The position numbers were made by a program, and so were the translations under genes. Positions 1-45,403 of a stretch of DNA of 45,403 nt are shown piece by piece. Origin of the DNA: a virus. The stretch's first letter is position 1, and the number at the start of each line of letters is the position of its first letter. The notes beneath the pieces were generated by a model. It saw only the letters and a list, made by a program, of their open reading frames with translations. It made no database searches and had not been told where the DNA came from. The DNA lies in IMG/VR virus record IMGVR_UViG_3300031857_000376, positions 1 to 45,403 of that record; one strand, written 5' to 3'.

Positions 1-1321
1 TACAAGCAATGGAAGTAAATATATAAGTGGAACAAGTTCTGCTTATGGCGCTACTTATGGGTCAGGAAATGTTATTGGTGTTGCATTAGATTTAGATTCT
101 GGTACAAAAACAATTACATTTTATAAAGACAATATAAGTCAAGGTTCTATAAATTTACCAACTTCAAGTGAAGCGTGGATAGTTGCTACTGATTATTCAG
201 AAGCAGGTACGCACTCCATCAACTTCGGTCAACGCCCCTTCACCTACACACCACCCACAGGCTTTGTTGCACTGAACACGCAGAACCTGCCTACGCCTAC
301 GATTTTGAAGGGCAATCAGTATTTTGATGTGATGACCCGCAGCGGAACTGGCGCGACTTACACAAAAACTGGGCTTGGATTCCAGCCAGACTTCGCATGG
401 ACGAAGTTGCGAAACACAGCTTACAACCATTATTTGCAGGATTCAGTACGCGGTGTTGCGAAGCAATTGAGTTCCGACACTACAAGCGCAGAACAGTCTA
501 TTGCGACAGCCTACACATCATTTAACTCTGATGGCTACACGCTTGGAAACAGCACGGCTGTTAACGATGCGCTGTATACCTATGTTGATTGGCTTTGGAA
601 CGCTGGCGGCTCAACTGTAACCAACACCACTGGAACAATCTCATCACAAGTAAGAGCAAATGCAACTGCTGGCTTTAGCGTGGTGACATTTACTGCGCCA
701 GCATCAGGAAATTTTTCTGCGGGTCACGGGTTAGGTGTAACTCCGGGTATGGTTATTACGAAAGTGCGTGGTAGGGCTACATCATGGATTACTTGGCACA
801 ATCGACTTAATAGCGGTTCGCCCGGAACTTCATATTATGTTGAACTTAATACAGCAGGCGCTCAAGCTAGTTTTGCAAGTGTATGGGGTTCAACAGGAGT
901 TACATCAAGCGTTATTGGCATGGGCGTTGGCGCTTCATGTGCGGCAAGCGATACTATAGTAGCCTACTGCTTTGCCGCAGTAGCTGGCTATTCAGCATTT
1001 GGTAGTTATACCGTTAACAATTCGGCAGACGGACCATTTGTTTATCTTGGCTTCAGAGCAAGGTGGATTCTGTTTAAGAACATAGGCGCATCAACTTGGA
1101 ATTGGATGATTGTTGACACCTCTAGAGACACCATTAACACCGTGAACTCTAGACTTTTCCCAGACCTTTCAAATGCTGAGTCATCAACGGCTTCTCCATA
1201 TTTAGACATTACCGCCAACGGCTTTAAGATTCGCACAACAGGCGGTCTATTTAACACAGAAGGCCCTGTACTCTATGCCGCATTTGCCGAAAACCCATTC
1301 AAATACGCTTTAGCGAGGTAA
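1..1321 (+). CDS. Tail fibre/receptor-binding protein, C-terminal part (5' end outside the window)
   Basis: The frame is open from base 2 to the TAA at 1319-1321, so this is the 3' part of a longer gene. Residues 1-70 read like the last strands of a SPRY/B30.2-type beta-sandwich (IGVALDLDSGTKTITFYKDN). A conserved link follows (NFGQRPFTYTPPTGFVALNT), then a long Gly/Ser/Thr-rich C-terminal region ending in YAAFAENPFKYALAR, a phrase familiar from phage tail-fibre proteins. Bases 221-459 are nearly identical to the right edge of the window, where another fibre gene is cut off. The two are best read as alternative 5' parts of the same gene. Bases 1-200 are visibly more AT-rich than the rest, a sign of module exchange. 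Role inferred: host-surface recognition at the tail tip. The fibre-assembly-type gene follows three bases downstream. Confidence 0.8.
   Translation, partial: TSNGSKYISGTSSAYGATYGSGNVIGVALDLDSGTKTITFYKDNISQGSINLPTSSEAWIVATDYSEAGTHSINFGQRPFTYTPPTGFVALNTQNLPTPTILKGNQYFDVMTRSGTGATYTKTGLGFQPDFAWTKLRNTAYNHYLQDSVRGVAKQLSSDTTSAEQSIATAYTSFNSDGYTLGNSTAVNDALYTYVDWLWNAGGSTVTNTTGTISSQVRANATAGFSVVTFTAPASGNFSAGHGLGVTPGMVITKVRGRATSWITWHNRLNSGSPGTSYYVELNTAGAQASFASVWGSTGVTSSVIGMGVGASCAASDTIVAYCFAAVAGYSAFGSYTVNNSADGPFVYLGFRARWILFKNIGASTWNWMIVDTSRDTINTVNSRLFPDLSNAESSTASPYLDITANGFKIRTTGGLFNTEGPVLYAAFAENPFKYALAR
221..459 (+). repeat. Near-identical copy of the right end of the window (left copy)
   Basis: This 239-base stretch matches 45165-45403 without gaps. 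There are ten mismatches, the last at 332, and 333-459 (127 bases) is identical. It lies inside the tail-fibre reading frame and encodes the NFGQRPF...DSVRGV link. Sequence upstream of it differs completely from sequence upstream of the right copy. Confidence 0.97.
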
Positions 1322-1324
1322 CCC

Positions 1325-1804
1325 ATGTTTAAACACAACGACACAGTAATCCCACTCGATACTCCATTCACCATTGATGGAACGTCATACCCTGCCAACT
1401 GGCTACGCTTGACCTCTATTGAGGAAAAGAACGCTGTCGGCATCACAGAGGTGGCAGATGTGACTGCCACATACGATGACCGCTTTTATTGGGGCGTAGA
1501 CAATCCCAAGCAATTGGAAGACATCACAGTCACGCCAGACCAAGGTGACCCATACACACAATATGGACTCAAACACCAATGGATTGCACAGGTCAAAGAC
1601 ACCGCAAACAAACTGCTTGCCCAGACCGATTGGATGGTAATTCGCAAGGTTGAGCGTAGCGTGGATATACCCGCTGATACTGTGACATACAGGGCGGCAG
1701 TGATTGCTGAATGCACAAGGCTTGTGACTGCCATCCAAGGTTGTGCTGATGTACCTGCTTTGATTGCTGTGGTAACTGCACAAGGATGGCCTGTAAATGA
1801 GTGA
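1325..1804 (+). CDS. Tail fibre assembly-type (chaperone-like) protein
   Basis: 159 aa, starting three bases after the tail fibre stop. The C-terminal half (QVKDTANKLLAQTDWMVIRKVER, then a helix-rich TYRAAVIAECTRLVTAIQGCADV) has the pattern of phage tail-fibre assembly and DUF4376-like proteins, in which a KxxADxLLxxTDW-type motif precedes a helical region. Such proteins help trimerise or fold the fibre encoded just upstream, and gene order supports that here. Base composition is less AT-rich than in neighbouring genes and matches the C-terminal part of the fibre, so the two probably travel as one exchange unit. The function is inferred from pattern and position. Confidence 0.6.
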   Translation: MFKHNDTVIPLDTPFTIDGTSYPANWLRLTSIEEKNAVGITEVADVTATYDDRFYWGVDNPKQLEDITVTPDQGDPYTQYGLKHQWIAQVKDTANKLLAQTDWMVIRKVERSVDIPADTVTYRAAVIAECTRLVTAIQGCADVPALIAVVTAQGWPVNE

Positions 1805-2006
1805 AAAACTAATATCTGAAACAGAAGCTAAACTTATGACACACGAAGAAGTTTGTGCTCAACGATATGCTTCTATTCAACAATCATTTGAAGCTGGCGA
1901 TAAACGTATGACAAAGATTGAATATCTTTTATATGCCGTAATAGCAGCAGTGTTATTTGGGCCGGGTGTAGCAGCAGAGTTTGTTAAAAATATTATAGGA
2001 GTATAA
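1797..2006 (+). CDS. Small membrane protein, possible lysis protein
   Basis: 69 aa, overlapping the preceding stop by eight bases. Residues 1-42 are hydrophilic and probably helical (SEKLISETEAKLMTHEEVC...MTKIEY). Residues 43-66 form one hydrophobic segment (LLYAVIAAVLFGPGVAAEFV). With a single membrane segment at the head of the lysis cluster it could be a pinholin, a holin antagonist or a spanin-like part. No family motif is visible, so the role is inferred from position only. Confidence 0.6.
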   Translation: MSEKLISETEAKLMTHEEVCAQRYASIQQSFEAGDKRMTKIEYLLYAVIAAVLFGPGVAAEFVKNIIGV

Positions 2007-2007
2007 A

Positions 2008-2541
2008 ATTGACCCTTTTACAATTGCGTTCACTGCCCTCGCTGCTATTAAACAAGGCGTTGCATTTTATAAAGATGCTAAAGCAGCGGGTAATGATGTT
2101 ACTAAAATAGCAAAAGAAATATCAAGTTGTATAGGCAACTTCTTTAATGCACAAGAACAAGTTAAACAAGTAATAGAAGAAGAAAAGAAGAAACCTGCAA
2201 AAAGTTTAAAAGCACAAGCATTAGATAACATATTAAACCAAATAGAACTAGAAAGACAAGCAACAGAACTTAGAGAGTTTTTAATTTATCAAGTAGACCC
2301 AGAATTAGGTGCAGTGTGGAGTAGATTTGAAGAAGAATATGCAAGATTAGAGGAAGAACAAACACAAGAAAGGCTTATAGCAGAACGTAAAGCAAGGGAA
2401 GCATTATGGCAACGAAGAAAACTAATAAGCTCCCTACAAGACAAAGCCCTACAAATAGGAGCAGTGAGTCTGATTACTATATACCTCCTCCTTCTGTTTT
2501 GGTTAATAACAATAGACAGGAAAATAAGATGGGGTTTTTAA
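2008..2541 (+). CDS. Coiled-coil/C-terminal membrane protein with ATT as probable start codon
   Basis: The frame opens after a TAG at 1996-1998 and has no ATG, GTG or TTG until GTG at 2314. It is nevertheless preceded by a good ribosome site (TAGGAG at 1996-2001), six bases before ATT at 2008. From ATT it gives 177 aa: (M)DPFTIAFTALAAIKQGVAFYKDA, a Lys/Glu-rich coiled coil (about residues 55-135), then a C-terminal hydrophobic segment (GAVSLITIYLLLLFWLITI). An N-terminus reading MDPFTIA is common in small phage structural or lysis proteins, which supports ATT as the start. It lies in the lysis cluster and its 3' end overlaps the next gene in another frame by 136 bases. The coding assignment is fairly sure; the function is unknown. 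Confidence 0.65.
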   Translation: MDPFTIAFTALAAIKQGVAFYKDAKAAGNDVTKIAKEISSCIGNFFNAQEQVKQVIEEEKKKPAKSLKAQALDNILNQIELERQATELREFLIYQVDPELGAVWSRFEEEYARLEEEQTQERLIAERKAREALWQRRKLISSLQDKALQIGAVSLITIYLLLLFWLITIDRKIRWGF

Positions 2542-2699
2542 TTGGTTTAATTGTAATGGTGTTTATATTTGTAATAATGTTGCCTATAATTGGGTTTATG
2601 TTAATGGATATTAACACTGTTAGGCAAGAAGTACATTATGAAGTAAAAAAAATAGAACAACTTCGTAAAGAGTTAGAACATGAAAAGGATAAAAAATGA
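2406..2699 (+). CDS. Membrane-anchored coiled-coil protein nested into the previous gene, spanin-like
   Basis: 97 aa. Residues 1-41 are polar (KLPTRQSPTNRSSESDYYIPPPS), 42-66 form one hydrophobic segment (MGFLIGLIVMVFIFVIMLPIIGFML), and 67-97 are a charged helix (EVKKIEQLRKELEHEKDKK). The first 136 bases overlap the preceding gene in another frame. An internal ATG at 2529 (MGFLIGL) could give a shorter form starting at the membrane segment. The SDYYIPPPS phrase suggests the long N-terminus is real, and AGGGA precedes ATG 2406. The topology, overlap and position just before the holin and endolysin recall Rz-type spanins, but no lipobox is visible, so this is a guess. Confidence 0.6.
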   Translation: MATKKTNKLPTRQSPTNRSSESDYYIPPPSVLVNNNRQENKMGFLIGLIVMVFIFVIMLPIIGFMLMDINTVRQEVHYEVKKIEQLRKELEHEKDKK

Positions 2700-3208
2700 T
2701 TCCAATTATAGGTGCATTACTAGGAACACTTGCAGAGAATGGTCTAGGACTATTGTCTAGTGCAATACAAGCTAAGGGTAAAGATGTTGTAGAAAAAACT
2801 TTAGGTGTAAAGATTCCAGATAATCCTAGTGCTGAAGATGTAGCTAAACTTCGTGAATTACAATATGCACATGAAGAACGGCTGTTAGAACTTGGCATTG
2901 AGAAGGCTAAGATGGAACTTGCTGAACTTGAGATGTTTGCTAAAGCTGCACAAAACGAAGAAGATAATGTGTCTAATCGTTGGAGTGCAGATATGTCATC
3001 TGACTCATGGTTATCCAAGAACATACGTCCTATGAGCCTTATAGCCATTTTTACAGGCTACTTTGTGTTTGCTATGATGAGTGCCTATGGTTTGAATGCA
3101 AATGAGTCTTACGTGTCTTTGCTTGGTCAGTGGGGAATGCTTATAATGGGTGCATATTTTGGTGGTAGAACAATAGAAAAACTAGCTGATTTAAGGAGTA
3201 AGAAATGA
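2696..3208 (+). CDS. Holin of the 3TM type (GTA-holin-like)
   Basis: 170 aa, overlapping the upstream stop by four bases. The protein has a short hydrophobic start (PIIGALLGTLAENGLGLLSS) and an amphipathic helical centre. The phrase WLSKNIRPMSLIAIFTGYF is characteristic of the three-transmembrane holin family first described for gene-transfer-agent release. Two further hydrophobic stretches follow (IFTGYFVFAMMSAYGL and LLGQWGMLIMGAYFGGR). Holins open the inner membrane at a set time so that the endolysin, encoded directly downstream with a four-base overlap, can reach the cell wall. Confidence 0.8.
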   Translation: MIPIIGALLGTLAENGLGLLSSAIQAKGKDVVEKTLGVKIPDNPSAEDVAKLRELQYAHEERLLELGIEKAKMELAELEMFAKAAQNEEDNVSNRWSADMSSDSWLSKNIRPMSLIAIFTGYFVFAMMSAYGLNANESYVSLLGQWGMLIMGAYFGGRTIEKLADLRSKK

Positions 3209-3543
3209 GTCTATCAGATCACCAAGCAGCTTTCTTGTTAGACATGTGTAAGCTTATTCAATATGCTACAGAACAAGGTTTTAAAGTGACAGGTGGAGAA
3301 CTTGCACGTACACCAGAACAACAGGCTATTTATTTTAAGACAGGCCGTAGTAAGACAATGAACTCTATCCATTTAAAGCGTTGTGCGATGGATTTAAACT
3401 TCTTTAAAGACGGTAAGATCATTTGGGATAAAGAAATTATTGCACCTCTTGGTCATTATTGGGAAAGTCTCCACCCTAAAAATCGTTGGGGTGGTAATTT
3501 TAAGTCACTTGTAGATTGTCCACACTTTGAAAGGAACGTTTAA
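3205..3543 (+). CDS. Endolysin, M15-family zinc peptidase (L-Ala-D-Glu or VanY type)
   Basis: 112 aa, the usual length for small phage M15 endolysins. The zinc ligands are visible in order: H56 in [14 protein letters not shown]63 seven residues later, and H107 in DCPHFE, with the conserved WGG at about 95-97. Enzymes of this family cleave peptide bonds in peptidoglycan stem peptides. No signal peptide is seen, so export depends on the holin encoded immediately upstream. Confidence 0.85.
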
Positions 3544-3544
3544 C

Positions 3545-3712
3545 ATGCCAATGAAAAAAGGAAGTAGTAATAAAACAGTTTCAGAAAACATTCGTAAAGA
3601 AATGAAACAAGGTGTTCCACAAAAGCAAGCAATTGCTATAGCTTTAAGTAAAGCTGGTAAGTCCCTACCTAAGCGTGGTCAACGTACAGCTAAGAATAAA
3701 AGTAAAAAATGA
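3545..3712 (+). CDS. Small basic conserved phage protein
   Basis: 55 aa from ATG 3545, preceded by AAGGAACG. A TTG start 18 bases upstream would lie inside the endolysin and is less likely. Pattern: [26 protein letters not shown], then [12 protein letters not shown] and a Lys/Arg-rich tail. The phrase NI+-x-GxPQKQAxAIALxxAG recurs in many small phage proteins near terminase genes. A nucleic-acid or capsid-associated role is possible from the charge; the function is unknown. Confidence 0.7.
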
Positions 3713-3948
3713 AAATGGCATATGTTGAGTGGGAGGATGCATCTGATTTAGATGATACTCCTTGGACAACACATGATGATTTTATATACGAACCTGTAAT
3801 GGTAAGTCAAATAGGATACGTTCTATATGATGGGCCTGAAGGGTTAGTATTAACATCCTCTTATATTGCTGATGGCACTGTTGGGTGTCGTACACAAATA
3901 CCACGAGGCATGATTCGTAACATAACTATAATTGATGACAATGACTGA
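3709..3948 (+). CDS. Small acidic conserved phage protein
   Basis: 79 aa, overlapping the previous stop by four bases. A second ATG at 3715 would remove two residues. It starts [23 protein letters not shown], a Trp- and Asp-rich opening, then a beta-rich region ([22 protein letters not shown]) and [12 protein letters not shown]. The YVEWEDA-type opening is known to me from small proteins next to phage terminase genes. Function unknown. Confidence 0.65.
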
Positions 3949-4420
3949 TAGAACTAAATTCTTAGATGGTAGCGGTAAACGTGTTATCCTTGGTTTGTTC
4001 AAGGAGTTTGCTCGTGTAGATGTAAAGTTTAAACCTGTATACACGTTACAACACTGTAAGGATATATTCTTAGAGTGTCGTGACCCCTCTGAATATTCTG
4101 TTGCTATGGCACTACTAGGTGATTGGGAACACTGGCAAGAAGTACGTAATCACCCCATAATTAAACCACACGTAGATAAATGGCAAGCAGAGTTAGCAGT
4201 GAAGTTACAGTCTGAAGCAATTGCACAAATGAAACAACATGCACGTCTTCCCGGTGGTACAGCAGCCGCTAAATGGCTTGCTGAGAAGGGTTATGTAGAT
4301 GGCGGTGTTAAGAAGCCTGTAGGTCGCCCTAAAGAGGTTAAAGAGGTTATAGCACCCTCTACAGGACGTATAGCAGGAGATATGGCTAGGCTTGGTATTG
4401 TTGTAGGAGGAAAGAAATAA
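3935..4420 (+). CDS. Putative terminase small subunit/DNA-packaging protein
   Basis: About 161 aa from ATG 3935; 3941 is an equally possible start and no strong ribosome site decides. The protein is helical and basic, with a region about HPIIKPHVDKWQAELAVKLQSEAIAQM followed by a flexible PVGRPKEVKE linker. Small terminase subunits bind the packaging site and regulate the large subunit. The helical content, the GRPK linker (common in these proteins) and the position two kilobases upstream of the large subunit suggest this role. A clear helix-turn-helix is not visible by eye, so alternatives remain open. Confidence 0.5.
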   Translation: MTMTDRTKFLDGSGKRVILGLFKEFARVDVKFKPVYTLQHCKDIFLECRDPSEYSVAMALLGDWEHWQEVRNHPIIKPHVDKWQAELAVKLQSEAIAQMKQHARLPGGTAAAKWLAEKGYVDGGVKKPVGRPKEVKEVIAPSTGRIAGDMARLGIVVGGKK

Positions 4421-4686
4421 TGCCTTACATGACCGCAGGGAAAAGAGACTATAAGAAACAACAAGCCTATGATGGTAAACCATCTGTTGTTAAAGACAGG
4501 GCTAAACGTAATGGTGCTAGACGTAAACTTATGGAAGAAGGTAAAGTTAGCAAGGGTGATGGTAAAGATGTAGACCATAAGAAACCGCTTAGTAAAGGTG
4601 GTGGTAACAAGAGAAGTAATTTACGTGTTACTAGTAAGAGTAACAATAGAAGTTTTTCACGCACTAAAACAGGGAAGATGAAGTGA
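4420..4686 (+). CDS. Small HNH-type nuclease-like protein
   Basis: 88 aa, strongly basic. The core GKDVDHKKPLSKGGGNKRSNLRV resembles the central DH...N part of HNH folds (D-H, 8-12 residues, N-x2-N/S-L), with SNNRSF downstream supplying a further Asn. No Cys pairs are present. HNH proteins encoded near terminase genes assist packaging-coupled cleavage in some phages such as HK97. It stands between the putative small subunit and the large subunit and overlaps both neighbours by a few bases. The TTACTAGTAA word at 4628-4637 lies inside it. Confidence 0.65.
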   Translation: MPYMTAGKRDYKKQQAYDGKPSVVKDRAKRNGARRKLMEEGKVSKGDGKDVDHKKPLSKGGGNKRSNLRVTSKSNNRSFSRTKTGKMK

Positions 4687-4868
4687 AGAAAACTACTAAA
4701 TCTAAAGTTAATGCTGCTGGTGTGTACACAAAACCTACAATGCGTAAAGCCTTGTTTGAGCGCATTAAGGCAGGTAGCAAGGGTGGCGACCCCGGTGAAT
4801 GGAGTGCTCGTAAGGCACAACTCCTTGCTAAAGAATATAAAGCTAAAGGTGGAGGTTATAAATCATGA
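4683..4868 (+). CDS. DUF5872-like protein, N-terminal half as a separate gene
   Basis: 61 aa from a GTG start overlapping the previous TGA (GTGA). The segment KPTMRKALFERIKAGSKGG, then DPGEWSARKAQLLAKEYKAKGGGYKS, matches my memory of the first half of DUF5872-type proteins of phages and giant viruses: PTLxxxVKxxIxxGSKGGxPGxWSARKAQL...YKxxGGGY. In those proteins the second half (SLxxWTxQxWxTxxGKPS...RYLP) follows in the same chain. Here it is a separate gene at 5008. Basic and probably nucleic-acid-associated; function unknown. Confidence 0.65.
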   Translation: MKKTTKSKVNAAGVYTKPTMRKALFERIKAGSKGGDPGEWSARKAQLLAKEYKAKGGGYKS

Positions 4869-5011
4869 GTAAAGGTGTTAAACATTATTTACCTAATGGT
4901 AAAGAATATACTGGGCCAACACACAAAATGGGTAGTGCGTTACACACTGGTGCAAAACATACAGATAAAAGTCAAAAACTTAGTCATACACCCCCTAAGA
5001 AAAAGAAATGA
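4865..5011 (+). CDS. Very small basic protein between the two DUF5872-like halves
   Basis: 48 aa from ATG 4865, which overlaps the previous stop by four bases (ATGA). Its TGA overlaps the next ATG at 5008. The chain is MSKGVKHYLPNGKEYTGPTHKMG followed by a His/Lys-rich tail ending PPKKKK. The precise four-base couplings on both sides argue that it is translated. No family recognised; the charge suggests DNA or RNA contact. Confidence 0.6.
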   Translation: MSKGVKHYLPNGKEYTGPTHKMGSALHTGAKHTDKSQKLSHTPPKKKK

Positions 5012-5238
5012 AGAACCCACAACAATCCTTAAAAGATTGGACTGCTCAAAAATGGCGTACCTCAGATGGCAAACCATCTAAAGGTAAAAAACGTTATTTA
5101 CCAGATTCTGCTTGGAAGGCATTGTCTCCAGCAGAAAAAGCAGCAACAAATAGGGCTAAAGCCAAAGGTAATGCTAAAGGTAAACAGTTTGTTGCACAAC
5201 CTAAAAATATAGCTAAGAAAACAGCTAGACACCGTTAG
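5008..5238 (+). CDS. DUF5872-like protein, C-terminal half as a separate gene
   Basis: 76 aa. SLKDWTAQKWRTSDGKPSKG, then KKRYLPDSAWKALSPAEKAATNRAK and GKQFVAQPKNIAKKTARHR, is the pattern of the second half of DUF5872-type proteins (W..QxW.TxxGKPS, RYLPxxAWxxLSxxE, GKQFVxQPKxIAxKTxxxR). It is very basic. The first half is encoded at 4683-4868. The two may act as a split pair. Function unknown. Confidence 0.7.
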   Translation: MKNPQQSLKDWTAQKWRTSDGKPSKGKKRYLPDSAWKALSPAEKAATNRAKAKGNAKGKQFVAQPKNIAKKTARHR

Positions 5239-5250
5239 TAAAGGCACATT

Positions 5251-5457
5251 ATGTTTGTAATAGAATTTGTGTTATGTTTGTCGTTAAATAACTGTATTGC
5301 ACCAATTGTGGATAAACCCCGTAGCAGACACGAAACATACGAAGCATGTATGCAAGTTGCCTATTACAAAGCATTAGAACTATATATGATGAACCAACGA
5401 CCTGATTTAACAGTTAGTTATAAATGTATACCAGAACAAATTGGAGATAATGTATGA
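5251..5457 (+). CDS. Small protein with hydrophobic N-terminus, unknown
   Basis: 68 aa. It begins MFVIEFVLCLSLNNCIAPIV, a short hydrophobic stretch that could be a signal or membrane anchor, followed by a helical region with CMQVAYYKALELYMMNQ. Cys residues at about 9, 15, 34 and 60 could form disulfides if exported. The weak ribosome site AAAGG lies about nine bases before the ATG. The stop overlaps the next ATG by four bases. No family recognised. Confidence 0.5.
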   Translation: MFVIEFVLCLSLNNCIAPIVDKPRSRHETYEACMQVAYYKALELYMMNQRPDLTVSYKCIPEQIGDNV

Positions 5458-5726
5458 TTAAGAAAGGTTCAGAAACATTTTCTGGATATAACAAACCTAA
5501 ACGCACACCAAGTCATCCTACTAAAAGTCACGCAGTGCTGGCTAAAGTAGGGGACAAAGAAAAACTTATTCGCTTTGGTCAAAAGGGTGTATCAGGCAGT
5601 CCTAAAAAAGAAGGTGAGTCTGAATCCTATCGTAAACGTAGAGAGAGTTTTAAAGCTCGACATGCAAGCAACATTGCTAAAGGCAAAATGAGTGCTGCAT
5701 ATTGGGCAGATAAGGTTAAGTGGTGA
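5454..5726 (+). CDS. Small basic conserved phage protein preceding terminase
   Basis: 90 aa. The central phrase KLIRFGQKGVSGSPKKEGES and the end RRESFKARHASNIAKGKMSA plus AYWADKVKW are a familiar combination in small basic phage proteins. It overlaps the terminase start by seven bases, so it is translationally coupled to packaging. A nucleic-acid-binding role is plausible from charge and context, but the function is not established. Confidence 0.7.
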   Translation: MIKKGSETFSGYNKPKRTPSHPTKSHAVLAKVGDKEKLIRFGQKGVSGSPKKEGESESYRKRRESFKARHASNIAKGKMSAAYWADKVKW

Positions 5727-7246
5727 CTGAAAAAGAACTGGTTAAACAGGCAGCAGAAGCTGATCTTTTGACGTTTATTAAACTAATTGCACCTCATCGT
5801 ATGCTGGGTGCAGTGCATGAGGAATTGTGTTCATGGTGGAGCAGAGAAGACGCTAAGGACAACCAACTTGTCTTGTTGCCACGTGACCATCAAAAAAGTG
5901 CAATGATCGCTTATAGGGTTGCTTGGTGGGTTACTAAGCACCCTGAGACTACAGTGTTGTATGTGTCTGCTACAGCTAACTTGGCTGAAAAACAACTTAA
6001 AGCTGTTAAGGATATATTCTTATCAGACATATATAGATTCTATTGGCCTGAGATGGTTAATGAGATGGAAGGTAAACGAGAGCGTTGGTCTATGGATGAA
6101 ATCTCTGTAGATCACCCTAAGCGTAAGGCAGAAGGTGTTCGTGATGCTACAATTAAAGCAGCAGGTATTACAGCTAACGTCACAGGGTTACATTGTAATG
6201 TAGCTGTGCTAGATGACGTTGTAGTGCCTGATAATGCTTATACACAGCTAGGTAGAGATCAGGTTAGAGCATTCTACTCACAACTATCTTCAATTGAATC
6301 TACAGGTGCTAAAGAGTGGGCTGTAGGTACTCGCTACCATCCCGGAGACTTGTACAAAGACATGATGGAAATGACTGAAGTATACATGTCTGATGACGAT
6401 GAGACAGAGATTGAGAATGAAGTGTATGAAGTATTTGAGCGTGTAGTGGAAACAGGTGGTGAATTTCTTTGGCCTAAACAACGTAGAACAGATGGTAAAA
6501 CATTTGGCTTTGATGCACGAGAGTTGGCACGTAAGAAAGCTAAGTACTTGGATGTAACACAGTTCTATGCTCAATATTACAACAACCCTAATGCTGTAGA
6601 AACACAACTTATTGATCGTAGTAGGTTCAACTATTATGAACGTGATAAGATTGAAAACTTTAGTGGAGCGTGGTATTTTGGAGACAAACTTTTACACATT
6701 TATGCTGCTATGGATTTTGCTTATTCTATTGGCACAAACTCTGACTACACTGTTATTATGGTGGTTGGAGTAGATGAAGATAATAATTTTTATGTCTTAG
6801 ATATTGACAGATTTAAAACTAATAAAATATCTGTTATGTATGATAAGGCTGAACTTATATATCGTAAGTGGAAATTTAAAAAGATGCGTTGTGAAGTAGT
6901 AGCTGCACAGCGTCTTATTGTTGGACAATTTAAAGATTATATGCGTAGTCAAAACATTGTATTTACAATTGACGAATATAATCCTCCTAAGAATATGCGT
7001 AAAGCAGAACGCATTGCTACAATCTTAGAACCACGTTATAGTAATAACCAGATATGGCATTATAAAGGTGGTAATTGTCAGACATTAGAAGAAGAATTAA
7101 TGATGAACAATCCTGAACATGATGATATTAAGGATGCATTAGCTTCTTGTATTGAGATTTGTAAAGCACCTATGTCGAATCGGACATGGGGAAAGCGCAC
7201 TAATGTAGTCGCTTTTAATTCTAAATATGGTGGCGTTTCTTATTAA
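5720..7246 (+). CDS. Terminase large subunit (ATPase and nuclease)
   Basis: 508 aa from GTG 5720; a second GTG at 5723 is an alternative, and both overlap the upstream stop. The packaging motor pumps DNA into the prohead and cuts concatemers. ATPase part: Walker A-like PRDHQKSA (54-61), Walker B VAVLDDVV (162-169), and a coupling-type region near TGAKEWAVGTRY (195-206). Nuclease part: RNase H-like start AAMDFAYSIGTNSDYTVI with acidic D332 and D342 near the second strand, and EEELMMNNPEHDDIKDALAS near the C-terminus, where DDIKDAL supplies the last acidic residues. Length and order fit podovirus-type large subunits. The portal follows after 12 bases. Confidence 0.93.
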   Translation: MVTEKELVKQAAEADLLTFIKLIAPHRMLGAVHEELCSWWSREDAKDNQLVLLPRDHQKSAMIAYRVAWWVTKHPETTVLYVSATANLAEKQLKAVKDIFLSDIYRFYWPEMVNEMEGKRERWSMDEISVDHPKRKAEGVRDATIKAAGITANVTGLHCNVAVLDDVVVPDNAYTQLGRDQVRAFYSQLSSIESTGAKEWAVGTRYHPGDLYKDMMEMTEVYMSDDDETEIENEVYEVFERVVETGGEFLWPKQRRTDGKTFGFDARELARKKAKYLDVTQFYAQYYNNPNAVETQLIDRSRFNYYERDKIENFSGAWYFGDKLLHIYAAMDFAYSIGTNSDYTVIMVVGVDEDNNFYVLDIDRFKTNKISVMYDKAELIYRKWKFKKMRCEVVAAQRLIVGQFKDYMRSQNIVFTIDEYNPPKNMRKAERIATILEPRYSNNQIWHYKGGNCQTLEEELMMNNPEHDDIKDALASCIEICKAPMSNRTWGKRTNVVAFNSKYGGVSY

Positions 7247-7258
7247 AGGATATAATAA

Positions 7259-9025
7259 ATGAACGAGAATGTACAAGTAAGTTATAATGATGACAGCTTA
7301 GCTAATAAGATTGCTGACATGTGGATGCGGTGGGATACAGCACGTAGTGTATGGAAAACTGACCAACAAGAGTTGCGTAATTATATCTTTGCAACTGATA
7401 CACGTAAAACATCTAATAGTAAACTACCTTGGAAGAACTCCACTGTAACACCTAAATTGACACAGATTAGAGATAATCTACATGCCAATTATATGGCTGC
7501 ATTGTTTCCATCTGAGAATTGGTTTTTCTTTGAGGCTACTAATAAAGATAAAGACCTAGCAGCTAAAAGACAGGCCATTGTAAACTACCTAAAACAGAAA
7601 CTAAAAGCATCTAACTTTCAGTTGTTGGTGTCACAACTTGTATATGATTATATTGACTTTGGTAATGTAATTGTTACTTATGATTATGTACGAGATGTTA
7701 TTAGTGATAAAGAAGGTAATGTAGTTAATAGATATATTGGCCCTAAAGCCTATCGTATTAATCCTAATGACATTGTATTTAATCCATTAGCTGAAGACTT
7801 TAGTAAGACTCCTGTTGTACGAAGAATGCTAAAATCAATTGGCGATCTGATGACAGACCTAGAAACAAAGCCCAACCTTAACTACAGCAAAGCAGTTGTA
7901 GATAAGGCTATTTCTTTCCGTCAAAACTATAGGGATGACCCTGAGTTTAAGAAAGAAGTTAACATGGCTATTGATGGTTTTGGTAGTGCTGATGAATATT
8001 TAGAAAGTGACATGGTTGAGTTGTTGGAATTCTGGGGTGACATTTATGACCCAGACACCAAGACACTGTTGCGTAATCAACTCATTACAATCATTGATCG
8101 TAAGTGGGTGTTGCGTAAACAACCTAATCCGTTGTGGACAGGTAACAAACCTATGCATCATTGTGGTTGGAGATTGCGTACAGATAACCTGTGGGCACAA
8201 GGCCCATTAGACCAGTTGGTAGGTATGCAATATCGTATTGACCACCTTGAGAACTTGAAGGCAGACGTGTTTGACTTGATTGCCTACCCTGTCATGGTGA
8301 TCTATGGTAACACTGTAGAGGAGTTTGAATACGAACCCGGAGCTACAATCTTTGTGGGAGATGAGGGTAAGGTAGACTTCCTTCGTCCTGATGCTACAGC
8401 GTTGCAAGCAGACATGCAGATTGCTGAACTGATGGGTCGTATGGAGGAACTAGCAGGTGCTCCTAAGCAAGCTATGGGTATCCGTACTCCCGGTGAGAAG
8501 ACCAAGTATGAAGTGCAAACCTTGGAGAATGCTGCTGGTCGTATCTTCCAAAGCAAGGTAAGTTGGTTTGAACGTAACATTCTAGAACCTCTGTTGAATG
8601 GTATGTTGGCTGAAGCTATCCGTAACTTTGAAGGTGTAGAACGTATTCGTGCCATTGATGAGCAGTATAACACAGAAAGCTTTGTAGAGATCAGTAAAGC
8701 AGACTTGATGGCAGAAGGTAAGATTTATCCTATTGGAGCACGTCACTTTGCTGACCAAGCTAGGTTTGTACAAGAGTTGACACAAACTATCAATGCTGTA
8801 CAAAGCATCCCCGGTGTGGCTGCACACATGTCTGGTAAGGCTATTGCCAAGGCTCTAGAGGAGAACTTGGGATGGCAGAACTACAAGATTGTACAGGATA
8901 ATGCTTCTGTATTTGAAGCAGCAGAGACACAACGATTGATGAATCAAGCCTCTGAAGATGTACAAACTGAAGCTGCTGTAGACCCTATGGGTATGCCTAT
9001 TGACATGGAAGAAGGAATGCAGTAA
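7259..9025 (+). CDS. Portal (head-to-tail connector) protein
   Basis: 588 aa, preceded by AAAGGATATAATAA. The long helical N-terminus (MWMRWDTARSVWKTDQQELRNYIFATD), the phrase FPSENWFFFEATNKD, a central beta-rich stem region and long helices in the last 150 residues fit portal proteins of podovirus-like phages. The dodecameric portal sits at one capsid vertex, binds terminase during packaging and later the tail adaptor. Position directly between terminase and scaffold agrees. Assigned by pattern and order; no catalytic motif exists to check. One copy of the 12-mer TGATGACAGACC (7848-7859) lies inside. Confidence 0.85.
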   Translation: MNENVQVSYNDDSLANKIADMWMRWDTARSVWKTDQQELRNYIFATDTRKTSNSKLPWKNSTVTPKLTQIRDNLHANYMAALFPSENWFFFEATNKDKDLAAKRQAIVNYLKQKLKASNFQLLVSQLVYDYIDFGNVIVTYDYVRDVISDKEGNVVNRYIGPKAYRINPNDIVFNPLAEDFSKTPVVRRMLKSIGDLMTDLETKPNLNYSKAVVDKAISFRQNYRDDPEFKKEVNMAIDGFGSADEYLESDMVELLEFWGDIYDPDTKTLLRNQLITIIDRKWVLRKQPNPLWTGNKPMHHCGWRLRTDNLWAQGPLDQLVGMQYRIDHLENLKADVFDLIAYPVMVIYGNTVEEFEYEPGATIFVGDEGKVDFLRPDATALQADMQIAELMGRMEELAGAPKQAMGIRTPGEKTKYEVQTLENAAGRIFQSKVSWFERNILEPLLNGMLAEAIRNFEGVERIRAIDEQYNTESFVEISKADLMAEGKIYPIGARHFADQARFVQELTQTINAVQSIPGVAAHMSGKAIAKALEENLGWQNYKIVQDNASVFEAAETQRLMNQASEDVQTEAAVDPMGMPIDMEEGMQ

Positions 9026-9026
9026 A

Positions 9027-9278
9027 ATGAATAAACTATTACTTAATAATAAACCTATAGATAGTACTAATGAAGAATTTATTAAAGCTTGGAATAATAG
9101 TAGTTATGTATTTGAAGCTTTATATAAGACATTAACTAGTATGTCTGAGGATATTAATAATGTAAAGAAGGATGACTTTGACTGTCCTAACCATTATGCT
9201 AAGCTTAGCTACCAGATGGGACAGACAAAAATGATTGATTTTGTACTATCTTTGTTACCTGATTCTGCCAAAGGGTAA
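9027..9278 (+). CDS. Small acidic protein between portal and scaffold, unknown
   Basis: 83 aa from ATG 9027, directly after the portal stop. Helical and mildly acidic (NEEFIKAWNNSSYVFEALYKTL, then MSEDINNVKKDDFDCPNHYAKLSYQMGQTKM). No family recognised. Its 3' end overlaps the -35-like half of the putative late promoter at 9272-9305, so it is the last gene before the capsid transcription unit. Confidence 0.65.
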   Translation: MNKLLLNNKPIDSTNEEFIKAWNNSSYVFEALYKTLTSMSEDINNVKKDDFDCPNHYAKLSYQMGQTKMIDFVLSLLPDSAKG

Positions 9279-9305
9279 CGTTTTTCAAAAACATGACACT
9301 AAGGC
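9272..9305 (+). promoter_or_regulatory. Putative late promoter P-late2, ECF-sigma type
   Basis: AGGGTAACGT (9272-9281), 16 bases, then ACTAAG followed by GC (9298-9305). The same two blocks with the same 16-base gap occur at 42947-42980, ahead of the tail-fibre genes. Gap length and element layout resemble ECF sigma promoters (-35 with an AAC core, short spacer). It lies 27 bases before the scaffold ATG, whose ribosome site is AGGAGAG, in one of the few gaps of the late block. Confidence 0.6.
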
Positions 9306-9331
9306 AGTCAACTTTTTAGGAGAGATTCCGC

Positions 9332-10066
9332 ATGACCAATGCAACAATTTTCGGTGGCTCTGAAGACAACCAGAACACCAATACACCCACAGCGACAACT
9401 GAGGGACAGCTTTTTACCGCACTTGTTGGTGAAACGCAAAAATACAAAACACCAGAAGAATTGGCTAAAGCTTACACAAATGCTGACCAGTTTATTGAAA
9501 CCTTGAAAGAGGAAAATCGTAAACTACGTGAGCAAACTATGGCAGCTAAAACAATTGATGATGTTTTGGAACGTATGTCGAAACATAGCAATGCACCAGA
9601 GAACGACAATCCTCCTGCTCAGGGTTATACCCCTGAAGATGTGCAACAGCTTGTAGAGAAGACGTTAGTAGGTCGAGAGACAGCTAAAGTACGACAAGAT
9701 AATTTGATGCTTGCTGATAAGCTTATGAAAGATAAGTTTGGTGAGAAAGCAGAAGAAATCTTTAAGCAACGTGCAACAACACAAGCTAAAGGACAAATCT
9801 TGATGGAACTAGCAGCAACTGACCCGCAAGAGTTTGTATCTTTGTTTGTTGGAGTAGTTCCAAACAACTCTAACACTATGGATACTGGTTCTATGAATAC
9901 AACTTCAGTACCTTCTACTGGTGGTGATAGGTCTAATATTGAGGGCACAAAACAATGGGCCGCTAAGATTCGTAAAGAGAATCCATCTCATTATTGGTCA
10001 CAAGACTTCCAATATAAGTTACAACAAACTGTTACAAAAAACCCGTCCCTATATTTTGGGCAATAA
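9332..10066 (+). CDS. Scaffolding protein
   Basis: 244 aa, just before the capsid gene, with AGGAGAG as ribosome site. The N-terminus is low-complexity and polar (DNQNTNTPTATTEG). A short YKTPEELAKAYTNADQFIETLKEENRKLREQ motif follows at about 38-70, very typical of phage scaffolds (K-x2-T-x-EELAKAYxNADxxIxxLExENxxLR), then an acidic helical body and a basic C-terminal end (WAAKIRKENPSHYWSQDFQYKLQQ). Scaffolds direct capsid assembly through the basic C-terminal helices and then leave. Confidence 0.85.
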   Translation: MTNATIFGGSEDNQNTNTPTATTEGQLFTALVGETQKYKTPEELAKAYTNADQFIETLKEENRKLREQTMAAKTIDDVLERMSKHSNAPENDNPPAQGYTPEDVQQLVEKTLVGRETAKVRQDNLMLADKLMKDKFGEKAEEIFKQRATTQAKGQILMELAATDPQEFVSLFVGVVPNNSNTMDTGSMNTTSVPSTGGDRSNIEGTKQWAAKIRKENPSHYWSQDFQYKLQQTVTKNPSLYFGQ

Positions 10067-10076
10067 GGAGATTTAA

Positions 10077-11042
10077 ATGGCTGGTACAGATTATGCAAAG
10101 GTTAATGACCATTTAGTTCGCACAGAACTTTGGTCTGCCGAATTGAAAGATGTGTTGCAAGAACAATTGATGGGTACGAAATATGTTCGTATGCTCAATG
10201 GTTTCCCTGATGGTAATCAATTTACTATTCCCTCTGTTGGCGAGTTGCCAATGCGTGAGACTGCTGAACTTACCCCTGTTGTGTATGACGCAATGGATAC
10301 TGGTGAATTCACTTTCACAATTGATCGTTATGTAGAATCCGCTACATACATCACTGATAAAGCCAAACAAGACAGCTACTACGCTGCTCAATTGATTGGT
10401 ATGTTCCCTACTAAGATGCGTCGTGCATTGGATGAGAATTTGGAATCTTCTGTATTCTCTCTTGCCAATCAACAAACATCTGGTAATGCAAACGCTATTA
10501 ATGGTGCTGACCACCGCTTTGTAGCTTCAGGTAGTTCAAACACTGTGTTGGCACTTGCTGACTTTGCTAAAGCTAAATACGCTTTGGACAAAGCACAAGC
10601 TGGTGGTGCTCGTGTTGCCATTATCGACCCTTCACAAGAGTATGTGTTTAACACTCTGGTTGGTGCTCAAGCTTTTACTAACAACCCTGCCTTTGAAGGT
10701 ATTGTTCAAGGTGGTTTTGTTAACGAAGTGACAGGTATGCGTTTTATCCGTAACATCTTTGGTTTTGATGTTTACGTGTCTAACTTCCTTCCTGCTGCCT
10801 CTGAAGCTGCATCATCTACTTTGGGTGGTGTCACTGTTCCTGCTACTCCAACTGTGAACTTGTTCATGTCTGTTGGTGGTGACTTGACTCCGTTTGTTGG
10901 TGCATATCGCCAAATGCCTCGTGTTGAATATGAGCGTAACAAAGACCTGCGTCGTGACGAATACGTTATGAATGCTCGTTTTGGTTTGAAACTCTATCGT
11001 CCTGAGTGTTTGGTTTCTGTTATCACCAAGAACACCATCTAA
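10077..11042 (+). CDS. Major capsid protein
   Basis: 321 aa with a strong ribosome site (AAGGAGA). Placed between the scaffold and a putative decoration protein. The chain has the composition of HK97-fold capsid proteins without an N-terminal delta domain: a helical opening (DHLVRTELWSAELKDVLQEQL), a region with FTIDRYVESATYITDKAKQDSYYA, a long spine-helix-like segment (LADFAKAKYALDKAQA) and a C-terminal beta region. Codon use is strongly biased to a few codons, as expected for the most abundant virion protein. Assigned by order and pattern. Confidence 0.85.
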   Translation: MAGTDYAKVNDHLVRTELWSAELKDVLQEQLMGTKYVRMLNGFPDGNQFTIPSVGELPMRETAELTPVVYDAMDTGEFTFTIDRYVESATYITDKAKQDSYYAAQLIGMFPTKMRRALDENLESSVFSLANQQTSGNANAINGADHRFVASGSSNTVLALADFAKAKYALDKAQAGGARVAIIDPSQEYVFNTLVGAQAFTNNPAFEGIVQGGFVNEVTGMRFIRNIFGFDVYVSNFLPAASEAASSTLGGVTVPATPTVNLFMSVGGDLTPFVGAYRQMPRVEYERNKDLRRDEYVMNARFGLKLYRPECLVSVITKNTI

Positions 11043-11060
11043 TACTGAAAGGATTATAAA

Positions 11061-11528
11061 ATGACTCGTGCTAATACATGGACTAATGCCGATGGTTTGG
11101 TTGTCGGTTTTGGTAATAACTTCCCTGAGCGCAATGATGCTGGTGTCAACGAAGTTGACGGTAACGACAAAAGTGCTCAGTTAAATATCACTTTCCAAAG
11201 TACTTTTGGTGCAAGTGGTGCTAAGGTCAGCATTCCTGCTGGCTCTATTGTTAAAAACGTATATATGAAAGTTGGCACTGCTTGGGCAGGTGGCACTTCA
11301 TTGGCATTCGGTGATGCAAGTGGTACTGGTAGTTGGATTACAGCTACACAAGGTGCTGTTGCTAACTTGACTGTTGGTGTGCCTATTCAAGCTCAAGGTG
11401 CTTATGCATATACTTCTACAGAAGGTCAATTGACTCCTAAAGTGTATGCATCTGCTACTGACTTGTACATTACCGCTGTGGGTACATTCACTGCTGGTAC
11501 AGCTACAATTTACGTAGAATACGTGTAA
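11061..11528 (+). CDS. Putative capsid decoration/head protein
   Basis: 155 aa, Gly/Ala/Thr-rich, almost entirely beta-strand-like (VKNVYMKVGTAWAGGTSLAFG, LYITAVGTFTAGTATIYVEYV). It follows the capsid gene by 19 bases with its own GAAAGGA ribosome site and is closed by a strong terminator. Small beta-rich proteins in this slot usually decorate the capsid. The biased codon use like that of the capsid gene suggests a high copy number. No specific family recognised. Confidence 0.6.
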   Translation: MTRANTWTNADGLVVGFGNNFPERNDAGVNEVDGNDKSAQLNITFQSTFGASGAKVSIPAGSIVKNVYMKVGTAWAGGTSLAFGDASGTGSWITATQGAVANLTVGVPIQAQGAYAYTSTEGQLTPKVYASATDLYITAVGTFTAGTATIYVEYV

Positions 11529-11537
11529 TGTGAAGAT

Positions 11538-11587
11538 GGAGAGAGTTTGGACTGGGAGTTCCCGGTTGCTCTCTCCTCTTTTCTTTT
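11538..11587 (+). terminator. Rho-independent terminator after capsid/decoration genes
   Basis: GGAGAGAG (11538-11545) pairs with CTCTCTCC (11569-11576). An inner helix ACTGGGA/TCCCGGT extends the stem. A T-rich tract (CTCTTTTCTTTT) follows at 11576-11587. It lies between the decoration gene and the next structural gene, so capsid transcripts would stop mostly here, with read-through feeding the tail genes. Confidence 0.85.
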
Positions 11588-11596
11588 GGAGAAACA

Positions 11597-12244
11597 ATGG
11601 CAACGGTACAACACTCTGCAATTACTGACCCGAATATCCATGAACCTAAAGGTGTAGCTGCTGCTACAGTTAATAAAGTTTATGTATCCAATGGTACTGG
11701 CAGTGGAACATGGCAAAAACTTAGCCCACCACAACTTGCTGGTCTTACTACTAATGGTCAAGCAGGTGATACAATTACTGTTAATGGAAGCGGTAATTTT
11801 GTCTTTACAGGTACACCTCATGGTCAAGTACATTTCTTTAATTTAGCTACTCCATATACCCTTACTTATCCATCCTCATTTACTAAACTTGCTCCTACAA
11901 CTACAGCAGGTGGACTTTCTTCTAACTTTACTGAATCGACTACTGGTCGTCTTACATACACTGGTACAGACACTGTACCTGTTTCTGTTGCTTACTCTGT
12001 GTCACTAGACCAAACATCTGGTGCGGATAGAGACTTAGTTGTTGCCATATATGAAAATGGTAGTGCGGCTAATGGTTATTCTGTTGTCACTACAAGTACA
12101 GGACAAAAACATAACTTGTCAGGTGTACATACATTAAATATGGCTACTAATGATTATATTGAACTATACATTCAAAATACTGGTGGAAGTGGTAATATAC
12201 GTTTGTATTCGATGCAAATAAACGCTATTTTTGCAGGAGCATAA
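11597..12244 (+). CDS. Putative head fibre/virion surface protein
   Basis: 215 aa. It opens MATVQHSAITDPNIHEPKGVAAATVNKVY, a phrase seen in phage head-fibre-like and neck proteins (HSAITDPNIHEPKG). The rest is Thr/Ser/Gly-rich beta structure (TTGRLTYTGTDTVPVSVAYSVSLDQ, a C1q- or adhesin-like sandwich in outline). It begins right after the terminator with a TTGGAGAAAC ribosome site. Probably a capsid or collar surface protein; evidence is from pattern and position. Confidence 0.6.
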   Translation: MATVQHSAITDPNIHEPKGVAAATVNKVYVSNGTGSGTWQKLSPPQLAGLTTNGQAGDTITVNGSGNFVFTGTPHGQVHFFNLATPYTLTYPSSFTKLAPTTTAGGLSSNFTESTTGRLTYTGTDTVPVSVAYSVSLDQTSGADRDLVVAIYENGSAANGYSVVTTSTGQKHNLSGVHTLNMATNDYIELYIQNTGGSGNIRLYSMQINAIFAGA

Positions 12245-12245
12245 T

Positions 12246-12953
12246 ATGGCGAAACTAACGCTGTTAGACATGACGCAGAACATTCTGTCTGCAATGGACA
12301 GTGACCCTGTGAGTTCTATTGATGAGACAGTAGAATCAGTACAGGTAGCAGACCTTGTTAAAGAAGCTTTCTTTGAAATTATTAGCCAGCGAGACTGGCC
12401 TTTTTTGTTTCAACTCGTACAACTCACTGGCTTAGGTGATACTAGTAATCCTACCAAGATGATGATGAGTGATACTTGGAATAAAGTAAAGTGGATTAAA
12501 TACAACAAGAAAGATGTAGAGTACATCACCCCTGAAGAATTCAAAGATGTTATTGACAACAGAATTGTTCAAGCTAATGTAATAGATGCTAATGGTTATG
12601 TCATTAATGCAGACCCACAATATTGGACTAGCTATGATGATAAGTACATTACATTTGATGGGTATAACTCTGCTGTAGAAAGCACCCTTGTAGGGGCTAA
12701 AACAAGCGTATACGCTGTTGTACAAGCTAGTTGGACTCATGTAGACACCTTTGTTCCTAACCTCCCTGAGAAGTTCTTTCCTACTCTCCTAGCAGAAGCT
12801 AAGGCTCAAGCATTTGTTAACTTGAAACAACAAGCAAATGGTAGAGAAGAACGTAGAGCACAACGTGGTAGGAATACAATGCGTAATGAAGCTTGGCGTA
12901 ATGAAAATGGCGAAGCTAAATATAATGGTAAAGTTAATTATGGGAGAAGGTAA
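12246..12953 (+). CDS. Tail tubular protein A/head-tail adaptor-like (T7 gp11 type)
   Basis: 235 aa from ATG 12246, one base after the previous stop; an upstream in-frame start would overlap that gene. MAKLTLLDMTQNILSAMDSDPVSSIDETVESVQVADLVKEAFFEII, with RDWPFLFQ, is the typical opening of T7 gp11-like adaptor proteins (TLLDMVQxIL...DxV.SI.D..ES.QVA.IVKxxY..II..RDWPF). The C-terminal half is helical (ERRAQRGRNTMRNEAWRNENG). The adaptor dodecamer joins portal to nozzle. Gene order relative to the tubular B-like gene is as in T7, with two small genes inserted. Confidence 0.85.
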   Translation: MAKLTLLDMTQNILSAMDSDPVSSIDETVESVQVADLVKEAFFEIISQRDWPFLFQLVQLTGLGDTSNPTKMMMSDTWNKVKWIKYNKKDVEYITPEEFKDVIDNRIVQANVIDANGYVINADPQYWTSYDDKYITFDGYNSAVESTLVGAKTSVYAVVQASWTHVDTFVPNLPEKFFPTLLAEAKAQAFVNLKQQANGREERRAQRGRNTMRNEAWRNENGEAKYNGKVNYGRR

Positions 12954-13135
12954 TGAAAAATAAAAAAGAATTGACACCTCAAAAATATAGGGAGATGGCT
13001 AATGATAAATCAATTCCTCAAGAAGCACGGAACATGTTTCTCGACAAGGCTGTTGAGATGGAACAAAAAGCTTTTAAGCATTCTAAAGAAATTAAAGATG
13101 TGAATCAGCACAAGTGGAAAGGTGAAATGAAATGA
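12953..13135 (+). CDS. Small charged helical protein, unknown
   Basis: 60 aa. Its ATG overlaps the previous TAA (TAATG). Very hydrophilic and probably all helical: QKYREMANDKSIPQEARNMF, then VEMEQKAFKHSKEIKD. No family recognised. The location between the two tail-tube genes suggests an assembly factor or a minor virion protein; this is inference. Confidence 0.6.
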   Translation: MKNKKELTPQKYREMANDKSIPQEARNMFLDKAVEMEQKAFKHSKEIKDVNQHKWKGEMK

Positions 13136-13386
13136 GTGAAGCATTTGACAAAGTAATGGAAAAAGCTGCTAAGCAAAAACAAATGGCTAAGGAACGTAAA
13201 GAGATGCGTGAATTAGCTGGTGAAGTTAATAGCCTAGTCATTGAAGCTACACCTAGTGGACTATACAGTGTTCGTTATTCTATGTCAGGCCCAGTGCCTG
13301 ATGAGTTGAAAGGTTTGTTCACTCGTCGTGATCGAATCATTGCAATTGCACAACGTAGAAACATTCCTATTGAGGGTGTAGTATAA
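13132..13386 (+). CDS. Small protein between tail-tube genes, unknown
   Basis: 84 aa, overlapping the previous stop by four bases. The N-terminus is a Lys/Met-rich helix (KVMEKAAKQKQMAKERKEMRELA). The C-terminal half is a small mixed domain (YSVRYSMSGPVPDELKGLFTRRDRIIAIAQRRNIPIEGV). The last part resembles an HTH-like or winged fragment but not clearly. No family recognised. Confidence 0.6.
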   Translation: MSEAFDKVMEKAAKQKQMAKERKEMRELAGEVNSLVIEATPSGLYSVRYSMSGPVPDELKGLFTRRDRIIAIAQRRNIPIEGVV

Positions 13387-13387
13387 T

Positions 13388-15598
13388 ATGGTAGCACCTA
13401 GTGTTAAGGGCAGTTTTACTTTTGTAGGTGGCCTCAACACAGAAGGGGGCTACTTCATCACGCCTGAAAACAGTTGGAAAGATGGTGTTAATGTCTATCC
13501 AAATGTAGATGGTGTATTACAGCGTAGAAATGGTATTGACTATGAAAGTCTTTATCAACTCTACGCTAGTGCCATTACTGCTGACCAAAAGAATCTGTGG
13601 GCATTCACTGTGGGTAATTGGTCTACAGTTGGTGGTAATGGTGGGTTGAATTTCTTTGTGGTGCAAACTGGCTACATTCTGTCGTTCTATGATTCCTTAT
13701 CAGGAAGCGTTAGTTCAACTAGAAAGTCATTTACAATTGATTTACGTTCTTATAAAGCCACAGGCACTACTGCTACCGATGGTACAGATGTGGCTAGTTT
13801 TGCATCCACTTATGGTAGACTCATTGTAACTACTTCTAGTACTAACCCTATATTGGTTGAGTATACAGAAGCTACAGATACAATTACTGTAACTACAATT
13901 ACAATTAATATACGTGACTTTGAAGGCTTTGAATCTCCTTTAGCTGTTGACCAAGAGCGTACTGAAGCTCAGTGGACAGCATTAACTCCTACATTTCTTA
14001 CACAAGCTAAATATAACTTGTATAACCAAGGATGGACAGACGCATTAATAACTACATATAAAACAGCTAATGCAAGTAAACTACCAGCTAACAGTAAGAA
14101 CTGGATTTCAGGTAAGAATACATCTGATGACTTTGATGCTGCACTATTAAACAAACAAGACTTTGGTACATCACCTGCACCTAAAGGTCGTAACATATTA
14201 AATGCTTTCTATCAAGATAGAAGTGGCATCATTACATCCACTGCATTCAGACCCAAGGTGTGTGCTTTCTTTGCTGGTCGTGCATGGTATGCTGGTGTTG
14301 GTAGTGCTAAAGAACTTGGCACTGTATATTTTAGTCAAGTGTTGGATGTTATTAGTAACGTAGGTAAATGTTATCAACAGAATGACCCTACTTCTGAAGT
14401 GTTTAGTGATTTGCTAGATACAGATGGTGGTGTAATTCAAATTCCTGAAGCTGGTGAAATTATTGCTTTACAACCACTTGGTCGTGGTATTACAGTGTTA
14501 GCAAGTAATGGTGTGTGGTTTATCAGTGGTATTGACACAGCATTCACTGCATCTAACTATTCAGTAGCTCGTATTAGTAATGTGGGTTGTACATCTGCTA
14601 AATCAATTGTAGCTGTAGAAGACAGTTTACTCTACTGGAGTAATACAGGTATCTACACCATTGCCCCCGGCACTAGTGCTGCTGAATTTAGTTCACAAAA
14701 CATTAGTGATAAAAACATTAAAACGTTTTATCAAAACATTCCTGTGTTAAATAAAGTGTATGCTGAAGGTAGTTATAACGTCAGTAATAAACTAGTTTAT
14801 TGGCTATATTCTAACGTAGATACTGGTTCTACTAGTAGTGGTCGTTATAACAAGACTTCTGTATTGGCACTAGATATTAAACTTGGTAGTTGGTATTGGT
14901 TTGACTTTGATACTACGTTAGGTGTAATTCCTGTGTCATTAGAGATTACCAAAGAAACTACATTGAGTAGTAGCACCTATGATGTGTTGGTTGGTGCAGA
15001 TAGTGTATTGGTAAGTACTGATAGTGTTGTTGCTACATTGTCTGTTGTTAATGGCACTGTACAACAGTTTAAGTTTTTAACGTTACACCCTGTTACTAGT
15101 AACAACTACTCGTTTACATTTGCTGACTTTGAGAATACACGTACAGCTACAACTAAGTTTAAAGATTGGTATAGTTATAATAGTGCTGGTGTAGAGAAGT
15201 CTGCCTATTTTATTACAGGGTATGAGATGGCTGAAGTAGGCCCTGCACGTGCTAAGAGTGCTCAGTACATCACTACGTTTATGAAGCGTACAGAGACTAC
15301 ATTTGATGAGAACACTAACCCTATTAACCCTAGTGGTTGTATGATGCAAACTAGATGGGACTTTACAGACAATAGTTATGCGGGTAAGTGGCAAGCTGAA
15401 GTAGAAATATATAGACAACTTAGACCTTACTTTGCTGAACCATTAACTACATTTGACGATGGTTATCCATTAGTCATTAACAAAAATAAGGTGAGAGGTA
15501 GAGGTAAAGCTTTACAACTTAAGTTCTCAAGTCAAACAGGTAAAGATATGCAGATGGTTGGTTGGACAACTACCTTCCTTGGCAACCAAAATGTATAG
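13388..15598 (+). CDS. Tail tubular protein B/nozzle (T7 gp12 type)
   Basis: 736 aa. The start MVAPSVKGSFTFVGGLNTEGG, followed by WKDGVNVYPNVDGVLQRRNG, is typical of gp12-like nozzle proteins (GGLNTE.....P...W.DG.N......G.L.RR.G). A beta-propeller-like centre follows, with YSVARISNVGCTSAKSIVAVEDSLLYWSNTGIY, a phrase also typical of the family. The C-terminal region is beta-rich. The protein forms the hexameric tail nozzle through which DNA leaves. Several ACTAGT-centred palindromes lie within it (14670, 14786, 14829, 15092). Confidence 0.85.
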   Translation: MVAPSVKGSFTFVGGLNTEGGYFITPENSWKDGVNVYPNVDGVLQRRNGIDYESLYQLYASAITADQKNLWAFTVGNWSTVGGNGGLNFFVVQTGYILSFYDSLSGSVSSTRKSFTIDLRSYKATGTTATDGTDVASFASTYGRLIVTTSSTNPILVEYTEATDTITVTTITINIRDFEGFESPLAVDQERTEAQWTALTPTFLTQAKYNLYNQGWTDALITTYKTANASKLPANSKNWISGKNTSDDFDAALLNKQDFGTSPAPKGRNILNAFYQDRSGIITSTAFRPKVCAFFAGRAWYAGVGSAKELGTVYFSQVLDVISNVGKCYQQNDPTSEVFSDLLDTDGGVIQIPEAGEIIALQPLGRGITVLASNGVWFISGIDTAFTASNYSVARISNVGCTSAKSIVAVEDSLLYWSNTGIYTIAPGTSAAEFSSQNISDKNIKTFYQNIPVLNKVYAEGSYNVSNKLVYWLYSNVDTGSTSSGRYNKTSVLALDIKLGSWYWFDFDTTLGVIPVSLEITKETTLSSSTYDVLVGADSVLVSTDSVVATLSVVNGTVQQFKFLTLHPVTSNNYSFTFADFENTRTATTKFKDWYSYNSAGVEKSAYFITGYEMAEVGPARAKSAQYITTFMKRTETTFDENTNPINPSGCMMQTRWDFTDNSYAGKWQAEVEIYRQLRPYFAEPLTTFDDGYPLVINKNKVRGRGKALQLKFSSQTGKDMQMVGWTTTFLGNQNV

Positions 15599-15608
15599 GA
15601 GAATATAA

Positions 15609-16142
15609 ATGGGGTGGTTAAAAGATTTAACTTATGGTGGTATAGGATTTTTAGTTGGTGGGCCAGCAGGTGCTGCGGCTGGTGTTGCCTACAGTAAGGG
15701 TGAAGATGTTGTTGAACAACAAAAAAAACAAGTAGAGGCTACAGGACGAGCACAAGAACAAGCTAGACAACAATATGCTGCTGAAAGTAAAAAAGCAGAG
15801 GTTCAGAATATACGTTCTGTACGGCAACAAATTAGACAAGCACGTGTAGCACAAAGTAGTATGCTTAACGTTGGTGCTCAAACAGGTGGTATGGGAGGTA
15901 GTGGACTTGCTGGAGGTATTTCTAGCATAGGTAGTCAACTAGGTAGTAATTTAGATTATATGTCTCAAATAGCAAAACAAAATACTGCCATTGGTGCATT
16001 TGCGTTAGGTTATAGTAACGAAATGGCTAATGCATCTATAGCTGCATCTAGACAACAACTTGCTGGAGCACAAATGGGTATGGCAACTTCTATTTTTGGT
16101 GGTTTGGGTGGTTACGATAAAATTATGAAGGCATACGGATAA
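15609..16142 (+). CDS. Internal virion protein, gp14-like
   Basis: 177 aa. The N-terminus is Gly/Ala-rich (GGIGFLVGGPAGAAAGVAYS), a possible membrane-inserting segment. A long Gln/Ala-rich helix follows (QKKQVEATGRAQEQARQQYAAESKK), then a second amphipathic region. Size and the slot after the nozzle gene match the smallest T7-type core protein (gp14), which is ejected into the outer membrane at infection. The next gene starts within the stop codon (ATAATG). Confidence 0.7.
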   Translation: MGWLKDLTYGGIGFLVGGPAGAAAGVAYSKGEDVVEQQKKQVEATGRAQEQARQQYAAESKKAEVQNIRSVRQQIRQARVAQSSMLNVGAQTGGMGGSGLAGGISSIGSQLGSNLDYMSQIAKQNTAIGAFALGYSNEMANASIAASRQQLAGAQMGMATSIFGGLGGYDKIMKAYG

Positions 16143-19100
16143 TGAATGACTTCGATCTCTATGAGACAGTAGTACCACTCAAAAAAGAAAATGAACCTAA
16201 AGCTAATGGTACGTTGTCTTTAATGTATGGGTTAAACAATGGTAATTTCTTAGGGGCAGCACAAGAACAAGCAATATTAGGGCCAGCACACGTAGCTAAT
16301 GAACGTGCTAAACTTGCACGTACAGATGAAATGCAACTTCTTAAAGAAGCTACATTAAACTTAGCTAAGGAACAAAATACTCTTGGAGTAGAGACAGCCT
16401 TAAACGAACTTAGACAACTTGCTACACCTAAAGCACCTTCCTTCCATGATGATGTAGTTGACAGTGTTGCTCCTGAAATTGAAGTCGCTATGATTAAGTC
16501 TGGTAAAGGCTTGGATGAAATTAATCGTAGAACACTACAACTTAAGAATGATGTAGCATTACGTACTTTGTTAGAAATAAACATTGATAGCTTAGATGAA
16601 CGTGGTATTGCTAATCAATTTTTACGTGATGCATTTGGTTACACGACTGCACAAGATTGGGGCAGATTGTCTCCGGTAGTTAATGAGATGTTGGAAGCTA
16701 ATGGGTTTGCTGGTAGTAGAGCACTTACGTTTGCAACTGCTGCTGAGAATACACGCACATTGTTACGTACTATTCCTAGCGAAGATGTTGGTAAAATTTT
16801 AAACACCATTACTAGTAAGCTTATTCCTGTACTGGGTGAAGGTGGTACACGTAGATTCTTAACTGCTGTTAGTACTTCACTTACTTCAGACCCTATATCA
16901 GAAGTAGTTTTTGGTAGTTTAGATGTTCTTATGTTAACTGGCATAGCTAAGGCTGGTATTCGTGCATCTTTAAAAGCGTCTAATGGAGTATCCGTAGGTA
17001 AAACTATTGGTGCTGGTGACGCTGTAGCTGCCGACTTAGCTACAACTATTGAGCATGGTAAAGGTGTACTTGGGGCAAGTAAAACTGATGCTGTAGATGC
17101 AGCTATGTCTAGTCGTACTCTTTTGTCAAGTGAGCTAGATGGTGCGTCCCCAGAGGTACAAGCAGCCCTCCGTAAACGCCTTGAAACCACCCTTAAAGAC
17201 CTTGAAAACAGTATGTACACAGGTGGGGCTAACCTAGACGAAATAATGGCTTCTAAGGCCCGTTTAGAGCGTATTTACAATAAGGAATCTAACCCTTCTA
17301 TTGTGTCTTCTAAAGTAACTCCTGACGTACAAATAGGTAAGCTTAATGTAGACGTACTCTATGGTGATGCTAATGGTAATGCATTCTCAACAGCAGAAGA
17401 AGCATTAGACTATTATAAGCAATGGAAACGTGGTGAGTTGGAAGTAGTACCTGTTGGTGGCACTGATGCTGAAAAAGTACGCATTATGCAAGACTTAGAT
17501 AGTAAAATTGCAACACTAACTAATGAAATTGTAATTACTAAATATAAACCTATATTAAGTACATCAAATAATTTGGCTGACTTAAAGCGTGAGTCACCAC
17601 TGTTTAATTATGCAAGAATACAGTCAACCGATGATAGCCGTACTATCCCCGGTGCTAGGGCAGTAACTGAAGCACAACCATTATTGCAAGATGTGTGGCA
17701 GTCTATCCGTACAAACGTGTTTCAAAAAGAACGTTTAGTTGTGGATAACTTACTTGAGACTTTACCTAAACAAACTAAAGTAGTTATTAGGAATGATGCT
17801 GGTCGATCATATTACATGGCAGCGTCTGACACAATGGTATTGTATGGCGGTAATAAAGATATGAATGTGTTTACACATGAAATAATTCATGCTGTAACTT
17901 CTAATAAACTTGCATTTGGTAAAAAGAATCCTAATAGTAGCATTGGTAAAATTGTGTCCAACATGGACAATTTACGTGCTGTTGTTATTAGTAACATTGA
18001 CAAAGTAAAAGATAGAGATTTAAAAAATACTTTAGAATATTTGACAAAAGACTTAGAAGAATTTAGTACGTCTGGTTTGTATAGTATTAATCAACTTCCT
18101 AAAGTTGCTGTGTTTTTAGATTCTATTAAATATAAGAATACAACTTTGTTATCTGCTTTGTGGAATAGTTTTAAAGATTTGTTAGGCTTTGGTAAGAAAG
18201 ATACAGCACTGTCTGAGTGGTTTGGATTGGTTGAGGAAATATCTAAACAAGGTTTGACTGTACAACTTCCTGAAGTAATTAGAGCAGGTGATAATGCTTT
18301 TAGAAACCCTTCTGTAATACGTGTCTATCCTAAGCATGGTGAAGTAGCTGTAGATAAACATACAGATAATTTGTTGAAGCAGTTTGAAGAAACTGTAGCA
18401 CAACGTATTGATGCAGACCCTATGTTTGCCCCCACATCTGAAGGATTTTATGTACGTCAGAAAGTAGATATGCCTGTTTTCTTGGAAGATATTGGTAAAA
18501 TATCTCAGGATGAGTTGGATAAGATGCACATTGCATTAGGTAAGATTAATCCTCGTCTGGCATCTGTTGATTCTATTTATTCACCTGCACTTACCAGTAT
18601 GTACAAAAGAACTAAATATGGTAAAGTGTACAGTGATTTTATTAAAACTAGTTTTGACAAGCTTAATGCTGCTTCAATTGACAAGGTTAACCGAGCACTT
18701 GTACACACAGAAAAACTTAAGCGTGATATGACTGCGTTTGAGTTGGGTGAGAATGGTGTTAAGACAGCTAATGAACAAGAAGCCTATTATGCATTTCGTA
18801 CAATGCGTAACATGCAATATTATTATAAAAATAAAGAAGCTGTAAATGCATTAACTGCTCGTGGCTACCACAACGTATTTATTGGTCTGGATGAACTTGG
18901 TCAATTTACTGGCCCTGCTAAAAAGCGTAACTTAGAAGACTTCATGTATAAGAATGTATATGATGTTGATAACAATAAGATGGTTACAGTTACACTAGAC
19001 AATGTAGCAGAGTTAGACAGTCGTGGACTACAGATTTATGAATATGCTAAAGCACAACAAGTACAAGGCCGTAGAGGTCATATAACTGTTGTAGCTGTCC

Positions 19101-21529
19101 CACCTAATAAATTAAGAGTTGGAGATATATCTAGTGTTGTAGGTAGAGTTGATGGCGCATATAGCCGTATCTACACTGAAGAATACTTTATTAAGATTAA
19201 AGGTAAACAACTAGTTAATGACGTAGAAGAAGAAATGGAATATGCTTTCCGTACTGCTGCATCAGAAAAAGATGCTGCTGCTTATGTAAAAGGCATGAAT
19301 AGTTTACTGGATACACGTAAGGGATTGAAAATAATTACAACTGCTGATGTATCTAAAGCATTGGGTATGTTTGAGAAAGAAGCTGAGAAACTAGCTACTG
19401 ATCTTAACAACGGTGTGTTTGATGGTGCTAGAGCTAAGTTTAACTACACTAGACTTGATGATAATTTCTTTAGAGATACTACTGGTATTGGTAGCGATGA
19501 CATGTCTGGTGGTAAGGTGTTCTGGTCTGAGCGAACAGAGCAAGGTGTTAAGTCTATTAGCACTGGTAGCAGTGACTTAGAGATACAAGGGCCGTTACAG
19601 AGTTTAGAAGCTGAGATTAGTAATACAGCTAGATTCACTGCGATTAATGAGTGGAGGCGTAATGCTATTCAACGTTGGTACAATACATTTGAGGATGTTA
19701 TCTCTGCTTCAGATAAGTTGAATACAAAGACTGCTGAGGATGTGTTCTTTAATGTTGTTAACAATGCTAAGGGTTATGCACTAACAGATGACTTACCTAG
19801 ACAAATGTTGTCTACCAAAGACTTCATCATCAATCAACTTGCAGTTAAAACAACTGATGAAAAGTTGATTCAACATGCTGTTAACACCATTACTAATAAC
19901 GTTGTGCCTACTGCATTCTCTCACGTAGGACAAGTAATACGTAAAGCAAATGTATTGGAGTGGGCTAAAGGTGTTAACTCAACGTTGATGTTAGGTATGT
20001 TTGCACCCGCACAACTTGCTGTACAAGCATCAGGTATGCTGTTAGCAGCCACTATGAGTCCTTTACATGGGGTTAAAGCAGCTTTCTCAATAAGACCAAT
20101 TTTAATTGCATTAACATCTGATAACCCTACTGTATGGAATAAAGTACATAGGTGGGCTAGTGTAGCTAAATATACTGGCATGGATATGTCTGAATTTGGT
20201 AGAGTTGCTGCTGCAATTAAACGTGTTGGTTTGTTAGATAACATTGGTGCATCTTCTGTTTACAACAGTGGTGAAGGTAGTGTTAACATCTTTGCTAAAA
20301 ATCAAAATAGATTTAGACAAGCACAAATGATGTTCTTTAATACTGGTGAAGAAATTAACCGAGTAGGTGCTTTTGAAATTGCACGTAGGGAATTTATTGC
20401 ACGTAACCCCGGATTGAATTGGGAATCAAACACTGCTTTAGAAACCATTGTACAACGTGCAGATGACTTGTCTATGAATATGTCTCAAGTTAATGAGGCA
20501 CGTTTTAGTAAAGGCATATTAGGACTTCCTTTACAATTTTTACAGCACAACATTAGACTTGGTACAAATATTTTTGCTGCTATGTCGGGATTGATTGGTA
20601 AGAAGTCACCTACATTAACAACTAAAGAAGCATTTCAGTTAACTCTTGGTAGTTATTTGTTGTATGGTATTAATAATAATGCTACACCTGACTTTATTGA
20701 AGATTGGTTAGGAGAAAAACTTAACAATATTTTGTCTGAGCAACAAAAGCAATATTTAACACAAGGGTTGTTAGCAGGTATCATTGCAACTGTAGGTGAA
20801 GAACTTACAGGTCAACGTACAAACATTGCGTTAGGTACTCGCCTATCTTCTTTACAATGGTATGAAGACTTGGGAGATGCTGTGTATGGTTTGTTTAAAG
20901 GAGAGAAGGTGGACATAGCTAAACTAGCTGGCCCTACTGGTTCTACTTTAAAATCTATCTTAGAAATACCAGCAATCTTTACAGACTACATAAGTAAAGA
21001 TGAGTTTAGTTTAGCTGACTTTGGTAGAACATTGTCTACACTTGGTGCAACAATGGTGTCTTCATGGAGAGGTATTGACAAAGCATATTGGGCCTATCAT
21101 GCTAATGGCATGGTATTGAATAAACGTGGCGACCCACAAGCTATATTGACTACTCCTGAGATGATATTCCAAGCTCTTGGTTTCCAAAGTACAGAAGCAT
21201 ACGAGAGTAGTACTGTATTTAAAACTAATCAAGACTACAATAACACAATGCAACGTTATGCTGACACTGTAATGAGACTAGAAGGACTAGCACGTAAAGC
21301 TTACCTTGCTGGTGATATTGAGTCTATGAATGCTAACTATAGGGCAGCTAGTGCAATTACTGCACCACTAACAGAAGCAGATCAAATAAAAATTAAAAGA
21401 ATGGTTAGAGATTCTACTTCATATGACACTGTAGGTAGAGAAGCATTTAACAAGTGGGCTACACAAATGTCTAGCCATAAGAATCGGTTACTAGTAACAA
21501 ATCCATATGGAGAAGTGAATGGCGAATAG
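16142..21529 (+). CDS. Very large internal virion/ejection protein with HExxH metal site
   Basis: 1795 aa, the largest gene here. Residues about 550-600 hold HEIIH (579-583) inside MNVFTHEIIHAVTSNK, the zinc-binding signature of gluzincin-type peptidases. The flanks (VVIRNDAGRSYYMAASDTMVLYGG before, an acidic helical stretch after) fit the minimal peptidase-like domains of large phage polyvalent proteins. The middle is long and helical. Around residues 1280-1325 there is a hydrophobic stretch (LMLGMFAPAQLAVQASGMLLAATM), and a C-terminal region resembles T7 gp16-type ejection proteins (RFRQAQMMFFNTGEEINRVGAFEIARREF). It is probably packed in the head and ejected to form a channel across the envelope; the metal site may process or digest something. 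Overlaps the next gene by 11 bases. Confidence 0.75.
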   Translation: MNDFDLYETVVPLKKENEPKANGTLSLMYGLNNGNFLGAAQEQAILGPAHVANERAKLARTDEMQLLKEATLNLAKEQNTLGVETALNELRQLATPKAPSFHDDVVDSVAPEIEVAMIKSGKGLDEINRRTLQLKNDVALRTLLEINIDSLDERGIANQFLRDAFGYTTAQDWGRLSPVVNEMLEANGFAGSRALTFATAAENTRTLLRTIPSEDVGKILNTITSKLIPVLGEGGTRRFLTAVSTSLTSDPISEVVFGSLDVLMLTGIAKAGIRASLKASNGVSVGKTIGAGDAVAADLATTIEHGKGVLGASKTDAVDAAMSSRTLLSSELDGASPEVQAALRKRLETTLKDLENSMYTGGANLDEIMASKARLERIYNKESNPSIVSSKVTPDVQIGKLNVDVLYGDANGNAFSTAEEALDYYKQWKRGELEVVPVGGTDAEKVRIMQDLDSKIATLTNEIVITKYKPILSTSNNLADLKRESPLFNYARIQSTDDSRTIPGARAVTEAQPLLQDVWQSIRTNVFQKERLVVDNLLETLPKQTKVVIRNDAGRSYYMAASDTMVLYGGNKDMNVFTHEIIHAVTSNKLAFGKKNPNSSIGKIVSNMDNLRAVVISNIDKVKDRDLKNTLEYLTKDLEEFSTSGLYSINQLPKVAVFLDSIKYKNTTLLSALWNSFKDLLGFGKKDTALSEWFGLVEEISKQGLTVQLPEVIRAGDNAFRNPSVIRVYPKHGEVAVDKHTDNLLKQFEETVAQRIDADPMFAPTSEGFYVRQKVDMPVFLEDIGKISQDELDKMHIALGKINPRLASVDSIYSPALTSMYKRTKYGKVYSDFIKTSFDKLNAASIDKVNRALVHTEKLKRDMTAFELGENGVKTANEQEAYYAFRTMRNMQYYYKNKEAVNALTARGYHNVFIGLDELGQFTGPAKKRNLEDFMYKNVYDVDNNKMVTVTLDNVAELDSRGLQIYEYAKAQQVQGRRGHITVVAVPPNKLRVGDISSVVGRVDGAYSRIYTEEYFIKIKGKQLVNDVEEEMEYAFRTAASEKDAAAYVKGMNSLLDTRKGLKIITTADVSKALGMFEKEAEKLATDLNNGVFDGARAKFNYTRLDDNFFRDTTGIGSDDMSGGKVFWSERTEQGVKSISTGSSDLEIQGPLQSLEAEISNTARFTAINEWRRNAIQRWYNTFEDVISASDKLNTKTAEDVFFNVVNNAKGYALTDDLPRQMLSTKDFIINQLAVKTTDEKLIQHAVNTITNNVVPTAFSHVGQVIRKANVLEWAKGVNSTLMLGMFAPAQLAVQASGMLLAATMSPLHGVKAAFSIRPILIALTSDNPTVWNKVHRWASVAKYTGMDMSEFGRVAAAIKRVGLLDNIGASSVYNSGEGSVNIFAKNQNRFRQAQMMFFNTGEEINRVGAFEIARREFIARNPGLNWESNTALETIVQRADDLSMNMSQVNEARFSKGILGLPLQFLQHNIRLGTNIFAAMSGLIGKKSPTLTTKEAFQLTLGSYLLYGINNNATPDFIEDWLGEKLNNILSEQQKQYLTQGLLAGIIATVGEELTGQRTNIALGTRLSSLQWYEDLGDAVYGLFKGEKVDIAKLAGPTGSTLKSILEIPAIFTDYISKDEFSLADFGRTLSTLGATMVSSWRGIDKAYWAYHANGMVLNKRGDPQAILTTPEMIFQALGFQSTEAYESSTVFKTNQDYNNTMQRYADTVMRLEGLARKAYLAGDIESMNANYRAASAITAPLTEADQIKIKRMVRDSTSYDTVGREAFNKWATQMSSHKNRLLVTNPYGEVNGE

Positions 21530-24398
21530 TATGTACAGAACAGACATTACACAGAGCGTTGAGCCAGCAATGGCTAATCCTAATACACTAGCTAAAGTTA
21601 GTGAGGCACAAGCTGCTCAAGTAAGAAGTGAAACAGCAATGCAAGAAACTTTCTCTAAAGTTGGTGCTGACATATTTAGTGGTGTTTATAAAGCATATGA
21701 TACACAGCAAAAAGAAAAGAAAGTAAAAGCATTAGGTGAGCAAATAGGTGTTGAAGTAACTGATCTACAAACTCAATTAGATGATATTATTGCCTCTGAC
21801 ACAGCTTACAAAACACAAGCTGAATTAGAACGAGCACAGATGATAGGCAACGAAGACGAGATTCGTGCTGGTGCTATGCTTGCTGGTGCAGACCCTGTTA
21901 TTGCTAATCAAGTAGCAAATGTATTTACTACTGAGAATGAGAATAAATTTATCTCAAACTTTAGAGAAGAACAACAACGTATTATGTTAGCACGTGATGC
22001 TATGCCTCAACGTCAACATGAAATGATGTTACGTTCAGAAGCATTGTTAAAGAAAGCAATTGCAGAAACTCCTGAACTGGCTAATAACTTCAGACAAATT
22101 GCTGAGCAAGTTACTGGTAAAGCACGTGTAGATTTATACAGTGTTAACAAATTGTACGAAGACATTAACTTCATTGAGCGTCAAAAACAAGAGGCAGGTA
22201 AAGCTGCACAGAAGCAAGAAGACATGATGCGTACTGCATATGTCAACGATAGGAAACAAGCTGGCGGTATTAGTGAAACACAAGCTCTTTTAGAATGGCA
22301 ACAAAAGAGTCCTAAAGAAAAGTATGATTTAGCACAGGCATCTGTTGCGTATGCACAAAGTTCAAAAGATGCAGATGCTGCATTGAAAGCTGGTGGTGAT
22401 GCCTTAACGAATCTTACTACACTTGCTAAAATTAGTTTTGAGAATGAACTTATGGGTGATAATGCACACGTACTATCTCAATTAAAAATTCTTGGTGTAT
22501 CACCACAACAAATTGCTTCTGGTACAGTTCCACCTGAAATTGCAAACAGTACAGAATATAAAAAGCTTATTGAGACTGGTGGTAGTAAAATACTTATGAC
22601 CTTGGATGCTCAATATAAAACCATGAACGATAAGTTGATGGAGAAAATGAAGACTGTACCTGCTGATGCTGCTAAGGCACGTCAAGCACAAGAAGACTTG
22701 AAGAAGTGGTATGATGACACTAAGAAATATTATACAGAAAATAAAACTAGTTGGTTAGTTGCCACCACTACTAACCCTGATGGTTTGGCTACACTTCAAA
22801 AGAGATTGAATGTAGTTAACAGCTTAGTTCAATCCTTGAGTTTGCCACCTGATGTTATTGCATCTCTTGGTATGACAGGTGATAAGCAAGCATATAATGA
22901 TGCACGTGCTCGTTATCCAAAGACAGCTAAAGCATTAGATCACTTTGCAATGTTGCGTGAGAAAGCAATGCAAGGTGTGCCAGATACTGAGTGGATGCAA
23001 CTTATGAAAGACATTGATTCATTTAATGGGGAGAAGCAAGGCACTGCTCCAACAACCCTTACAGAAGCTGTTGCATCATGTGTTACATATGAACAGTGTA
23101 ATGACATTACTAGAAAAGCTGCTACAGATAAGAATGTTGTTGTAGAAGACCCTATTGCTCATGTTAATAAACAAGTACAACTTGCATTCGCAGACCCTGC
23201 TAATACAGAGCGTCTGTTAAAGGGTGGGATAGCTTCTATTAATGAATTTATTAATACACGTGTTCAACCAGCAGATAAGCCTAACATTGTTAATTTAATT
23301 AACATGGCTGCTGAAAACAATGTTTATGGTGCATTGGGGCATGGAGATAAAGCTAAGGCATCCTTTACAGAAGCATTGGCTTATTACGATAGGTACAAAG
23401 ACATTGGTATTACAATTACATTTAAAGATGTTACTGGTGCTAGTGCATTACTAGTAGCACCTACACGTCCTATGTCTAATGTACCACAAAATAAACTTAG
23501 TGTGTTGCAAGATTGGCAACGAGCAGGTTCTAGACCACCTTCTAGTATGGGACAACTACAATCACGTTTAAGTGCTGTAGATGATGTATTGAAACTACAA
23601 TCACAACTTACTGGTGTGTCCATATTTGAACTGCGTAAGAACTTCATTAAAACATTTACTAGCCAAGGTAGTGTTAGCGAAGCATATGGTGCTCAAACAC
23701 AAGCAATGGTTAGTGGAGAAACACCTGCTGCTGTAGTTGCACCTGAGTCTGTTGTTCCAGCATCAGAGTTAGGTAGTCAGCAATTTCCAATGACACCTGC
23801 ACCCGCAGCATCTGCTACAACTAGTGACTTCACTGGTGCTGCACCAATACCTGCTAGTGCGTTAGCTAATCAAGAAGCAATGAGACTTGCAGAAGAAAAA
23901 GCTAATGCTGCTAAACCTTCACGTGAGGCAACAGGAAAATTAATTGATGAGACTAAACGACCCGATGGTACAAACAAAGGTACAGGCTATTTAGGTGTAT
24001 TAAAAGCATCTGACGGTAGTGATGTTACTGAGTTTTCTATGTCATCATCTGATGTTAAAGTTAAAGGTAAAGAAATTGATTTTCCAACTATAGTACCTAC
24101 CTTAACTAAAGCTGAAGTTAATTTAATGTTGACTGATATTATTCCAAATAATAAACGCATACCAGATGCGATATATAAGAAGGCAGTAGACCATGCTAAG
24201 AAGCGTATTAAAGAAGGTAAGAGTGTGTTTGCAGAGACAGGGGATTATAAACCAGCAGATATTATTGCGCCAAAGAAAAACCCTTTGTCTGGTAAAAGAC
24301 CTGACTTACAGCCTGATGCTGCCCCTGCTATTAGTAACAGTGTTAAGCCTATTAGTGCTGATGAAGTCTTCAAACAACTTAATAAACCCCTCAAATAA
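21519..24398 (+). CDS. Large internal virion protein with a C-terminal phage-specific module
   Basis: 959 aa. Residues 1-800 are helical, Ala/Gln-rich and low in Cys, with heptad-like stretches (QAAQVRSETAMQETFSKVGADIFSGVYKAYD, RQKQEAGKAAQKQEDMMRTAY), resembling T7 gp15-type core proteins. A Pro/Ala-rich linker (about 740-800) leads to a module starting GTNKGTGYLGVLKASDGSDVTEFSM, with KEIDFPTIVPTLTKAEVNLML, IPDAIYKKAVDHAKKRIKEGKSVFA. I recognise this module from other phage virion proteins, where it is often near lysozyme-like domains. Probably forms part of the ejected core. The lytic transglycosylase gene begins one base after its stop. Confidence 0.75.
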   Translation: MANSMYRTDITQSVEPAMANPNTLAKVSEAQAAQVRSETAMQETFSKVGADIFSGVYKAYDTQQKEKKVKALGEQIGVEVTDLQTQLDDIIASDTAYKTQAELERAQMIGNEDEIRAGAMLAGADPVIANQVANVFTTENENKFISNFREEQQRIMLARDAMPQRQHEMMLRSEALLKKAIAETPELANNFRQIAEQVTGKARVDLYSVNKLYEDINFIERQKQEAGKAAQKQEDMMRTAYVNDRKQAGGISETQALLEWQQKSPKEKYDLAQASVAYAQSSKDADAALKAGGDALTNLTTLAKISFENELMGDNAHVLSQLKILGVSPQQIASGTVPPEIANSTEYKKLIETGGSKILMTLDAQYKTMNDKLMEKMKTVPADAAKARQAQEDLKKWYDDTKKYYTENKTSWLVATTTNPDGLATLQKRLNVVNSLVQSLSLPPDVIASLGMTGDKQAYNDARARYPKTAKALDHFAMLREKAMQGVPDTEWMQLMKDIDSFNGEKQGTAPTTLTEAVASCVTYEQCNDITRKAATDKNVVVEDPIAHVNKQVQLAFADPANTERLLKGGIASINEFINTRVQPADKPNIVNLINMAAENNVYGALGHGDKAKASFTEALAYYDRYKDIGITITFKDVTGASALLVAPTRPMSNVPQNKLSVLQDWQRAGSRPPSSMGQLQSRLSAVDDVLKLQSQLTGVSIFELRKNFIKTFTSQGSVSEAYGAQTQAMVSGETPAAVVAPESVVPASELGSQQFPMTPAPAASATTSDFTGAAPIPASALANQEAMRLAEEKANAAKPSREATGKLIDETKRPDGTNKGTGYLGVLKASDGSDVTEFSMSSSDVKVKGKEIDFPTIVPTLTKAEVNLMLTDIIPNNKRIPDAIYKKAVDHAKKRIKEGKSVFAETGDYKPADIIAPKKNPLSGKRPDLQPDAAPAISNSVKPISADEVFKQLNKPLK

Positions 24399-24399
24399 T

Positions 24400-24897
24400 A
24401 TGGATGCGATAACTAAATTACAAGCTATGACACCTGAGCAACGTTCTAAGTTGCAATGGAACGACCCAATGCTAGATGCATTAGCTGACAAGTTAGAACA
24501 AGCTGACGGACTACCTCAGTATTCTTTGAGAGCATTAAAGTTTGCTGAGAACACAGGGTATAAAGATGGCAAAATTGAATTCACTAAGAACGATAGTACA
24601 AAGGTTAGTCCTGCGGGAGCTAAAGGACTAATGCAGTTTATGGACAATACACAGAAGTTACAAGGGGGGATGTTTAAGCATAACCACTTAGACCCTGTTG
24701 AGTCACTGGCTGCTGCTTCTAGATATTTAAAATACACTTTAAATAATCAATATAAAGGAAATGTAATTGCTGCATTTGCAGATTATAATGGTGGGCCTCC
24801 TGCTGCTAATAATGTTCTTGCAGGTAAGAAACCACCTAAAAAAGAAACTATTAATTACTTAGAAAAAATAAAAGAGTTTTATAAAGTAAACAAATAA
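24400..24897 (+). CDS. Lytic transglycosylase (SLT-type), virion-associated
   Basis: 165 aa from ATG 24400, one base after the upstream stop. The soluble lytic transglycosylase fold is visible: helix with catalytic Glu in RALKFAENTGYKDG, then SPAGAKGLMQFM (the G-x2-GLMQ motif), DPVESLAAASRYLKY, and AAFADYNGGPPAA (the A-YN-G motif). Such enzymes cleave the MurNAc-GlcNAc bond with 1,6-anhydro product. In T7 the domain is fused to gp16; here it is a free-standing last gene of the ejection-protein group. It probably opens the peptidoglycan locally during DNA entry. Confidence 0.87.
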   Translation: MDAITKLQAMTPEQRSKLQWNDPMLDALADKLEQADGLPQYSLRALKFAENTGYKDGKIEFTKNDSTKVSPAGAKGLMQFMDNTQKLQGGMFKHNHLDPVESLAAASRYLKYTLNNQYKGNVIAAFADYNGGPPAANNVLAGKKPPKKETINYLEKIKEFYKVNK

Positions 24898-24922
24898 AAA
24901 AGGGGCATTTGAAGCCCCTTTT
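24898..24922. terminator. Bidirectional terminator between convergent late and early blocks
   Basis: AAAAGGGGC (24898-24906), a seven-base loop, then GCCCCTTTT (24914-24922): a nine-pair stem flanked by A and T runs, so it can end transcription from both sides. It overlaps the end of the transglycosylase gene, and the first leftward gene stops 30 bases further on. A one-mismatch copy of the TTACTAGTAA word begins two bases after it (24924-24933). Confidence 0.9.
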
Positions 24923-24951
24923 GTTACTAGTATTACGCTACCTTAGCCACA

Positions 24952-25344
24952 TCAAATCCCAAGAGGCGCATCATCGTCATAGTCAGATGCTCCCCGCCAC
25001 GTAGTTCTGCTTGATTCCGCAGGTGCTTTCGCAGGGCTGATCTCGCTTGGTCGTAGCTTTTGAACGATGTTTTCAATGACTTTGGCAGACTGCCCTTCAC
25101 TCGCTTGATTTTGTACACGTTGTTTCCTTTCTTCTTTTGCAATTAAATACTCAATGTTGTGCTTAGCCTTCATCAAGTCTCCTATAGAGTCACCTTTATA
25201 CTTATGGCGTAGCAAGTATTTCAATGCACTTGCTTCCCAACCATTCATATCATAGGCTTCCCATATCTCCCACGGCTGAATCTTATGACCCTTGTAATGA
25301 CTACCGCCATACTGTTTACTCATTACTTGTTCATAACTATCCAT
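24952..25344 (-). CDS. DUF3310-domain protein
   Basis: 130 aa from ATG 25344, which overlaps the upstream TAA (TAATG); an ATG two codons earlier is less likely. Residues 8-70 carry the DUF3310 pattern: KQYGGSHYKGHKIQPWEIWE, NGWEASALKYLLRHKYKGDS, DLMKAKHNIEYLIA. This domain is frequent in phage early regions, sometimes fused to nucleotide kinases, and its own activity is not established. The C-terminal 60 residues are polar and look disordered. Last gene of the leftward operon. Confidence 0.85.
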   Translation of the reverse strand: MDSYEQVMSKQYGGSHYKGHKIQPWEIWEAYDMNGWEASALKYLLRHKYKGDSIGDLMKAKHNIEYLIAKEERKQRVQNQASEGQSAKVIENIVQKLRPSEISPAKAPAESSRTTWRGASDYDDDAPLGI

Positions 25345-25535
25345 TACCATTCTCCTTCTGCACTTCGCATTAAATAAGCATACACAGTATTTGGTGCTAC
25401 AGAGTATATTTGTTCCGGTGTGTCACCACAAAATGCATTGTTAGACCTTGTCCACCATTTCTCAGCTAGTTCCTCACCCAGCATTGCTAATAGTAGTGCT
25501 TCGCATCGTTTACGAAGTAATTGTTCATCCATCAT
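25344..25535 (-). CDS. Small protein with DUF2384-like (MbcA/ParS-type) pattern
   Basis: 63 aa. KWWTRSNNAFCGDTPEQIYS, then VYAYLMRSAEGEW, follows the layout of DUF2384-like domains (W.....AFGG.TP.E.......V..YL), which are small helical domains also known from antitoxins. A helical N-terminus (LLRKRCEALLLAMLGEELAE) precedes it. Both ends overlap neighbours by 1-4 bases. There is no toxin partner next door, so a toxin-antitoxin role is not supported. Confidence 0.6.
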   Translation of the reverse strand: MMDEQLLRKRCEALLLAMLGEELAEKWWTRSNNAFCGDTPEQIYSVAPNTVYAYLMRSAEGEW

Positions 25536-25711
25536 TCAGCTTTCTTAAACAATGCTGGTATCTTATCGTTTTCTTTAGCTTGTTCTAGTGCATCACTGAG
25601 AAGTTTAATAAAGCCAGTTTGTACAATTAGTTGCATCATCTCAGGGCTTATGTCGTCCAACTGAACATCAGCACTACCATCCTCATTTTCTTTGATTAGT
25701 TTGATAATCAT
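25532..25711 (-). CDS. Small acidic protein, unknown
   Basis: 59 aa: MIIKLIKENEDGSADVQLDD, then ISPEMMQLIVQTGFIKLLSDALEQAKENDKIP. Its TGA overlaps the next ATG by four bases, and a ribosome-site-like GGAAAATAAAG precedes the start. One mixed strand and helix unit; no family recognised. The coupling on its downstream side supports it as a real gene. Confidence 0.6.
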   Translation of the reverse strand: MIIKLIKENEDGSADVQLDDISPEMMQLIVQTGFIKLLSDALEQAKENDKIPALFKKAE

Positions 25712-25713
25712 CT

Positions 25714-25899
25714 TTATTTTCCTTCCGCAATTCTAAAATCATTTCTATTACCTACAAAGGTATTGCACACTTGATGCACTTTACCATCTTTGGTTTTAAA
25801 AGTCAATACAACTTCTAATGATTTGTCTACTTCATACAACCGAACACCTAAGTGGTGTCGTAGTGTATGTAACATTTGGTAGCTTTCACTGTTGTTCAT
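25714..25899 (-). CDS. Small protein, unknown
   Basis: 61 aa, beginning inside the 3' end of the sigma factor gene (14-base overlap), with GAGG upstream. SESYQMLHTLRHHLGVRLYEVDKSLEVVLTFKTKDGKVHQVCNTF looks like a small alpha/beta domain. No family recognised. Because translation is coupled to the sigma factor, an anti-sigma or co-factor role is worth considering, but nothing in the sequence shows it. Confidence 0.6.
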   Translation of the reverse strand: MNNSESYQMLHTLRHHLGVRLYEVDKSLEVVLTFKTKDGKVHQVCNTFVGNRNDFRIAEGK

Positions 25900-26401
25900 T
25901 CATTTTCCTCCTGATTGTTCTCTTAGCCTTCCATACAAGCTTCTTTGCATACTTAGGCGAACAACTTAATATAGCAGATATTTCTACGTAAGACAACCCA
26001 TCGTATTCTTTTAACAACAATGCTCTACGTTGCTTGTTAGGCAATGTGTCACAGATAACAGTTACACCCTCTATTTTCTGCTTAACTGCTAACAAGGATT
26101 CAGGGGTGACTACATCTACCATCTCAACGTCTGTTTTAAGGCTGTTAAACGGCTGTCTGAGGCACTTTCTATTAGCGATGGTACAGAGCCATGTGTATAG
26201 CTGACTATCGCCTTTAAACGCCCCTAATCCCCTGTATGCATCTAGCAATACATCCTGAGTTATTTCTTCTGCTTGTGCGTCATCATCCACCCTCCTACGT
26301 ATGAATCTGTATATACGTTGTCTATACATTGACACTAGGGTGGCGTAAGCCTTCTCACTGCCCCCTAATGCCTCTGCGATAAGCTCTTTATCAGATTTCA
26401 C
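25886..26401 (-). CDS. ECF-type RNA polymerase sigma factor
   Basis: 171 aa from GTG 26401, overlapping the reductase stop by 11 bases. Only regions 2 and 4 are present, as in ECF (group 4) sigma factors. Region 2 at about 15-83: AYATLVSMYRQRIYRFIRRRVD, AEEITQDVLLDAYRGLGAFKG, YTWLCTIANRKCL (core binding and -10 recognition). A linker follows, then region 4 at about 115-166: LPNKQRRALLLKEYDGLSYVEISAILSCSPKYAKKLVWKAKRTIRRK, a helix-turn-helix for the -35 element. It should bind host core polymerase. Since the phage has no polymerase of its own, it is the best candidate for switching on late genes at the paired elements at 9272 and 42947. No clear anti-sigma factor is visible. Confidence 0.9.
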   Translation of the reverse strand: MKSDKELIAEALGGSEKAYATLVSMYRQRIYRFIRRRVDDDAQAEEITQDVLLDAYRGLGAFKGDSQLYTWLCTIANRKCLRQPFNSLKTDVEMVDVVTPESLLAVKQKIEGVTVICDTLPNKQRRALLLKEYDGLSYVEISAILSCSPKYAKKLVWKAKRTIRRKMNEQQ

Positions 26402-28283
26402 ATACCCCCGCTACGCAAGCAAGCTGTTGTGCCCCCTCAACGTTATCGGTAGTTTCAATGAATGCATCCCAATCAATTGTCTTAGGCATCTTATCTTTCA
26501 TATTTTCATATTCAAGATGTGAGATTTCTTCATATGGTGCTTGTTTGTATGTACCACCATCCCAAGGGAGGAATGAAATACCACTGATCTCATCAAAGTG
26601 TTCCCACACCCATGCACCAACTGAGGGCCAATCTTCTTCTTTGACATACACAGTTACAGATGGCTTATGTTCACACCAGTGACGTTGATAAGCAAGCCAC
26701 AACTTCAGGTGAGTAAAGCTATCCAACTCATCACGTGTAATACAACCATCAGGTGCTTTCATAGGAAAGCTAAAGATAGTTGTATCCAAAGGTTTCATTA
26801 CATCAGCTTCCGCAGGGATTCCCTGATTCTTAAGAAACTGTGTAATAGGGTCTTTGTTATCATTACGAACACGACGTATATAGTACTGGCTATGACGAGC
26901 GTGAATACCCGAAGCACTATCCACAAGCTGCGACACAGTACCTGAAGGCTTGACACAAGTGATTGCAGCAGACTGAGGTATTCCGAGAACATCAGCAAAT
27001 TCCTTATTACTAGTAACAGCCACACTACGCAGCATCTCTAATCTTGATGACAGACCCACATCATTCACATCATTCAGCACAGGGCAGTCGAGGATTCCTG
27101 TGATGGAGACTCCGAGAAGCCGTTCAGCCTCAGTATTGTTCTGCCAGATTTTTCTAAGATATGGAAATTCTGTGAGAGTTGATTGGAAAGTTCCCAAGAT
27201 AGTGGCAAGTCGCACTTTTCGGCTAAGAGTATCTCCGTTATCTGTGTCTCGGGCCACCACTTCTGTAAGATTACAAAATTGATATGGACGGAGAATGATT
27301 TCAGAACATGGGTTAGTTCCAAAGTCATAGTTACTATCTCGTCTTCCATTCTTTTCAACCGTATACTTAGCAGCTTCCCTTGAAAAGATTCCTCGTTCTC
27401 CACTATGAGACTGGTACAATGCCAACCATTCTGCCATAAATTCCCCAACTGTGGGCTTGACATTATAAGATGCACTGTTGTTTGCCAAAGCTCGTTGTCC
27501 CTCTCGCTCCCACCAATTTCCGCTTTTCGCATGACGCATCCTATCATCAGACAAATCAGACAAGCTAATCATAGCTGATCTACGTACACCACCAACTACA
27601 ACTACTTCACCAATCTTACACATAATGTCATGGCACTCTAAGCTAGTCAGCTTACGTCCAGCAGCACCTTGAAACTTACTAGTAACAAACTTAAACAAGT
27701 CAACTAATGGCTCAGGGCCTGATGCTCTACCACCAAATGTTTTGAGTCGAGTACCAGCAGGTCGTACTTTACTTACGTCCCATTTTGGGATTTCACCACT
27801 GTATAACAATGCAAGAATTTGTCGTAAAGCTTTTGCCCAACCTGCTTTACTGTCTGATACCACAATTGTAGTGTCACTGTTAAACATGAGCGCAGGTACA
27901 TCAGGTAATTTTTGAACATATTTACTTTCTACAGAGAATCCAACACCCGTTCCGCACAACAGAATGTACATAGCTTCATCAAAGCTCTTAACATCATCTA
28001 CAGGCAGATAGGAACAATTATAACCAGCAGTGTTATCACGATTTAGTGCTTCACCAGCAGTCATCATAGCTCGCATAGAAGGCATCACTTCATGGTTAAG
28101 GATGGCACTATGCAGTTCATTAAACAACTCTCGTGGCATTTGATAGTTCACCTTAGTCTTAAGATGCTTATCCATAAAATTCATATAGCGATCTACAGTT
28201 TCAGGCCAATGCTCACGTCTGTTACTAGTATCAACAAAACGTGAGTATCTACTCTTTGCAATAAATGTTTGGTAACTATCCAT
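26391..28283 (-). CDS. nrdJ: Adenosylcobalamin-dependent class II ribonucleotide reductase, monomeric (NrdJ/RTPR type)
   Basis: 630 aa. Reduces ribonucleotides (probably triphosphates) to deoxyribonucleotides for phage DNA synthesis, using coenzyme B12. The catalytic set is complete and spaced as in the Lactobacillus leichmannii enzyme: C90 (GYNCSYLP), C326 and E328 in FGTNPCSEI (radical Cys and Glu), C337 eleven residues after C326, and a C-terminal C623-x4-C628 pair that re-reduces the site. It is about 100 residues shorter than that enzyme. No small subunit gene is needed or present. ATG 28283 overlaps the previous TAA (TAATG). Two exact TTACTAGTAA copies and one near copy lie inside. The dependence on B12 implies a host that makes or imports cobalamin. 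Confidence 0.92.
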   Translation of the reverse strand: MDSYQTFIAKSRYSRFVDTSNRREHWPETVDRYMNFMDKHLKTKVNYQMPRELFNELHSAILNHEVMPSMRAMMTAGEALNRDNTAGYNCSYLPVDDVKSFDEAMYILLCGTGVGFSVESKYVQKLPDVPALMFNSDTTIVVSDSKAGWAKALRQILALLYSGEIPKWDVSKVRPAGTRLKTFGGRASGPEPLVDLFKFVTSKFQGAAGRKLTSLECHDIMCKIGEVVVVGGVRRSAMISLSDLSDDRMRHAKSGNWWEREGQRALANNSASYNVKPTVGEFMAEWLALYQSHSGERGIFSREAAKYTVEKNGRRDSNYDFGTNPCSEIILRPYQFCNLTEVVARDTDNGDTLSRKVRLATILGTFQSTLTEFPYLRKIWQNNTEAERLLGVSITGILDCPVLNDVNDVGLSSRLEMLRSVAVTSNKEFADVLGIPQSAAITCVKPSGTVSQLVDSASGIHARHSQYYIRRVRNDNKDPITQFLKNQGIPAEADVMKPLDTTIFSFPMKAPDGCITRDELDSFTHLKLWLAYQRHWCEHKPSVTVYVKEEDWPSVGAWVWEHFDEISGISFLPWDGGTYKQAPYEEISHLEYENMKDKMPKTIDWDAFIETTDNVEGAQQLACVAGVCEI

Positions 28284-28417
28284 TAATCATCCACCTTATC
28301 TTCGTTAAAAATTGCTACTTCTACAATACCTAGATATACACATAAGTATACACCCGGCCCCGCATTAATCTCAAATCCAAATGCCAGTCCACCCATCCAT
28401 CTAAACGCTAGTGACAT
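28283..28417 (-). CDS. Very small hydrophobic protein upstream of nrdJ
   Basis: 44 aa from ATG 28417 with GGAGATAG upstream. MSLAFRWMGGLAFGFEINAGP, then GVYLCVYLGIVEVAIFNEDKVDD, is amphipathic and beta-like, perhaps membrane-associated. The TAA overlaps the nrdJ ATG, giving translational coupling. No family recognised. Confidence 0.55.
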   Translation of the reverse strand: MSLAFRWMGGLAFGFEINAGPGVYLCVYLGIVEVAIFNEDKVDD

Positions 28418-28583
28418 GTTCTATCTCCATATTGTTTTCTTCCAACATCCTCATATTAAATAAGATTAGTTTAGCATCGTCACTCAACATCTTATAGAAC
28501 AAAGGGCCATATTTACCTGAGCATACTACCTCATCGAATGCTTTAATCGTGTGGTGTAACCACGCTTCTTCCTCGTTTTGCAT
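28401..28583 (-). CDS. Small acidic helical protein, unknown
   Basis: 60 aa beginning inside the HNH gene's 3' end (41-base overlap). MQNEEEAWLHHTIKAFDEVV, then KMLSDDAKLILFNMRMLEENN, is helical and acidic. The 3' end overlaps the next small gene by 17 bases. No family recognised; it could be a small regulator of a neighbour. Confidence 0.5.
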   Translation of the reverse strand: MQNEEEAWLHHTIKAFDEVVCSGKYGPLFYKMLSDDAKLILFNMRMLEENNMEIEHVTSV

Positions 28584-28935
28584 CTATCTTTTCTCCTGCT
28601 GTTTTCTTTTTATGACATGTGGAACACAATACCTGTAGATTATAACTCTCACAGAACAATCTGTCAATGTATACATCCCAAGACACAAAACCAGTAGTGG
28701 GGTCAACTACTGGATTAACATGGTCTACTTGAACATCTTTAGCTACGTGGTGCTTCTTACATGCAGCACACTTATAGTGCATTGCTTGCTTACCTGTCTT
28801 TTTATTGATCTTCTTACCTACAAATGCTTCTTTCAATGTAATCCACTTAGGAGGCCATCTACGCATACCACCTCGTAATGTAGAAGTAATGAAGCTACGA
28901 TAGCGACCTTCTGTCCACTCACCACCATTTCTCAC
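28543..28935 (-). CDS. HNH endonuclease (phage type, with zinc Cys pairs)
   Basis: 130 aa from a GTG start overlapping the upstream TGA. N-terminal part GEWTEGRYRSFITSTLRGGMRRWPPKW is typical of a phage HNH subfamily. HNH core: CAAC pair (about 75-78), VQVDHVNPVVD (the D-H pair), then NLQVLCSTCHKKKT with the second Cys pair and the final His. It may cut host DNA or act in recombination; free-standing HNH genes in early phage regions can also be homing elements. Nothing indicates a disrupted target gene. Confidence 0.85.
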   Translation of the reverse strand: MRNGGEWTEGRYRSFITSTLRGGMRRWPPKWITLKEAFVGKKINKKTGKQAMHYKCAACKKHHVAKDVQVDHVNPVVDPTTGFVSWDVYIDRLFCESYNLQVLCSTCHKKKTAGEKIDAKRGRSVVTPHD

Positions 28936-29078
28936 AACCTAGCTTCCATATATAAACCTACATTACCAAGGGCATAACCAATGAATGCTATACCTAATCC
29001 TGTCTTACCTGTTACTAGTAACTGAACAGCTACTATTGTGTACACAACACCTATCATTGCAATAAGCCAACTAGCCAT
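28932..29078 (-). CDS. Small two-segment membrane protein
   Basis: 48 aa: MASWLIAMIGVVYTIVAVQL and TGLGIAFIGYALGNVGLYMEARL form two hydrophobic stretches separated by LVTGK. Ribosome site GGAGAAGAAC precedes the ATG. Its TGA overlaps the HNH GTG. An exact GTTACTAGTAAC (29011-29022) sits in the middle and reads LLVT. Function unknown; such proteins are common early phage membrane peptides. Confidence 0.6.
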   Translation of the reverse strand: MASWLIAMIGVVYTIVAVQLLVTGKTGLGIAFIGYALGNVGLYMEARL

Positions 29079-29409
29079 TGTTCTTCTCCTTCAGCTTTTC
29101 CTCTGCCCACCACACTGCTGATTGAAAAGCCTGTTCAGTCACCCAAGATTCTTTCCAACCCTGTGCAATCTCCTCATCCGTCAGCCCTACCCATGTGCGC
29201 TGTGGCATCTGAAAACAGAACCCAGTAGGTCGCACATCTGCTTCTCGTCCAGCAGTGCCGTTGCCTGAATAAGCCACAGGCTCTTGCTCTGGCTGTGCCA
29301 AGGCTTCTTTGATGGCGGTGATGGCTTCCAAGGTTCTTGGATGTGCTTCGTCCTCATGGTAGGCGTGTAACAACGCATCAAGCACCAACTTTAATTCTTC
29401 TTGTGTCAT
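29071..29409 (-). CDS. Conserved phage protein with a repeat-prone Trp-rich C-terminus
   Basis: 112 aa. N-terminal helix MTQEELKLVLDALLHAYHED, then ITAIKEALAQPEQEPVAYSG, then WVGLTDEEIAQGWKESWVTE and FQSAVWWAEEKLKEKN. The ALAQPEQEPVA and TWVGLTDEEI phrases are frequent in phage and prophage proteins of proteobacteria, with no established function. ATGA overlap with the gene before it. Confidence 0.7.
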   Translation of the reverse strand: MTQEELKLVLDALLHAYHEDEAHPRTLEAITAIKEALAQPEQEPVAYSGNGTAGREADVRPTGFCFQMPQRTWVGLTDEEIAQGWKESWVTEQAFQSAVWWAEEKLKEKNNG

Positions 29410-29501
29410 ACAGGTGCATCCTCAAAGTTATCAGGATTAAACTTAGGTGGCTTGTCATTCTTAGGTGGTTGCAATGGTTGTGTTGGGAAAGGCCAAGTCA
29501 T
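29406..29501 (-). CDS. Proline-rich micro-protein
   Basis: 31 aa: MTWPFPTQPLQPPKNDKPPK, ending FNPDNFEDAPV. Ribosome site AAGGAATAAT directly before the ATG, start placed immediately after thyX, and an ATGA overlap with the next gene all argue that it is translated. Disordered; function unknown. Confidence 0.55.
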   Translation of the reverse strand: MTWPFPTQPLQPPKNDKPPKFNPDNFEDAPV

Positions 29502-29502
29502 A

Positions 29503-30123
29503 TTATTCCTTAAACGTGGATGGAAAATGTGTTACTAATAACGCTTTGCATTGTTCTGCTATCTCTCTGTGTTCTTTCTGTGTAGCCTTGTCACATCGTA
29601 TGTCTACATAGTGTATCCAGCTACGCAAATTACCATTCATGTACATGCGAGTAGGAGTTAAACCTTCAGGCAACACTTTACGTGCAACCTCTTTGGCTAT
29701 ACCCTTACTCAACGCTGTATGATAGACATACTCTGCATCATCAGCAACACGTTGTTGCATTGCTTGCCACCAAGACTTAAGCTGTATATCTGTAGTTTCA
29801 AGACTATTCTGTCTGTTAGTTACATCTTGCATACGTGCTTCACTTGTTTCCATAGATACAGCTACTTCTGCATAACGTTGACTAAACTCTTGAAAACTAA
29901 AACTACGATGACGCAATATCTGCCTAGCTATGTCTCGTGTAGTATTGATCTCTACACACATATTAACCATCTCAAACGGACTCCAATGATTGTTATCTTT
30001 GAGATATTTAATTAGCTTAGGTGCTGTCTCAGTGTTGTCCTGATTGTCAGGGTTGCTAACCCTAGCCATGTAAGCAATAAGCTCATCACCGCTAGGGGTA
30101 GCCCATACAAGGCTTACTCGCAT
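29503..30123 (-). CDS. thyX: Flavin-dependent thymidylate synthase
   Basis: 206 aa, usual length for the family. Converts dUMP to dTMP with methylene-tetrahydrofolate, FAD and NADPH. The signature RHR-x2-S is present as RHRSFS (71-76), followed by SQRYAE (81-86), and the FEMVNM helix is upstream. It supplies dTMP alongside the reductase in the same operon. The start overlaps the previous stop by ten bases. Confidence 0.95.
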   Translation of the reverse strand: MRVSLVWATPSGDELIAYMARVSNPDNQDNTETAPKLIKYLKDNNHWSPFEMVNMCVEINTTRDIARQILRHRSFSFQEFSQRYAEVAVSMETSEARMQDVTNRQNSLETTDIQLKSWWQAMQQRVADDAEYVYHTALSKGIAKEVARKVLPEGLTPTRMYMNGNLRSWIHYVDIRCDKATQKEHREIAEQCKALLVTHFPSTFKE

Positions 30124-30368
30124 TTAGCTTTGCATTTCTTTTTCTTAACAGGTTCTTCTTCTTCTTCAGAATACTTTTCCCACAACTCATCTGCGTTAAG
30201 TGGCTTACCACTATCTGTATGTGGGTCAAGGTGAATTGTATAACCAAATGCACCGCTGAGTAAATTAGCAAATTGTTGTGCTATTTCACCATATGTAACC
30301 CACTCATCAAGATCACCTTGCACTGTGTGTGTAACACCATATTCTTCAAGTTCAAATTTAAATTTCAT
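30114..30368 (-). CDS. Small acidic/basic-tailed protein, unknown
   Basis: 84 aa from ATG 30368, preceded by AAAGGGAAC; the open frame extends further upstream but lacks a ribosome site there. MKFKFELEEYGVTHTVQGDLDEWVTYGEIAQQFANLLSGAFGYTI, then an acidic run and a KKKKCKAKCE tail with two Cys. Looks like a small alpha/beta domain with a charged tail. No family recognised. Confidence 0.65.
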   Translation of the reverse strand: MKFKFELEEYGVTHTVQGDLDEWVTYGEIAQQFANLLSGAFGYTIHLDPHTDSGKPLNADELWEKYSEEEEEPVKKKKCKAKCE

Positions 30369-30519
30369 TTTGTTCCCTTTGTTTAAAATCTTGCAACTGC
30401 TTGTTCCACTCTTTAGTCTGTGCGTTATTAATAACGACTCGCTTCCTAGTCTTCCCAATCTTCTCCAGTTCCAAGGTCTGCTTCGTCTTCTTCAATTGTG
30501 TCTTCTTCTGTGTAGTCAT
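30358..30519 (-). CDS. Possible small basic protein overlapping its upstream neighbour
   Basis: 53 aa from ATG 30519. MTTQKKTQLKKTKQTLELEK and TRKRVVINNAQTKEWNKQLQ give a basic helical chain. The first 74 bases overlap the 3' end of the gene at 30446-30679 in another frame. It fills the gap between that stop (30446) and the gene starting at 30368, which favours translation of at least its 3' part. The near-palindrome CGTTATTAATAACG (30423-30436) lies inside. Uncertain. Confidence 0.4.
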   Translation of the reverse strand: MTTQKKTQLKKTKQTLELEKIGKTRKRVVINNAQTKEWNKQLQDFKQREQNEI

Positions 30520-30679
30520 GTGTCGGATAAAAGTTAGTGTAGTTTGCAACAAGTACATCAGGTAATAGTTTGATTATGTCTTCAACTGATACACCTAACG
30601 CAATTATCAATTCAACAGGGTCGTCAAAATTATCCTCCACAAATCTAGTCACTGCAAGAAGTTTATCCGAGTAGTTCAT
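30446..30679 (-). CDS. Acidic protein, unknown
   Basis: 77 aa from ATG 30679, preceded by GGGAGAAAAT; an ATG 21 bases upstream is less well placed. Helical first half (MNYSDKLLAVTRFVEDNFDD, VEDIIKLLPDVLVANY) and a strongly acidic tail (TEEDTIEEDEADLGTGEDWED). Acidic tails of this kind occur in DNA mimics and in ssDNA-binding proteins, but no family is visible. Confidence 0.6.
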   Translation of the reverse strand: MNYSDKLLAVTRFVEDNFDDPVELIIALGVSVEDIIKLLPDVLVANYTNFYPTHDYTEEDTIEEDEADLGTGEDWED

Positions 30680-31433
30680 ATTTTCTCCCAAGATATTCAA
30701 TGCTCAAGAACATCTCATCGAAATGACCATCCTCAACCTCATTCAACACAACCAAACCTCGCCAGTGCCTATTGCTTAGCTTATCCATATAACTTTCATC
30801 ATGTAGATAATAGCTACCCGCAATTATAGCACATACTGGTTTACCATCTGCTCGTTTACTGTAGGCAACTTGCTTACCTTGTTGATGACCAGCAACACAA
30901 GACATATGTAGCTTATTAATAATAGTAGCCGCACTACTCGCAGGTCGTCCCATCGCCCCAACAGGCCAATAATGATTAAAGCCAACACCATTAATAAACA
31001 CAGGATGTAGAAACTCATGCACTTCCCAATCGTCTTCGTAACACAAATCTTTAGTTGATATAAGCCCCTCTAGTGTAGGATTGTTGTTCACAGCACGATC
31101 AATGCGGTTCTCATGGTTGCCCATAAGCATCACCATACGTGGTTTATAAACCTTCTCCTTGTTCTTCTTCTGCTTATTCTGCATCTCTTTGATTGGTGCA
31201 AGAAGCTTAGCCATAGCTTCTTTAGCTACGTCTACATCTTTCTTATATCGCAATCCCTCAAAGTATTTGCTACCAACTTTATCATGTGTAGATAGGCTAG
31301 GCATATCTGCGAAGTCACCTAAGTTAATCACAACATCAGGTTTATACTCACAGATAGCCTTACCTGCCCATACCAGATGGTCAGTAGGAACACCTTCCTT
31401 AATTTGACAATCAGGTATTACTAGTATTCTCAT
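30663..31433 (-). CDS. Calcineurin-like metallophosphoesterase
   Basis: 256 aa. Metal-binding motifs in order: PDCQ (7-10) in place of the usual DxH, GDFAD (39-43), GNHE (105-108) and AGHQQG (181-186). The fold hydrolyses phosphoesters; in phages members may act on nucleotides, polynucleotides or protein phosphates. The position between replication genes and thyX suggests nucleic-acid or nucleotide turnover. A near copy of the TTACTAGTAA word lies at the gene's start and encodes ILVI. Confidence 0.85.
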   Translation of the reverse strand: MRILVIPDCQIKEGVPTDHLVWAGKAICEYKPDVVINLGDFADMPSLSTHDKVGSKYFEGLRYKKDVDVAKEAMAKLLAPIKEMQNKQKKNKEKVYKPRMVMLMGNHENRIDRAVNNNPTLEGLISTKDLCYEDDWEVHEFLHPVFINGVGFNHYWPVGAMGRPASSAATIINKLHMSCVAGHQQGKQVAYSKRADGKPVCAIIAGSYYLHDESYMDKLSNRHWRGLVVLNEVEDGHFDEMFLSIEYLGRKYELLG

Positions 31434-31693
31434 TTCTTTTTACTTTTAACTGCTTTACGCATTGCATTAATCTCGTCAACCAATACACCCATACGCTTAT
31501 CAAAAGCAATTGCGTCTTTGTCGTCACCACTTGAAATCCACTCACCAATGTGAATAGTGTATCGTCCATCATGGATAGCAAGACGTGTATCACCATCGTG
31601 GTCTACTTGCCATTGAATGTACGAGTTAGTGTCTGTACCTAAAAACTTACGTGCAGACACAGCTTTATTTCGTTTACCAAAAGTTCCAAACAT
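31430..31693 (-). CDS. Small protein, unknown
   Basis: 87 aa overlapping both neighbours by 1-4 bases. A beta-rich first half (SYIQWQVDHDGDTRLAIHDGRYTIHIGEW) and a basic helical end (FDKRMGVLVDEINAMRKAVKSKKK). No family recognised. Its tight coupling to the nuclease gene upstream suggests a shared process. Confidence 0.65.
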   Translation of the reverse strand: MFGTFGKRNKAVSARKFLGTDTNSYIQWQVDHDGDTRLAIHDGRYTIHIGEWISSGDDKDAIAFDKRMGVLVDEINAMRKAVKSKKK

Positions 31694-32517
31694 TATACAA
31701 TCTCCATTACACGTGGAATATCCACAACATCTACCAAAAACTCTGGCCCATGACTGTACAAGAATGTACGCATCTCAGGCCAGCACTCACCTTTAAAAGA
31801 ACAATAGCTACATGCTGTACATAGTTTTTTGTTCTTACTGGTCTTACTTTGTGCCACTGGTGGGAGTCTAGGAATCTCACCAATGTTACTAGTAACTGTC
31901 TCAACTGCAAAGTCTGCTTGTTGTGCAAACAAACCTCTGTCTACTTGAATAGGGTAGTAGTTAACGTGCCCTAACTCTTTTTGTATAGTAAGAAAACCAG
32001 CAACATCAATATTAAGAGCAGCAGCATATCCGTTTAATTGTTGATAATAGCCGAATGGGTCATCTACTAAACCTCCCTTGAATTTTTCTTCTGAGTATTT
32101 AGTAACACTCTTAACGTCTATCACAACACCATCAATGATGGCATCAATGCGTCCTCTTACATACCAATTGTTACCTATGTCATAGATAACACGTTCCTGT
32201 TTTTTCTCTACAGTGTGACCAGCGTTCTCTGACACATTGAGTACCAGTTCCTCCAGTATATCACCATAAAAGAATTTTAGCAACAAATTACCGTCAGGTT
32301 TAGTTGCTATCTCAGGTGCATTATACTTATACCACAGTTGACGTGGGCATGGTGTGCCTACCTCACTGAAATATAACACACCTTCCTCACGCTTACTATC
32401 CCGTGGTGTAAACCACTTGTCGTAACTAACTTTTACTTCTGTGTTACTAATAGCATTTGGTGTGCTACCACTAATCACAGAGTAAATGTCAGGCACTAGC
32501 GTGTCAATTGTTTTCAT
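31693..32517 (-). CDS. PD-(D/E)xK exonuclease, Cas4/RecB-like with Cys cluster
   Basis: 274 aa. Core motif GRIDAIIDGVVIDVKSV: D125 with D134-V-K136, the PD-(D/E)xK metal and catalytic set, followed by QQLNGYAAAL (a QxxxY-type helix at about 159-168). C57 (TPCPRQ) together with C233, C236, C239 and C245 has the layout of an iron-sulfur cluster as in Cas4 and AddB-type nucleases. Probably a 5' or 3' exonuclease in recombination, host DNA breakdown or replication. It lies directly after the OB-fold-like protein and DNA polymerase genes. Confidence 0.85.
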   Translation of the reverse strand: MKTIDTLVPDIYSVISGSTPNAISNTEVKVSYDKWFTPRDSKREEGVLYFSEVGTPCPRQLWYKYNAPEIATKPDGNLLLKFFYGDILEELVLNVSENAGHTVEKKQERVIYDIGNNWYVRGRIDAIIDGVVIDVKSVTKYSEEKFKGGLVDDPFGYYQQLNGYAAALNIDVAGFLTIQKELGHVNYYPIQVDRGLFAQQADFAVETVTSNIGEIPRLPPVAQSKTSKNKKLCTACSYCSFKGECWPEMRTFLYSHGPEFLVDVVDIPRVMEIV

Positions 32518-33020
32518 TCATCAGCCTTGTCTTCAGACATAGCGATAGCTTGTGCCATGTCTAAATCACCGCATGAGTAGGCTTCAAACATACGTGCTAC
32601 CTGAATCACCTCAATTGCTAATGATTCCCAGTTAGCTTTATCAGTGGGCTTAACGCTATCTACAATGAGTTTAGTTGCATTGCTAATAGAGTTTTGTCGA
32701 ACAATGGCACGATCACCATGCAGGGCAGGGATAGGAAACACCTTTGGAGAGCCATAGGAGGGCTTAGAAGGGGCTGTAGAAGCTGTGCTAGGGGGAGGAG
32801 TACCACTACCCTTAACCAAGAGCCGTACAGAGGCTAAATCCACGTTCTTACCATAGGTGTTTTCGGTATATTGAAAGTCTACCTCATCCCCAATGGAGAA
32901 TGTAGGCTTCTTGAACCCATAACTAAAGCGTTCACCATTAGCTGTAACATTAAATGCTTTCTTAGGGCCAAACTTTGTATTAACTTCTTTCTCAGTGATG
33001 TTCTCAATAACGTAACTCAT
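32514..33020 (-). CDS. Putative OB-fold single-stranded DNA-binding protein
   Basis: 168 aa. The N-terminal 75 residues are beta-rich (VIENITEKEVNTKFGPKKAFNVTANGERFSYGFKKPTFSIGDEVDFQY), an OB-like alternation. A Pro/Ser/Thr linker (about 73-95) and a helical C-terminal half ending acidic (MSEDKADE) follow. An acidic tail after a linker is the layout of SSB proteins. The slot between polymerase and exonuclease fits. Assignment is by layout, not by a motif. Confidence 0.55.
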   Translation of the reverse strand: MSYVIENITEKEVNTKFGPKKAFNVTANGERFSYGFKKPTFSIGDEVDFQYTENTYGKNVDLASVRLLVKGSGTPPPSTASTAPSKPSYGSPKVFPIPALHGDRAIVRQNSISNATKLIVDSVKPTDKANWESLAIEVIQVARMFEAYSCGDLDMAQAIAMSEDKADE

Positions 33021-34927
33021 TTGATCTCCAATGCTGTTTTATCTTGCCAAGTTGTACCAACGTCTACGCCAACCTTTAGTTGACATGGAAAGTCGATGTT
33101 AAAGTATTGTTTAAGATACAATGGTGCTTTCTCCAAGGTATCTTTAGCTATACAAGCTGCATCGTAACACACATCTTCTTCTGTGTCAAGTAGTACGCTG
33201 TCATGCACAGTCATTACTAATAATGCTTTGCGTGATAGGCCAGCTTCTTCTAGCTTACGTAACAAGATACCTACCATCATAGGCACTACGTCACCTGTTG
33301 CAAAGCCCTGAATAGGCCAGTTCTTAAGTTCTGTAGGACTGAATGTTAGTTCTCCTGCTTTGTAGTCACTAGCGTATTTCTTGAATACGTAATGTCTACC
33401 TGTTGGACTAGGGTGATAGTAGGTATATTGCGGCCCACTAACACCTTCTTCATAACTGATTACTGCTTTGTCATTTGCTTCCTTTACAATTGATTCATGG
33501 TATTGCTTCACTCCTTTGTACCTAGTGTAGAACGTACTAATAAACTTCTTAGCTGTTGCTCTATCACAGCCACTCTGCGCCATAAGAGTTGTAACTCCAC
33601 CTCCGTAAACGAGCAAGAAGCTAAATCGTTTAAAGGGCTTTCGTTCAGCATCTGTAGGATAGCGTCCGTACATCCCGTTGTACAGTTCTCTGTGCATATC
33701 TCTGCCATTGTTAATATCCTCAATGAGTTGTTTATCGTCAGCTAGATATGCCAGAGCCACCATCTCTAGTTGTGAATAGTCAAGCTCTAATATCTTACCA
33801 TTAGGAAACCTACTGATGTATGCACGTTTAACGTCACCTGCATCAGTTTGATTCTGTAGGTTAGGATTAGTAGCAGACAATCGACCTGTCTTTGTAGAGC
33901 AATGATTAAGATTAGGATAGATATTATTATCAGGGAATCTTAAGTCATTAAGACCCTCATAATAGGTTTCTTTAATCTTCTTTGCATTACGCATTATTAG
34001 TAACTGCTTAGCAAGCAAGTCACCCTTTGATGACAGACCTTTAAGCACCGCATCATCGACACTGTAATAACCACCTTTACCTATCTCGGTAGTTGGTTTA
34101 TAGTCCCCTTCAATTATGTTTATCTTCTCTACGTTCTTATACTTAGGCTTGCCATTCTTATATTCACCAACAAGTTCACGCACTACATATTTCTCTTGCC
34201 CTCCAAAAAAGTATAATGACAATTGCTTAGGACTCATGTAGTCTAAATCACCCGCAAGTGATTTAATAATCCCAGCAGTACGATCAATTAACTTACCATA
34301 TGAAGCACATGACTTGTTTACATAGACCCAGTCTACGTACATGCCATTACGATTCATCTCAATGGTGGCACGTAATGCATCCATCTGTACCATCATCAAG
34401 GGTATCAACCCTAGTTCTTCTGCTTCTAACCATTGCTTCTTAAAGATAGCTTCTGTGTTAAGCACATCATCACGTAGGTATTTATCAAGTTCTGCTACTG
34501 GTATGTCTTCTGTACGTACACCTGCTTTCCAATACTCCTTAATCTTGTCATCCTTCAGTGCATGTTCACCAATGTATTCAGCAGTTAACTCGTCAAGACT
34601 TGCATATAAATGTCTCTGTCCTGATAGAATGTATGCCGCAAGTTGTGTATCCCATATACGGGGCAGAATGTTACTAGTAAGACGATAGATATATAGTAAG
34701 TCAAATTTAATGTTGTGACCAACTACTAATGATGCCTTATCTATTTCTTCTAATACAATATCTGCATCCACACCTGTACTACAGTAGTGGGTAGTTACAC
34801 GTGACGCACCTACGCACATAAAACCAGCGGCAATAATTTTATTACCTATCCACATAGGGTTAGCCTTGTTGTTACCAACAGGACAATCCATTGTAGTTTC
34901 TAGATCAAGTACTAGCGTGTTGCCCAT
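33017..34927 (-). CDS. polA: DNA polymerase, family A, with 3'-5' exonuclease domain
   Basis: 636 aa. Exonuclease: D8-x-E10 (VLDLETT), GHNIKFDLLYIY (Exo II) and YLRDD (Exo III, Y-x3-D), all intact. Polymerase: motif A LDYSQLE with D383, motif B R429-x3-K433-x3-F437-x3-Y441, and motif C HDS at 575-577. The residue equivalent to E. coli Pol I 762 is Phe (F437), while the usual Gly after it is Leu. Replicates the phage genome with the helicase and primase upstream. One exact TTACTAGTAA copy lies inside. Confidence 0.95.
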   Translation of the reverse strand: MGNTLVLDLETTMDCPVGNNKANPMWIGNKIIAAGFMCVGASRVTTHYCSTGVDADIVLEEIDKASLVVGHNIKFDLLYIYRLTSNILPRIWDTQLAAYILSGQRHLYASLDELTAEYIGEHALKDDKIKEYWKAGVRTEDIPVAELDKYLRDDVLNTEAIFKKQWLEAEELGLIPLMMVQMDALRATIEMNRNGMYVDWVYVNKSCASYGKLIDRTAGIIKSLAGDLDYMSPKQLSLYFFGGQEKYVVRELVGEYKNGKPKYKNVEKINIIEGDYKPTTEIGKGGYYSVDDAVLKGLSSKGDLLAKQLLIMRNAKKIKETYYEGLNDLRFPDNNIYPNLNHCSTKTGRLSATNPNLQNQTDAGDVKRAYISRFPNGKILELDYSQLEMVALAYLADDKQLIEDINNGRDMHRELYNGMYGRYPTDAERKPFKRFSFLLVYGGGVTTLMAQSGCDRATAKKFISTFYTRYKGVKQYHESIVKEANDKAVISYEEGVSGPQYTYYHPSPTGRHYVFKKYASDYKAGELTFSPTELKNWPIQGFATGDVVPMMVGILLRKLEEAGLSRKALLVMTVHDSVLLDTEEDVCYDAACIAKDTLEKAPLYLKQYFNIDFPCQLKVGVDVGTTWQDKTALEIK

Positions 34928-36177
34928 TTTGATTTATACCTCGCCTTTGATGGTTCAATCTCTACTTCAAAGCACCCGTGTCTATGTGCTTCTAACGTGT
35001 CTTTACCTCCGAATAGTTTGTTCTTAGGCACGTGAATAAAACGTTGTAAATCCATTGCTGGTTCGTTACTCTTACCAATGGTGATGATTGCATCTGCTTC
35101 TCCAATTTTGTCAGTCTTACTACCACGTAGTTGATTCATTTGAATCCACTTCTCACCCTCACCTGTACCATCTACCTGCGATATGGCTATCACTGGACAA
35201 TATTCTTTAGCCAAGTCTCTAGCCCACTCATACAGCTTACCAATGCGTAAGTCATCACGTGACTCGTTACTAAACCCATGCACCTTATCTAGTTGGTCAA
35301 AGATAATAAGACCGGGTTTAAACTCGGCAAACAACGTGCTAATTTTATTTACACTCTTGATGCCACTATCATCATCTAACACTAAGAATCGTTCACCACC
35401 GTTACTAGTAAACTCTGTCTCATACACACTAGGGTTAGCTAACAAGTCACCAGTAGTAACACCATTGAATGCCTGTATCACACGCATCATAACCTTGGTA
35501 CTTGATTCCTCATTGTTAATCCATATGACATGCTCATCAGGTTTCAATTGACTCATCATATAGCTTGCTTCACTAGCTACGAATGTAGTCTTACCACTCT
35601 CAGGTCTAGCCGCAACAATGATGAAGTCACCCTTACGTAGTGGGCCTAGTGCTACGTTCAACTCTTTAAGTCTCCAGTCCAATCCTCCTGTAGCAACAAT
35701 CTTAGATAGATAAGATAGGCTAGGGCTAACGAACACATCTTCTTTTTCAACACTTGAGCCAATCTCTTTCTTGTAGTCGTTGAGCAATGGTTCAATGGAT
35801 GTAAGCTCACCACCAGCACCTGTGCCAATCTTCATGCATACATCGTAGATACGTGTGGCATAGTCAACCTCAATTAACTTAGCCAGAATATCCTTAACGA
35901 TGGGTGGTTCATCTACCATACTTTCACCTAACCACATGAATGCTTGTTCATATAGCGCAGGGTCTTTTATCTTCTTACCACGTACAATGTTAAAGAATGT
36001 ATGAAACTCATTTATATCTACCTTAGTTCTACTAGGATAGTTATCCCAATATTCACCTAATACATTAAATATATCTAATGTAATAGTTGATACATTGTGT
36101 TTCTTTACATGGTCTTTAAATCTATTATACGTATCTTTCTCACTAACTACTGTTAGTAAATCTATATCGTATGACAT
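34912..36177 (-). CDS. Replicative DNA helicase, DnaB/T7 gp4-helicase type
   Basis: 421 aa. A helical N-terminal region (1-150) precedes the RecA-like motor: Walker A ARPESGKTT (190-198), a conserved E in INNEESS (about 220-226), Walker B GLIIFDQLDK (289-298, D294) and the DNA-loop and H4-like region ISQVDGTGEGEKW...QLRGSKTDKIGEADAI. It unwinds DNA at the fork and partners the separate primase gene next door. It overlaps the polymerase start by 16 bases and abuts the primase stop. Confidence 0.92.
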   Translation of the reverse strand: MSYDIDLLTVVSEKDTYNRFKDHVKKHNVSTITLDIFNVLGEYWDNYPSRTKVDINEFHTFFNIVRGKKIKDPALYEQAFMWLGESMVDEPPIVKDILAKLIEVDYATRIYDVCMKIGTGAGGELTSIEPLLNDYKKEIGSSVEKEDVFVSPSLSYLSKIVATGGLDWRLKELNVALGPLRKGDFIIVAARPESGKTTFVASEASYMMSQLKPDEHVIWINNEESSTKVMMRVIQAFNGVTTGDLLANPSVYETEFTSNGGERFLVLDDDSGIKSVNKISTLFAEFKPGLIIFDQLDKVHGFSNESRDDLRIGKLYEWARDLAKEYCPVIAISQVDGTGEGEKWIQMNQLRGSKTDKIGEADAIITIGKSNEPAMDLQRFIHVPKNKLFGGKDTLEAHRHGCFEVEIEPSKARYKSKWATR

Positions 36178-37004
36178 TACAGTTCCATTTCTTTTAAGCT
36201 TTCAATGTTAATCTCTTTTGCTTGAACAAAGTTCATACTAGTAACAACTTTGAATGTTGGACTAAGTTCTCTGAACAAAGTCATAGCACCAGCATGACCC
36301 GCTTCATCATCGTCTAACCATATCACAACTCTATCGTATGTGTCAAGCATTGTTTGTGTTATGTGTGATTTATTTAACTTAGTGCCTAACAAACACAATG
36401 ATGCATACCCTGCCATACTTAATTTATAACTACTGAGTAAATCTTCTACAATAACTAATGTTTTATTACATGCACCAGTAAGCAACCACTGTATATTATT
36501 ATCTTTATTATATGTCAAATACTTTGGTTGTTTATCATACCTACGTACTTGATAACCTACACACATGCGATCATACCATATAGGTAATATAATACCCTCT
36601 TTATATTCTCTAATTCTATAGTCAGAACATTCTTGTCCTGTAAAACCATACTGAGCCAGCCATAATTGCCCCCGTATATCAAAGTCATCATAGTGTGCTC
36701 TTGCTCTTGCATGTATCTCAGAAAAATTTTTTACATCAGCAGGTACAAGAATTGCTTTTGCACCCATTAACTTCATGCGTGATGTAGTTTCTCTGTGTCT
36801 ATAATAACCACTATCACCACAGTTAAAACAGTGCCACAGATATGCATCGTCTACATGCTTAACTCCGAATCGTTTACGTGTGTCCACACCCATAGAACAA
36901 GTAGCATGATTGTATTTAGCAGAATGTCCTTCTTCAAGTTCTTCATAATCAGGTGCATTACTAGTAAGCTCTTTCAATGCTGCATGTCCATACAGTGTTG
37001 TCAT
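36177..37004 (-). CDS. DNA primase, zinc-binding and TOPRIM domains
   Basis: 275 aa. A zinc-ribbon-like N-terminus has H33/C36 (YNHATC) and C59/C62 (WHCFNC). The TOPRIM domain has VIVEDLLSSYKL (E187) and VVIWLDDDEAGHAGA (D231, D233). It synthesises RNA primers for lagging-strand synthesis. In T7 this and the helicase are one protein; here they are two adjoining genes. Contains a near and an exact copy of the TTACTAGTAA word. Confidence 0.9.
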   Translation of the reverse strand: MTTLYGHAALKELTSNAPDYEELEEGHSAKYNHATCSMGVDTRKRFGVKHVDDAYLWHCFNCGDSGYYRHRETTSRMKLMGAKAILVPADVKNFSEIHARARAHYDDFDIRGQLWLAQYGFTGQECSDYRIREYKEGIILPIWYDRMCVGYQVRRYDKQPKYLTYNKDNNIQWLLTGACNKTLVIVEDLLSSYKLSMAGYASLCLLGTKLNKSHITQTMLDTYDRVVIWLDDDEAGHAGAMTLFRELSPTFKVVTSMNFVQAKEINIESLKEMEL

Positions 37005-37255
37005 AGTTCAACTCCAAAATGTTCTTTAATCATTTCTTTAGCATCAAACATACCGTCTTCCCAACCCACTTGATAATCAGTGCTTTTGTCCCGACGCAAT
37101 TCCTGAGTGTTAAGAACGGTATATCTCAACTGTTCAATACATTCCCTAACAATCAACTCGGCGAACCGTTCAATCAACACAATTTGTTTGGTGCTCTCAA
37201 GATATTCCACACTCATGCCCACTTCGGTGGCCAGTTCTCGAATTCGTTCATTCAT
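37001..37255 (-). CDS. Small conserved phage protein, unknown
   Basis: 84 aa from ATG 37255, which overlaps the upstream stop by eight bases; an ATG 21 bases upstream is an alternative. NERIRELATEVGMSVEYLES, LIERFAELIVRECIEQLR, YQVGWEDGMFDAKEMIKEHFGVEL. The ERIRELAxxA...FAELIVRECxxxL...IKEHFGVEL pattern is very common in phages of proteobacteria, always of unknown function. Helical. Confidence 0.8.
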   Translation of the reverse strand: MNERIRELATEVGMSVEYLESTKQIVLIERFAELIVRECIEQLRYTVLNTQELRRDKSTDYQVGWEDGMFDAKEMIKEHFGVEL

Positions 37256-37424
37256 TTGTATTATCCCAAAATTCATTACACTCAGGTTCTTCGTATGGTA
37301 CTACAACAAAGTATGATTGTCTATACTCATTTGATTTTGCTGTGAATCGGTAACACTTATCCCGCATAGGACAAATTAAATTACGTTTCTCATCTGCACC
37401 TTTACACATTGTAATATCAGCCAT
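37248..37424 (-). CDS. Small Cys-rich (zinc-like) phage protein
   Basis: 58 aa from ATG 37424 with TGGAGATATT upstream. MADITMCKGADEKRNLICPM, RDKCYRFTAKSNEYRQSYFV, then a short tail with CNEFW. The four Cys (about 7, 18, 24, 50) in CxG...C.....CYR..A are a recurring pattern in small phage proteins and suggest a metal site. Function unknown. Confidence 0.7.
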   Translation of the reverse strand: MADITMCKGADEKRNLICPMRDKCYRFTAKSNEYRQSYFVVVPYEEPECNEFWDNTNE

Positions 37425-37439
37425 AATATCTCCATTAAA

Positions 37440-37616
37440 TTATTTAATTTCTACTACATTATCTATTGACCAATCACAAAGATCGTCTCCTTTGCTTCTT
37501 TCAAATTCTCCACCATCCATATCATTTGCTATTTCATAAGCTTGGTCTTCATTTTCAGCGGTAACAGTAGTATACACATATGTTCTATACGATGCACAAA
37601 CTTTATATGTCTTCAT
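37440..37616 (-). CDS. Small DpnD/PcfM-like protein
   Basis: 58 aa from ATG 37616 with AAGGAATAAT upstream. MKTYKVCASYRTYVYTTVTA, then ENEDQAYEIANDMDGGEF and WSIDNVVEI: the beta-alpha-beta pattern (Y.V......VEA.s.eEA...A........D.....VEI) of DpnD-PcfM-like domains. The role in phages is unknown. Confidence 0.65.
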   Translation of the reverse strand: MKTYKVCASYRTYVYTTVTAENEDQAYEIANDMDGGEFERSKGDDLCDWSIDNVVEIK

Positions 37617-37648
37617 ATTATTCCTTAGTTACAGATAATTAATGATGA

Positions 37649-37664
37649 CAGACCTTTCGGTCTG
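37649..37664 (-). terminator. Hairpin after the CobS-like gene, weak terminator or processing site
   Basis: CAGACC (37649-37654), TTTC loop, GGTCTG (37659-37664): a six-pair stem with a stable-type tetraloop in the gap between the CobS-like gene and the next small gene. On the transcribed strand only a short T-poor tail follows, so full termination is doubtful. The left arm is part of the 12-mer TGATGACAGACC found at five places. Confidence 0.45.
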
Positions 37665-37671
37665 CCGTACA

Positions 37672-38721
37672 TCACTCACCAAATACTTTGACGTAGAATT
37701 CTTGCACAGATTTTACATCATCAGGGGTAAGCTTCTCAGTGAATGCAACCTGCAATGCATACTTAGCATCGTAGCGTTGGCACTTACGACCCCAATTAAT
37801 CAGGGTACGTGGTGACATAGTAAGACCAATCTTACCTGTGTCATACGCATTACGCACAAGACCTGCAACACGCACCATCTTAGTAGCAACATCTTTAGCA
37901 ATGTTACTCTTACTAGTAATGATGGCTATCTCGTGCTTAGCATCAAGGTATGCAAGACGGATAGTGTTAGTGAATCGGTCAATGGTTGCACTGTTCTGGA
38001 TACCTACACCAGAGAACGCACCTGTAGTGTCACCTTGTCCAACAGTGTTACCTGCAAACACCAGTCGGAAGTGTGCATCAGGTACGATGGTACGATCAGC
38101 AGACGTACCGGGCTTCTCTTTGAGATAGAGATAACCACCATCTTCTAACAAGTTCTGCATACCCATAGCAATCTGAGGGGGCATCAGTTCCCACTCATCT
38201 ACAAGGCACACAGCACCATACTTACATGCTTCAGTGATAGCACCATCTTTCCACTCAGTACCTACACCTACACTAGCAGTGAGCATACCGAACAATGACG
38301 CACTCTCAATGTCACCTGACATATTGATACGAATGAACGGGCGGTTAAGCTTAGCACACACATACTTAACTAGCGATGACTTACCGCTACCTGTAGGGCC
38401 TGTAAGCAAGCTCTTATCGTTGTCTTCGATACCTGCTACTAGTAATGCTGCTTCATTACGTTGCACCACATAGTCAGCGTCAGCAGTAGGTACAAGACGT
38501 GCTACCTCTGCATCTGCATTGTCAGCCAATACAGTGACAGCGAAGTCACCGAAGTTAGGTACATAGCCGAACACCTTACTGAATAGCTTCTGACCATCTG
38601 ACAATGTTACTGTCTTCTCTACCTTGTCAGTAGGGGTTAGTGTAACCTCGGGTGTAGAAGGTACTTTACCCAAGTGTGCTGCGATAGCCTTAGCTACTTT
38701 GTCGTTGATTTCTACTGCCAT
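37672..38721 (-). CDS. MoxR/CobS-like AAA+ ATPase
   Basis: 349 aa. Walker A GPTGSGKSS (108-116), Walker B VCLVDEWE (171-178, D175/E176), sensor-1 FAGNTVGQGDTTG (222-234), arginine-finger-type DRF (248-250) and sensor-2 region MSPRTLINWGRKC. The FAGNTVGxGDTTGxFxGVGxQNxAxIDRF stretch is close to CobS, the ATPase subunit of aerobic cobaltochelatase, and to MoxR ATPases, which remodel partner proteins through a VWA co-factor. That VWA partner is encoded one base upstream. CobS-like genes are known in several phages without an established role. Two copies of the TTACTAGTAA word (one exact) lie inside. Confidence 0.9.
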   Translation of the reverse strand: MAVEINDKVAKAIAAHLGKVPSTPEVTLTPTDKVEKTVTLSDGQKLFSKVFGYVPNFGDFAVTVLADNADAEVARLVPTADADYVVQRNEAALLVAGIEDNDKSLLTGPTGSGKSSLVKYVCAKLNRPFIRINMSGDIESASLFGMLTASVGVGTEWKDGAITEACKYGAVCLVDEWELMPPQIAMGMQNLLEDGGYLYLKEKPGTSADRTIVPDAHFRLVFAGNTVGQGDTTGAFSGVGIQNSATIDRFTNTIRLAYLDAKHEIAIITSKSNIAKDVATKMVRVAGLVRNAYDTGKIGLTMSPRTLINWGRKCQRYDAKYALQVAFTEKLTPDDVKSVQEFYVKVFGE

Positions 38722-38722
38722 G

Positions 38723-40447
38723 TTAAATACTCCTGTCTAAGATTGAAAGAATTGTGCCTGAAAGATTAGCAATGTCTTTGACTACTTCATGCTTCTTATA
38801 AAACAAACGAACATTATCGTCACAAATACCAATACCATATATGTCTACCCCACTAGCTTCAATGTCTTTAACTACACGTGCTGTGTACGCTGTAATGTCA
38901 CCATGTGAATCACGCCCTGCGGGACTACCATCGGACAATACTAGTAACACCTTACGTTGTTCACGACGCATACCTAACACATACGACGCATACGCTAACG
39001 CATCACCATCTGTATTCTCCCACAGACAGCCACTAGCCACAGCAAAACGTTTGACTAGATCAGGTGTAGATACACGCTCACCGAAGTCATTGAACACCCA
39101 TATCAAAGGGTCGTCATTACCTTCTGAGTTGGTGAAACCTAGCACATTGAATGCTATGTTAAGGGGCTTCAATGCTTCTGCCATAGCACCAGCACCAGCA
39201 CATGCCATCTCATACTTCTTACCTGACATACTACCACTACAGTCTACAAGCAATGTAACAGCCGTGTCAAGTGTGTCAGATACGATACGCTTACGGAACA
39301 CACGGGTACTAGCTTCAGTGTTACCTGACAATAGTTTATGCAAACTACCTGTGTGTAACTTACCACGTTTCAATCCGTACTCGTACCTGTCCCTGCTACG
39401 TGTCTGCAATCGCATACGCAACTGATTAGCTAATGGCTTAGCATTACTAGTAATGTATTTGGATACATTATCTGCTTTAAAATAACCCTCACTACGACCC
39501 TTAACTGCACGATGTAACTCAGGGAATCGCACGATAATGTACTCATCCTTATGCGGTATGGTATATGCACCCTTGGTATCGGCTTTGTCTAGCATAAGGT
39601 GAATACCTGTGCGACTAGGCTTATGCTCATGCCCAATGGCTTTGATAAGCTTCTCTACATCTACAAGTCTATCTTCCTCATCACCCTTACCCTCACCTGC
39701 TTTCTCACCACCATCTGCTTCACCATCACCCTTACCCTTAGCTTTACCCTTACCACCCTCACCCTTAGTTTTACCTTCCTCAGTGTAGTCTTCAGGTTTA
39801 GCGTCAAACAAGTCAATCAAGATACGCTTAGCTAGATCATACACACGTTCACCCACATCTAGCCCTGTGTCACAACGCAATACTAGTAACTCATCGGTAT
39901 ATTTCTCAAGCTTGTGTAGCTTGTCAATACCATCATCATCTAGCATACTACCCATAACATCACGTGTCTCAGCAGCATTACCTATCCATGTACGTAGTGC
40001 TGCATCCCACACAAACAGAGGTAACGTCAATCGTTGTTGCTCTGATAAGTCTGTATCTGTAGACTTCATACGCTTAACTATGTCATCTGCATACAACACC
40101 CAGTAGTTGTTACTAGTAATGGCATCACCTGCATACTGACTATCGTTGATAAAGTCAATACGATGGTCTTCGATAAGGTTATTAATCAAAGCCAATAACC
40201 CTGTAGGTCGGTGCTTGTTAAGCACCTCAAAGTCGCTGTAACTGATATGGCTTGTCTCATGCTTTACATAGTAACGCATACGTGTCAGCCACTCAGCGGG
40301 AGTAGTACTAGTAATGGATGGCAACCACATCATGCGCCCATCTGTACGTGGTGTACTTTCGGGTTTGTCCCACACAACTTTGATTCCACTATTCCTAGCA
40401 CAACCTGCGACGTAAGTCTCAAAGTTGACTACATCTAGATAATTCAT
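38723..40447 (-). CDS. CobT-like VWA protein with HExxH metallopeptidase-like N-terminus
   Basis: 574 aa, partner of the adjoining AAA+ ATPase. N-terminal part: H63-E-T-S-H67, followed 26 residues later by E93 in NLIEDHRID, the HExxH...NxxED layout of gluzincin-like domains found in some VWA proteins. Residues 223-259 are a Gly/Lys/Glu-rich flexible linker. C-terminal VWA domain from about 395: MIDAS DCSGS (402-406), LGFTNSEGND, ENTDGDAL and LSDGSPAGRDS, then GVDIYGIGI, all in CobT order. CobT pairs with CobS in cobalt insertion, but similar pairs act as metal-centre or complex remodellers. Contains five copies of the TTACTAGTAA word (two exact), the densest of any gene. Confidence 0.88.
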   Translation of the reverse strand: MNYLDVVNFETYVAGCARNSGIKVVWDKPESTPRTDGRMMWLPSITSTTPAEWLTRMRYYVKHETSHISYSDFEVLNKHRPTGLLALINNLIEDHRIDFINDSQYAGDAITSNNYWVLYADDIVKRMKSTDTDLSEQQRLTLPLFVWDAALRTWIGNAAETRDVMGSMLDDDGIDKLHKLEKYTDELLVLRCDTGLDVGERVYDLAKRILIDLFDAKPEDYTEEGKTKGEGGKGKAKGKGDGEADGGEKAGEGKGDEEDRLVDVEKLIKAIGHEHKPSRTGIHLMLDKADTKGAYTIPHKDEYIIVRFPELHRAVKGRSEGYFKADNVSKYITSNAKPLANQLRMRLQTRSRDRYEYGLKRGKLHTGSLHKLLSGNTEASTRVFRKRIVSDTLDTAVTLLVDCSGSMSGKKYEMACAGAGAMAEALKPLNIAFNVLGFTNSEGNDDPLIWVFNDFGERVSTPDLVKRFAVASGCLWENTDGDALAYASYVLGMRREQRKVLLVLSDGSPAGRDSHGDITAYTARVVKDIEASGVDIYGIGICDDNVRLFYKKHEVVKDIANLSGTILSILDRSI

Positions 40448-40626
40448 TAATTCACCTTTGTAACATCAGGATACATATAGGTAACGAATATACGATGATA
40501 CTCGCTATCTAACCAGTTTTCCACTGCTTCGTCAGCGGGTGTTTTCTCAAAGAATTCTTCTATTTCCTGTATAACTGCATTAGCTTCAGCAAATGATTTG
40601 AATTCCCTTATTCTATTCGTTGTCAT
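40447..40626 (-). CDS. Small protein, unknown
   Basis: 59 aa from ATG 40626, preceded by GGGAGG at good spacing; an upstream in-frame ATG lacks a ribosome site. TTNRIREFKSFAEANAVIQEIEEFFEKTPADEAV, then EYHRIFVTYMYPDVTKVN. Helix followed by strands. The stop overlaps the start of the CobT-like gene (TTAATG), so the two are coupled. No family recognised. Confidence 0.65.
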   Translation of the reverse strand: MTTNRIREFKSFAEANAVIQEIEEFFEKTPADEAVENWLDSEYHRIFVTYMYPDVTKVN

Positions 40627-40699
40627 TCCAGACCTCCCAAAAGAACCACCCCACATATGTACATGCTAAAAATATTACTACAGTGTCGATAATATCCAT
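40613..40699 (-). CDS. Micro-protein with one membrane segment
   Basis: 28 aa: MDIIDTVVIFLACTYVGWFF, then WEVWNDNE. One hydrophobic helix with a short acidic tail. It overlaps the next gene by 14 bases. The start codon is embedded in the complement of the 12-mer TGATGACAGACC (40699-40710). No strong ribosome site apart from AAGGGTCTG; plausible but not certain. Confidence 0.45.
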   Translation of the reverse strand: MDIIDTVVIFLACTYVGWFFWEVWNDNE

Positions 40700-40716
40700 G
40701 ATGACAGACCCTTATG

Positions 40717-40818
40717 TTAATTTTTGCACCAATAGAATGAGAACCCAAAACGAAACACCTTAACAAAATGTAAACCACCTACTTTTTTATAGGAAAGTCT
40801 TTTCTTAGTGAGCTTCAT
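40717..40818 (-). CDS. Basic micro-protein
   Basis: 33 aa from ATG 40818 with AAAGGGTAAT upstream: MKLTKKRLSYKKVGGLHFVK, then VFRFGFSFYWCKN. Very basic and aromatic. It fills the gap between two small membrane-protein genes and starts one base before the end of the gene upstream. Function unknown. Confidence 0.5.
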   Translation of the reverse strand: MKLTKKRLSYKKVGGLHFVKVFRFGFSFYWCKN

Positions 40819-40819
40819 A

Positions 40820-40984
40820 TTACCCTTTCTTTGATAATACATCAGATACTTGCATACCCAACCAAAAACCACACGTTACTAGTAACGTTGTTACTGCATA
40901 ATACCCGTTTATGGTATACATGCAATAGGTAATTACCAGCGAGATAGCTACAGATAGTAGCATGTTAGCTAACGTATACATCAT
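40820..40984 (-). CDS. Small two-segment membrane protein
   Basis: 54 aa from ATG 40984, preceded by TGGAGATAAA. Two hydrophobic stretches: LANMLLSVAISLVITYCMYTI and YAVTTLLVTCGFWLGMQVSDV. The 16-base perfect palindrome ACGTTACTAGTAACGT (40873-40888) sits within and reads TLLVTC. Function unknown. Confidence 0.65.
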   Translation of the reverse strand: MMYTLANMLLSVAISLVITYCMYTINGYYAVTTLLVTCGFWLGMQVSDVLSKKG

Positions 40985-40985
40985 T

Positions 40986-41267
40986 TTATCTCCAAGTGTT
41001 ATGTCGTTCAGCGACGTGTTCCAAACCATCATATTCTTCGATGTACCAATTCACACCATCAGGTATTTCCACAATTTTTAAATCAGCAAAGTGACCATTA
41101 ACAGCAGTCCCTTGTTCTTCTATCATCGCAACAAAAACAGGGCAATCTCTAGGTATGTCACCTTCAAAAAAATACTCATCTGTGATACCTTTACGACCTT
41201 TGTATTCATCCAATGCGGCATCAGATAAACTGAAACCACCAAAACAAGCATTAATCACAATTTTCAT
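40986..41267 (-). CDS. Conserved phage protein (MKIVINxCFGGFxLS family), unknown
   Basis: 93 aa with a strong ribosome site (CGGAGGTAAC). The opening MKIVINACFGGFSLSDAALD, then RDCPVFVAMIEEQGTAVNGHFADLKIVEIPDGVNWYIEEYDGLEHVAE, is a pattern widespread among tailed phages. It has no established activity. Two exact TTACTAGTAA copies lie just upstream. Confidence 0.85.
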   Translation of the reverse strand: MKIVINACFGGFSLSDAALDEYKGRKGITDEYFFEGDIPRDCPVFVAMIEEQGTAVNGHFADLKIVEIPDGVNWYIEEYDGLEHVAERHNTWR

Positions 41268-41345
41268 GTTACCTCCGTTGAAAGTTACTAGTAATGACCC
41301 TGATTCAAGACCATTACTAGTAACAAGGGCTTACGCCCCTGCTAC

Positions 41346-41861
41346 TTATTGCACCGCTTGATAATCTTGCACCATGCGATGAGCCAGTGCTGCATATGCA
41401 TCAGCGATAGTTGACATTTGCTCACGTGTAAACTGCTCACGTGTGTCGCTATCGTATTTCTTACCTGCCTGTTCGATGAATGCCATCATACGGTCGAAGT
41501 CAGTCTTCGCTTCATTCAATTCTGATTTACCCTTGGGCATTGGATTGCCATTGTCGTCATTCTCAAAGCCGCCACCCTCATCACGTTTCCACACGTCAAC
41601 GTTATTAGTAATGGCTTTGGATACCACACACTTAGCAGAGCGCAGACTATTCTTTTCTTCTTTTGATAACTCTCGGATATTGTTCAGGGTTTCCACTAGA
41701 TTTTTGTGTGTAGATTCTAACCCTTCCACATTTCTAGGTGTATATGGATAGCATGTGGCACGTACATAATTTGCCCATATGCCTTCCCCTGCGCTACGTG
41801 ATGCATCCTTCGCATCCTTTGATGTAGACAATGCATTGCGTAATTCGTTTTCGTATGACAT
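41346..41861 (-). CDS. First gene of the leftward early operon, unknown
   Basis: 171 aa with ribosome site AAAGGGAAC. Helical and charged: MSYENELRNALSTSKDAKDA, STHKNLVETLNNIRELSKEEKNSL, FDRMMAFIEQAGKKYDSDTREQFTREQMSTIADAYAALAHRMVQDYQ. As the promoter-proximal gene it should be the earliest and most abundant early product, so a host-takeover or DNA-binding role would not surprise. Nothing diagnostic is visible. It could be tested as the binder of the TTACTAGTAA sites. Confidence 0.75.
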   Translation of the reverse strand: MSYENELRNALSTSKDAKDASRSAGEGIWANYVRATCYPYTPRNVEGLESTHKNLVETLNNIRELSKEEKNSLRSAKCVVSKAITNNVDVWKRDEGGGFENDDNGNPMPKGKSELNEAKTDFDRMMAFIEQAGKKYDSDTREQFTREQMSTIADAYAALAHRMVQDYQAVQ

Positions 41862-41902
41862 GATGTTCCCTTTTACAGTTTGATTTGATTTACTAAGGCT
41901 TG

Positions 41903-41931
41903 GTTATAGCACACGTTACTAGTAACATGCA
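41903..41931 (-). promoter_or_regulatory. Putative early promoter with the palindrome in its spacer
   Basis: Leftward extended -10 TGCTATAAC, with the -10 hexamer at 41908-41903. The preceding 17-base spacer starts with TTACTAGTAA (41916-41925). The -35 position (TGCATG) is weak. About 40 bases then separate it from the ATG of the first early gene. The palindrome between -35 and -10 is where an operator would act. Confidence 0.45.
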
Positions 41932-42173
41932 CTATAGAAAACCCTAGGTTTTCTTGGTAACATATCCCCTTTGCCATCAGGGTTTTACCTGTGGTTTTCA
42001 CCACCGCACTGCTCAGGAACTCGTATGGACAGTGTGCATGCCATAGTCAAAGCTTTCCTACACGTTTTATAGAGGGTACGTATTCCTCGTTTGATGCGAT
42101 GCATGTTAACATGTAAACCTTACACGAAACTTACATCCATCCGGTTAACTCCGATCAATCAACCGATGCACCG

Positions 42174-42202
42174 ATATTAACAGCGATTTAAAACCTTGTC
42201 AA
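42174..42202 (-). promoter_or_regulatory. Strong sigma70-type early promoter, leftward
   Basis: On the minus strand, TTGACA (42202-42197), a 17-base spacer and TAATAT (42179-42174): perfect -35, optimal spacing and a fair -10. It points toward the early operon, whose first gene starts about 300 bases away, leaving a long leader with several hairpins (41937-41953, 41991-42004). Confidence 0.65.
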
Positions 42203-42223
42203 CCGTAGGGCTATTCACCCTGT

Positions 42224-42252
42224 TAGTTACTAGTAATGAATCATTGCGTCAA
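42224..42252 (-). promoter_or_regulatory. Second sigma70-like early promoter overlapped by the palindrome
   Basis: On the minus strand, TTGACG (42252-42247), a 17-base spacer and TAACTA (42229-42224). The exact palindrome TTACTAGTAA at 42227-42236 covers the spacer and the edge of the -10. It shares the block CGGTTGAC with the promoter 50 bases downstream. Confidence 0.45.
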
Positions 42253-42946
42253 CCGATGCCTTAAATGTAAACGATGAACCTTACAGCAACCTTACAACTA
42301 AAATAACCTAGTAGATTTAAGGGATATTATGGCACAATTATTGCTACGTGCGTGGGCGCACATGTATATAATATTAGAATGTTTTGTATATCTACGTACT
42401 ACTGTATGTATATACAGTGTTAATAAGCTGTGGATAACTATATATATCTTATTGATAATGCCTTATCATTATATAACTATATGATGTTACTAGTAATATT
42501 ATATAAATATATATACTATAACTATATATACTACCCGGTTATATTATATAAAGAGATATAATATACTTATATACTATACTACTACATATACTATACTTAT
42601 ATATACTATACTTATATATATTATTATAGTATATTATATATATATGTATATTGTAGTACTATTTCAGTACTTCTTCTTCTATTTTTAGAACTTTTGTACT
42701 ATGGCTGACCCACTAAGGGGGGTAGGGGGGTTGGTTTTATATTGCAATGATGCTCAAAATTACCTCATAGAAATTAACTTGTTCAGATGTTTTAATCTAA
42801 TTCATTTAAAATGGGAAGTTCCCTCCCACCCACCACATCCTATTTAAAACGATTTTAAGGGGGGTAGAAGGCTAGGAAAACAAAAAGGCTATGGTAGGGT
42901 AGCCTAACAGGTATAAAAGGGGCTTAAAACGCCTTTAAATGAATCT

Positions 42947-42980
42947 AGGGTAACGTCTGTTCATTAAACACCACTAAGCC
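42947..42980 (+). promoter_or_regulatory. Putative late promoter P-late1, ECF-sigma type
   Basis: AGGGTAACGT (42947-42956), 16 bases, ACTAAG then CC (42973-42980). It matches the element at 9272-9305 in both blocks and in spacing, while the 16 bases between differ. It lies 44 bases upstream of the first tail-fibre ATG and points rightward, at the start of the late block. There is no sigma70-like -35/-10 pair at good spacing here. Confidence 0.6.
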
Positions 42981-43023
42981 ATCCAACAAATAGCCTAGCG
43001 GCTGGTTTTACTAAAGGATATAC

Positions 43024-43878
43024 ATGGCTAAACTTACATTATCGACAATAGGTAGTAGATATGGCTCAATAGATGCGTTGAATGCCAACTTTGATGCCAT
43101 TGAAGCTGCATTAGAAAATACCCTCTCTCTAGATGGCACTGCCCCTAACGGCATGGAAGTTGATCTAGACATGAATAGTCACAAAATTATTAATCTGTCT
43201 GACCCTACAAATAACGGGGATGCAGTTACTAAGGGTTGGTTGCTAGAGCAAGAAGGGAATGCAGCCGCTAGTGCGGAAGCAGCAGCCTTGTCAGCTTCTC
43301 TGGCTGAGCAAAGTGCAGTGGATGCAGCCGCAGCAGCGGCATCTTTCGACCCTGACCTCTATGCTGAGAAGTCAAACAACTTGTCTGACCTACAATCTGT
43401 AGTTACAGCACGTACCAACTTGGGTCTAGCCATTGGTACAAACGTACAAGCATGGGATGCTGAGCTAGATACATGGGCTACCAAGACTGCACCTACAGGA
43501 GATGTGGTAGGTACAACAGATACACAAGCACTATCTGGTAAAACCCTCACAAACCCTACAGTTACCAACTATCTGGAATCTGTTGTAGCCATAGGCAACT
43601 CGGGTACAACTAAGACCCTAGACCTAACCAACGGTACAGTGCAGACAGTGACAATGACAGGTAATTGTACATTCACTATGCCAACAGCAACTGCTGGTAA
43701 GAGTTTCATCCTCATTGTGTCTACAGGTGCAGGTAGCTTTACAGGTACATTTACATCTGTTAAATGGTCAAATAACACTGCCCCTACCCTTACAACCACA
43801 GCTAGTAGATGGGATATTTTGTCATTCTTTTCTGATGGTACGAATTGGTATGGCAGTTCAGTACAGGCATTCGCATAA
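43024..43878 (+). CDS. Tail fibre/tail spike N-terminal attachment-type protein
   Basis: 284 aa with ribosome site AAAGGATATAC. The start MAKLTLSTIGSRYGSIDALNANFDAIEAALENTLS, then MNSHKIINLSDPTNNGDAVTKGWL, is the standard opening of podovirus-type tail fibre proteins that dock to the tail. An Ala-rich coiled-coil segment (AAASAEAAALSASLAEQSA) follows, and a beta-rich end with DLTNGTVQTVTMTGNCTFTMP. The stop overlaps the next fibre gene's ATG (TAATG), so the two should be made together: this one as anchor, the next as tip. Confidence 0.8.
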   Translation: MAKLTLSTIGSRYGSIDALNANFDAIEAALENTLSLDGTAPNGMEVDLDMNSHKIINLSDPTNNGDAVTKGWLLEQEGNAAASAEAAALSASLAEQSAVDAAAAAASFDPDLYAEKSNNLSDLQSVVTARTNLGLAIGTNVQAWDAELDTWATKTAPTGDVVGTTDTQALSGKTLTNPTVTNYLESVVAIGNSGTTKTLDLTNGTVQTVTMTGNCTFTMPTATAGKSFILIVSTGAGSFTGTFTSVKWSNNTAPTLTTTASRWDILSFFSDGTNWYGSSVQAFA

Positions 43879-45403
43879 TGTTATCAGCTAAAAAAGAACT
43901 CTTTACATCAGCAGGTGGCGGCTATCAAATTTCACGTTCTGTGCGTCTGCGTTCAAGTGCAAGTGCTTATTTTAGTAAGTTTATTGGAACAGCAAGTAAT
44001 CGTAAAACTTTTACATTTAGTGGTTGGGTAAAAAAAGCAATTGTTGGTAGTTCAACAGGGGCTGTACTTTTTTGCTCTACTGATAATTCAACATCTACTG
44101 GGTGGCTGCATTTTAATGCGGCTGCAGTGGGGTCGGCAGATACACTAACATTTCAAGACCAGTTAAGTAACACTGTGTTGGTAACAACGCAGTTGTTTCG
44201 TGACCCATCTGCTTGGTATCACATTATTGTTGCAATAGACACCACGCAAGCAACAGCAAGTGATAGAGCAAAGTTATATGTTAATGGAACACAAGTAACA
44301 GCTTTTTCTACTGCTACATATCCTGCGCTAAACGCTGACACCAATTTTACTCGCCCATCACCTTTTATTCATACGATTGGCACACAGCTTGCAGGTGCTA
44401 GATACTTTGATGGTTATTTAGCTGAAATTAACTTTATTGACGGACAAGCGTTAACGCCTTCTAGTTTCGGAGAAACCAACGCAGTCACTGGCGTATGGCA
44501 ACCTAAAAAGTATGCTGGCACATACGGCACAAATGGCTTCTATCTGAACTTCAGCGACAACTCAGGAGCAACAGCGACAACCATTGGCAAGGACAACTCA
44601 GGCAACGGCAACAACTGGACACCCAACAACATCAGCGTGACTGCTGGTGTGACATACGACTCCATGCTGGATGTGCCTACGCCTTATGCGGATGGTGGAA
44701 ATGGGCGGGGGAATTACGCTGTTTTGAACCCTGTTGATTTAGGCTACAGCGCAACATTAAGTGAAGCAAACCTAAAAGTATCAACAGCATCTTCGGGTAA
44801 TGCGGCATCTGCATCCACTATGGCTTTGAGTACCAATACATATTGGGAGGTAACCATTGGTTCAAATTCTCAAGTTGGTTTGATTTGGGGTAGGGCAAGT
44901 GATGCTTATGGAAACTCAAGTATTTCTATGTTTGCAAATGGCGTAACTGGCTCATTGGGTAATGCAACACGCACATTGTCTGCAACGCCATCGTGGTCTA
45001 ACGGAGACACATTAGGTTTCGCTTGGAATAACTCGACAAGAGTTTTGACGCTGTATCAGGCTGGCTCTGCTACTGCTGTTATGACCATGACAACGCCAGC
45101 AACAGGTGACCCCAATGTCGCAATAACAAACTATACCAGTGGGGCTGTGATGAGTTCACAGGTTAACTTCGGTCAACGCCCATTCGCCTACACGCCACCA
45201 ACAGGTTTTGTTGCACTGAACACGCAGAACCTGCCTACGCCTACGATTAGTAAGGGCAACCAGTATTTTGATGTGGTGACCCGCAGCGGAACTGGCGCGA
45301 CTTACACAAAAACTGGGCTTGGATTCCAGCCAGACTTCGCATGGACGAAGTTGCGAAACACAGCTTACAACCATTATTTGCAGGATTCAGTACGCGGTGT
45401 TGC
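43878..45403 (+). CDS. Tail fibre/receptor-binding protein with LamG- and SPRY-like modules (3' end outside the window)
   Basis: Open from ATG 43878 to the window edge, 508 codons plus two bases. Residues about 25-190 form a LamG/concanavalin-like sandwich (KTFTFSGWVKKA, WYHIIVAIDT, KLYVNGTQVTAF, YFDGYLAEINFIDGQ). A linker GTNGFYLNFSDNSG...GNNWTPNNISV is common in phage fibres. A SPRY-like module at about 300-430 follows (YWEVTIGSNSQVGLIWG, GDTLGFAWNNSTRVLTLY), then the NFGQRPFAYTPPTGF link shared with the left edge. If read on from base 460 through the shared sequence, the frame stays open and gives a 795-aa fibre. Likely the host-range determinant. Confidence 0.85.
   Translation, partial: MLSAKKELFTSAGGGYQISRSVRLRSSASAYFSKFIGTASNRKTFTFSGWVKKAIVGSSTGAVLFCSTDNSTSTGWLHFNAAAVGSADTLTFQDQLSNTVLVTTQLFRDPSAWYHIIVAIDTTQATASDRAKLYVNGTQVTAFSTATYPALNADTNFTRPSPFIHTIGTQLAGARYFDGYLAEINFIDGQALTPSSFGETNAVTGVWQPKKYAGTYGTNGFYLNFSDNSGATATTIGKDNSGNGNNWTPNNISVTAGVTYDSMLDVPTPYADGGNGRGNYAVLNPVDLGYSATLSEANLKVSTASSGNAASASTMALSTNTYWEVTIGSNSQVGLIWGRASDAYGNSSISMFANGVTGSLGNATRTLSATPSWSNGDTLGFAWNNSTRVLTLYQAGSATAVMTMTTPATGDPNVAITNYTSGAVMSSQVNFGQRPFAYTPPTGFVALNTQNLPTPTISKGNQYFDVVTRSGTGATYTKTGLGFQPDFAWTKLRNTAYNHYLQDSVRGV
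45165..45403 (+). repeat. Near-identical copy of bases 221-459 (right copy)
   Basis: Gap-free match to 221-459 with ten differences, clustered in the first 112 bases; 45277-45403 is identical to 333-459. The sequence before it encodes a different SPRY-like module from the one at the left edge. It marks where the assembly graph or genome closes on itself. Confidence 0.97.

What the first reader, a model, noticed from the sequence alone, without database searches (positions are those of the whole stretch)
41903..42252. The palindrome overlaps predicted early promoters
One exact copy (41916-41925) begins the spacer of an extended -10 promoter. Another (42227-42236) covers the spacer and -10 edge of TTGACG-N17-TAACTA. 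A protein bound there would block host polymerase. This suggests the palindromes began as operators of the early promoters and that the dispersed copies serve the same protein.
Basis: inference. Interest (0 to 1): 0.62.

Follow-up and report, generated by a model that had tools for sequence, protein, structure and literature searches.

The report
Dispersed phage palindromes and matching protein
A group of freshwater and other environmental phages carries about 20-40 copies of a short mirror-image DNA word strewn mostly inside genes, thickest at the genome end with the early genes, and a previously unrecognised small phage protein occurs in exactly those phages, so the words are probably its docking sites across the genome and not switches of two early promoters as first proposed.

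Summary
The letters are as described, but the promoters are not convincing. TTACTAGTAA occurs 20 times in the window (0.2 expected). The overlap with promoter-like sequence is at chance (5 of 20 copies; 20% expected). Promoter 2 has a 2/6 -10 and is not conserved. The 'extended -10' of promoter 1 is one arm of a strongly covarying RNA hairpin whose tip is the palindrome. The best-conserved early promoter (42202-42174, minus) survives in relatives that have no palindrome beside it.

The palindrome is nevertheless real. Relatives carry 20-40 copies each. Synonymous shuffles give 2.6 coding copies where the window has 23. Positions inside genes persist at about 58% protein identity. Density falls smoothly from the early end through both transcription arms.

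The first early gene (41346-41861) founds an undescribed protein family. Every genome examined with the family has a dispersed palindrome (TTACTAGTAA, GTTCTTAAGAAC, GCTCTTAAGAGC or GTTCTAAn4TTAGAAC); seven relatives without it have none. A search with the protein alone found four more genomes, and all four had one.

Best reading: genome-wide binding sites of this phage protein, analogous to but distinct from mycobacteriophage stoperators. Binding is inferred, not shown.

The parts
41916..41925 (.). palindrome TTACTAGTAA, leader copy nearest the first early gene; tip of a conserved RNA hairpin
41893..41947 (-). conserved RNA hairpin in the 5' leader of the first early gene (outer stem CUAGGGUUU/AAGCCUUAG, inner covarying stem of 12-16 bp centred on 41920/41921, tip UUA-CUAG-UAA); its 3' arm contains the 'extended -10' of the finding
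42227..42236 (.). palindrome TTACTAGTAA, second leader copy; 24-25 bp upstream of the -35 of the conserved promoter in the close relatives
42487..42496 (.). palindrome TTACTAGTAA, third leader copy, next to the AT-rich tract
42174..42202 (-). best-conserved early promoter candidate TTGACA-N17-TAATAT with TG; not overlapped by a palindrome
41346..41861 (-). first early gene, 171 aa, founder of the 'RSAKSV...GKS' family; proposed palindrome-binding protein
37910..42496 (.). densest part of the array: exact copies at 37910, 39444, 40110, 40876, 41285, 41314, 41916, 42227, 42487 plus one-mismatch copies
4628..36967 (.). remaining exact copies at 4628, 15093, 16809, 21488, 27007, 27676, 29012, 31886, 34671, 35402, 36958, nearly all inside genes
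38723..40447 (-). CobT-like vWA gene with five TACTAGTA copies, all at positions shared with relatives

Best explanation
The palindromes are DNA binding sites, spread over the whole phage genome, for a phage-encoded early protein of an undescribed family (window 41346-41861). The protein is proposed to bind TTACTAGTAA as a dimer (inferred). In related lineages diverged members of the family go with other palindromes (GTTCTTAAGAAC, GCTCTTAAGAGC, GTTCTAAn4TTAGAAC). Made first from the early leader, it would fill sites that are densest at the early end and thin out towards the other end. There it most likely organises the phage DNA and damps transcription across gene bodies, including its own operon, much as stoperator repressors do; this step is inference. 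Promoter blocking would be at most a by-product at the leader copies. The 41916 copy is at the same time the tip of an RNA hairpin in the mRNA leader of that gene, so autocontrol could also act on the RNA (inference).
For: Non-chance: 20 exact copies against 0.21 expected.

Selection on DNA: 23 coding 8-mers against 2.6 (maximum 6) in synonymous-codon shuffles; same in five relatives; enriched in both arms.

Positional conservation: in CobT, relative L095 (60% aa identity) shares all 4 of its copies with the window.

Co-occurrence: the first early gene is found in the TACTAGTA genomes with a complete early leader and in no other zobellvirid tested by BLAST. Outgroups with different palindromes carry remote homologues (hhalign E 1.8e-6). 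A profile made only from outgroup members retrieves the window family as nearly all its further hits. Seven family-negative genomes show no enrichment of these motifs.

Independent prediction: four records found by the protein alone all have a dispersed palindrome as top dyad.

Polar gradient in two motif lineages: pooled counts by ninths of the genome 80, 50, 45, 42, 31, 24, 19, 10, 8.

Both AF2 models show the same helix-helix-hairpin order around the conserved RSAKSV helix.
Against: No binding data. The predicted fold matches no solved structure, so DNA binding by the protein is inferred from co-occurrence alone. Family and sites share ancestry, so the lineages are not independent. Other clade-specific early genes (40447-40656, 30446-30700, the sigma factor) also track the TACTAGTA clade, although they were not detected in the outgroups. 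A purely transcriptional (roadblock) role predicts a step at the early/late boundary, not the smooth gradient seen. Recognition-helix sequence does not obviously explain the motif changes.
Confidence: 0.58

Rival explanations
1. Early-promoter operators: the palindromes repress (or activate) host-polymerase initiation at early promoters, and the dispersed copies are secondary.
For: Three copies lie in the leader and are conserved in close relatives. One lies 54-65 bp upstream of the ATG in about 20 genomes. The 42227 copy keeps a fixed 24-25 bp distance to the -35 of the conserved promoter, centre about -64, in close relatives.
Against: Overlap with promoter-like strings is at chance. The claimed promoters are not conserved. 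The conserved promoter occurs without an adjacent palindrome in L142 and L113. Most copies are deep inside genes and are independently conserved there.
Confidence: 0.1
2. Stoperator-like roadblocks only: the protein stops elongating polymerase at the sites to switch off the early operon once replication proteins are made.
For: Site density is about four times higher in early than in late genes in the window; dispersed intragenic sites; the protein gene is first in the early operon.
Against: The density decline is smooth across the early/late boundary and continues within the late arm (late-arm mean relative position 0.35, p about 1e-8 pooled over related genomes). Sites are symmetric, so not oriented with transcription.
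Confidence: 0.25
3. Chromosome organiser or segregation/entry system: the sites nucleate a nucleoprotein structure at the end that is expressed, replicated or injected first.
For: Polar gradient in two motif lineages; the leader contains DnaA-box-like and AT-rich sequence; spacing is fairly even in some genomes (L089 CV 0.46).
Against: No ParA/ParB-type gene recognised among the proteins scanned; entry order and origin are not known for this phage; spacing is not more even than random in the window itself.
Confidence: 0.28
4. Sites of a host DNA-binding protein: motif differences reflect different hosts.
For: Lineage-specific motifs could track hosts; hosts are unknown.
Against: Tight co-occurrence with one phage protein family, including four genomes found by the protein alone; relatives without the family show no dispersed palindrome.
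Confidence: 0.08
5. RNA or codon-level feature (hairpins, tandem stops, codon bias).
For: The 41916 copy is the tip of a covarying RNA hairpin.
Against: Other copies are not flanked by pairing arms beyond the background. Synonymous shuffles exclude codon bias. Two reading phases are used.
Confidence: 0.03

Closest known systems
Stoperators of Cluster A mycobacteriophages (L5/Bxb1 Rep repressor)
   Same: 20-40 short sites spread through a phage genome, mostly not at promoters; some in the early promoter region and near the regulator's own gene; related phages have related but different motifs (PMC6550527).
   Different: Stoperators are 13-14 bp, lack dyad symmetry, are bound by a monomer, are oriented with transcription and serve temperate phages. 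Here the sites are perfect palindromes inside genes, run in a polar gradient, no lysogeny gene was recognised, and the protein family is unrelated to any model tested.
KorB operators of plasmid RK2 (ParB-family long-range repressor)
   Same: Palindromic dispersed sites, one protein, possible link of silencing and DNA organisation (general knowledge; PMC11790492 abstract seen).
   Different: The window protein has no Pfam, PHROG or PDB match to ParB/KorB; there are many more sites, and they lie in coding sequence.
Zobellviridae / cobaviruses (ICP2, ICBM2, SIO1, MEP401)
   Same: Closest phage relatives by terminase (57% to MEP401) and gene order.
   Different: The seven named members examined lack both the protein family and the dispersed palindrome.
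Uncharacterised protein A0A6J5NPK7 (uncultured Caudovirales phage)
   Same: 63% identical member of the 171-aa family.
   Different: No function assigned.

Membership tests
Mycobacteriophage-type stoperators | about 20-30 sites distributed over the phage genome, most not promoter-associated | tested here: met
   20 exact / 31 eight-base copies, mostly intragenic
Mycobacteriophage-type stoperators | asymmetric 13-14 bp site oriented with transcription | tested here: not met
   perfect 10-bp palindrome; literature feature from PMC6550527
Mycobacteriophage-type stoperators | temperate phage with immunity repressor and integrase or parAB | tested here: inconclusive
   no integrase, ParA or repressor among the 20 proteins scanned, but not every ORF was scanned
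Mycobacteriophage-type stoperators | protein bound at the sites stops elongating RNA polymerase | not testable with these tools
   needs in vitro transcription
Classical operators of sigma70 early promoters | site overlaps or flanks a genuine promoter, and site and promoter are conserved together | tested here: not met
   overlap at chance; promoters not conserved or conserved without the site
ParB/KorB-type centromere or repressor systems | ParB/KorB-like protein encoded | tested here: not met
   the 171-aa protein has no Pfam, PHROG or PDB match
Window-type RSAKSV family with lineage palindrome | family gene present together with a dispersed, selected palindrome | tested here: met
   all 15 family-positive genomes examined have one and 7 family-negative genomes have none of the three motifs enriched; the motif of G013 is the variant GCTCTTAAGAGC

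The most novel reading that the evidence does not exclude
A previously unknown phage system: a small DNA-binding protein family, present only in phages as far as searched, that marks its own genome with a self-chosen palindrome. Sites are kept by selection inside coding genes, are distributed as a monotonic gradient from the early (probably first-entering or first-replicating) end, and change sequence between lineages together with the protein. It would act as a polar genome-organising or genome-marking system and not as a promoter regulator.
Probability: 0.35. Interest if true: 0.88.

Novelty: new variant of a known kind. Interest (0 to 1): 0.74.

Why it matters
Dispersed non-promoter binding sites in phage genomes are known mainly from temperate actinophages with asymmetric stoperators. 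Here an apparently lytic and widespread podovirus group keeps 20-40 perfect palindromes in coding DNA under clear selection. There is a candidate cognate protein of unknown fold, several lineage-specific site specificities, and a polar density gradient. Protein/site pairs from several lineages make the recognition code and the function (silencing, DNA organisation, entry) directly testable in vitro.

Tried and rejected
Collagen-like GGTCC dyads in VP41s3 and ICP2 looked like analogous palindromes but are tail-fibre repeats clustered in one gene.

Rfam: no match for the leader hairpin.

PDB and viral fold searches: no known fold for either model in the PDB; one same-family viral protein of unknown function.

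Bacterial genomes: none of nine pattern hits encodes a relative. GenBank phages: no tblastn hit for the protein.

Even spacing as a general rule: holds in L089 and L131, weakly in L124, but not in the window.

Literature: no phage paper among the 20 listed of 25 papers containing TTACTAGTAA, no paper for 'dispersed palindrom' with phage, no promoter or palindrome discussion in the cobavirus paper.

Codon bias as the cause: rejected by synonymous shuffles.

Full report
What was checked. The finding says that two copies of a palindrome overlap predicted early promoters. Both copies are exactly where stated. TTACTAGTAA occurs 20 times in the window against 0.21 expected, and no other 10-bp palindrome occurs more than twice. 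The 8-bp core TACTAGTA occurs 31 times.

The promoters. On the minus strand, promoter 2 (TTGACG-17-TAACTA) has a -10 with two matches of six. Promoter 1 is an extended -10 (TGC-TATAAC) without a -35. Such matches cover 28% of 10-bp placements in the leader and 20% in the window, and 5 of the 20 copies fall on one, so the overlap is at chance. The sigma70 scan finds fewer matches here than in shuffled sequence. An alignment of seven related leaders shows the palindromes kept while promoter 2 is lost and promoter 1 is altered or deleted. The promoter that is kept, including its -10 TAATAT, is at 42202..42174 (minus). More distant relatives L142 and L113 keep a similar one (TTGACA-17-TAATAT and TTGACA-17-TACTAT) behind an AGGG-N6-CCCT dyad, with no palindrome beside it.

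The hairpin. The copy at 41916 lies 63 bp before the start codon of the first early gene, and about 20 relatives have a copy 54-65 bp before it. In the transcript it is the tip of a hairpin. On eleven sequences aligned on the tip, 99.2% of the pair cells are standard pairs. Eight of twelve pairs show changes on both sides, no shuffle of 500 reaches this, and many pairs are G-U, which points to RNA. The 'extended -10' is part of the 3' arm. Some relatives (L160, L170) keep the stem with a changed tip, and L086, L089 and L131 keep the palindrome off centre, so the stem and the palindrome are conserved separately. Copies elsewhere are not flanked by pairing arms beyond background, except the AT-rich leader copy at 42487. 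The relatives L100, L095, L101 and L097 lack the hairpin.

The palindrome across relatives. Loci fetched by terminase, CobT-like protein and DNA polymerase show TACTAGTA as the leading palindrome in nearly all early-region loci. Whole records have 20-40 copies, against 0 for the reversed control word. Synonymous-codon shuffling gives 2.6 (at most 6) coding copies where the window has 23, and similar contrasts in five relatives; both arms are enriched over shuffles. In the CobT-like gene, copies stay in the same alignment columns at 56-61% protein identity.

The protein. The first early gene (41346-41861, 171 aa) is found in the TACTAGTA genomes with a complete early leader (about 52-92% identity) and not in the non-TACTAGTA zobellvirids tested by BLAST. 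Outgroup genomes with other dispersed palindromes encode proteins with the same core, R-S-A-K-S-V...K-A...G-K-S/T. Profile-profile comparison gives probability 90% and E 1.8e-6. A profile made only from outgroup members ranks the window family next after itself among all ORFs. A combined profile finds the member in G013. Pairs seen: TTACTAGTAA (window clade, G001, G016), GTTCTAAn4TTAGAAC (G011), GTTCTTAAGAAC (G012, G014) and GCTCTTAAGAGC (G013).

Independent prediction. A search of IMG/VR with the protein alignment alone returned four new records. All four have GTTCTTAAGAAC or its core as a top palindrome. Near-matches number 35-38 in three complete-length records against about 2-3 expected. 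Seven family-negative zobellvirids show no enrichment of any of the three motifs.

Gradient. Measured from the early leader, counts fall by ninths of the genome as 80, 50, 45, 42, 31, 24, 19, 10, 8, pooled over eight genomes of two motif lineages. The fall continues within the late arm, which is transcribed the other way. Several of these genomes are close relatives, so the pooled p-values overstate independence.

Mechanism. Shown: the sites are selected at DNA level, conserved in place, mostly intragenic, polar in density, and co-occur with one protein family. Inferred: the protein binds them, probably as a dimer, and its function is genome-wide (DNA organisation and/or damping of transcription). 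Not supported: that promoter blocking at the two named promoters is the origin of the system. No solved fold resembles the models, so the DNA-binding assignment rests on comparative evidence.

Comparison. Stoperators (PMC6550527) are the nearest functional analogue but are asymmetric, oriented and belong to temperate phages. KorB operators are palindromic and dispersed, but the window protein has no ParB similarity. Membership in either is not claimed.

Noticed in passing
window 41893-41947 (-): Conserved covarying RNA hairpin in the leader of the first early gene, with a possible alternative upstream hairpin (AGAAAACC/GGGUUUUCU; some relatives have GNRA-like loops GAAA, GCAA, GUAA) that competes for the same GGGUUU strand; attenuator-like. 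No Rfam match.
   Followed up: partly
window 42429-42438 and 42400-42660: DnaA-box-like TTATCCACAG (minus strand) beside a long AT-rich TATATA tract; L087 has two such boxes and L097 three. Candidate replication origin.
   Followed up: no
window 42277-42297 and 42118-42137 (-): Two pairs of tandem TGTAAGGTT-like repeats spaced 11 bp (one helical turn), conserved in relatives; possible activator or iteron sites.
   Followed up: no
window 42207-42221: Dyad AGGG-N6-CCCT directly upstream of the conserved early promoter -35, kept in distant relatives L142 and L113; a better operator candidate than the palindrome.
   Followed up: partly
window 25886-26401 (-): ECF-like sigma factor (Sigma70 regions 2 and 4) at the end of the early operon, present in the TACTAGTA clade and not detected in the other zobellvirids tested; candidate late-gene switch.
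   Followed up: no
L136 869-1372 and 2449-2889; L203 15189-15689 and 16768-17304; G019: Two diverged paralogues of the palindrome-associated family in one genome.
   Followed up: partly
window 37672-40447 (-): CobS-like AAA and CobT-like vWA genes lie near the family gene in the family-positive genomes where the region was seen, but also occur in ICP2 and T5S1, which lack the family.
   Followed up: no
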